Source of the DNA: a virus
Strand: one strand, 5' to 3'
Length of the DNA stretch: 34,048 bases
Virus record (IMG/VR): IMGVR_UViG_3300042691_029452
Location: 1 to 34,048 of that record
Part shown: piece after piece, positions 1-34,048 of the stretch
How positions within the stretch are numbered: position 1 is the stretch's first letter
Layout of the letters: each line of letters starts with the position of its first letter
Position numbers and translations under genes: made by a program
Notes under the pieces: generated by a model
The model's database searches: none
What the model saw: the letters and a program-made list of their open reading frames with translations, nothing else
Told to the model about the DNA's origin: nothing

Positions 1-841
1 TCTTTCTCCGCGACATCATACCAATACCAACTAAACCAACAATCATCATAAGATATGTAGACGGTTCGGGTACCACAGTCGTGTTTGGGAGTCGGTCAAA
101 ATTGGTATTGAGAACTTGTGTTCCATTACTTTCAACAATCACGTTATCAACAAACCCGTCGAACTTATAGGGCCATTGGCTGCCCAATCCAACCCCTACA
201 CCCATAACTTGCTTATCACCATAACAGGAAACGATTTGACTAATGGTGAGAGCTTGAACGCCACCACCCCATACGGGTAGTGTGTTAGTTGAACAGGGAT
301 TAGCAGATAAACTATATCCAGCTTCATTACGATACCAGAAATTTCCATTAATCATTTCAGACGTTTGCCAACTGTCCACGTAACTCAAATCGTTATTGAT
401 GGGACGATTAAAATAATTTTCCCATACAATTTCCGTGTTGTCATCAAAAAACACACGAAAGGCTGGTGACTTATACTTCCAATCATAGAGTTGAATTCCA
501 TCCTTGGTGATATCTGCGTCCCAATTCGGATTGGAACTGCGAAACCAATCAAAACTCAAACTGGTTAGGTTGGACAATGCACCCCAGTTGGTATCTGCAT
601 ACCGATAGGCAAACACCCAATCTTCCATCTTGCCCGTGGTGTGTAACTGAAGCGATGCGTCGCCTACATCACCAAACCCATAGCGAGGCTTTGCGCTAGT
701 AACCGTAGCGTTTCCGTTGCCTTGAATAACAGTATACCACCCAAGATCTTTTTGCACAAGGTTGTTTTGTGAAACCACTTGAGCATTTGCTACTGTTGCA
801 GTAAACGCAAGGGCAAGAACTGCGACCATAATTTTTTTCAT
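1..841 (-). CDS. Exported PEP-CTERM sorting-domain protein (3' end cut by window edge)
   Basis: Open for 280 codons from ATG at 841 to the left edge with no stop, preceded by a strong AAGGAG site. Residues 1-20 form a classic signal peptide ending ANA, with Q21 as the likely first mature residue. Residues 256-280 read VVPEPSTY, then a hydrophobic stretch rich in Leu, Met, Ile and Gly, then SRRK: the tripartite PEP-CTERM sorting signal (PEP motif, membrane helix, basic tail). In bacteria this signal is recognised by exosortase (EpsH) and sends proteins to the cell surface or exopolysaccharide. The middle is Trp/Tyr/Asn-rich and looks like an extracellular beta-rich domain; its ligand cannot be named. 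It starts 9 bases after the stop of the phage-type gene at 851-1366, so it sits in a phage operon. Only the last few residues, if any, are missing. The sorting call is firm; the role during infection is unknown. Confidence 0.9.
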   Translation of the reverse strand, partial: MKKIMVAVLALAFTATVANAQVVSQNNLVQKDLGWYTVIQGNGNATVTSAKPRYGFGDVGDASLQLHTTGKMEDWVFAYRYADTNWGALSNLTSLSFDWFRSSNPNWDADITKDGIQLYDWKYKSPAFRVFFDDNTEIVWENYFNRPINNDLSYVDSWQTSEMINGNFWYRNEAGYSLSANPCSTNTLPVWGGGVQALTISQIVSCYGDKQVMGVGVGLGSQWPYKFDGFVDNVIVESNGTQVLNTNFDRLPNTTVVPEPSTYLMMIVGLVGIGMMSRRK

Positions 842-850
842 AAATTCTCC

Positions 851-1366
851 TTAGTCCCAAAGTCCTTCGTAATATTTTCCAAAAAGACGAAACCCGTTGG
901 TAATACGTTCTTGATACTTTGCCCGACCTTCCCAATCACATTCTCCTTCGGTTTTCCAACGGATTGGACTGATTTCTGCCCGTGAGAACCCTGGCATGAT
1001 CACTCCCGTTTCAAACGGATTATTCCAATCAATTTCGGGCTTGACCTTCCAGAACTGATCTTCCCAATCAATGAGCTTACTTTCAAATGCAAAAATCATT
1101 TCATCCATTACGTAGTCCCACCGCTTGAAATGATTCTCATCCACTTGGTGTTCGCCCACCAACTTTTCCACACGGAGTTCTTCGGGAACATCTTCCATGT
1201 CAACGTCGGGTGCTCCGTGTTGCACTGAACGTAACTGTTTCAGCATCGGGACGACGATGTGAGCAAGAGTATTATCCATGCTCCATGTATCCCACGGATC
1301 AATACGAACAGAAACCTTTTGCTCCTTATCAGGATTTTTTGGGTATCTACCAATATAGACTTTCAT
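851..1366 (-). CDS. Conserved-type phage hypothetical protein (171 aa)
   Basis: Soluble 171-residue protein rich in Trp and acidic residues, with a GGAG site 7 bases before ATG at 1366. It opens MKVYIGRYPKN, followed by a segment with KVSVRIDPWDTWSMDNTLA. This wording recalls a protein found in many marine T4-like phages whose function is not known; that is memory of the family, not a search. No catalytic motif or membrane segment is seen. It lies between a tRNA and the PEP-CTERM gene on the same strand and is probably co-transcribed with both. Confidence 0.8.
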   Translation of the reverse strand: MKVYIGRYPKNPDKEQKVSVRIDPWDTWSMDNTLAHIVVPMLKQLRSVQHGAPDVDMEDVPEELRVEKLVGEHQVDENHFKRWDYVMDEMIFAFESKLIDWEDQFWKVKPEIDWNNPFETGVIMPGFSRAEISPIRWKTEGECDWEGRAKYQERITNGFRLFGKYYEGLWD

Positions 1367-1386
1367 ACGCTATCTCCAGTAACAGA

Positions 1387-1468
1387 GGACGGAGCCGGAT
1401 TTGAACCGGCGTGGGATTTCTCCAAAGGTTTTGCAGACCCGTGCTTTCAGCCACTCAGCCATCCGTCC
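1387..1468 (-). tRNA. tRNA-Cys (anticodon GCA) with class II-like variable arm
   Basis: 82-nt cloverleaf read on the minus strand. The 7-bp acceptor stem is GGACGGA/TCCGTCC, the D-stem is GCT/AGC, the anticodon loop is CTGCAAA giving GCA, and the T-arm is GCCGG-TTCAAAT-CCGGC. The base after the acceptor stem is U73, the usual discriminator of tRNA-Cys (bacterial tRNA-Ser normally has G73). The variable region is 14 nt with a GGA-GAAA-TCC hairpin, and the D-arm looks like tRNA-Ser, so the body is class II while the anticodon and discriminator say Cys. The anticodon stem is weak (one C-U mismatch and one G-U pair). CCA is not encoded. Serine charging cannot be excluded. Confidence 0.8.
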
Positions 1469-1470
1469 AT

Positions 1471-1644
1471 TTATTTTTTTATAATAAACGTTTTAAAATC
1501 ATACTTCTCTTCAACTATCTTTTGCAGATTAACAGAAGCCTCTTCTAAAGTCAATGCCTCTGTGCAAATTGTTCGTAATAGTCCCTCGTGTGGAGGGAGA
1601 TCTTGCCTATACACCTCAAAGCAGTATGTTAATAACTTTTCCAT
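1471..1644 (-). CDS. Small hypothetical protein (57 aa)
   Basis: The start MEKLLTYCFEVY at 1644 is preferred because a longer upstream reading would run through the tRNA-Gly gene. The Shine-Dalgarno site is weak (GAG). The product is mixed-charge, probably helical, with no membrane segment and no motif I recognise. It fills the space between tRNA-Gly and tRNA-Cys and ends 3 bases before the 5' end of the tRNA-Cys gene. Its position between two RNA genes on one transcript suggests it is released by RNase processing. Confidence 0.5.
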   Translation of the reverse strand: MEKLLTYCFEVYRQDLPPHEGLLRTICTEALTLEEASVNLQKIVEEKYDFKTFIIKK

Positions 1645-1666
1645 ATTTTTCTCGGCAAACGGTAAA

Positions 1667-1739
1667 GCGGATGGCCGGGCTTGAACCGGCGACCTCAACT
1701 TTGGCAAAGTTGCGCTCTAGCCATCTGAGCTACACCCGC
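1667..1739 (-). tRNA. tRNA-Gly (GCC)
   Basis: 73-nt cloverleaf on the minus strand: acceptor GCGGGTG/CATCCGC, D-arm GCTC/GAGC, anticodon arm CAACT-TTGCCAA-AGTTG with anticodon GCC, and T-arm GCCGG-TTCAAGC-CCGGC. CCA is not encoded. The 5' end overlaps the last 10 bases of the metallopeptidase gene, so maturation of the tRNA would cut that messenger at its 3' end. Confidence 0.95.
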
Positions 1740-2230
1740 GTTGTTTTATTTCTACTATGTGATTCTTGTTTTGTTTCGTTTCTTGTATGAAAGCTTTCAA
1801 ATACCAAATCTAAATCGCCATATCCCTCTTCACTGAGACGTTCCTGAACGATGTCACATGCTAGTGTAGCGAGTATTTTTTCTAGATTGGTTACTAAACT
1901 TTCATCTAACATCCGAGTGTGTTCTAACTTTTGTGGATCTTTTTTACATAACTGTTCTGCCCACGTAGCAAGATTCCACGTCAAACAGTGGGAGAGTTCA
2001 TGAATTGCGGTGCTGATAATTTCATAATCATTATAACTTTTTAATGTGTTTAAATTTAGTCGTATAATAGCTTGTTTGTATTCCGGCCATGTTTCACAAT
2101 CGGCGGAAGCCTTCATACTTCTAGAATATTTTACTACAATTCTCCAATCATCTAACTTTAACCACGGCTGAAGAATTTCTATGGTTTTGGCAAATAACAC
2201 TTTTTTTGTTATACGTTTCTTTTTTGCCAT
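1730..2230 (-). CDS. HExxH metallopeptidase-like (SprT/zincin-type) protein
   Basis: 166-residue protein with the zinc-metallopeptidase signature HELSH at residues 77-81, set in a helix (STAIHELSHCLTW) after a likely beta-strand region. This arrangement matches small zincin/SprT-like proteins found in phages. A third zinc ligand is not obvious; acidic residues follow about 30-45 positions later. The start MAKKKR at 2230 is chosen because GGAGAG lies at ideal spacing; a TTG four codons upstream overlaps that site. The C-terminus is basic and polar and overlaps the tRNA-Gly gene by 10 bases. The substrate is unknown and activity is inferred only from the motif. Confidence 0.65.
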   Translation of the reverse strand: MAKKKRITKKVLFAKTIEILQPWLKLDDWRIVVKYSRSMKASADCETWPEYKQAIIRLNLNTLKSYNDYEIISTAIHELSHCLTWNLATWAEQLCKKDPQKLEHTRMLDESLVTNLEKILATLACDIVQERLSEEGYGDLDLVFESFHTRNETKQESHSRNKTTRV

Positions 2231-2251
2231 ACCACTCTCCAATTAAGGTAT

Positions 2252-2330
2252 GCGCTCAGAGGGAGTTGAACCCCCACGGTTACCCGCCAGATCCTAAGTC
2301 TGGTGCGTCTGCCAGTTCCGCCATGAGCGC
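2252..2330 (-). tRNA. tRNA-Leu (UAG)
   Basis: 79-nt class II tRNA on the minus strand: acceptor GCGCTCA/TGAGCGC, anticodon arm CCAGA-CTTAGGA-TCTGG with anticodon UAG, a short variable arm, and a T-arm with the GGTTCAA motif. The discriminator is A73, as expected for Leu. CCA is not encoded. The gene lies 22 bases upstream of the metallopeptidase start and 3 bases after the stop of the small membrane protein. Confidence 0.95.
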
Positions 2331-2333
2331 GTT

Positions 2334-2531
2334 TTACAGTTCTTCTGTGCTATCTAAAACCTTAAGTATCAGTTCCTGATCATTTGGTTTACAATTATTA
2401 TAAATATTCATTAATACTAATTCATAGGACCAAGATCTAGTAAAAAGCTTTCTATTATACTCTTTCTGTTTTAAATAAAGATATAATAAAATACTAATTA
2501 TAACTGTTTCTAATATTAATAGTATAATCAT
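2334..2531 (-). CDS. Small membrane protein (65 aa)
   Basis: N-terminal hydrophobic helix of about 18 residues (MIILLILETVIISILLYLYL) followed by a charged cytoplasm-type tail ending DSTEEL. A GGAGAG site lies 3 bases before ATG at 2531. It is the first gene of the leftward operon and is transcribed away from the divergent promoter palindrome at 2578-2595. No family is recognised. The small size, early position and single membrane helix fit many phage host-interaction proteins, but no function can be read from the sequence. Confidence 0.6.
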   Translation of the reverse strand: MIILLILETVIISILLYLYLKQKEYNRKLFTRSWSYELVLMNIYNNCKPNDQELILKVLDSTEEL

Positions 2532-2577
2532 TTGCTCTCCGTTTGGTTCTCATAAGAACTAATTATGAAAAAAGGTT

Positions 2578-2595
2578 TTGTCAAGCCCTTGACAA
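2578..2595. promoter_or_regulatory. Perfect 18-bp palindrome carrying back-to-back TTGACA boxes
   Basis: TTGTCAAG, 2-base spacer CC, CTTGACAA. Each arm contains a consensus -35 hexamer TTGACA, one facing each way, between the leftward tRNA operon and the rightward early genes. The rightward one has a good -10 box; the leftward one has only a weak candidate (TAGTTC at 17-bp spacing). Confidence 0.6.
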
Positions 2596-2617
2596 GCGGT
2601 TCATATATATGTAACAT
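2589..2617 (+). promoter_or_regulatory. Sigma-70-type promoter for the rightward early genes
   Basis: TTGACA at 2589-2594, a 17-bp spacer, and TAACAT at 2612-2617. The predicted start is near 2624, giving a leader of about 20 bases before the gene at 2647, whose GAGG site lies inside that leader. The -35 box is the right arm of the 18-bp palindrome. Confidence 0.65.
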
Positions 2618-2646
2618 TCACGAACCTTTTCATTGAGGAAAATGGT

Positions 2647-2871
2647 ATGTCGGACAGATTAGATAAATATACGGTATTTTTAAAGCTTACCGTATGGGGC
2701 GAGTCGCCCGAAGATGCATTGGATTACGCAACTAGCGCAATTGATACATCTGATATGCTATCCCAAGATGGCATCGTAGGCATTGAGCTTATTGATGATG
2801 TGGACAGCATTGAACTGGTTGATGATGAGGATGAAACCGATGATGACGGAGAAGACGAAGAAGATTATTAA
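2647..2871 (+). CDS. Small highly acidic protein (74 aa)
   Basis: First gene after the rightward promoter, with GAGG upstream of ATG. The N-terminal half is an ordinary mixed sequence (DKYTVFLKLTVWGESPEDAL) that could form a small alpha/beta fold. The last 25 residues are almost all Asp and Glu (ELVDDEDETDDDGEDEEDY). Such tails mimic nucleic acid in several phage inhibitors of DNA-binding proteins, but here that is only a suggestion. The 3' end overlaps the next reading frame by about 29 bases. Confidence 0.7.
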   Translation: MSDRLDKYTVFLKLTVWGESPEDALDYATSAIDTSDMLSQDGIVGIELIDDVDSIELVDDEDETDDDGEDEEDY

Positions 2872-3085
2872 TGATGTAATTTTTTGGAGCGGTATTGCCC
2901 TGACAATGGTCAGTGTATTCTATGGAATTCGTTATTATAACGAACAAACCGAGGTTGCTAGCGCAGTACGCCAAAAGTCAATTTGTCCCGCATTGCTGAG
3001 TATTAGTCGTTCCGCACGGGATACGCTGATCGTCATGAAAGCAGAGCCGTTGTGCAATGGTTTCGTTTTAGATAGTTTAAAGTAA
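2843..3085 (+). CDS. Small single-helix membrane protein (80 aa)
   Basis: Frame-shifted overlap with the acidic gene. The start MTEKTKKI at 2843 (ATG at 2840 is an alternative) is preceded by GAGG about 14 bases away. A hydrophobic helix (IFWSGIALTMVSVFYGI) lies near residues 12-28, followed by a polar tail with two cysteines. A single transmembrane segment with a periplasmic or cytoplasmic tail is likely. The family is not recognised. The exact start is uncertain because the longer open frame above it is a shadow of the acidic gene. Confidence 0.5.
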   Translation: MTEKTKKIINDVIFWSGIALTMVSVFYGIRYYNEQTEVASAVRQKSICPALLSISRSARDTLIVMKAEPLCNGFVLDSLK

Positions 3086-3123
3086 AGGTTACTATTTATT
3101 AGTAAGCTTTATTGGAGATGTAT

Positions 3124-3324
3124 ATGAACAATAACAAACGCCGTAGTAGTTTAGGTAGCCCTTTATGTTCAACATTTGTTTTTCTATGTGGTTCTATAAC
3201 AGGCGCATACTTCGGACACACGACGGGTATAAAACACGATATACTGGTTATTGGCATTGCAACTCTAGTGTTTCACCTAACACAAATTACTCCGATAAAA
3301 TTGTTATATAAAAAATCAAAATAA
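3124..3324 (+). CDS. Small membrane protein (66 aa), two predicted helices
   Basis: Start MNNNKRRSS at 3124, with GGAG 6-7 bases upstream; this is preferred over the ATG at 3112, which lies before that site. A basic N-terminus precedes a Gly/Ala-rich helix (residues about 16-35) and a second hydrophobic helix (DILVIGIATLVFHLTQI) before a Lys-rich end. This could be a holin-like or host-envelope protein, but neither is supported beyond topology. Confidence 0.55.
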   Translation: MNNNKRRSSLGSPLCSTFVFLCGSITGAYFGHTTGIKHDILVIGIATLVFHLTQITPIKLLYKKSK

Positions 3325-3372
3325 TTAAGGTTATATAAAATTAAATAACTTTATTATTGATGAGAATATACA

Positions 3373-3750
3373 ATGATATTGGAAAGTAACATAGGTGAAT
3401 TTACATCAGCAGTATATGGCACGGTAGGTGCCTTGGTGGCGGGGGCGGGAATCCAGTTCTTCAATAGACTAGCTGATAAGAAAAAGGATCAGTTAGACGA
3501 GCATATAGCACTCAGAAAAGAACTACGTGAAGAACTGGATTCCGTAAAACAAGAATTGCATTTGTTACAAGAATCACTTGACGAATGGAAGCAAAAGTAT
3601 TATGCTCAAGTAGAAATAACAAATGAGTTAAAAGTTGAAGTGGCAAAATTAACTGATGAATTATCTGAATATAAACGAATCTCAGGAATTCATCATTCTA
3701 ATGAAATCATAACGAATAACGGGTGGTTTGATTTAGAAGAAAAAGACTAA
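3373..3750 (+). CDS. Membrane-anchored coiled-coil protein (125 aa), spanin-like architecture
   Basis: An N-terminal Gly/Ala hydrophobic segment (residues about 12-30) is followed by a long heptad-like coiled coil rich in Lys, Glu and Leu (residues about 34-105), then a short polar end (NGWFDLEEKD). One helix plus a long coiled coil is the layout of inner-membrane spanins (Rz) and of some phage membrane organisers. No overlapping outer-membrane lipoprotein (Rz1-type lipobox) is seen in the other frames, which weakens the spanin reading. It lies 21 bases upstream of another one-helix protein of similar design. Confidence 0.6.
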   Translation: MILESNIGEFTSAVYGTVGALVAGAGIQFFNRLADKKKDQLDEHIALRKELREELDSVKQELHLLQESLDEWKQKYYAQVEITNELKVEVAKLTDELSEYKRISGIHHSNEIITNNGWFDLEEKD

Positions 3751-3771
3751 AACTTTTGCGCGGAAGTGTAG

Positions 3772-4215
3772 ATGACAATTACTGAATTGGTTTTGGTAGT
3801 ATCGTGTGTAATTAATATATTGACGTTGATTTTAGCATTTTTATCATTTAAAGAGGGACTGGTATTAAAATCCTCTATAAAAGAACTACAGATTGGTTTG
3901 ATGACGACCTTAAACAAGGTTCATGGATTGGAGCATTTGACTAATAAGATCGGATCAAGTTTTACTGAATTCATAAATATAACAAATAATCTTGTAGACA
4001 AAATGTCGGGTATGTCTAACGGCTCTAGGCACGGACATTTATATAAAACAACAGATGGAAAATATAGTGCAACATCAATTGATGAATTGATAAATAAAAT
4101 AAAAAATGCAAATGAAGAATCGCAGTATTTTTCAGATGAAGAATTAGATAAGCTTCGTAATATGTTTAGTAATGAAGATGATGACGACGATGACTTTTTA
4201 GACAATGAGGCATAA
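3772..4215 (+). CDS. Membrane protein with acidic C-terminus (147 aa)
   Basis: A GGAAG site precedes ATG. A strongly hydrophobic N-terminal helix (residues 4-26, ELVLVVSCVINILTLILAFL) is followed by a polar region with Asn/Thr, a SATSIDELINKIKNA segment and a tail with six consecutive Asp. The layout (membrane anchor, linker, acidic tail) parallels the acidic early protein at 2647. The stop TAA overlaps the next start (TAATG), suggesting translational coupling. No family is recognised. Confidence 0.6.
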   Translation: MTITELVLVVSCVINILTLILAFLSFKEGLVLKSSIKELQIGLMTTLNKVHGLEHLTNKIGSSFTEFINITNNLVDKMSGMSNGSRHGHLYKTTDGKYSATSIDELINKIKNANEESQYFSDEELDKLRNMFSNEDDDDDDFLDNEA

Positions 4216-4376
4216 TGTTACTCAACGATAAAAAAATAAAATCTTTAATAAAAAAGATTCAGAAAAAGTGTGAGCAAAAAACTTCTCCTAAAAAAGAAGA
4301 GAAAGAACAATTTGTCGAACAAAATGCATCGGATGAATTGTTTAATGAAATGAAGAAGCTTCCATTTACAGAATAG
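4215..4376 (+). CDS. Small lysine/glutamate-rich protein (53 aa)
   Basis: The ATG overlaps the upstream stop (TAATG). The product begins MLLNDKKIKSLIKKIQKK and becomes Lys/Glu-rich with an acidic end, entirely soluble and probably helical. It is supported by the coupled start and by the same AT-rich composition as its neighbours. No motif and no known family can be given. Confidence 0.5.
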   Translation: MLLNDKKIKSLIKKIQKKCEQKTSPKKEEKEQFVEQNASDELFNEMKKLPFTE

Positions 4377-4400
4377 TTTTTCTTTTATTAACAATTTTTA

Positions 4401-4733
4401 ATGTTTTTAGAAAATTTTGGTGATGGATGGAAATCTAAGTTTGAGTATAAAATTAATTTATTACTTAAACATTTTCCCGAAGTCGTTATCGAAAATATTA
4501 TTCGATACCAAGGGATGTTAAGAATTAATGCCCGTGCCCTTGACAAAGACATACAATATCTTGTAAATTGTGTTGCATATAAGATTGAAAGAGAATCTGC
4601 CACCACGTGTGAGGCGTGTGGAGCAAATGCAAAAAGGGTAACAGATAAAACCTTCTTAACAGAACCAAAATGCTTGTGTTGGAAGTGCTATGCCATAGAA
4701 ATAGATTCTATGGAATTGCGTAGCAATAAGTAA
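4401..4733 (+). CDS. Zinc-ribbon-type small protein (110 aa)
   Basis: Four cysteines in two pairs (CEACG near residue 70, CLCWKC near residue 92) form a probable zinc ribbon behind an N-terminal helical region (NALDKDIQYLVNCVAY-like wording, residues 45-62). Similar one-zinc proteins with CxxCG followed by a terminal Cys pair are frequent in phages and are thought to bind nucleic acid or protein, with no assigned reaction. No clear Shine-Dalgarno site precedes ATG at 4401. Confidence 0.65.
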   Translation: MFLENFGDGWKSKFEYKINLLLKHFPEVVIENIIRYQGMLRINARALDKDIQYLVNCVAYKIERESATTCEACGANAKRVTDKTFLTEPKCLCWKCYAIEIDSMELRSNK

Positions 4734-4755
4734 TTTATAATTAAATGGAGTCTTC

Positions 4756-4992
4756 ATGTTTTATACAGAAGAGGATGTGCAGCCAGCAGTTGATATGGCA
4801 GCAGAGCTTTTTGGCATCGTGGGAAACATTTCACATGAGCGTAATGCTATAAAGAATGTAATTATTACTAGTAATAAATTTGGTCATTTGTGGTATGGAG
4901 ACATCGATGATACGATGGAATCAATTCGCAGTAAGTGCATGAATATTGCGCAGAAGTTCGATTTGACAGTTTCTCCAATGAATATGGTATAA
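4756..4992 (+). CDS. Small hypothetical protein (78 aa)
   Basis: GGAG lies 5 bases before ATG. The product is a compact, acidic, soluble protein (MFYTEEDVQPAVDMAAELFG) with no membrane segment, cysteine pair or catalytic motif. It is the last gene before the new promoter at 5003, so it probably ends the first early transcription unit. No family is recognised. Confidence 0.6.
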   Translation: MFYTEEDVQPAVDMAAELFGIVGNISHERNAIKNVIITSNKFGHLWYGDIDDTMESIRSKCMNIAQKFDLTVSPMNMV

Positions 4993-5002
4993 AAGTCACC
5001 CC

Positions 5003-5031
5003 TTGACAAACGTAGAAGATCGAGTTATTAT
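5003..5031 (+). promoter_or_regulatory. Strong sigma-70-type promoter
   Basis: TTGACA at 5003-5008, exact 17-bp spacer, TATTAT at 5026-5031. The predicted start near 5038 gives a leader of about 74 bases before the gene at 5112. It is the closest match to consensus in the window. Confidence 0.75.
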
Positions 5032-5038
5032 TAATGTG

Positions 5039-5068
5039 TTGTCCCTGATGAGTAAGGCATCTAGACAA
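5039..5068 (+). promoter_or_regulatory. Imperfect stem-loop at the very 5' end of the 5112 messenger
   Basis: TTGTC(5039-5043) pairs with GACAA(5064-5068) and GATG(5047-5050) with CATC(5058-5061), separated by a small internal loop. It would form right at the predicted 5' end of the transcript and could stabilise the messenger or serve as an operator. Only the pairing is seen; the role is inferred. Confidence 0.35.
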
Positions 5069-5111
5069 TCTTGAATACAACCTTACAATAAATTTAACAA
5101 AGAGGTTATGT

Positions 5112-5399
5112 ATGGCTACTGATTTCAACAAGCGTTATACCGAAGCAGAGTTTTCTCGCACTGCAAGCCAGATGCGTAGCTGGCTGATGAGCCTTGCGCG
5201 TAAGCGTAGCACTCGGACGGTAACTGCTGACGATGCACACAAGTATCTTGATCGGCAAGGCATTCACCCACTCCGCGTTCGCACTCGTCTTCGCTTTATC
5301 AACTCCGTTCTTCGTTCGCCCAACTTCTCGTGTGCCGGTCGGACAAGTTCGTCCCGCCCCGCTGCAAAGGGCCGCTCCATCACGGAATGGACTATCTAA
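5112..5399 (+). CDS. Small basic, probably nucleic-acid-binding protein (95 aa)
   Basis: Arg/Lys/Ser-rich protein with a winged-helix-like segment (TVTADDAHKYLDRQGI, residues about 36-51) followed by RVRTRLRFINSVLR and a basic tail ending GRSITEWTI. A helix-turn-helix or winged-helix fold is plausible, and similar small proteins occur in aquatic T4-like phages without assigned function. Base composition is clearly richer in G and C than its neighbours, and the gene stands alone between a near-consensus promoter and a hairpin terminator, which suggests high early expression. Confidence 0.7.
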   Translation: MATDFNKRYTEAEFSRTASQMRSWLMSLARKRSTRTVTADDAHKYLDRQGIHPLRVRTRLRFINSVLRSPNFSCAGRTSSSRPAAKGRSITEWTI

Positions 5400-5436
5400 C
5401 TAAATTGATAGTTTAAAAATAAAGCAGGATACTTAT

Positions 5437-5475
5437 CAGAATAGAAATGGGAATAATTTTCTCATTTCTATTCTG
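5437..5475 (+). terminator. Hairpin, probable terminator after the 5112 gene
   Basis: The 13-bp perfect stem CAGAATAGAAATG / CATTTCTATTCTG is extended by G-U and G-C pairs, with a loop of about 9 bases, followed by GCTTTATAT. The U-run is short, so termination may be partial and allow read-through into the Gre gene at 5497. Confidence 0.6.
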
Positions 5476-5496
5476 GCTTTATATCTGAGATTATTG

Positions 5497-5958
5497 ATGA
5501 ATCCACTTGAAAAAGAAATAGAACGACTGAAATATGAATTAGCTGTCACCTTTCCAGAAGAAATAAAAAATGCTTTAGAACTCGGTGATTGGGGAGATAA
5601 TTCGGAATTTTCTGAAATAATTGCTAGACAAAATTACACCAGTATTAGACTTAAACAATTAATTGATAGATTAAATGCGTATAAGTCTATTGATTTAAAG
5701 ACTATATCAAAAGATAAAATTGGGCTGGGATCTGTGATAAAAGTTTTACATCAACAATCTAATGCAATTACAATTTATAAAATTGTTGCAGTTGAGATAT
5801 CAGATACTGAAAATTCTGAACATGAAGAAGTCACCGTCAATTCTCCTATAGGAAAGGCTCTTTATGATAAGTGTGTTGGTGATGAAGTTACGGTCTATTT
5901 GCCTTCTGGAAAGAAAACCTATAAAATATTAGAGATTAAGACCGTTCATGATTGTTAG
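5497..5958 (+). CDS. greA: GreA/GreB-type transcription elongation (transcript cleavage) factor
   Basis: 153 residues, close to the 155-160 usual for Gre factors. The N-terminal half (1-75) is a helical hairpin with the tip sequence GDWGDNSEF at residues 30-38, which lines up with the GreA tip GDLxENAEY. The acidic pair D31 and D34 corresponds to the residues that hold the catalytic magnesium in the polymerase active site. The C-terminal half (about 78-153) is the FKBP-like domain, including EVTVNSPIGKALYDKCVGDE, which matches the GreA signature VNSPIARGLIGK. Gre proteins enter the RNA polymerase secondary channel and rescue backtracked complexes. ATG at 5497 is used; an upstream TTG has no support. 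A phage-carried copy could aid late or middle transcription by host polymerase. Confidence 0.85.
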   Translation: MNPLEKEIERLKYELAVTFPEEIKNALELGDWGDNSEFSEIIARQNYTSIRLKQLIDRLNAYKSIDLKTISKDKIGLGSVIKVLHQQSNAITIYKIVAVEISDTENSEHEEVTVNSPIGKALYDKCVGDEVTVYLPSGKKTYKILEIKTVHDC

Positions 5959-5964
5959 AAGTCA

Positions 5965-5993
5965 TTGACTTTTGATTCATTGATATGTATATT
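5965..5993 (+). promoter_or_regulatory. Sigma-70-type promoter for the membrane protein and tmRNA
   Basis: TTGACT at 5965-5970, 17-bp spacer, TATATT at 5988-5993. The predicted start near 6000 gives a leader of about 22 bases with GGAGAG before ATG at 6022. The same transcript would run into the tmRNA gene. Confidence 0.65.
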
Positions 5994-6021
5994 TAGGTAA
6001 CTAACTTACTGGAGAGCGGTT

Positions 6022-6240
6022 ATGCACAAGAGCACGGTTTCCAAACAACATATTGTAGTAGATTTTGGACCATCTACTATCATCATGCTATCAGAAATAG
6101 TGTTGATTGGGTTAAAATTGATGAATTATATACCGTATTCTTGGACATTAGTGCTCTCTCCTATCATATTAGTTATTTTGGGAGCATCGACTATACTATT
6201 TTTTACTCTAATAAAACTCATAAAAGATAATCTTTTTTAG
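6022..6240 (+). CDS. Small two-helix membrane protein (72 aa)
   Basis: A polar N-terminus is followed by two hydrophobic helices (residues about 19-36 and 41-66) separated by a short turn NYIPYS. GGAGAG precedes ATG. The last base of its stop codon TAG is the first base of the tmRNA acceptor stem, so the two are on one transcript and 5' processing of the tmRNA would trim the messenger. Two-helix small proteins of this kind include holins, but no holin-specific feature is seen. Confidence 0.6.
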   Translation: MHKSTVSKQHIVVDFGPSTIIMLSEIVLIGLKLMNYIPYSWTLVLSPIILVILGASTILFFTLIKLIKDNLF

Positions 6241-6578
6241 GGCCTGACAGGTTTCGACGGGATGTAGATGATTGAGCTTTGTGTCTCGTTTGGTAAGACG
6301 AGTAAAACAGACCAAATAAATTTAACTGGCAACTATAACTTAGCCCTCGCTGCTTAATCGCAGCCTGATGAATTAATCTGATACGACCGCATAGGGTTAA
6401 TTCATTCATAGATGTGGTCTAGCCTTGATAGGAACCGTATTCAAGGTGATGTTTCGGTTCTATATTCAGTTCGCGTTTGTTAGTTGATGAAAACTGAATG
6501 AATATAAACAACTGACTACACACATAAAACCTTAATAGGAAGCAGTCTCGGACGTGGGTTCGAATCCCACCAGGTCCA
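6240..6578 (+). ncRNA. ssrA: Transfer-messenger RNA (tmRNA) encoding tag GNYNLALAA
   Basis: The tRNA-like ends close on each other: GGGCCTG at 6240-6246 pairs with CAGGTCC at 6571-6577 and A6578 is the discriminator. The 5' part continues with the tmRNA signature GGTTTCGACGGGAT, and the 3' part has a T-arm GTGGG-TTCGAAT-CCCAC. The mRNA-like part begins at GGC (6328) and reads G-N-Y-N-L-A-L-A-A then TAA at 6355-6357; the ALAA end is the ClpXP-type degradation signal. A conserved-type A is found 4 bases before the resume codon. A stem follows the tag stop (GCTGC/GCAGC) and the remaining bases could hold the pseudoknots. The length, 339 nt, is normal. CCA is not encoded. It would free stalled ribosomes with SmpB, which is not encoded in this window. 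Confidence 0.95.
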
Positions 6579-6616
6579 TTTAAAACGGTTGATGTAATAT
6601 AATTTGGGAGATTTCT

Positions 6617-6895
6617 ATGTTTAAAATTATACTACATCATATTAGGAAATGGTTTCAAAAACCTGATGTGGTTGAAGAAATTTATGCAGAAAACATTGAC
6701 AGATTGTATACCAAGTGTTTAGTATTACTTCACAGAGCATCATCACTTGCACAACTTTATGCAGCGCGTCGGGTCATGAAAAAACATGAAGAAGAAGTGC
6801 TAAGACACAACAGTTTACCGTGGATGATTGATCAGCAGGAAAAGTTAAACAAACTCTGGATTCAAAAGTATAAACTTTGGAAAGTTAGGGACTAA
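6617..6895 (+). CDS. Small basic helical hypothetical protein (92 aa)
   Basis: GGGAG precedes ATG. The product is Lys/Arg/His-rich and predicted helical, with segments such as SLAQLYAARRVMKKHEEEV and a C-terminal KLWIQKYKLWKVRD. No membrane helix, cysteine pair or catalytic motif is found. It starts 39 bases after the tmRNA and its stop is adjacent to the next start (TAACATG). Confidence 0.6.
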   Translation: MFKIILHHIRKWFQKPDVVEEIYAENIDRLYTKCLVLLHRASSLAQLYAARRVMKKHEEEVLRHNSLPWMIDQQEKLNKLWIQKYKLWKVRD

Positions 6896-6896
6896 C

Positions 6897-7286
6897 ATGC
6901 TAAACCGCCGAATCAAGAAGCTGTCTAAGTCGATGGTTACTAAAATCACTGGTCGCCAATACCTTACATGTTCTCAGTGTAACACCGAAGAAGTAGAGGT
7001 TCCCGCTGACGTGTCAGCGGTTACCTGTGCACATTGTGTTCAAAAGATGATCGCCCCGCCAGAAGAAGTGCGAGAAAAGTCTGATAAGCCGCGTGGTTGG
7101 CATTTCAAGGTATATTTCGAACACAATGGGCTGGTATATTCTAAGGGACAAGAGATTACTGATCCAGAAGATATTGCGCGGTTGAAGAAAGAATTAAAAA
7201 AGTCTAAACAATTAGCCAAGGCAACAACGGTAAAGCCCAAGGCTACAGTAAAAAGAGGACGTAAGAATGCTCGTTCTTCCAAATAG
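6897..7286 (+). CDS. Zinc-ribbon protein with basic tail (129 aa)
   Basis: Residues 25-46 hold two Cys pairs (CSQC and CAHC), a zinc ribbon. A central block contains KPRGWHFKVYFEHNG and VYSKGQEITD, wording I associate with a conserved but unassigned protein of aquatic T4-like phages. The last 35 residues are Lys/Arg/Ala/Thr-rich (KATVKRGRKNARSSK) and would bind nucleic acid. The gene overlaps the next one by 20 bases. Confidence 0.7.
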   Translation: MLNRRIKKLSKSMVTKITGRQYLTCSQCNTEEVEVPADVSAVTCAHCVQKMIAPPEEVREKSDKPRGWHFKVYFEHNGLVYSKGQEITDPEDIARLKKELKKSKQLAKATTVKPKATVKRGRKNARSSK

Positions 7287-7584
7287 AAGTGCTGTTGTAT
7301 GGGATAGATTTTTAACGGAAAATAAAGTATTAGTATACAAGTATATTGTGCGAGAGATCAAAAAGAATTTGTTTGACGACAAAGACAAAATTGATCTCTT
7401 TAAGTTTGATGACAATACCATGCATGCATGGATACCAAAAAATAAAGTATTACAAACGTTACACGAGTCCATCAAAATATTTATTTCCGCTGAAGAGTAT
7501 GAATATGCCAGAAAAGCGGATAATATAATAAAACAATATTACATTGATAAACTTCTTAAAGATGTAAATAAACCAGAGGAATGA
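7267..7584 (+). CDS. Hypothetical protein with UvrB/C-like motif at its end (105 aa)
   Basis: Starts inside the 3' end of the preceding gene, with GAGG upstream. Residues about 78-95 (FISAEEYEYARKADNIIKQ) resemble the short UVR motif that pairs UvrB with UvrC and is also seen in Clp-adaptor-type proteins. The rest is a mixed alpha/beta sequence with no recognised domain. A protein-protein contact role is the most that can be inferred. Confidence 0.6.
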   Translation: MLVLPNRSAVVWDRFLTENKVLVYKYIVREIKKNLFDDKDKIDLFKFDDNTMHAWIPKNKVLQTLHESIKIFISAEEYEYARKADNIIKQYYIDKLLKDVNKPEE

Positions 7585-7587
7585 TTT

Positions 7588-8106
7588 ATGGGATTTGAAA
7601 CAATACGATGCGTTGTTCTCAATTCCACATATGAACCGATATCAGTAGTCACTTCTAAACGGGCATTGCTGTTGATCCTTGAAGGAAAAGCAATCGTTGT
7701 TGAAGAACATCCGTATGTAGAAGTGAGATCGCCGTCCGTCACTTTCAAAGCTCCGGTGATGGTTGCATTAAAGGAATATGTGAGAAACCGAAAGATTTTT
7801 AAAACTACAGCAACTCTTACTCAACGAAATTTGTTCATCCGTGACGGGTATACGTGCCAGTATTGCAATCGTCATAAGTCACAGCTTCGCAATTTTGAGT
7901 TTTTGACGCGAGATCACATCATTCCCGAATCACGTGGCGGTAAGAACACATGGGAAAACTTGGTAACCGCATGCTCCACTTGCAATAACAAAAAAGCAGA
8001 TTATAATTTAGAAGATACAAAACTGACCTTGCAAAAGAAGCCAGTGATGCCTACATTGTTTGAACTGTGGATGAAGACAAGTCACCGACGACTTGTAAAC
8101 GTTTAA
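7588..8106 (+). CDS. HNH endonuclease
   Basis: 172 residues. The N-terminal part has LNSTYEPISVV and KRALLLILEGKAIVVE, typical of a widespread bacterial and phage HNH family. The nuclease domain has zinc pairs C90-x2-C93 and C129-x2-C132 around the catalytic DH at 109-110 (RDHIIPESRGGKNTWENL), with Asn at the usual positions after it. It is a free-standing gene with a good ribosome site (AGAGGA), not inside another gene, so it need not be a homing enzyme. Roles proposed for the family include DNA cleavage in packaging or host genome attack; which applies here is unknown. Confidence 0.85.
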   Translation: MGFETIRCVVLNSTYEPISVVTSKRALLLILEGKAIVVEEHPYVEVRSPSVTFKAPVMVALKEYVRNRKIFKTTATLTQRNLFIRDGYTCQYCNRHKSQLRNFEFLTRDHIIPESRGGKNTWENLVTACSTCNNKKADYNLEDTKLTLQKKPVMPTLFELWMKTSHRRLVNV

Positions 8107-8128
8107 AATTTAAAAAAAGGTTATTATT

Positions 8129-8758
8129 ATGTTTACGATTGAAAACACCGAAGAAAAGACCGAAGAAAACTATAAGAAGTTCATGGAGTATATTGAGGCA
8201 GATTCTCGTGCAGAAAATCTGAAGAAGTTATATCAGATATTCCATGATGAACTGATTAGTGCACCGGCATCTGCTCGCACATATTTTCATAACTGTTTTC
8301 CTGGTGGTTATCTTGACCACATTCTTCGTGTCACGGATATTGCACTGAAGATGGCTGGGCTGTATAAGTCAATGGAAGGACATGTAGACTTTACAAAGGA
8401 AGAACTTATCTTTTCCGCATTACACCATGACCTTGGAAAGCTTGGTGATGAGAACGGTCCTTATTACGTAGATCAAGATTCCGACTGGCACCGGAAGCGC
8501 GGTGAATTATACAAGTATAATGATAATCTTCAATACTTTAAGGCTCCAGAGCGAGGATTGGTTATTCTCCAGAGACACGGTATTACCGTAACCGATACTG
8601 AGTGGCTGACAATCAAGCTTTCGGATGGTCTTTATTGTGAAGGAAATGACTCATATCTTAAAAATAATGGTATGAAAACGAATCTCCCATACATCATTCA
8701 TTGGGCAGATAATATGGCAACGCGAATTGAAAAAACCAAAAACGCGGTCGCTTTTTAA
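8129..8758 (+). CDS. HD-domain phosphohydrolase-like protein
   Basis: 209 residues. Metal-binding His/Asp residues of the HD superfamily are visible: H64 in GYLDHILRV, H99-H100-D101 in ALHHDLGKLGD, and a later conserved LSDGLY segment. HD enzymes remove phosphate from nucleotides or phosphodiesters. The sequence resembles an HD protein repeatedly seen in aquatic T4-like phages, of unknown substrate. Its position among nucleotide and repair genes is consistent with a role in nucleotide metabolism. Confidence 0.8.
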   Translation: MFTIENTEEKTEENYKKFMEYIEADSRAENLKKLYQIFHDELISAPASARTYFHNCFPGGYLDHILRVTDIALKMAGLYKSMEGHVDFTKEELIFSALHHDLGKLGDENGPYYVDQDSDWHRKRGELYKYNDNLQYFKAPERGLVILQRHGITVTDTEWLTIKLSDGLYCEGNDSYLKNNGMKTNLPYIIHWADNMATRIEKTKNAVAF

Positions 8759-8779
8759 AGTAATAAAATATATATAATG

Positions 8780-8800
8780 GAGGATGTCTTCGGAGTCCTC
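8780..8800 (+). promoter_or_regulatory. UUCG-tetraloop hairpin upstream of hsp20
   Basis: GAGGA at 8780-8784 pairs with TCCTC at 8796-8800, and C8788-G8793 closes a TTCG tetraloop at 8789-8792. It lies in the 91-base region between the HD gene and hsp20 and hides a GGAGG sequence in its stem. It could be a processing or stability element; no U-run follows, so it is not a typical terminator. Confidence 0.4.
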
Positions 8801-8849
8801 AACATCGTTACCCAACAGTGGGAGCGATACTTTATACAGGAGAACACTT

Positions 8850-9350
8850 ATGACAAAGTGGACAGTGCAGCGGGTTCCCGCATCGGTTATTGAGAAAGAA
8901 TTGGAATTCAACCGTGATAATTTGCTAAACACGTTTGATAGGTTTTTTGATGACGCGTTTCGTGGTCAATTCCCTGATCTTTATAAGGGATTTGGAATTG
9001 AACCGTTCAGTAAGGCGGCATATCCAAAGGTTAATGTGTTGTCGTTTGATGACAAAGTTCAAATTGAAGCAGAAATTGCAGGATATAACAAAGAGGACAT
9101 CTCAATTCAGATTGAGGATGATGTTTTAAGTATTGTTGGAAAGACTGCACAGCAAAGTGAGCAAACTGATAAATCCGTTTATCTACTTCGTGAATTGAAG
9201 CGTAGCTCTTTCAGTCGTTCTTTTAGGCTCACCGACCAGCTTGACGCCGATAAGGTGGACGCAGCATTCAACAATGGGTTACTTCATATTACTATTCCAC
9301 GAAAGGTTCAAACTAAGGAGAACAAAGCGAAGACTGTGGTAATCAAGTAA
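8850..9350 (+). CDS. hsp20: Small heat-shock protein (Hsp20/alpha-crystallin)
   Basis: 166 residues. The alpha-crystallin domain runs from about residue 57 to 155, with PKVNVLSFDDKVQIEAEIAG at its start and an AFNNGLLHITIPRK segment near its end; the latter matches the conserved GxLxIxxP-type signature. The C-terminal tail ends KAKTVVIK and carries an I-x-I-like end. These ATP-independent chaperones hold unfolding proteins. The start MTKWTVQ at 8850 is used because AGGAG lies 7 bases upstream; the same frame extends 22 codons further but without spacing for a ribosome site. Hsp20 genes are known in aquatic T4-like phages. Confidence 0.9.
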   Translation: MTKWTVQRVPASVIEKELEFNRDNLLNTFDRFFDDAFRGQFPDLYKGFGIEPFSKAAYPKVNVLSFDDKVQIEAEIAGYNKEDISIQIEDDVLSIVGKTAQQSEQTDKSVYLLRELKRSSFSRSFRLTDQLDADKVDAAFNNGLLHITIPRKVQTKENKAKTVVIK

Positions 9351-9378
9351 TTAAAACTTAAAAAAATGGAGGTCTAGT

Positions 9379-9435
9379 ATGTGTGGATGTAATCATTGCA
9401 ATTGCGGCTGTTCCACCATTAACATAACTGACTAA
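9379..9435 (+). CDS. 18-residue cysteine-rich microprotein or leader peptide
   Basis: Reads MCGCNHCNCGCSTINITD then TAA. Five Cys and one His fall within residues 2-11, in a C-x-C-x-H-C-x-C-x-C pattern that would bind metal as a miniature metallothionein. GGAGG sits 6 bases before ATG, an excellent ribosome site, which is the main reason to call it. It could instead be a cysteine-sensing leader peptide (five Cys codons in eleven), because its 3' end forms the left arm of the hairpin at 9421-9463. Too short for any family match. Confidence 0.55.
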   Translation: MCGCNHCNCGCSTINITD

Positions 9436-9463
9436 CGGGGAGGTGATCCTTAACAGTTATGTT
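9421..9463 (+). promoter_or_regulatory. Hairpin presenting a near-perfect anti-16S sequence in its loop
   Basis: AACATAACTG (9421-9430) pairs perfectly with CAGTTATGTT (9454-9463). The 23-base loop contains GGAGGTGATC (9439-9448), an exact 10-base complement of the usual 16S rRNA 3' end. The left arm codes the last residues of the Cys-rich microprotein. The only ATG just downstream (9459) is in the right arm and opens a 3-codon frame, so no ordinary gene uses this ribosome site. Confidence 0.55.
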
Positions 9464-9496
9464 CAACTAGTAACCCTTATTACTATGGAGAATCAG

Positions 9497-9528
9497 CACG
9501 ACTAGGGAGCACACGTTCTCTAGTCGTG
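9497..9528 (+). promoter_or_regulatory. Stable hairpin before the membrane protein gene
   Basis: The 9-bp perfect stem CACGACTAG / CTAGTCGTG is extended by G-C, A-T and G-U pairs to about 13 bp with a 6-base loop. There is no U-run behind it, so it is more likely an RNA stability or processing element than an intrinsic terminator. It lies 16 bases before the ATG at 9545. Confidence 0.5.
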
Positions 9529-9544
9529 TTCACTTGAGACATAT

Positions 9545-10585
9545 ATGAATACACGTAGCTCATTGATCGCCGTTACATCACTCACTGCAACGTTTGTTGC
9601 ACTGTGTGCCGCCTTATTTTCTGTTACTGGAATAGCAAAACTATTTGCCGGAGCAGCATTGAGTGCGGGTATAATGGCAGCAGCACTAGAACTTGGAAAA
9701 ATTGTCAGTATTTCTTTTTTATATCAATATTGGACAGAAATCCCAAAAACTCTTAAGTATTATTTATCAGTTGCTGCGGTAGTATTAATGGTTATTACGT
9801 CGGCTGGTATTTATGGTTATTTGTCATCTGCATATGCCAAGGTTGCTGCTACTCCATTGACGTTGAATGCGGATATTGAAACAATGGAAGGGCGAGTCAA
9901 AAGTTTAGAGCAAGATATTAAACGAAAAGAAGATAGACTTAATCAATTAATAAATCTTCGGTCCCAACAAGAAACTCGTTTGGATAATATGGTATCCAAA
10001 TCGACAACGGGAAATAGTTCTACTATTCGCTCGGCACAAAATGCACTGACTGCAGCAGATAAAAATGTTACTGCGTTGCAAAGTGAAATATCCAACCTTT
10101 CAGCCCAGAGGGATAGTCTCAATGGAATCAGTATTAACAAACGTGTGCAAATTGAAACAAATGGTGATATCGGAACTTTCGTCTATATTGCAAAAGTATT
10201 GGGCACTGACCTTGATACGGTGGTCAAATGGTTCACGCTCGTCATTGTTTTAGTTTTTGATCCGTTAGCGGTTGCGCTTGTTGTTGCAGTTAATTTTTTA
10301 ATTAAAAACAAATCAAAACATGACATTGTTTTGCCTGAATTAACGCAGGAACCGGAAATTGTGGTGGGAGAATCTACAGAAGCGGAAATTCAGCCACTAG
10401 ATTCGGTAGTTGAAGAGCCATATAAAATATATACTGAACCTGAGCAACCCATAGTTCTACCAAATGATCCACAATATTATACTCGTGGAGATTTTGACTG
10501 GTCGAATGAACGCATGTGGAAAACAAATCCTAGTGCAGTTGAGTATTATAATAGAGAAATATTACCAAGAAGAATGGGATCTTGA
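9545..10585 (+). CDS. Multi-helix membrane protein with central coiled coil (346 aa)
   Basis: Hydrophobic helices lie near residues 6-30, 33-60 and 75-97, followed by a long coiled coil (about 105-205, Glu/Lys/Gln-rich, probably periplasmic). A fourth helix follows near 230-254 (WFTLVIVLVFDPLAVALVVA), then a Pro/Glu-rich cytoplasmic tail ending WKTNPSAVEYYNREILPRR. The layout suggests a membrane complex with a large extra-cytoplasmic stalk. Similar proteins appear in other aquatic T4-like phages as hypothetical membrane proteins. The function is unknown; a role in envelope remodelling or exclusion is only conjecture. Confidence 0.7.
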   Translation: MNTRSSLIAVTSLTATFVALCAALFSVTGIAKLFAGAALSAGIMAAALELGKIVSISFLYQYWTEIPKTLKYYLSVAAVVLMVITSAGIYGYLSSAYAKVAATPLTLNADIETMEGRVKSLEQDIKRKEDRLNQLINLRSQQETRLDNMVSKSTTGNSSTIRSAQNALTAADKNVTALQSEISNLSAQRDSLNGISINKRVQIETNGDIGTFVYIAKVLGTDLDTVVKWFTLVIVLVFDPLAVALVVAVNFLIKNKSKHDIVLPELTQEPEIVVGESTEAEIQPLDSVVEEPYKIYTEPEQPIVLPNDPQYYTRGDFDWSNERMWKTNPSAVEYYNREILPRRMGS

Positions 10586-10610
10586 CATTTTATTGGTAAA
10601 CTGTTAGATT
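10582..10610 (+). promoter_or_regulatory. Promoter for uvdE (TTGACA ... TAGATT)
   Basis: TTGACA at 10582-10587, 17-bp spacer, TAGATT at 10605-10610. The -10 region CTGTTAGATT is identical to that of the primase promoter at 33184-33212. The leader before ATG at 10638 is about 20 bases. The -35 box overlaps the stop codon of the upstream membrane protein. Confidence 0.7.
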
Positions 10611-10637
10611 TAATACAACTCAACCAAGGTTACGTTT

Positions 10638-11534
10638 ATGTCGCATAACGTCGGTTATTGCTGCATCAATCTTACTCTGCAAAAGTCAGACAATATCACG
10701 ACAAATCGTGATATGATTCAACGCACATTTCTTGAGCGCGGTGTTTCATATGCGTCTGAGCTTGCTTTGCAAAATTCACGTGATTTAATCAAAATACTAG
10801 AATGGAATGCCGCAAACAATATCAAAGTGTTTCGCGTTTCTTCTGGTATTTTTCCGTGGAATGCAAAATACGAATTGACAGATCTTCCCGATTATGATGC
10901 AATTGCACATAATCTTAAGATTGCCGGTGACGTTGCACTTAGAACGAATCAGCGATTGTCGGCACACCCTGACCACTTTGTCAAGTTAGGATCTGAAAAG
11001 CCAACTGTCGTAGACAATTCTATTCATGATCTTGAGCACCACTCGGCTGTATTTGATCTCATGGGGCTTCCTGCATCACACTATGCTCCACTCAATATTC
11101 ACGTTGGTATGAACTTTTCCACTGACACAGTAAACCGTTGGCTTGCTGCATATGATCGCCTTTCTGATAATTGTAAAAAGCGTCTCGTTGTAGAAAATGA
11201 CGATAAGTCATCCGCATTTTCTGTTCGGCAACTGTATTACCATTTATACAAAGCTATTCATATACCGATCACGTTTGATTACTTTCATCATCAGTTTCAT
11301 GACGATGGCTGGATTGAAAAAGATGCACTAATTACTGCAGCATTTACGTGGGATGTTAGACCACTATTTCATTATAGTGAATCCAAAAACTTAAATGAAA
11401 ATGTATCTGGTAATCCACGAGCACACGCAGATTATGTGTTTAGCCGAATCAATGATTATGGTATGAATATTGATGTTGATCTAGAAGCAAAAGCAAAAGA
11501 ACTCGCCCTTTTCAAATATAGGAGTTTAACATGA
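10638..11534 (+). CDS. uvsE: UV-damage endonuclease (UvdE/UvsE family)
   Basis: 298 residues, the usual length for UvsE. Diagnostic blocks are present in order: NVGYCCINLTL at the N-terminus, FRVSSGIFPW, LSAHPDHFVKLGS with the metal-binding His, a DLEHHSAVFDLMGL helix, NIHVGM, LVVENDDKSSAFSV with metal-binding Glu and Asp, and ITFDYFHHQFHDDG with a His cluster. The fold is a TIM barrel holding manganese that nicks DNA 5' to cyclobutane dimers and 6-4 photoproducts. It has its own promoter, and its stop overlaps the glycosyltransferase start in an ATGA junction. A repair gene like this suits a phage of sunlit water. Confidence 0.92.
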   Translation: MSHNVGYCCINLTLQKSDNITTNRDMIQRTFLERGVSYASELALQNSRDLIKILEWNAANNIKVFRVSSGIFPWNAKYELTDLPDYDAIAHNLKIAGDVALRTNQRLSAHPDHFVKLGSEKPTVVDNSIHDLEHHSAVFDLMGLPASHYAPLNIHVGMNFSTDTVNRWLAAYDRLSDNCKKRLVVENDDKSSAFSVRQLYYHLYKAIHIPITFDYFHHQFHDDGWIEKDALITAAFTWDVRPLFHYSESKNLNENVSGNPRAHADYVFSRINDYGMNIDVDLEAKAKELALFKYRSLT

Positions 11535-12160
11535 TGATTAGTTTCGCCGTAACGACACACAACGAAGGACAGTATGTTCAAGACCTTCTTGATCAATTGG
11601 TCCCCTATTGTGAAAAAACCGGTGATGAAATTGTCGTGGTAGATGATCATTCCACGGATCCATTTACAATAAACACGCTTGAAGGATATGAGCGGTCTGG
11701 TGCAATCAAGCTACACCAGCATGCATTAAATGGTGATTTTGCAAGCCACAAAAACTTCTTGACAGAACAGTGTGCTGGTGATTATATTTTTCAAGTAGAT
11801 GCAGATGAAACGTTTAATTCTACGTTATTAACATATCTTCATGACATCGTTGACAACAATACCTCTATTGATTTGTTTCTTATTCCTCGTGTTAATGTGG
11901 TCAGTGGACTAACTGACGAAGATATTCGTCGTTGGGGCTGGCAGGTTAATGAACAAGGATGGGTCATGTTTCCAGATTATCAAACGCGGTTATATCGGAA
12001 TCATGTAGATATTCGGTGGGAAGGAAAGGTCCACGAACGTATCGTTGGATACAAGACAACAGCACCTCTCCCTCCAGAAGAAGAGTGGGCACTCTATCAC
12101 ATCAAAGATGTTGACCGCCAACGAAAGCAGAACGATTATTACGCAACAATTCAGAGGTAA
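11531..12160 (+). CDS. Family 2 glycosyltransferase
   Basis: 209 residues of GT-A fold. The N-terminal nucleotide-binding strand is ISFAVTTHNEGQYVQDLL, followed by EIVVVDDHSTD, and the metal-binding DxD is in IFQVDADETF. A later block RRWGWQVNEQGWVMFPDYQTRLYRN with GKVHERI resembles the acceptor side of small GT2 enzymes that handle lipopolysaccharide or protein glycans. There are no membrane helices. The start is at an ATGA overlap with uvsE, with AGGAG 6 bases upstream, so the two are translationally coupled. It could modify phage DNA, virion proteins or host surface sugars. Confidence 0.85.
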   Translation: MMISFAVTTHNEGQYVQDLLDQLVPYCEKTGDEIVVVDDHSTDPFTINTLEGYERSGAIKLHQHALNGDFASHKNFLTEQCAGDYIFQVDADETFNSTLLTYLHDIVDNNTSIDLFLIPRVNVVSGLTDEDIRRWGWQVNEQGWVMFPDYQTRLYRNHVDIRWEGKVHERIVGYKTTAPLPPEEEWALYHIKDVDRQRKQNDYYATIQR

Positions 12161-12162
12161 CC

Positions 12163-13191
12163 ATGAGAGGAATAGCACTCACATATGATGACATTACATT
12201 GATTCCACGATATAGTGAAATTGAGAGTCGTCAAAAAATTGACCTCACAACAAGGTTAACTACTAATTATAATATTAGGATTCCGTTGATTGCTTCTCCA
12301 ATGGATACTGTGTGTGATTCCGAAATGGCTATTGCTATGGCAGAATTGGGTGGCGTAGGGTGTATTCATCGATTCAATAGTATTACTGACCAGATGAATG
12401 AGGTTATGTTGGTTGCGAAAAAACTACATACTTTTTTTCTGATGCAATCCCAAGTAATTCCCGTTATGGCGGCAATCGGAGCAAATGGTGATTATCTAGA
12501 ACGGGCACAGGCCCTTGTTTCTGCTGGTGCAAACGTTATATTAATTGACGTAGCACACGGACATCACAAACTTGTTAAGGAAGCAATTAACACGTTAAAA
12601 TATCAGTTACCAACACATGTTGATATTATTGCCGGAAACGTTGCAACAGCACATGCTGCAGCGGATCTTGAGGAGTGGGGAGCCGATGCAATTCGGGTGG
12701 GAATCGGTGGAGGATCATTGTGCACTACTCGTATTAAAACAGGGTTTGGTGTTCCTAATGTTACGTCACTAGACCGTTGTGCCAACGAAGTTACGGTTCC
12801 AATTATCGCGTGTGGTGGTATTCGGAATAGTGGAGACATTGCCAAGGCATTGGCACTTGGAGCAAGTTCGGTGATTCTGGGTTCACTTCTGGCGGGAACA
12901 AAAGAAGCTCCTGGAGCAATCATTGAGAAGTCAACTGGGTTATATAAGAGATATCGTGGGGCTGCTTCATTGGAGACGAAGACGGTTCACGGTCAAGCTA
13001 CTCGAAATGTAGAGGGTGAGTCTACTATCGTTCCGTTCAAGGGTAGCGTAAAATTCGTTGTGGAGGGGTTGTTGGATGGTTTACGATCTGCATTATCCTA
13101 TGCGGGAGCAAACAATCTAACGGAGTTCAATCCAGACTATATACAAGTCACAAATGCCGGAATGAACGAGGCCCGTCCCCACCTTCTGTGA
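12163..13191 (+). CDS. guaB: IMP dehydrogenase lacking the CBS (Bateman) domains
   Basis: 342 residues against about 490 for the usual bacterial enzyme. The N-terminal block LTYDDITLIPRYSEI and the ASPMDTVCDSEMAIAMA segment match IMPDH. The catalytic loop GIGGGSLCTTR places the nucleophile at Cys187, and GSLLAGTKEAPG plus KRYRGAASLETK form the phosphate-binding and flap-side regions. Where other enzymes carry two CBS domains (after the HRFNSI block) there is only a short linker, KKLHTFFLMQSQVIPV. The enzyme oxidises IMP to XMP with NAD+, the committed step to GMP. GMP reductase shares the fold, but the loop wording fits IMPDH better. It follows the glycosyltransferase directly. Confidence 0.88.
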   Translation: MRGIALTYDDITLIPRYSEIESRQKIDLTTRLTTNYNIRIPLIASPMDTVCDSEMAIAMAELGGVGCIHRFNSITDQMNEVMLVAKKLHTFFLMQSQVIPVMAAIGANGDYLERAQALVSAGANVILIDVAHGHHKLVKEAINTLKYQLPTHVDIIAGNVATAHAAADLEEWGADAIRVGIGGGSLCTTRIKTGFGVPNVTSLDRCANEVTVPIIACGGIRNSGDIAKALALGASSVILGSLLAGTKEAPGAIIEKSTGLYKRYRGAASLETKTVHGQATRNVEGESTIVPFKGSVKFVVEGLLDGLRSALSYAGANNLTEFNPDYIQVTNAGMNEARPHLL

Positions 13192-13198
13192 GGAATTT

Positions 13199-13723
13199 AT
13201 GAAAAAACTTATTGTAGCACTTGTAATTTTAATCAGTTCTGTGTATCTTGTAGATAAGCTTCCAAATGTTACTGTTACACCTATTCCGAAGTCTAAACCT
13301 ACACCGGTTGAAATGTTTATGGATCGCATTGCGTCAATTGAGACTCCCGGCGGAACCCATAGAACAGTCAACCAGTTCGGGATGATGGGACGATATCAGT
13401 TTAGTCCATCTACTGTTCGGGTTTTAGGATTTCGGGTAACGCAACAACAGTTTCTGAATAACCGACAGATTCAAGATACTGTGATGTTGCGATATATGAA
13501 GGTTAACCATCGCGAATTGTCGTGGTATATCAGCCGATATAGCGGAAAAGTGGTCAATGGAGTCAAAATTACTCGTGCTGGTATTCTCGCAGGAGCACAT
13601 TTTGCGGGAAGTGAGGGAGTAAAAGCATTCTTCCGCAACGGAAGTAATAGAACAGATGCAAATGGAACGTCAGTAGCAAAGTATATGTCAAGATTTAGTA
13701 ATTTCCACCTTCCAGAAATCTAA
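13199..13723 (+). CDS. Membrane-anchored lysozyme/transglycosylase-like protein
   Basis: 174 residues. Residues 4-18 form a signal anchor, followed by a Pro/Lys linker and a lysozyme-like domain. E48 in DRIASIETPGG is a candidate catalytic acid, followed by FGMMGRYQFSPSTVRVLG, typical of the goose-type lysozyme/transglycosylase fold, and by GAHFAGSEGVKAFF near the end. The exported anchor suggests it cuts peptidoglycan at the inner membrane, either for lysis (SAR-endolysin-like) or for tail-related wall passage. The stop overlaps the next start (TAATG). Confidence 0.75.
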   Translation: MKKLIVALVILISSVYLVDKLPNVTVTPIPKSKPTPVEMFMDRIASIETPGGTHRTVNQFGMMGRYQFSPSTVRVLGFRVTQQQFLNNRQIQDTVMLRYMKVNHRELSWYISRYSGKVVNGVKITRAGILAGAHFAGSEGVKAFFRNGSNRTDANGTSVAKYMSRFSNFHLPEI

Positions 13724-13995
13724 TGAATGTATTGATTATTGTGCTAAGTATAGCAGTTGTTGTATTAGGTTACACAACATGGAATTTATTGAAAAAAATT
13801 GAATTTTATGAGCAAAGTGTTGAAGAATTTTACTCTTCGTTGAGTATAGTTCTTCACACTATGCGCTCATTAGATGAGAAAAAAATGTTTGAAACAGACG
13901 ACGAAGTGGGTGAAGTGTTTTCACAGTTAGTGGAGATGCTCAACACACTTCGTCCATTACTTTATGGGATACAACTTAATGAAGAAGAAAACTGA
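13723..13995 (+). CDS. Small membrane protein with helical cytoplasmic part (90 aa)
   Basis: The N-terminal helix (residues 2-20, NVLIIVLSIAVVVLGYT) is followed by an amphipathic region with ETDDEVGEVFSQLVEMLNTL. The phrase DEVGEVFSQLVE recalls a small conserved protein encoded beside late sigma or recombination genes of T4-like phages; its function is not known. The start overlaps the lysozyme stop, and the 3' end overlaps the sigma gene. Confidence 0.65.
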   Translation: MNVLIIVLSIAVVVLGYTTWNLLKKIEFYEQSVEEFYSSLSIVLHTMRSLDEKKMFETDDEVGEVFSQLVEMLNTLRPLLYGIQLNEEEN

Positions 13996-14743
13996 TTTAG
14001 AAATTCGTAGGGCCAAGCTGGGTAAAATGTATTTTACCGATGATACAGAACGCGCAATTGTAGAGTTTAACAAGTCTACTGACTTAGACGAGCGAGAAAT
14101 TATATTCCGAGAAAGAATACACCCCGCCATTGATAAGTTAGCAGAAAATATCATCAACCGATTCAAGTTTCCTTACATTGACGGAAGTTTTGACGATGTA
14201 AAGAATCAAGTGGTAGCATTTTTGGTGTTAAACTTGCACAAATATACGGAAAACAAGGGCAAGGCATTTTCCTATTTCTCAGTAGTCGCTAAAAATTACT
14301 TAGTATTGAACAATAATAATTCGTATCGTGACGAACTGCGTTCCACGTATATTGTAGACTCTTCTTCTGAAGAGTCATTTTTGTTGGATGAAGTGCTGAC
14401 AACAAAGCCAGAGATAGAATCAAGTCAACGCGATACCAGCGACTTTATGGAACTGCTGATTCAATATTGGGATTTTAATTTAGAACGTATTTTTAAGAAA
14501 AGACGTGATCGGGACATTGCAAACGCTGTAGTTGAATTGATGAAAAGAGCAAACACAATTGAAAATTTCAATAAAAAAGCTTTATATGTCTTGATACGTG
14601 AAATGACCAACAATAAGACAGTACATATAACGAAAGTTATTAATAAAATGAAACTTCATGTGCTTGAGCAAATGAAAGAATATCGTAGAACCGGTTATAT
14701 CAGTGATCCGTCTATGATTTTCACATATAATCAAGAAAAATAG
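13964..14743 (+). CDS. Late-transcription sigma factor, gp55-like
   Basis: 259 residues from ATG at 13964, or 254 from ATG at 13979 (MKKKTDLEIRRA); neither start has a clear ribosome site. A helical domain with NRFKFPYIDG, then KYTENKGKAFSYFSVVAKNY and LNNNNSYRDELR, corresponds to sigma region 2 as seen in gp55-type factors of aquatic T4-like phages. The C-terminal part has further helices with Lys/Arg. gp55 replaces the host sigma to direct polymerase to late promoters with a TATAAATA-like element. The gene immediately precedes the structural block and a TATAAATT sequence, which fits. Confidence 0.7.
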   Translation: MGYNLMKKKTDLEIRRAKLGKMYFTDDTERAIVEFNKSTDLDEREIIFRERIHPAIDKLAENIINRFKFPYIDGSFDDVKNQVVAFLVLNLHKYTENKGKAFSYFSVVAKNYLVLNNNNSYRDELRSTYIVDSSSEESFLLDEVLTTKPEIESSQRDTSDFMELLIQYWDFNLERIFKKRRDRDIANAVVELMKRANTIENFNKKALYVLIREMTNNKTVHITKVINKMKLHVLEQMKEYRRTGYISDPSMIFTYNQEK

Positions 14744-14748
14744 CTATT

Positions 14749-14756
14749 TATAAATT
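14749..14756 (+). promoter_or_regulatory. Candidate T4-type late promoter (TATAAATT)
   Basis: The 8-mer differs at one base from the T4 late consensus TATAAATA. It sits just after the sigma-like gene and about 25 bases before the first gene of the late block at 14781, and no -35 box precedes it, as expected of gp55-dependent promoters. It is followed by TAGAC, also seen behind the candidate at 29379-29394. Confidence 0.55.
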
Positions 14757-14780
14757 AGACTTTTGAAGTAGGTGTTTTTT

Positions 14781-15167
14781 ATGAGCATGGAAACTGTAAT
14801 ATTTGATGGAAAAACGTTGGCCGATATGTTTTCCGACGTATATAAAAATACAAATTCAAAAAGGGAACAGATTAACCAATTTGTTACCAATTTTGTAAAA
14901 TTGATTAAAACTCCAGAAGATGCAGCGGTATTGGGACCAGTTATAAAAGATTTTTTGGAGGTAAATGTTAAAAATGACGAACATATAGTTCGATTGGTGC
15001 AGATAGCACAGAGACTAGTTTCAATTAATACGAAAACTAGCTCTGGAGGCGACATTCTTTCAGAAGAAGAAAAGGCACAGTTGTTAAAAAATATAAAAAC
15101 CGATTTTGAAATGGTTATTTCTGAACAAGATGACTTAGAAGAATCTATTCAACGACTGAAGAAATAA
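14781..15167 (+). CDS. Hypothetical helical protein at head of the late block (128 aa)
   Basis: Start MSMETVIFDG at 14781 (a GTG-type start three codons up is less likely). The product is all-helical, with EDAAVLGPVIKDFLEV and an acidic C-terminus including DILSEEEKAQLL and EEQDDLEESIQRLKK-like segments. There is no membrane helix and no enzyme motif. It may be a tail or baseplate assembly protein, from position alone: it ends one base before the gp5-like start. Confidence 0.6.
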   Translation: MSMETVIFDGKTLADMFSDVYKNTNSKREQINQFVTNFVKLIKTPEDAAVLGPVIKDFLEVNVKNDEHIVRLVQIAQRLVSINTKTSSGGDILSEEEKAQLLKNIKTDFEMVISEQDDLEESIQRLKK

Positions 15168-15168
15168 T

Positions 15169-16680
15169 ATGGCATCGGGAAACAGATATGTTTATAGAGG
15201 TAGACCTGATGGTTTATTGACAACCTCTGCTGGATCGGACTCTGCTAGGTCCGTTACAGATTCATATTACGAAGCACTTGTTGTGGATGTGGTTTTAGAT
15301 CAGTTTCATCCACAATATGCAGTCGATGGATATAATGTGGGGGCAATTAAGGTAAGAATTTTTTCTGTCCACGACAGCAGAGATGATGACATATTAGATT
15401 GGGCAGATCCACTTGATTCTACTATACAAGAAATGCCATTGATTGGAGAATTGGTGATTCTTAAAAAAATTTTGGGAAATTTCTTTTACATGAGAAAAGT
15501 AAACATAGCACATAGGTTACAAGAAAATGCTATGTTAAATCTCAATAAAATTATAAATCAGCGTCCAGCAAAATTAAATTCAAAAATTGCATCAAGTAAT
15601 AATGAGATAAACCCAGAACCACATCAACTTGGTAGATATTTTAAACCAGACAGTCGCGTCAGACCACTTAAGCATTTTGAAGGTGACGTTTTAATCCAAG
15701 GACGTATGGGACATTCCATACGATTTGGATCAAGTCAAATAGACCCAAGTAGCAAAGGGATGGCCCCTAATATATTATTACGCACAGGCCAGGCGAGAGA
15801 CGTTGAATTTAATGCATGCACCAGTGACAAAATATTTGGACTTATTTTAGAAGATATCAATAATGACGTTTCTTCAATCTGGATGACTTCAGATCAAGTG
15901 ATTCCATATGAACCAACAATTGTTGACGCTGGATCGTTTCATAGATCATTAAAAAATGCACCGAATCTATATAACGGAGGGTCTATAATTATCAATTCTG
16001 ACCGTGTAGTATTAGGATCCAAGAAAACTCATATATTGATGTATTCACAAGAAGAAATTTACTTAAATAGTTTTAAAAATACATCAATTGATACGGATAA
16101 CAATATTATACTTACCGCCAATGTAGATATACGAAACATGTCTGGAAGAAATATTGATAATATTGCTGATCGGGATTATACGCTTAGTGTTGGAAATGAT
16201 ATTACCATAATAGCTACTAAAAATTTTTCACTGGTAGCCGATAAGATTTTCTTAGGAAGTATAGGAGATGATTCTGAACCAATGGTTGGAGGAATTAGTT
16301 TGTCTAAATGGCTTGCCCGTTTGATTTTAACATTAATGGGAACTCCAACTTCTATTTTGCCGTGGACAACACAGCAGACAACCGTAGTGCCCCCACCAGT
16401 TCCTGGAACTGCAACTGCTGCACACACACTTTTTCCAGGGATTCTCGGTCCAGAAGTACTGACTGGACTTATTAAGTTATATACGGAATTAGTAATACCA
16501 AATTCTGGACAAAGTATACCCAGTGCATTTGCAGGTGCCCCTTTCAATAGTGGAGATAATTTTGTGAACATGGGAAATGAACTTCCAAGTATACAAAAAA
16601 ATAATTTTAAATCTGGAAAAACTGCAACTGTTAAAAACAACAGTTGGGCTTTACCTGATCCTTCTTACAGAGCTGTGTAA
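15169..16680 (+). CDS. Baseplate hub/spike protein, gp5-like
   Basis: 503 residues (T4 gp5 is 575). Residues about 35-115 form an OB-fold-like domain (VGAIKVRIFSVHDSRDDDIL, then LIGELVILKKILGNFFYMRKV), as at the start of gp5-type hub proteins. The middle has HFEGDVLIQGRMGHSIRFG, a block shared by hub proteins of aquatic T4-like phages, and a repetitive region (INSDRVVLGSKKTHILMYS, DIRNMSGRNIDNIADRDYTL) that could build a beta-helix spike. There is no lysozyme insert; cell-wall digestion may be left to another protein. The late genes that follow run in the same direction with little spacing. Confidence 0.75.
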   Translation: MASGNRYVYRGRPDGLLTTSAGSDSARSVTDSYYEALVVDVVLDQFHPQYAVDGYNVGAIKVRIFSVHDSRDDDILDWADPLDSTIQEMPLIGELVILKKILGNFFYMRKVNIAHRLQENAMLNLNKIINQRPAKLNSKIASSNNEINPEPHQLGRYFKPDSRVRPLKHFEGDVLIQGRMGHSIRFGSSQIDPSSKGMAPNILLRTGQARDVEFNACTSDKIFGLILEDINNDVSSIWMTSDQVIPYEPTIVDAGSFHRSLKNAPNLYNGGSIIINSDRVVLGSKKTHILMYSQEEIYLNSFKNTSIDTDNNIILTANVDIRNMSGRNIDNIADRDYTLSVGNDITIIATKNFSLVADKIFLGSIGDDSEPMVGGISLSKWLARLILTLMGTPTSILPWTTQQTTVVPPPVPGTATAAHTLFPGILGPEVLTGLIKLYTELVIPNSGQSIPSAFAGAPFNSGDNFVNMGNELPSIQKNNFKSGKTATVKNNSWALPDPSYRAV

Positions 16681-16681
16681 T

Positions 16682-17299
16682 ATGGTAAACGCAATTGACG
16701 CTGCCATACAATCTACAAAAGCAAACGCCTCTGGGATAGCCTCGTCGGCAGCTTCTTCGGCAGCGGCAGCAGCCTCGGCTGCTGCGGCAGATGCTATAGC
16801 ATCAAAACTTCCATCGGGAGCAGCAGATAAATTAAAAAAATTACCTCTTACGAAAGATCCTGAGTTGTTAAAGCACCAATTGAAAGCGGAAGGACAAAAG
16901 GTAGTAGGCGAAGCACAAGAAATGCTTCAACAAGAAGTGGATAGGAAAACGGAAGGGCTTAAGGATAAAGTTGCATTGCTTGCATCTTTATCGTTGGGAG
17001 CAGTTTCTTTGTATGTAAAACTTGACATTATAGATCCGAAGGTAATTGCCACTAAAGCGTTTTTGAAAGCACAACAAGAATTTAGAGAAATAAAACAAAA
17101 AGCAAGTAGACAAAATTTAAAAAAAGCAAAAGAAAGTTTTACTTTTCCGATGAAACCACCAACGTCTCTGTCAGGAATTCCAAAAATTCCAGAAGTTCCT
17201 AAGCTACCAACGCTCCCGAAACTTCCTTCTATTCCAAATATTTCAAATTTACCATCTGCTCCAAATATTTCCGATATTATCAACCGCAATAACCCTTGA
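16682..17299 (+). CDS. Ala-rich, Pro-repeat structural protein (205 aa)
   Basis: Begins MVNAIDAAIQSTKA, with an Ala/Ser-rich segment (residues about 15-40) containing a run of alternating Ala and Ser, then Lys/Glu-rich helices, and ends with short Pro-spaced repeats of the type P-K-L-P-x-L-P. The ATG at 16682 follows the upstream stop directly and is used; the longer open frame overlaps gp5-like coding. Low-complexity composition and position between hub and wedge genes suggest a small tail or baseplate component. No family is recognised. Confidence 0.6.
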   Translation: MVNAIDAAIQSTKANASGIASSAASSAAAAASAAAADAIASKLPSGAADKLKKLPLTKDPELLKHQLKAEGQKVVGEAQEMLQQEVDRKTEGLKDKVALLASLSLGAVSLYVKLDIIDPKVIATKAFLKAQQEFREIKQKASRQNLKKAKESFTFPMKPPTSLSGIPKIPEVPKLPTLPKLPSIPNISNLPSAPNISDIINRNNP

Positions 17300-17314
17300 T
17301 CACAGGATATTCTT

Positions 17315-17656
17315 ATGGACAAACAACTACTGAAGGCTTACATAAAAACTATAGTGGAAGATGAAGTCAAGAGAATTCTTCCAGAAGTATTGGCAGAAGC
17401 AGTTTCTGAAATAAAACAATTATCTGAGAATAAGCGCCCTGCCACCCAAACCCAGCCTCCTAAAAAATCAACACTTGACAGAGGTAGATTGGCCGAACTT
17501 ATGGGTATGACATATGATGGTGAGACAATCAGAGCCAATACAGGTGGAATGGCGGTTCCCCTTCCAGAAAATGCCCCTCGTGACGCAGATCCGGAAGTAG
17601 TCAAGGCTATTACAAAGGACTATTCACAATTAATGAAGGCGATGAAGATCGTTTGA
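17315..17656 (+). CDS. Conserved-type baseplate-region protein (113 aa)
   Basis: AGGA lies 7 bases before ATG. The N-terminus is an amphipathic helix (LLKAYIKTIVEDEVKRILPE), followed by a Pro/Gln linker and a C-terminal block LDRGRLAELMGMTYDGETI and RDADPEVVKAITKDYS. Proteins with this C-terminal wording are found next to gp25 in related phages, unassigned. It is likely structural or an assembly factor. Confidence 0.65.
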   Translation: MDKQLLKAYIKTIVEDEVKRILPEVLAEAVSEIKQLSENKRPATQTQPPKKSTLDRGRLAELMGMTYDGETIRANTGGMAVPLPENAPRDADPEVVKAITKDYSQLMKAMKIV

Positions 17657-17664
17657 GATAGTAT

Positions 17665-18045
17665 ATGGCACAAGCTATAGGAGTTACATTACCCATTCGT
17701 ATGGGAAATACAGGATATTTTGAACAATCGTTTGATACCCTCACCCAAGTTAAGTCAAACTTTATAAATTTGATACTTACTAGAAAGGGGGAACGTGTTC
17801 ATCAACCTGATTTTGGATGCGGAATACACGAATATCTCTTTGAACAACTAACTCCCGAAAACATTGAAGGGGCACGGTTATCGGTGGTAGACGCAGTAGA
17901 AAAATGGATGCCATTTCTAGAGCTTGTTCAGTTTGAATTGGAAACGGGTCCAACCGAATTAGATAATAATACACTTCGTTTATATGTTGGATATAGACTC
18001 AGAAAAAACCCAAACATCAGAGATACGGTCATTCTGACGTTTTAG
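17665..18045 (+). CDS. 25: Baseplate wedge protein gp25
   Basis: 126 residues (T4 gp25 is 132). The diagnostic block NFINLILTRKGERVHQPDFG followed by CGIHEYLFEQLTPEN matches the gp25/GPW domain, whose EPR-type loop follows; the C-terminal strand LYVGYRLRKNPNIRDTVIL completes the fold. gp25 links gp6 to the sheath in the baseplate wedge and is common to all contractile tails. gp6 follows 10 bases later, the usual order. Confidence 0.9.
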   Translation: MAQAIGVTLPIRMGNTGYFEQSFDTLTQVKSNFINLILTRKGERVHQPDFGCGIHEYLFEQLTPENIEGARLSVVDAVEKWMPFLELVQFELETGPTELDNNTLRLYVGYRLRKNPNIRDTVILTF

Positions 18046-18055
18046 GAGATAATCA

Positions 18056-20041
18056 ATGGCGGTGAATCAATCAATTACAAAAAAATTTACACCTAATTTT
18101 AAAGATGTAAATTACCTATCAAAAAATTTCCCCGAATTCCGTCAAAATTTGATTGAATTTGCCAAAGCGTATTATCCAAATACTTATACTGATTTTAATG
18201 AAGCATCTCCAGGTATGATGTTCATGGAAATGGCAGCATATGTTGGTGATGTATTATCATTTTATATTGATAATCAATATAAAGAAAATTTATTATTATT
18301 TGCAAAAGAGAGACAGAATGTCATCGCGATATCACAGGCTCTTGGATATAAGCCTAAACTTACGGCTACTTCTACTGTAGAAGCAAGTATACATCAAATG
18401 GTTCCGGCGTTAGGAGCAATAAACAATTACGAACCGGACAAAAGATTTTTTTTAAGAATTCTAGCAAATTCTAAATTTTCTACAAATACTCCACCGATTC
18501 AATCGTTTAGATCAATTCAAGATGTAGATTTTTCCGACGCATCTGATAGATCAATTAGAGTATTATCTAGAGATGCTAACAATGCACCAACAATGTATGT
18601 TGTTTCTAAAAAAATAAAATTAGTATCTGCTGACGTAAAAACTATATCATATACGTTCGGCTCTCCGCAAAAATTTACGAAAGTTGAAATTCCAGATACA
18701 AATATAGTTTCAATTATTAGTATTGTTGATTCTGAAAATAATAACTGGTATGAAGTAGATTATCTCGGTCAAGATTTGATATTAGAAGAACGAAATATTG
18801 GAACTAGAACCGCCGATGGATTCCTTGCAGAAGACACAATGGAATTGAATTCGCTGCCACCTGCAAAGCTTGCCGTCTTGCGGAAAAAACCACGTCGATT
18901 TACTACTCGTATCAACTCTGCTTTAAAAATGGAATTGTGGTTTGGTTCTGGGACAAATAATCTTGATGATGAATTAGTTACGTTAAATTCCGGACAGATC
19001 GCGAACTCAAAATATAATCAAGGTGTTGCAAATACTAGTTTAGATCCTTCTGACTTTATAGAAAGTGATACATTTGGCTTGGCCCCATCAAATACAACAT
19101 TAACAGTGACTTATCTGGTTGGTGGCGGGGTTGATTCAAATGTTCCATCTAATACAATCACTCAAGTTGATGTTCCACTAATTTCTAATTTAGGATCGGA
19201 CTACTCTCCAGCGGAACAAAATTTATTTGCACAAGTAGTGGCAAGCTTGGCAATTCTTAATGAAGAGCCTGCGCGTGGTGGCGGTGATGTTGAAAGCGTA
19301 GAAGAGATTCGTCAAAATGCTCTAGCATTTTTCAACGCACAAAACCGCGTGGTTACAGATAAAGACTATGTGGTTCGTTCATTGGCAATGCCATCAAAGT
19401 TTGGGCAAATATCCAAAGTGTTTGTTGTTCGCGATGAACAAATTAGTCAGATTGAATCACAAGATTCTGGATCGTTGGTAGTGAATAATGATACTGATCC
19501 GTTTAATAATAGATCATATGTATATAATCCGGTTGCTCCCAACTCTATTAATTTGTATGTGTTAGGATATAACGCAGAAAGACGCCTCGCACCATTGAAT
19601 ACGTTAGTTAAGAAAAATTTAGCAAAATATTTGGAACAATATCGTATGCTGACTGATGATGTTAACATCATAGACGCATTTGTTGTCAACATTGCAGTAG
19701 AATTTCATATTGTTGTATATAGAAATTATAATATGAATGATGTGGTAGCTAGATGCATTGACTCAATCAAAGAATTCTTTGATATAGATAAGTGGCAAAT
19801 TAATCAACCTATAATAATGAATGATTTGCGACTGACTATTGGATCGGTGGAGGGAGTGCAAACTGTTAGTGATGTTGTTATCACCAACAAGTATAAGTTT
19901 CAAGACGGTCGTGATTATTTTGAATTCCGGTATCCGATGGATGAGGCAATAGATGACGATATCATTTATCCATCGCTTGACCCGTGCATTTTTGAAATAC
20001 GATATCCAGAAACGGATATTGTTGGATACGCTAGACAATAA
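18056..20041 (+). CDS. 6: Baseplate wedge protein gp6
   Basis: 661 residues, essentially the length of T4 gp6 (660). The N-terminal region DFNEASPGMMFMEMAAYVGD followed by SFYIDNQYKEN is a hallmark of gp6/gpJ-like wedge proteins. A central block with ESVEEIRQNALAFFNAQNRVVTDKDY and a following strand-rich region match the gpJ core. gp6 dimers form the ring around the hub. AGGAG precedes ATG, and the gene sits directly after gp25. Confidence 0.9.
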   Translation: MAVNQSITKKFTPNFKDVNYLSKNFPEFRQNLIEFAKAYYPNTYTDFNEASPGMMFMEMAAYVGDVLSFYIDNQYKENLLLFAKERQNVIAISQALGYKPKLTATSTVEASIHQMVPALGAINNYEPDKRFFLRILANSKFSTNTPPIQSFRSIQDVDFSDASDRSIRVLSRDANNAPTMYVVSKKIKLVSADVKTISYTFGSPQKFTKVEIPDTNIVSIISIVDSENNNWYEVDYLGQDLILEERNIGTRTADGFLAEDTMELNSLPPAKLAVLRKKPRRFTTRINSALKMELWFGSGTNNLDDELVTLNSGQIANSKYNQGVANTSLDPSDFIESDTFGLAPSNTTLTVTYLVGGGVDSNVPSNTITQVDVPLISNLGSDYSPAEQNLFAQVVASLAILNEEPARGGGDVESVEEIRQNALAFFNAQNRVVTDKDYVVRSLAMPSKFGQISKVFVVRDEQISQIESQDSGSLVVNNDTDPFNNRSYVYNPVAPNSINLYVLGYNAERRLAPLNTLVKKNLAKYLEQYRMLTDDVNIIDAFVVNIAVEFHIVVYRNYNMNDVVARCIDSIKEFFDIDKWQINQPIIMNDLRLTIGSVEGVQTVSDVVITNKYKFQDGRDYFEFRYPMDEAIDDDIIYPSLDPCIFEIRYPETDIVGYARQ

Positions 20042-20053
20042 TTGAGATAATAT

Positions 20054-21094
20054 ATGAGAACATTTTTATCTTCTACTCAAGATACAACGATATATCAGCG
20101 TTATCCAACAATTAATACTGGTTTGGATGAAATTCTTGAAGTTGGTAAATTAGTAAAGCCATTGGATGGAGACAACATGTATGCGTCTGCATCCGCTAGA
20201 ATATTGATTACTTTTGATATACCATCACAGCAGCAATACCCAACTAGTTCCAAATATTATTTGAATTTGCGAATCGCAAATGCAAAAAATGTCAAGCGGT
20301 ATCAAAAATTAGAAGTATATCCCGTATCTCGTAGCTGGATAGAAGGTAGTGGGTATTTTTATCAAGATGTGGAAAACGCAGAAGATGGTGCCACGTGGCA
20401 AGACGCAAACGAATCAGAATACTGGACAGTTTCCGGAAGTGATTATGTAACAACCGTGAGTGGTTCATATACGTTATCAAGTGTTCCCGTTGAAGATATT
20501 AAAATTGATGTAACCAATATCATTTCAAATGTGGTATCAGGTTCGAATGATTTTGTTTGGAACGGATTGTTAGTTAAATTTCCGGACACCGATGAAACAA
20601 GCTCACTTAATAAAGGAAATATCAAGGTATTTTCTGGAAATACACATACTGTATTTGCACCGAAGTTAGAAGTGGTGTGGAATGATCAAGAATTTTCTAC
20701 GGGTAGTTTGAAACCATTGCGTAGCAGTAATATATCAGTTCTGCCAAAAAATTTAAAAGAAGGATATACTTTCGGAGAAGTTGACAAAGTATATCTTGTA
20801 GTAAGAGATAAGTATCCAGACAAGCGATATGACGCAGCGCAACGATATCGATCAATGTATTACTTGCCAACATCTTCATATTTTAGAATAACTGATCAAA
20901 CATCTGGTGTTGTGTTATATGATTTTGATCAATATTCTGGAATTAGTTGTGATCCAACGGGTTCATATTTTATACTAGATACATCTGCATTTGAAATAAA
21001 TCGGTATTATACGATTGACATAAAAATTAAATCGGGAAGTCTTACATTCTTCCCAGAGTTTAATTACTCATTTAAGGTAGATACAGATGAGTAA
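20054..21094 (+). CDS. Tail/baseplate structural protein, DNRLRE-like fold (346 aa)
   Basis: The N-terminal half is strand-rich with STQDTTIYQRYPTINTG, a pattern seen in DNRLRE-type beta domains (regularly spaced Asp/Thr near the start, then SARILITFDI). Later YLNLRIANAKNVK and a SRSWIEGSG segment continue the jelly-roll-like part. The C-terminal half is probably a second beta domain. Its position right after gp6 suggests a wedge or fibre connector replacing T4 gp8/gp9/gp10-type proteins. The function is inferred from position and fold type. Confidence 0.65.
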   Translation: MRTFLSSTQDTTIYQRYPTINTGLDEILEVGKLVKPLDGDNMYASASARILITFDIPSQQQYPTSSKYYLNLRIANAKNVKRYQKLEVYPVSRSWIEGSGYFYQDVENAEDGATWQDANESEYWTVSGSDYVTTVSGSYTLSSVPVEDIKIDVTNIISNVVSGSNDFVWNGLLVKFPDTDETSSLNKGNIKVFSGNTHTVFAPKLEVVWNDQEFSTGSLKPLRSSNISVLPKNLKEGYTFGEVDKVYLVVRDKYPDKRYDAAQRYRSMYYLPTSSYFRITDQTSGVVLYDFDQYSGISCDPTGSYFILDTSAFEINRYYTIDIKIKSGSLTFFPEFNYSFKVDTDE

Positions 21095-21488
21095 TATTTT
21101 AGAGTCGTTTGTTCCAAAATTTTTGGTAAACTTAAATAAAAAAAACGATGATATTATAACAGTATCTACGAGAAACTTTTCTCCGGAAGGAGATGTGTAT
21201 GTAGTAGATACTCGTGTATTATCACCAAGTGTTATACAAACGACGCAATCATTACAAGAATTGCAACCAGAAATATCTAATGTGTATCCGTATAAAGTTG
21301 TTACGCCGTTAGATTATGATGGTTCTACAATTATTATTAGTCCGAGTATAGACACAATACCAACTGCATCACAGGGATACTATGCTCCAATTTATTTTGA
21401 AAGGTATAATGCCGATGTTATTAAAAATATAGATAAACGTTTTACCGAATTATCTGTTGTCATTACACCGCCAACCACGGCAGAATAA
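21087..21488 (+). CDS. Small structural protein (133 aa)
   Basis: Overlaps the preceding gene by 8 bases. Begins MSNILESFVPKFLVNLNKK, then a Thr/Ser/Val-rich beta-type sequence with a DYDGSTIIISPSID block and a C-terminus rich in Thr and Pro. There is no catalytic motif. It is likely a tail or fibre accessory, from its place in the late block and coupled start. No family is recognised. Confidence 0.6.
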   Translation: MSNILESFVPKFLVNLNKKNDDIITVSTRNFSPEGDVYVVDTRVLSPSVIQTTQSLQELQPEISNVYPYKVVTPLDYDGSTIIISPSIDTIPTASQGYYAPIYFERYNADVIKNIDKRFTELSVVITPPTTAE

Positions 21489-21490
21489 GT

Positions 21491-22351
21491 ATGCCAAATC
21501 AATATAATTTTAGAAGTGATATAACAACCAATACAAATCCAAGATTTCTAGCTTCTAGAATTGTAAAGATTCCAGAAGAATTGATTTTGTATGAGGAAAT
21601 TCCTGCAAGTTTTGCATATGATGCGGATGATAATATTGAATTACATTTTTATGTTATACCATCAAACGAATTATTGTTGAGTGCGTTGGTTAAGTTGGGA
21701 GATGGTATAGTTAAAACACATTTAGTTGAATACGTAGATAGAACTTATAAAAACTATGTGCGTATAGATTTTACAAAACTATTTTTAGATAAAAATTTAA
21801 TACTTGTTCCAGGAGATTATAAAGTTTCTATAAACTTTTTTTCCGATGAAATTGGTGCGTATGATAATAAAATTTTAAACATAGATGCTATATCAGAATC
21901 AAGAACTGAGGTTCAGCTTTCGTTTAATAACACGGTGGATCAAGTCAGTATAGAAGAAAATAATCGCTTGGCAAAAGAATTTGTAGAAAAATCTTTTAAT
22001 AAGGTTGATGCAATTGGTGCTGCTCAAAAAATATTTAAATCCGGCGTTGAATTAAATGATCCAACCGAAGGAGTTACTGCTACGACTGTAATACAGAATG
22101 TAGAAGTTGTTGATGGGCAAACCTATGAAAATACAGTCGGTAGAATTGATAAAATTCAAGCACGAGAACAATTTGAAAAAGATTTGAATGATTTCATAGT
22201 AGATTTATATAAAACTATAGTAGAAGAAATAGTTATTATTAATGACGAGCGGATTCAAGAAGATGAATATCAATCGTTTATACAAGCTGTGGTTGATAAA
22301 AAGTTAGAAAGTTTTAGGAAAACTGTTGATACTAGAATTCAAGTAAGTTAA
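21491..22351 (+). CDS. Structural protein with beta domain and C-terminal coiled coil (286 aa)
   Basis: Residues about 1-135 are beta-rich (FASRIVKIPEELILYEEIPA-like wording, then HFYVIPSNELLLSALVKLGD), ending with a possible small domain. Residues about 150-286 are helical and strongly charged, with a coiled-coil-like end (LESFRKTVDTRIQVS). No clear ribosome site precedes ATG, which follows the upstream stop after 2 bases. It is probably a fibre or wedge linker that trimerises through its C-terminal helix (inference). Confidence 0.6.
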   Translation: MPNQYNFRSDITTNTNPRFLASRIVKIPEELILYEEIPASFAYDADDNIELHFYVIPSNELLLSALVKLGDGIVKTHLVEYVDRTYKNYVRIDFTKLFLDKNLILVPGDYKVSINFFSDEIGAYDNKILNIDAISESRTEVQLSFNNTVDQVSIEENNRLAKEFVEKSFNKVDAIGAAQKIFKSGVELNDPTEGVTATTVIQNVEVVDGQTYENTVGRIDKIQAREQFEKDLNDFIVDLYKTIVEEIVIINDERIQEDEYQSFIQAVVDKKLESFRKTVDTRIQVS

Positions 22352-22354
22352 TAT

Positions 22355-24049
22355 ATGGCAAAACCGTTTAATTTAGGCAAATTTATTAATCCACTAATAA
22401 CAGAAGAAGACTCGCAACTTACCGGTGGCGGGGGTGGTAGTGGTGGTGGCGGTGGTATAACCCCAACACCAACCCCAACTCCAACATCAACCACGGGTAA
22501 TTCTTCAGCGGACGAATGTTCTATAGTGGATCAAAACTGTCCAAAGGGATATGTTTGTCAGCTTGTATCATCTGGTGGCGGGGGGTTGGGATTTTTTGCT
22601 GTTCCTACGTTTAAAGCAAAATGCGTTCCTGTTCCTGCACCAACTCCGACTCCAACACCAACTCCGACTTCTACGGGAGATGATACAGGGCGTGCAAAAA
22701 TTCGTTGTTGTGGACCAGCAACTAATAATATTTGCGGAGAAGTAAGCGGAACATCATGTCCCCGAGGAACAGCAGAATGCGATACGGCAGGAACATCATG
22801 TAAGAAAGACACTACATGTATAGTAGAACCAGTTGGACCAACCGAATGTGACGGAAAAAATGTAGTTCAGCCATACAGAAACACTGATTGTTCAATTAAA
22901 CCAGTTCTTCTTAATACATGTTCAGAAAAATGTCGTAATGGAAAATGTGAAACTGCTCCAACTTGCACAGAAGAATTTATAGGTGAAAAGGGATGTTCCG
23001 ATGGTAATGTTGTAAGAACATACAGAAAATCTGATTGTTCAACGGAAGTTAGAACGATTGAAGTATGTTCAAACGGATGTAAAAATGCACAGTGTAATAA
23101 CTGCCGACCCAACAAAGAGTTTTTGGGTTGCACGGGTTCAACCGGAAGATATGCAAATGGGTCGTGTGGAGAGAACACAATTTCCGGTGATCCACGATGC
23201 ACATGCGTTCCAAAAAATCCTCCGATACGAACATGCGAAGGAACAACGGGTGTATATAATGATGGGTGTAGCGAGATTCCGGAACGAAAACTCAATGACC
23301 CCGCATGTATAACATGCACGGCTGGGTATGAATGTGATGGAACTACTGCACGTGTATTTGATGGAACTAAAAACGCTGATGGCACATGTAAGTCAACAAA
23401 TTCTCTAAATGATAGTCGGTGTATTCAGCAGTGTGGCGGTAATAGATTTGGGGTATGTCCACCAAATCAAATATGTATTCCGATACCACGCCCTGGCATC
23501 GGAATAGAATATTTCTGTGGAACTGGTGGGCCAACTCCTACTCCTACACCAACCCCAACATCAACTGGTGGCGGTGGTGGTGGAGGAGGTCAAGCACCAA
23601 CACCCACGCCTACACCAACACCCACGCCTACACCAACACCCACGCCTGTTTTATGGAGAAATTGTATAGATGGAAAGCTTAACCCGTCTCCGGTTCCATC
23701 TGATTATAAATTAAGTAACTATTTAGGTATTGGTGGGGGAGTATGTTGGGAACCACGGACAATTGTTAGTTTTGAACCTGATTTAGCAACCGCGTTTAAT
23801 TTTGTATATCAAAGAGGTTCGGAAAATTATCAATCACCGATTTCCGTGAAGGCGATGAACCCAGCATATGCTACTACATATGAAATTTCATTTGAGACAA
23901 ACTCAGAAATTTCTATAAATCCACCAAAATTTACGGTTTCTCCTAGAAATTCAACTACATTTTCTTTAAACGTAATGCCCTCCTTGTATGAAAAGTTAGG
24001 AGATGGGGATTCGGCACTAAAGTTAAATGTTGATATAAAGGAAGTATAA
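22355..24049 (+). CDS. Cysteine-rich, Thr-Pro-repeat virion-type protein (564 aa)
   Basis: Contains 40 Cys, 38 of them between residues 55 and 388. The order is: short N-terminus (MAKPFNLGKFINPLI), Gly-rich linker, (TP)n stretch near 36-44, Cys block, second (TP)n near 90-105, long Cys block, third and longest (TP)n with Gly runs near 393-433, and an Ig-like C-terminal domain (about 470-564). In the Cys block I see two tandem copies of one module (starting CIVEPVGP and CTEEFIGEKG, each with DGxNVVxxYRxxDC) and three of another (ending in SGDPRC, LNDPAC and LNDSRC). Disulfide-knot modules joined by rigid TP linkers are extracellular design. The gene lies inside the baseplate/tail block, so a receptor-binding or decoration role is inferred. 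Confidence 0.75.
   Translation: MAKPFNLGKFINPLITEEDSQLTGGGGGSGGGGGITPTPTPTPTSTTGNSSADECSIVDQNCPKGYVCQLVSSGGGGLGFFAVPTFKAKCVPVPAPTPTPTPTPTSTGDDTGRAKIRCCGPATNNICGEVSGTSCPRGTAECDTAGTSCKKDTTCIVEPVGPTECDGKNVVQPYRNTDCSIKPVLLNTCSEKCRNGKCETAPTCTEEFIGEKGCSDGNVVRTYRKSDCSTEVRTIEVCSNGCKNAQCNNCRPNKEFLGCTGSTGRYANGSCGENTISGDPRCTCVPKNPPIRTCEGTTGVYNDGCSEIPERKLNDPACITCTAGYECDGTTARVFDGTKNADGTCKSTNSLNDSRCIQQCGGNRFGVCPPNQICIPIPRPGIGIEYFCGTGGPTPTPTPTPTSTGGGGGGGGQAPTPTPTPTPTPTPTPTPVLWRNCIDGKLNPSPVPSDYKLSNYLGIGGGVCWEPRTIVSFEPDLATAFNFVYQRGSENYQSPISVKAMNPAYATTYEISFETNSEISINPPKFTVSPRNSTTFSLNVMPSLYEKLGDGDSALKLNVDIKEV
23596..23647 (+). repeat. 18-bp tandem DNA repeat, 2.9 copies, coding Thr-Pro
   Basis: Unit ACCAACACCCACGCCTAC at 23596-23613 and 23614-23631, with 16 of 18 bases at 23632-23647. 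It codes three Thr-Pro pairs per unit in frame with the Cys-rich protein. Copy changes by slippage would alter linker length in steps of six residues without breaking the frame. Shorter TP tracts at about 22461-22490 and 22640-22673 are less regular. Confidence 0.85.
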
Positions 24050-24052
24050 TAT

Positions 24053-24574
24053 ATGCCGATTAAAACTTCTACAACAGGAAATATTCCTTATCTAGAAAAT
24101 TACGATCCATTTAAATTATCAAATGGAATTGTAGAAGCTAGCACTATTTCTGATATGATAACGTATGATATTAAGCCACGAGACGTTTCTACAAATATAG
24201 ATTACGTTTTGGGCTCTGAGGATTTATACGTAGAGACGTTGAATATTAAAAATATAACCACGAATGCAAACATAGAAATAACAGTTAGATATTTCAAAAA
24301 TCTTTTTTTTATAGATTACAAACAACCGTCAGATACACGTGATGTGGGAACAGAACTTAAACAAATAAAAACGATACTTTCTGCCGGTTCAACTGCAACA
24401 TTTGATATTGTGTTAAACAATTCGTTAATTGATGCGGGAATATATACAAATTCGGTAAGTGCTAATTTAGTAATAGTTGCGAGAAATTTGCAAAATGGTC
24501 AGTTGATTACAAGACGCTCAGATGCAGTGTTATATACCGATCAATATTTTCCACAACGAGTGAGAATAGAATAA
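24053..24574 (+). CDS. Ig-like structural protein (173 aa)
   Basis: Strand-rich throughout: ISDMITYDIKPRDVSTNIDY, then a likely Ig-like beta sandwich with NITTNANIEITVRYFKN and an end block RSDAVLYTDQYFPQRVRIE. The region resembles the C-terminal Ig-like part of the preceding protein (strands with TTxNxEI and STxTFxxxxN wording), so the two may share a domain type. It is a short gene between two large ones; likely a tail-fibre or baseplate partner, from position. Confidence 0.6.
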   Translation: MPIKTSTTGNIPYLENYDPFKLSNGIVEASTISDMITYDIKPRDVSTNIDYVLGSEDLYVETLNIKNITTNANIEITVRYFKNLFFIDYKQPSDTRDVGTELKQIKTILSAGSTATFDIVLNNSLIDAGIYTNSVSANLVIVARNLQNGQLITRRSDAVLYTDQYFPQRVRIE

Positions 24575-24575
24575 T

Positions 24576-27500
24576 ATGCCACTGCCCGGATACGAAGAAA
24601 TTCCAGAAGATCGTGCACGATCTTATGAAGAAAGTAATAATATACCATCAAATTATGTTCGTATAAGAACTGTGATTGGTGGATTTGTTTGGGTAGACGA
24701 ACAACGTTTTCCACAAACTGCCGCTGCTTATAGAAGTGGTCAACTTACAGGAGGAGAACCAGCCGCCGCATCTGGAGTATATTTGCGAGTGTTACCCAAC
24801 CAAATATCATCACCAGTAACAGACAACACCCTTCCACAGAGCCCTGTTCAAGATCAAGTAAATTCATTTACAGGAACGTCATTTGCAGACGCAACTCCGA
24901 ACAGACCAAAAGTAAATGTTCGGGCAACATTTCCTATTAATGTAAAAATACTTCCGGCACAAACTAGTGAACAAAGAACTTCATGGCAGTATGATTTTGA
25001 TGTCAATATTATTCCTATTAATGTCAACATTTCGGAACCGCTAATCACAGCCTCATTTGGATTCTTAAATTCAATATTAAACAATTATGTTGATGAGGAA
25101 CGTGAGTTAAAAACGTTATTAAACTATGGTGACGATAAACAAACGGTTGCTCTTGCGTATCGATATGGTCCACAAGATGTCAATGGCGTAAACACAGTTC
25201 AATTAAAACTACTACAGCCAGTTCCGGAAGAAATACAACCAAACTCTTCTGTATTTTTGAGTAGAGAAGTTGCGAAAACTATAATTGATAAAATTAGAGT
25301 AAGATTTGCACCACCATTAAACACAACACCGTATCTCAGACCAAAAAACTTAGGTGCCGTGGCTAATTTGAGTCTCGGAAAAGTATTAAACAATGTAACA
25401 TTAAAGGTGTTGTCACTGCAGACGGGTTCCGTTAGTGCAGAAGATCTTTATAAGAATAAAACTTTTGAAGATCAAATTTTTAGAAGATGGTATTCGTATG
25501 ATTTCAATTCATCTGAATTGAATTTGGACTTTACCGATTATAATAATTTTGTATTTTATGGATCTGCTGCTATGAGACTCGCGGCATTCCGTGAAAAATT
25601 AAAACTTATAGAAAATATAGAAACTAATCGAATTCAATTTTTATCATCATCCGTATATACCGCACAATCATCGTCTGCAGCGGCAATCTTTATTCAAGAT
25701 AAGAGTGCGCAATATGCAAAAGAAAAAGAAGATATCATTCGTTCATTTGATCGCTATGAACAATATTTGTATTTTACATCGGGAACTGTGGCACCATATA
25801 CCGCCTCGGCATGGTATGCTGATGGAGGTGTAGAATTTAATTCGTCCTCTTATTGGCCGAAATCGGGAAGCGTAATTGCTCCTGTGTATAGTGCAATATC
25901 AGAGGAATGGTATGATTCTCAAAGTTTGATTGCGCAGAGATTTGATGAATTTAACGAAAACAATCTAGTCAATACAATTCCGACACATATACGAGAACAT
26001 GACGAGAATGCACCATATATAACATTTGTTTCAATGATTGGGCATTTCTTTGATACACTAAAGCCATATATTGATCAGTATCAGTATATATATGATCGTT
26101 CATTGGATCCAAATACTGGATTGTCAAAAGACTTGGTTAATGAGATTGCGGAAGCTGTTGGCTTTACAATGCCTACAGTTAACTCAATCTATAATTTGGC
26201 AGATAATATTCTTGGAACACAGGAAGATCAGCCACGCAGAGATCTTACGGCAGAAATTTATAAGAGATTATTGCATAATTTGCCATTCTTTGTCAAATCA
26301 AAGGGTGCAAAAACATCTCTTCAAACATTAATAAAAGCACTTGGATTAAGTAATCAATTAATTTCTGTAAAAGAAACTGGCATTGCCACGTCTGGATCAT
26401 ATTATATATTCGACGAATACTCGACGGGTGTATATTTTCCTGGACTGACGACCCAAAGTATAGGTGGAGGCATTTCATTAACTTCTGAATTTGGTGGCCC
26501 GTTAATTACAGAGCTTGGGCAGTTAATAACCACAGAGGAAGACCCATCTACACTTACGCTCCATTCTTACATAACTGTTCCATTAAGTGCTTCATTGAAG
26601 AGCCCAAAAACTCTTCAAATGAATTTGACTATTAACACGCCGACATTTACTACTATATTAAATGCTGATTCTGGATGGGCACTTGCTGCTGTTCCACATT
26701 CAACTATTTCTGGAATTGGTAAAGTTGTCTTATATGACAGCTCTGCAAATGTGGTCATGAGCACAGGGTATGAAGAAATATTTAATAATGAGTTATTCAA
26801 TATAACATTAAGATCTACACCAGCACAATCCAGTATACGGGTTATAAAAACCGAATCGGAAGATGTATTTTTCGATACGTTTGTAACAGAATCAGGATCA
26901 TTTAATAATGTGTGGCAAAATACTGGATATCTGTATATCGGTAGCTCTGGGTCGTTCTTCGGAAGTTCTTCGTTTGTAGGAACACTGGATGAAGTTAGAT
27001 TGTGGAGCGATGTTTTATCTGATGAAACCGTTGTAAATACTGCATTTGATCCAGGGTCCAACGCAGGAGATACATATACAGCCGCAGTTGATAGTTTAAT
27101 TTTGCAATTATCATTTAACAATATAAACACTGGTTCATTAATTACTAGTTCGTTATTCTTAAATGAAGCACCGACTTCATCGGCTTATTTACAATTTGTA
27201 TCTGCGTCTAATATTACAACTGGTAGCATTGCCCGATTTAATAGAACAGTTCGTCAACTTGTTCCAACTGTTGGTGTTACATCATATGTTTCTAACAAGA
27301 TAAAACTATTAGATCGCCCATCAAACGTTACTGATAAAAATGGCGTAATCAGACTTCATAAATCAAAGAGTATATTCCGTCCAGATAAAAAGAAAATAGC
27401 ACGTGGGCGAAATAGAATAGTATTAGCAAACTCTCCGGTTGAAATAGTTAACCAAAATATTATTCGTAATTTTGGTCTAGAAAATGTCAATACTGCTCTG

Positions 27501-29366
27501 GGTGTTCCGACAACGTTGTATAAGAATTTTGAAAGATCATTAGAATCTTTGCGGAAATATTATAACAAATATTACTATGTTGATGTCGATTTAAATCAAT
27601 ATATTAGAATATTATCTGAAGTATCTTCGGTCATGGATCAAGTGGTTGATTATTTCATACCATCACGTGCTTCTGCGTTAAAGGGCGTATTGATTGAGCA
27701 ATCTATACTTGAACAAACGAGAATACCTCCCATAAAAGATGCTCGTCTCTATGGAAATAATTCAAGAAAGACATTAAATGCTGTTGGATCACTGACGAGC
27801 AGTAGACCGGATTATAGTGCAACATATGCTGTATCATCAATAATAGAGCCATCTCCAGAAACAACTGGTAAATATACATTGATTCAGGCAGAAATGGATG
27901 CTGCTCCTGTATTGAAAGGAAGTACTTCATTGATTTCCGGATCTATTGATGTAGTGGATAATATATTGAGCGGTAGTGTTTCTCAATTAACTACAACAAT
28001 ACATACAGAAGAAACTACTGTCATTGCTTCTGAAAACAAATCGTATTCGGCTACAATAGATCACAATCTATTTGAAATGAATAAGATCCCTTATAATGCA
28101 AATAATAATGGATCGGTTGGGGCAGAACCATTTGATAGAATTTATCCAAGAAAATTATTGGCACAAGAAATTGAGCGGCCTCGTCATGGAGGAACACAAA
28201 GTATTTATTTACCTGCATTGTATGACATTCCACCAATTGCTGATTTTAAGGATTTGGGCGTATATACATTCTTTAACCATCCAGAAGGCGTATATAGATT
28301 CCCTGTTATTAAAAAGAAATTGTCATATATTCGTCCATTAAACCAACAATGGAATTATGGAACTCAGCAATTTGAAGGTATTACAACGTGGTCATATGGA
28401 AATGGATACAAGATATATGATGTAGTAATGCAGCAAGTGGATCTTCATGATTCTGGCAGTTTGTCAATTGAAACGATTCTTGCCGCTAGGGCAGGTAATA
28501 AATTATATTATGCATTTACAACTAGACCATCGTATGTTCCAACAACAGATGGCTCTGCATTTTACTCTGGAAGTGTTCCTTCATTTTTACCACCGTCATT
28601 GGATAGAGATAATTGGGAATTAATTAGATTTATTCCGGTGCTGGATTATGAACCACGGAGAGTCGTATTTGATACGTTCACCTTCCCAGATCCCAGAGAT
28701 ACGAATTACAAATTAACAACCGTTGCGTATGAATCGGCAATCGATGTTCCAAATAGATTTGTAGATAGTTATAATATACAAAATATTTCTGCTAACTCAT
28801 ACACGACTGGTGAACTGATAGTTCAAAATATTGCAAATTTGTTAGCAGTTCAATCAGAAGAAGCAAATATTAGACTGCGATTGTATAGAACTGCCTTTGA
28901 TAGAGATACCGACATTACTCGTCCAATTGAAACTCCTCCGTCTATAGACAGCGGATTACTGGTTGATATGACGATAGATCAGAGTAATGTGGCACAAGTT
29001 GTTGGACCTGTAGTATCATTAATCTCGGATACATCGCCGTTATCAGGAGTATTGTATTATACAATAGATAACTTGACAACTTCTCAAAAGATAGGATTTG
29101 TCTTATCACTATATTATTTTGCTATACAAATTCAGAGAAGAGTTCCGTGGGGATATCTCAGAAAGCATTATAGATATTTTAGAGATAATTCTACGGCTAC
29201 AAAGAGAAGAAATTACTTGGGTTGTAAGAATACTGCAAATACCACTATTGATGGATTACCTCCCGTGCAGGTATTCTATGGCGAAGGAACGGATTTGATT
29301 GTTTCGTCTACACAAACAAATCAAGAAATAATTACCGGCGGTGGCGGGCAATTAAATGTTACTTAA
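24576..29366 (+). CDS. Giant baseplate/tail protein with LamG-like domain (1596 aa)
   Basis: The largest gene of the window. Residues about 1-130 are Ig-like and Pro-rich. A helical region near 469-590 contains HDENAPYITFVSMIGHFFDT, YDRSLDPNTGLSKDLVNEI and LHNLPFFVKSKGAKTSLQTL. That last block matches the gpI/gp7-type tail proteins, which carry a similar LPFxxKxKGT segment. A concanavalin/LamG-like beta domain follows at about 650-822, with the typical GTLDEVRLWSDVLSDETV end strand. Further beta-rich modules continue to the C-terminus, which is Gly/Gln-rich. It is likely the gp7-equivalent wedge or a fibre-bearing protein, with the LamG domain as a possible sugar binder. Confidence 0.7.
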   Translation: MPLPGYEEIPEDRARSYEESNNIPSNYVRIRTVIGGFVWVDEQRFPQTAAAYRSGQLTGGEPAAASGVYLRVLPNQISSPVTDNTLPQSPVQDQVNSFTGTSFADATPNRPKVNVRATFPINVKILPAQTSEQRTSWQYDFDVNIIPINVNISEPLITASFGFLNSILNNYVDEERELKTLLNYGDDKQTVALAYRYGPQDVNGVNTVQLKLLQPVPEEIQPNSSVFLSREVAKTIIDKIRVRFAPPLNTTPYLRPKNLGAVANLSLGKVLNNVTLKVLSLQTGSVSAEDLYKNKTFEDQIFRRWYSYDFNSSELNLDFTDYNNFVFYGSAAMRLAAFREKLKLIENIETNRIQFLSSSVYTAQSSSAAAIFIQDKSAQYAKEKEDIIRSFDRYEQYLYFTSGTVAPYTASAWYADGGVEFNSSSYWPKSGSVIAPVYSAISEEWYDSQSLIAQRFDEFNENNLVNTIPTHIREHDENAPYITFVSMIGHFFDTLKPYIDQYQYIYDRSLDPNTGLSKDLVNEIAEAVGFTMPTVNSIYNLADNILGTQEDQPRRDLTAEIYKRLLHNLPFFVKSKGAKTSLQTLIKALGLSNQLISVKETGIATSGSYYIFDEYSTGVYFPGLTTQSIGGGISLTSEFGGPLITELGQLITTEEDPSTLTLHSYITVPLSASLKSPKTLQMNLTINTPTFTTILNADSGWALAAVPHSTISGIGKVVLYDSSANVVMSTGYEEIFNNELFNITLRSTPAQSSIRVIKTESEDVFFDTFVTESGSFNNVWQNTGYLYIGSSGSFFGSSSFVGTLDEVRLWSDVLSDETVVNTAFDPGSNAGDTYTAAVDSLILQLSFNNINTGSLITSSLFLNEAPTSSAYLQFVSASNITTGSIARFNRTVRQLVPTVGVTSYVSNKIKLLDRPSNVTDKNGVIRLHKSKSIFRPDKKKIARGRNRIVLANSPVEIVNQNIIRNFGLENVNTALGVPTTLYKNFERSLESLRKYYNKYYYVDVDLNQYIRILSEVSSVMDQVVDYFIPSRASALKGVLIEQSILEQTRIPPIKDARLYGNNSRKTLNAVGSLTSSRPDYSATYAVSSIIEPSPETTGKYTLIQAEMDAAPVLKGSTSLISGSIDVVDNILSGSVSQLTTTIHTEETTVIASENKSYSATIDHNLFEMNKIPYNANNNGSVGAEPFDRIYPRKLLAQEIERPRHGGTQSIYLPALYDIPPIADFKDLGVYTFFNHPEGVYRFPVIKKKLSYIRPLNQQWNYGTQQFEGITTWSYGNGYKIYDVVMQQVDLHDSGSLSIETILAARAGNKLYYAFTTRPSYVPTTDGSAFYSGSVPSFLPPSLDRDNWELIRFIPVLDYEPRRVVFDTFTFPDPRDTNYKLTTVAYESAIDVPNRFVDSYNIQNISANSYTTGELIVQNIANLLAVQSEEANIRLRLYRTAFDRDTDITRPIETPPSIDSGLLVDMTIDQSNVAQVVGPVVSLISDTSPLSGVLYYTIDNLTTSQKIGFVLSLYYFAIQIQRRVPWGYLRKHYRYFRDNSTATKRRNYLGCKNTANTTIDGLPPVQVFYGEGTDLIVSSTQTNQEIITGGGGQLNVT

Positions 29367-29378
29367 TTTTTAGCACTA

Positions 29379-29394
29379 TATATTTATATTAGAC
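29379..29394 (+). promoter_or_regulatory. Candidate late promoter before the 29419 gene
   Basis: TATATTTATATTAGAC lies 25-40 bases before ATG at 29419, in the only notable gap (52 bases) of this part of the late block. It shares an ATTTATA core and a downstream TTAGAC with the 14749 candidate. The match to the T4 late consensus is partial. Confidence 0.4.
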
Positions 29395-29418
29395 CTCTTA
29401 TAATTGGAGTTGATACAT

Positions 29419-30063
29419 ATGGGATATTTAACGGGAAATGAAATTACCGTGGATGCTATCTTGACTAAAAAAGGACGAGAGCTATTAGCAATGGGTCGCT
29501 CCGCTTTTAATGTCACGCAATTTGCGGTTGCAGATGATGAGATTGATTACGGATTGTATGACACTGCTCATCCGCTTGGAACGGCATATTATGGTAATGC
29601 AATCGAACGTATGCCGATTGTTGAAGCCTCTCCAGATGAAACACAAAATTTACGATATAAATTGGTAACGCTTTCAAGAGGTGCTGCTAATATCCCAACA
29701 ATTCAGGTGGGCATTGCTGCTATAAATCTAACGTATAGTGCAACTGCAAATCCAACATCTCCTACAATTAAGCCAACTACAAGCGATGGCACATTAAACG
29801 GCCCCGCATTTGGCTATACAGCTATTTTATATGATAGCGAAGCTGCTGTGTTGAGTGGAACACCAGTTCCAGGAGCAAGCACTGTTCCGGTGTTCTTTGG
29901 TGATGTTCCTTTGACAAACGCGGTAGTTTTAAGAGGTCTAGATTTTACATTACGTCCACGTAACGTAACTAAGAAAACTGAAACACAGTTAGTAATCATT
30001 GGAAATGAAACCGGTGCAACCGTAACTATTCCGGTTACTATTAATCCAGCAACGACTAGCTAA
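29419..30063 (+). CDS. Tail structural protein of the MGYLTGNEITVD type (214 aa)
   Basis: Start at 29419 with GGAG about 9 bases upstream. The N-terminus GYLTGNEITVDAILTKKGRE and a following FNVTQFAVADDEIDYGLYD are characteristic of a structural protein repeated in aquatic T4-like phages. The C-terminal half is an Ig-like Thr/Val/Pro-rich beta domain (RNVTKKTETQLVIIGNETG). No enzymatic motif. It is likely part of the tail or fibre network. Confidence 0.7.
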   Translation: MGYLTGNEITVDAILTKKGRELLAMGRSAFNVTQFAVADDEIDYGLYDTAHPLGTAYYGNAIERMPIVEASPDETQNLRYKLVTLSRGAANIPTIQVGIAAINLTYSATANPTSPTIKPTTSDGTLNGPAFGYTAILYDSEAAVLSGTPVPGASTVPVFFGDVPLTNAVVLRGLDFTLRPRNVTKKTETQLVIIGNETGATVTIPVTINPATTS

Positions 30064-30075
30064 TAGGAAATTCAT

Positions 30076-31248
30076 ATGAGTATCTATACTAGATTTTCGG
30101 ACGATGATATCGTAAAAGCATATCCAACAATTGTCACAACTGGACTTTGGTCTAATGATACCGGATCATTGACTTCTCAACTATACATTGACACACGAGG
30201 ACAAATTCCTCTTAGTAAAGAATATTACTTTGATGTATATAACTTAGATCCAAGTTCATCCGCAGCAACTGCGGAAGTTCAATTTTCTGTAGCGTATGGT
30301 CACATCAAAGGCGGTGGTTCTCCAACACTAGCAGAAAATCAAACATCAACACTGTCATCAAAAGCAATTTATAGCCAATACAGAAACTTGTTGCTTGACC
30401 CAAGTGATACAAAATTCACATTTAATGGTGTTGAATCTGATCATATTTATGTAATCAATGTTCAACGTGCACGAATGCGCGAACAATTAGATCCAGGTAA
30501 TTGGGAACTTCCACTTTCTGGTGCAAATGGAATTCGCACGTATATTGATACAAGTGGTCAAGGAGCATTAACTTCGACAACATTATCTACCACAAAAGCT
30601 GGTAGAGCGTATTCCGTTGTATCCGGTTCGTTGGATGGAACGGCAGGTTCGATTACATCGTCTCTCACGTTTAGTGGATCTGGATATGGAATAGTTTACC
30701 CAGATTTGGGATTAATTGTTCTTAATCCAAATACAATTTGTTCGGACGTAGGATTTTTTGTATCGTCATCCGATAATTTTGTTGGTAGTGTAGCAACATC
30801 AAGTTTTGTCTCTCCATTTTATAGTGCTAGCATGTTTTCTGATAGCAAGGTAAAAGCAATTCGTCCAATGGCACCGGTTACTCATTCTGTTGTGTATGGA
30901 ACCGAAAAGTCTGCATATAACCATGCTGGATTGTTTGTTTCGTTGAACTTGGCAACATCTGGTAGTGGAAAACCGTTCAAGGCACGTTCTGCAGAAACCA
31001 TTTCATCGACGCATTATTTCGTTCGCTTAAGAAATAAGCAATACAATTATTCTAACAACCCAACATTCTACAATCCAGATACCGGTGCGTTAATCTATGC
31101 TGATTTTAGAAATAATCCAAAAGTGTTTATTACTACGGTTGGGTTGTATAATGACGCAAATGAATTATTGGCAGTTGCTAAGTTGAGTAAACCCGTTCCA
31201 AAGAGTTTTGATGAGGAAGTTTTATTGCGAGTTCGATTAGACTTCTAA
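30076..31248 (+). CDS. Structural protein, paralogue pair member A (390 aa)
   Basis: AGGA precedes ATG. Strand-rich with a conserved-looking N-terminus (RFSDDDIVKAYPTIVTTGLW), a middle with HIYVINVQRARMREQLDPGN and a C-terminal block TTVGLYNDANELLAVAKLSK. The C-terminal block recurs in the gene at 31339 (TSVGLYNDKYELLAVAKLAN), so the two are paralogues by that module. Such proteins are found in baseplate/tail regions of aquatic T4-like phages without assigned role. Confidence 0.7.
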   Translation: MSIYTRFSDDDIVKAYPTIVTTGLWSNDTGSLTSQLYIDTRGQIPLSKEYYFDVYNLDPSSSAATAEVQFSVAYGHIKGGGSPTLAENQTSTLSSKAIYSQYRNLLLDPSDTKFTFNGVESDHIYVINVQRARMREQLDPGNWELPLSGANGIRTYIDTSGQGALTSTTLSTTKAGRAYSVVSGSLDGTAGSITSSLTFSGSGYGIVYPDLGLIVLNPNTICSDVGFFVSSSDNFVGSVATSSFVSPFYSASMFSDSKVKAIRPMAPVTHSVVYGTEKSAYNHAGLFVSLNLATSGSGKPFKARSAETISSTHYFVRLRNKQYNYSNNPTFYNPDTGALIYADFRNNPKVFITTVGLYNDANELLAVAKLSKPVPKSFDEEVLLRVRLDF

Positions 31249-31273
31249 ACTTGAGTTTGGAACACATAAAAAT

Positions 31274-31320
31274 CAACTGACCATGACTTGTATACTATGT
31301 ATATGGGAAATGGTCAGTTG
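31274..31320 (+). terminator. Long nested hairpin between the two paralogues
   Basis: The 11-bp perfect stem CAACTGACCAT / ATGGTCAGTTG encloses a second 5-bp stem TATAC-TAT-GTATA at 31291-31303, with a symmetrical internal loop between. It is followed by TTTATTAGG, a short U-rich stretch, so it may be a partial terminator or a messenger-stabilising or processing element in the late operon. Confidence 0.5.
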
Positions 31321-31338
31321 TTTATTAGGAAATAATAT

Positions 31339-32271
31339 ATGAAAATATTTGGAACGGTTGGAAAAAAAGATTATTCTGTTCAAGACGTATACAATTCTGC
31401 TCCAATGTCATGGGAAATGATTTCTTCTTCGTATGGAGTAGAAATTACATCACCTAGTAATTTGCAGGGAGCGGTTGTTATCAATCGTGCCAGCGCAAAT
31501 GCAACATTTGATTCATCTGACAAATATGTTGTGGGAGATGAGAACGTTGATACACAAATAATGGAATATTCATTATACCGATCAATAAAACATTTGTTCT
31601 ATACCAATGGATATTTTTATAATAAAGGTGATATGAGCACATCCAGCATAGCAGGATTGCCAGATGATTTATTTGTTGTCAGTATCGCCCAGACTTTTTA
31701 TGGAGACAGAGTAAAACCTGGCAGTTTTGTTTTGAGTATAGATGAAGTTGGAAAAGAAATTGTGGATGATGCGGTTGGTAATTTATATGTAAGTCAATCT
31801 GGAACGGGAACGTTTGTTGGAAATATTTTTTATTCGAAAGGAATTGCTGTTATACGTCATAATACCGGATCCGCAGTTACTTATATCGGCCCAAGTGGAT
31901 TAAAGCTGGTGAGTGCGTCGGTAGCATATGTAGATTACGAAAGTGATGTCAAATACTATAGACATGAAGCAGTTGTAACTTTAAAACCAACTGATTATAA
32001 CATGTCAGCATTTAATCCATCAATGGGGCAGGTATATAAGGTTACTGGTTCTATAACGTCTTCGTTGGCTGCACAAAACATCCAACCAACCAGTGGCAGC
32101 GATGTTTATAGTTTATATAAACTCATGTCGTCAAACATAATAAAACCATATGTAACGTCGGTTGGGCTATATAATGATAAATATGAATTATTGGCTGTAG
32201 CTAAATTAGCAAACCCAATACAACGCACTTTTGATATTAACCAGATATTTATTATTAGGTTTGATACCTAA
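31339..32271 (+). CDS. Structural protein, paralogue pair member B (310 aa)
   Basis: Shorter relative of the 30076 gene: the C-terminal module VGLYNDKYELLAVAKLANP is nearly the same, as is the YNMSAFNPS-type stretch before it, whereas the N-terminus (MKIFGTVGKKDYSVQDVYN) is unrelated. A beta-rich middle (VSASVAYVDYESDVKYYRHE) suggests a common fold with a different partner-binding head. AGGA upstream. It is preceded by the nested hairpin. Likely a tail component. Confidence 0.7.
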   Translation: MKIFGTVGKKDYSVQDVYNSAPMSWEMISSSYGVEITSPSNLQGAVVINRASANATFDSSDKYVVGDENVDTQIMEYSLYRSIKHLFYTNGYFYNKGDMSTSSIAGLPDDLFVVSIAQTFYGDRVKPGSFVLSIDEVGKEIVDDAVGNLYVSQSGTGTFVGNIFYSKGIAVIRHNTGSAVTYIGPSGLKLVSASVAYVDYESDVKYYRHEAVVTLKPTDYNMSAFNPSMGQVYKVTGSITSSLAAQNIQPTSGSDVYSLYKLMSSNIIKPYVTSVGLYNDKYELLAVAKLANPIQRTFDINQIFIIRFDT

Positions 32272-32288
32272 TACTTTTGGAGAACTGT

Positions 32289-32816
32289 ATGTCATTGATT
32301 GATCTTTACACAGGTGCTGCTGCAACCTCGTATGTTGGAAGAGTTAGACTAAATCAAACAGGAATAACTAGTGCTACCCAAGATGGAACATCAACTGATG
32401 CTCCATTAACACGTGGCGTAAACTTGATGGATGCATTTAGAAGAAGTGCCGGTGGCGATCCAGCAAGTGATGCAATGCAAAAAGAATTTACTAGAAATCC
32501 AGCAGGTGCATTCAAATATGCTGGTGCTGGTAAAATTCCTGGAACAGGAGAGTCGGAAGACGATCAAAAAAATCTAACTCGTTGGACTAGTAAGGCATTG
32601 CAATTTGCATTTACTGATCCAGGAATTACGAGAGAAGGAGGAGTTGCCGGATCTTTATTTAGCTTATACAAAAATAGAATACGTGCAAATCACAAATACA
32701 CACCAGCAGCTACTGGAACGTTCGCTAGATTCAACGTTCAATTACCAACTGCTTTCCAAAAAGATAGAGCTACACGTGGAACTCCCGCACCATCTCCATC
32801 AGGTCTTAACGGATAA
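32289..32816 (+). CDS. Structural/assembly protein (175 aa)
   Basis: Start MSLIDLYTGAAATSYVG at 32289, with GGAG 6 bases upstream; the frame extends four codons more but without spacing for a ribosome site. Gly/Ala/Thr-rich with KNLTRWTSKALQFAFTDPGI and a Pro/Ser end. No enzymatic motif. It is the last gene before the replication-type genes and probably closes the tail block. No family is recognised. Confidence 0.6.
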   Translation: MSLIDLYTGAAATSYVGRVRLNQTGITSATQDGTSTDAPLTRGVNLMDAFRRSAGGDPASDAMQKEFTRNPAGAFKYAGAGKIPGTGESEDDQKNLTRWTSKALQFAFTDPGITREGGVAGSLFSLYKNRIRANHKYTPAATGTFARFNVQLPTAFQKDRATRGTPAPSPSGLNG

Positions 32817-32837
32817 TACAAAAACAAATGAGGTTAT

Positions 32838-33197
32838 ATGAAGCCACGAAGCGCAAAGGCAAAGGGGCGTAAATTACAAAATAATGTTCGTGATCTAATA
32901 CAGGAACACTTTCCGCAGCTACATCCAGATGACGTGGTGTCCACGCAAATGGGTGGTTCAGGAGTTGACATACAACTTTCTCCTGCTGCACGGAAAGTGT
33001 TTCCGTATTCTATTGAGTGCAAAAACACGGAAAAATTGAATATTTGGGAAGCTCTGAAACAAGCAGAAACCAATATAAAAGATGGAACCCGTCCAGCATT
33101 ATTCTTTAAACGGAATCATTCCAAGACGTATGTTGCGATAGAAGCAGAACATTTTTTTGAATTAATCACTAAATTACAAACGGTTGACAAGTCATAG
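32838..33197 (+). CDS. PD-(D/E)XK-type nuclease (Holliday-junction-resolvase-like)
   Basis: 119 residues. A basic start KPRSAKAKGRKLQNNVRDLI is followed by the catalytic core: Asp in MGGSGVDIQLS and the E-C-K pair in FPYSIECKNTEKLNIWEALK. This is the order D...E-x-K of RecB/HJR-type PD-(D/E)XK enzymes, and the size matches small resolvases and nucleases. The upstream helix carries an E (QEH). A junction- or end-cutting role in replication or packaging is plausible; its neighbour is the primase. Confidence 0.7.
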   Translation: MKPRSAKAKGRKLQNNVRDLIQEHFPQLHPDDVVSTQMGGSGVDIQLSPAARKVFPYSIECKNTEKLNIWEALKQAETNIKDGTRPALFFKRNHSKTYVAIEAEHFFELITKLQTVDKS

Positions 33198-33212
33198 ACA
33201 ATCTGTTAGATT
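33184..33212 (+). promoter_or_regulatory. Promoter for the primase gene, giving a leaderless messenger
   Basis: TTGACA at 33184-33189, 17-bp spacer, TAGATT at 33207-33212, with the same CTGTTAGATT -10 region as the uvsE promoter. The A of ATG (33219) lies 7 bases after the -10 box, exactly where transcription should begin. The -35 box overlaps the end of the nuclease gene. Confidence 0.65.
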
Positions 33213-33218
33213 GCATCT

Positions 33219-34048
33219 ATGATGATACTTTCCCTTTTACAAGAAATTTTAGGACCATATCAGCAACAGCGCGATGAATATCTATTCTCGTGTCCTTTTT
33301 GTCATCATCATAAAAAGAAATTATCTATTAATATTGCAACAAACAAGTGGAAGTGTTGGATTTGTGGGAGCAAAGGTGGGCACATTCTCTGGCTATTAAA
33401 GAAGCTGAATGTATCAAAAGATTTATTACAGCGGTTCAAGGATGAGTTAGGAGAGGTAGACTTACATAAGTTTAAGATAACAACTTCTGAAACTACGCTA
33501 CGACTACCACCGGAATACAAGCCGCTGTGGAAACCAGAAAAGAGCTATCAATATTATCACGCTATTACTTATCTTAAAAACAGAGGGATTACATCAGATG
33601 ACATCTTACGGTATCGTATCGGATATTGCACTGAAGGTGCGTATGCTAATAGAATCATACTTCCTTCATATGATAGAAATAATCACCTCAATTACTTCAC
33701 CGGACGACTCTTTTACGATGAAGGAATGAAGTATAAGAATCCTCCGGTATCAAAAAATGTTATTTGTTTTGAAAATATGGTAGACTGGTCGGAACCAGTT
33801 ATTTTATGTGAGGGGATGTTTGATGCTATCGCGCTTCGCCGGAATGCTATACCGTTATTGGGCAAGACGTTACCGAAAACGCTTGAACACACGTTATTAC
33901 AGCAGAAAGTATCTAAAGTAATTATCTTTCTTGATGAAGATGCTAAGACAGAAGCATTGAAACTTGAGAACCATCTGCGTCAGTATGACATGGATGTCAG
34001 TATGGTATTAACCAGCGGAAAGGATGCTAGTGAAATGGGTTTTGAAAT
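33219..34048 (+). CDS. DNA primase, 3' end beyond the window
   Basis: Open to the right edge (276 codons). Zinc-binding Cys pairs CPFC (C25, C28) and CWIC (C46, C49) form the DNA-recognition ribbon. The TOPRIM core follows: VILCEGMFDAIALRR with E198, and VIIFLDEDA with D239 and D241, which hold the catalytic metals. The arrangement matches bacterial DnaG/phage primases that lay RNA primers for lagging-strand synthesis. ATG at 33219 and ATG at 33222 are both possible; there is no ribosome site because the messenger would be leaderless. A helicase part, if present, lies outside the window. Confidence 0.9.
   Translation, partial: MMILSLLQEILGPYQQQRDEYLFSCPFCHHHKKKLSINIATNKWKCWICGSKGGHILWLLKKLNVSKDLLQRFKDELGEVDLHKFKITTSETTLRLPPEYKPLWKPEKSYQYYHAITYLKNRGITSDDILRYRIGYCTEGAYANRIILPSYDRNNHLNYFTGRLFYDEGMKYKNPPVSKNVICFENMVDWSEPVILCEGMFDAIALRRNAIPLLGKTLPKTLEHTLLQQKVSKVIIFLDEDAKTEALKLENHLRQYDMDVSMVLTSGKDASEMGFE

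Follow-up and report, generated by a model that had tools for sequence, protein, structure and literature searches.

A predicted PEP-CTERM surface protein encoded by a large tailed phage and probably captured from Gemmatimonadota

Introduction

Known phage morons that alter the host envelope and keep out other phages use lipoproteins, membrane proteins or O-antigen enzymes, and to our knowledge none of them uses exosortase sorting. The PEP-CTERM/exosortase (EpsH) system tracks exopolysaccharide production (PMC1569441), and floc-promoting PEP-CTERM proteins are known in activated-sludge bacteria, where they hold exopolysaccharide to cells (PMC9850573). Proteins of the family TIGR03118 with an exosortase-type C-terminus have been listed among horizontal transfers involving viruses (PMC11003980).

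In this study, we analysed a viral fragment of 34 kb, the whole of its IMG/VR record (G000; 34,048 nucleotides, hereafter the window), and compared a PEP-CTERM protein encoded at its edge with these systems. The protein resembles members of the PEP-CTERM/EpsH system (PF07589/TIGR02595, PMC1569441) in its signal peptide, PEP motif, hydrophobic helix and basic tail, and its relatives occur in genomes with many PEP-CTERM proteins, several of them with a detected exosortase. It differs in being phage-encoded, in following a phage gene within an operon, not forming a single-gene operon, and in the lack of an exosortase in the phage contigs searched. It is also like the PEP-CTERM protein of a Gemmatimonadota fusA-wecB/YaiO locus (L160, L183, L188, L350 and L351), with a homologous mature domain and tail and the SQWP/SRWP-VDNV motif, whereas the copies in phages are shorter, have a low GC content and stand apart from polysaccharide genes; L155 also belongs to this Gemmatimonadota homologue group, its context not having been seen. 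With PepA (NF033554, PMC9850573) it shares the PEP-CTERM tail and a suspected polysaccharide-matrix role, but only the tail aligns and the full model is not met. The TIGR03118 transfers (PMC11003980) are likewise cellular proteins with an exosortase-interaction tail on virus contigs; unlike the window protein, they belong to another family, listed in passing and of unknown function. As in phage morons that change the host envelope, we found a cargo gene outside the structural block with a predicted action at the host surface. The criterion for a moron is met, the gene lying on phage DNA (by synteny with the related contig G002) and being absent at the same site in the related locus L009 and in other phrog_11543 loci. 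In the open literature, which we covered incompletely so that novelty is provisional, no description of phage PEP-CTERM proteins as a class was found, the nearest report being PMC11003980. The new element is the probable source of the phage protein, namely Gemmatimonadota PEP-CTERM proteins.

Our main reading, to which we assign a probability of roughly 0.62, is that the phage has captured a Gemmatimonadota matrix protein which, displayed by the host exosortase, remodels or masks the surface of the infected cell and hinders further adsorption; surface placement, binding and benefit are inferred.

The gene and its sorting signal

The following features were annotated at the start of the window.

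2..841, minus strand: phage-borne PEP-CTERM protein gene; 280 codons present, the last few codons and the stop lying past the contig edge
782..841, minus strand: signal peptide, residues 1-20; predicted cleavage between ANA and Q, read from the sequence by eye
92..781, minus strand: mature domain, residues 21-250; predicted beta-sandwich like carbohydrate-binding modules, homologous to Gemmatimonadota proteins
2..73, minus strand: PEP-CTERM sorting signal, residues 257-280; VPEP motif, hydrophobic helix and basic tail (PF07589 and TIGR02595)
847..852, minus strand: Shine-Dalgarno AAGGAG, overlapping the TAA stop of the upstream gene; from sequence
851..1366, minus strand: upstream gene phrog_11543, 171 aa, function unknown (E 2.5e-49)

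The open reading frame starts with an ATG at 841 on the minus strand and continues for 280 codons to the contig start without a stop. The frame is cut by the contig start, which costs the protein its last few residues; codon 281 starts with A and cannot be a stop, so the protein is incomplete in the window. The C-terminal ends of homologues read RRKKLT and GRKTS, each followed by the stop. The N-terminus, MKKIMVAVLALAFTATVANA followed by Q, has a KK pair, a hydrophobic stretch and an A-x-A site and was read by eye as a Sec signal peptide; this region is variable yet hydrophobic in all homologues. The C-terminus VPEPSTYLMMIVGLVGIGMMSRRK scored 29.0 bits against PF07589 (curated cut-off 20.7; 34.6 bits in the PF07589 genomic search) and 24 bits against TIGR02595 (curated cut-off 16), and the tail thus passed the profile check by which the first-pass annotation could have been refuted. 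That annotation had described complete signals at both ends, and the signal peptide, PEP motif, helix and basic tail were all present, but the protein itself is cut by the contig edge. The window protein did not meet the PEPxxWA-CTERM model NF035944 (28.9 bits against a curated 35) or the flocculation PepA model NF033554 (30.5 bits against 80), to which the tail alone aligns. The PEP-CTERM start lies 9 bases after the phage-type phrog_11543 gene (851-1366), as first annotated. Judging from the overlap of the AAGGAG with the TAA, the PEP-CTERM gene is likely to be translationally coupled to this upstream gene.

The gene lies on phage DNA

Three other IMG/VR contigs encode the whole protein, L003 and L004 at 88% and L005 at 74% identity, and in all four contigs the PEP-CTERM gene stands immediately behind the phrog_11543 gene. 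Since the reading frame recurs at the same place in three other contigs, with its core under selection, it is not a chance one. Contig G002 (53.7 kb, holding L004) and the window share a collinear block of about 30 kb of phage genes (G002 22633-52611, window 2647-31245), including the baseplate genes for gp25 and a gp6-like wedge protein, a GMP reductase/IMPDH-like gene and UvsE. G002 bears the PEP-CTERM gene on the same DNA, at 4743-5591, in a copy 88% identical. Contig G003 likewise has both the gene and a set of window-collinear genes.

A host contig joined to the phage through misassembly or contamination, named at the outset as the finding that would overturn the claim, would fit the position of the gene at the very edge of the window and the absence from the window, relative to G002 and G003, of about 15.7 kb right behind the neighbouring gene. 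However, G002 and G003 hold the gene together with window-collinear genes, and four contigs have this pair of neighbouring genes. Because G002 is both collinear with the window, through baseplate and other phage genes, and in possession of the gene, misassembly can for practical purposes be excluded, and the protein is phage-encoded, as had been claimed.

The additional stretch of about 15.7 kb (window 1366-1733 against G002 6106-21804) lies between phrog_11543 and an SprT-like gene in G002 and G003 and contains about 20 tRNA genes, a VWA/AAA pair, an NADPH dehydrogenase and a 4HBT thioesterase. The window either has truly lost it by deletion or lacks it through an assembly collapse; the PEP-CTERM finding is unaffected.

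The relatives of the wedge protein belong to Microcystis phage Mel-JY01, Flavobacterium phage immuto and a 484 kb uncultured phage, indicating that the window comes from the genome of a large myovirus. The PEP-CTERM gene and the tail/baseplate block lie on opposite strands; the gene is in a tRNA-rich region, the phage copy sitting between phrog_11543 and the tRNA genes. Behind phrog_11543 in L009, the closest relative without the gene, other genes are found, and a pattern search of 80 phrog_11543 loci returned PEP-CTERM tails only in the clade of the window. INPHARED phages searched with the protein and with a consensus tail gave nothing significant, and a first search for close relatives in genome contigs gave no relatives and only two poor patterns.

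Selection on the gene

We compared the window gene with that of L004. The core had a pN of 0.068 and a pS of 0.70 (dN/dS about 0.04), and dN/dS was about 0.06 for the tail and about 0.31 for the signal peptide. Between L004 and L005 the tail gave 0.21, the tail being short with few sites. All ratios are rough, as dS is near saturation. The strong purifying selection on the core indicates that the gene is in use, and the PEP motif, helix and basic tail are retained in all four copies.

This retention, and the tail dN/dS of about 0.06 and 0.21 in the two comparisons, stand against the idea that the protein is a virion or lysis-module component, such as a sugar-binding decoration, whose signal peptide and PEP-CTERM tail are inherited and unused. 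The location opposite the tail/baseplate block, among tRNA genes, does so as well. Weak structural matches of the protein do include tail-fibre and carbohydrate-acting phage domains, and we consider this idea hardly probable. The gene might also be a recently acquired passenger from the host without a phage function, and its cellular origin in the tree described below is clear. A recent passenger does not agree with strong purifying selection, with 73-88% identity among the phages on saturated synonymous sites, with the fixed position behind phrog_11543, or with a GC content of 43%, far under the 59-66% of the host loci. Conservation refutes the passenger reading in the main, and we rate it as highly improbable.

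Probable origin in Gemmatimonadota

We scanned 84,980 species genomes with the degenerate pattern GxGSxWxxx[FY]xGxVDNV and obtained 39 stretches, among which the SQWP/SRWP form (WP after GSx) was confined to Gemmatimonadota genomes. A phmmer search with the mature domain gave Gemmatimonadota proteins as its best matches (L155, 6e-31; L183, 8e-30; L188, 1.4e-28). At E ≤ 1e-10, matches were present in 16 of 298 Gemmatimonadota genomes (best 7.5e-29, 33-46% identity) and in 2 of 349 Burkholderiales genomes (best 7.3e-19). The mature domains of the phage and Gemmatimonadota proteins are homologous end to end at about 40% identity. In a maximum-likelihood tree, the phage proteins formed one clade (100/100), nested within a Gemmatimonadota clade of 10 rows (100/99) and adjoining a Gemmatimonas MAG (92/86). 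The record of L188 (G007) is titled Candidatus Kuenenia stuttgartiensis, yet the genome groups with Gemmatimonadota, and the title is probably wrong.

Capture of the phage gene from Gemmatimonadota, and with it a Gemmatimonadota host, is the simplest reading and a likely one, resting on the comparison of one gene. The mature-domain homology, the nesting in the tree and the place of the host homologues in a Gemmatimonadota exopolysaccharide locus all point to this host. The claim that the PEP-CTERM tail limits the host to exosortase-bearing bacteria could thus be sharpened to one phylum by the motif scan, phmmer, the phylum-wide samples and the tree. The TYxM-type tail had at first hinted at a betaproteobacterial host, which was rejected, the mature domain being much closer to Gemmatimonadota.

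No CRISPR spacer or prophage tying the phage to Gemmatimonadota was found in the genomes searched, one of the searches being swamped by tRNA matches. Window DNA 14049-34048 gave no spacer against 395 Gemmatimonadota genomes, only PTPTP low-complexity matches and a single weak 79% match elsewhere, and nearly all matches of window 1-20000 were to tRNA genes, which would mask spacers. A Burkholderiales control showed no clear difference, and tRNA similarity did not discriminate.

Host locus, exosortase and predicted fold

We examined the surroundings of the Gemmatimonadota homologues. In genomes with readable surroundings, the homologue lies beside fusA/tuf (L160, L183, L188, L351); it is followed by wecB (UDP-GlcNAc 2-epimerase) in L160, L188 and L350 and by a YaiO-type outer-membrane barrel in L183, L188, L350 and L351. 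In G302 (L350) and G190 (L351) the row continues with a PgaC/IcaA-like GT2 polysaccharide synthase gene and a bactofilin-like one. This GT2 is far under the PgaC equivalog cut-off, and "PNAG-like" denotes resemblance only. Judged by gene content, the host homologues belong to a conserved locus for exopolysaccharide, with wecB, a YaiO porin and a PgaC-like synthase. The wecB, YaiO and GT2 neighbours are absent at the phage copy, as expected of a captured gene.

Between 2 and 17 PEP-CTERM proteins were found in 9 of 10 genomes with a homologue, and of the 7 genomes that hold close homologues, 3 had an exosortase (G006, G007, G010), as did G112 and G190. Not every homologue-bearing genome had one; across the phylum it was detected in 43 of 200 sampled genomes, many of them MAGs, whose incompleteness probably lowers both counts. 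None of the five phage contigs searched contained an exosortase, and as all are fragments, one elsewhere in the phage is not excluded. Since these fragments lack the enzyme, sorting by the host is inferred. A phage protein that relies on a host exosortase, as claimed in the first pass, agrees with the evidence, the tail being accepted by its models.

The mature domain was modelled with AlphaFold2 from 27 sequences as a beta-sandwich (pLDDT 77.5, pTM 0.75); a structure from 3 sequences was discarded (pLDDT 39.5). Foldseek matches in the PDB include an exo-beta-agarase accessory domain, CBM11 and CBM22 (E 4e-6 to 9e-3), with target TM scores of 0.51-0.61 for the CBMs and low whole-query scores of 0.35-0.38. 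No binding residues were identified in the mature-domain model. With the host locus counted too, the family is plausibly one of surface proteins that bind matrix polysaccharide, binding being inferred. Fold and host locus favour a polysaccharide-matrix role among the proposed roles (superinfection exclusion, receptor masking, aggregation), which are themselves inference.

The same surface protein could instead strengthen or rebuild host aggregates (flocs or biofilm), so that infected cells are kept within particles or dense populations of the host, or withstand grazing. On our analysis, altered aggregation is the main rival to surface masking, and PepA-type PEP-CTERM proteins do keep exopolysaccharide attached to the cell and bring back floc formation (PMC9850573). 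The polysaccharide locus of the host homologues and the CBM-like predicted fold would suit it as well. The full-length PepA model, however, is matched by the tail only (30.5 of 80 bits), and clumping of infected cells is no obvious gain for a lytic phage, leaving aggregation possible and rather doubtful.

Under the preferred reading of surface masking, a large tailed phage, probably of Gemmatimonadota, would carry a captured exopolysaccharide-associated PEP-CTERM protein of its host and co-express it with phrog_11543. The observed phage location, conserved PEP-CTERM tail, Gemmatimonadota relationship and selection, and a fold known by prediction, are joined here to inferred steps: Sec export, host exosortase processing, display, polysaccharide binding and benefit. 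Sec would export the protein and its C-terminal PEP-CTERM helix would retain it; the host exosortase would process it and place it on the outer surface, where its carbohydrate-binding-like domain may attach to or coat the host's own matrix polysaccharide. The infected-cell surface would thereby be changed or masked. The most likely benefit would be that the cell and its neighbours stop adsorbing further phages (superinfection exclusion) and that progeny are not caught on the matrix of infected cells. If this is true, phages can borrow the exosortase route, a main sorting route of environmental biofilm bacteria, to alter the exterior of infected cells. It would suggest a part in phage contact for PEP-CTERM proteins, most of which have no known function of their own, and it gives a host guess, Gemmatimonadota, for a large-phage lineage known solely from metagenomes.

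PEP-CTERM genes in other phage lineages

In IMG/VR, two pattern scans gave at least 128 PEP-CTERM C-termini passing a simple tail test, some of which must come from provirus flanks or host DNA. Phage genes surround a PEP-CTERM gene in four other settings. In L090, L122, L106 and L139 it adjoins a phage DNA polymerase (L090 11103-11804, L106 5745-6446). In L134 (3906-4604) it is flanked by neck/tail genes on one side and portal/terminase on the other, runs on the strand opposite to theirs and looks like a classic moron. In L234, L249 and L276 it stands among portal, terminase and major head genes (L234 2831-3577). L263 (12135-12857) and L275 (2518-3171 and 4191-4835), on contigs of 74.7 and 228 kb, have phage-type RNA ligase, metallophosphoesterase or phrog_850 genes as neighbours. 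PF07589 was confirmed for L090, L106 and L134, and the other lineages rest on the tail pattern only. We offer only as a tentative idea, slightly short of even odds, that several unrelated phage lineages display virus-coded exosortase substrates, captured from host polysaccharide loci, and re-coat infected cells against competitors, as a general and undescribed strategy. Because other phage lineages carry such genes, the idea that phages borrow the exosortase route can be tested in cultured hosts.

Other observations on the phage contigs

The window encodes a phage tmRNA at 6240-6578 with the tag GNYNLALAA followed by the stop, and the tag is identical in G002 and G003. A Cys-rich protein with long PTPTPT linkers (22355-24049) is encoded within the tail/baseplate gene block; its G002 homologue, at 937 aa, is far longer and shows poor conservation, a pattern that fits a host-contact protein. 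In L005 (8193-9446), and also in L004, genes for an NAD(P)H dehydrogenase-like protein, a thioesterase (PF03061) and a PQ-loop-like membrane protein lie directly before phrog_11543 and are possible auxiliary metabolic genes. The gene just behind the PEP-CTERM gene of L005, at 11315-12442, codes for a secreted protein that has Big_2 Ig-like domains (PF02368) and may be a second surface protein.
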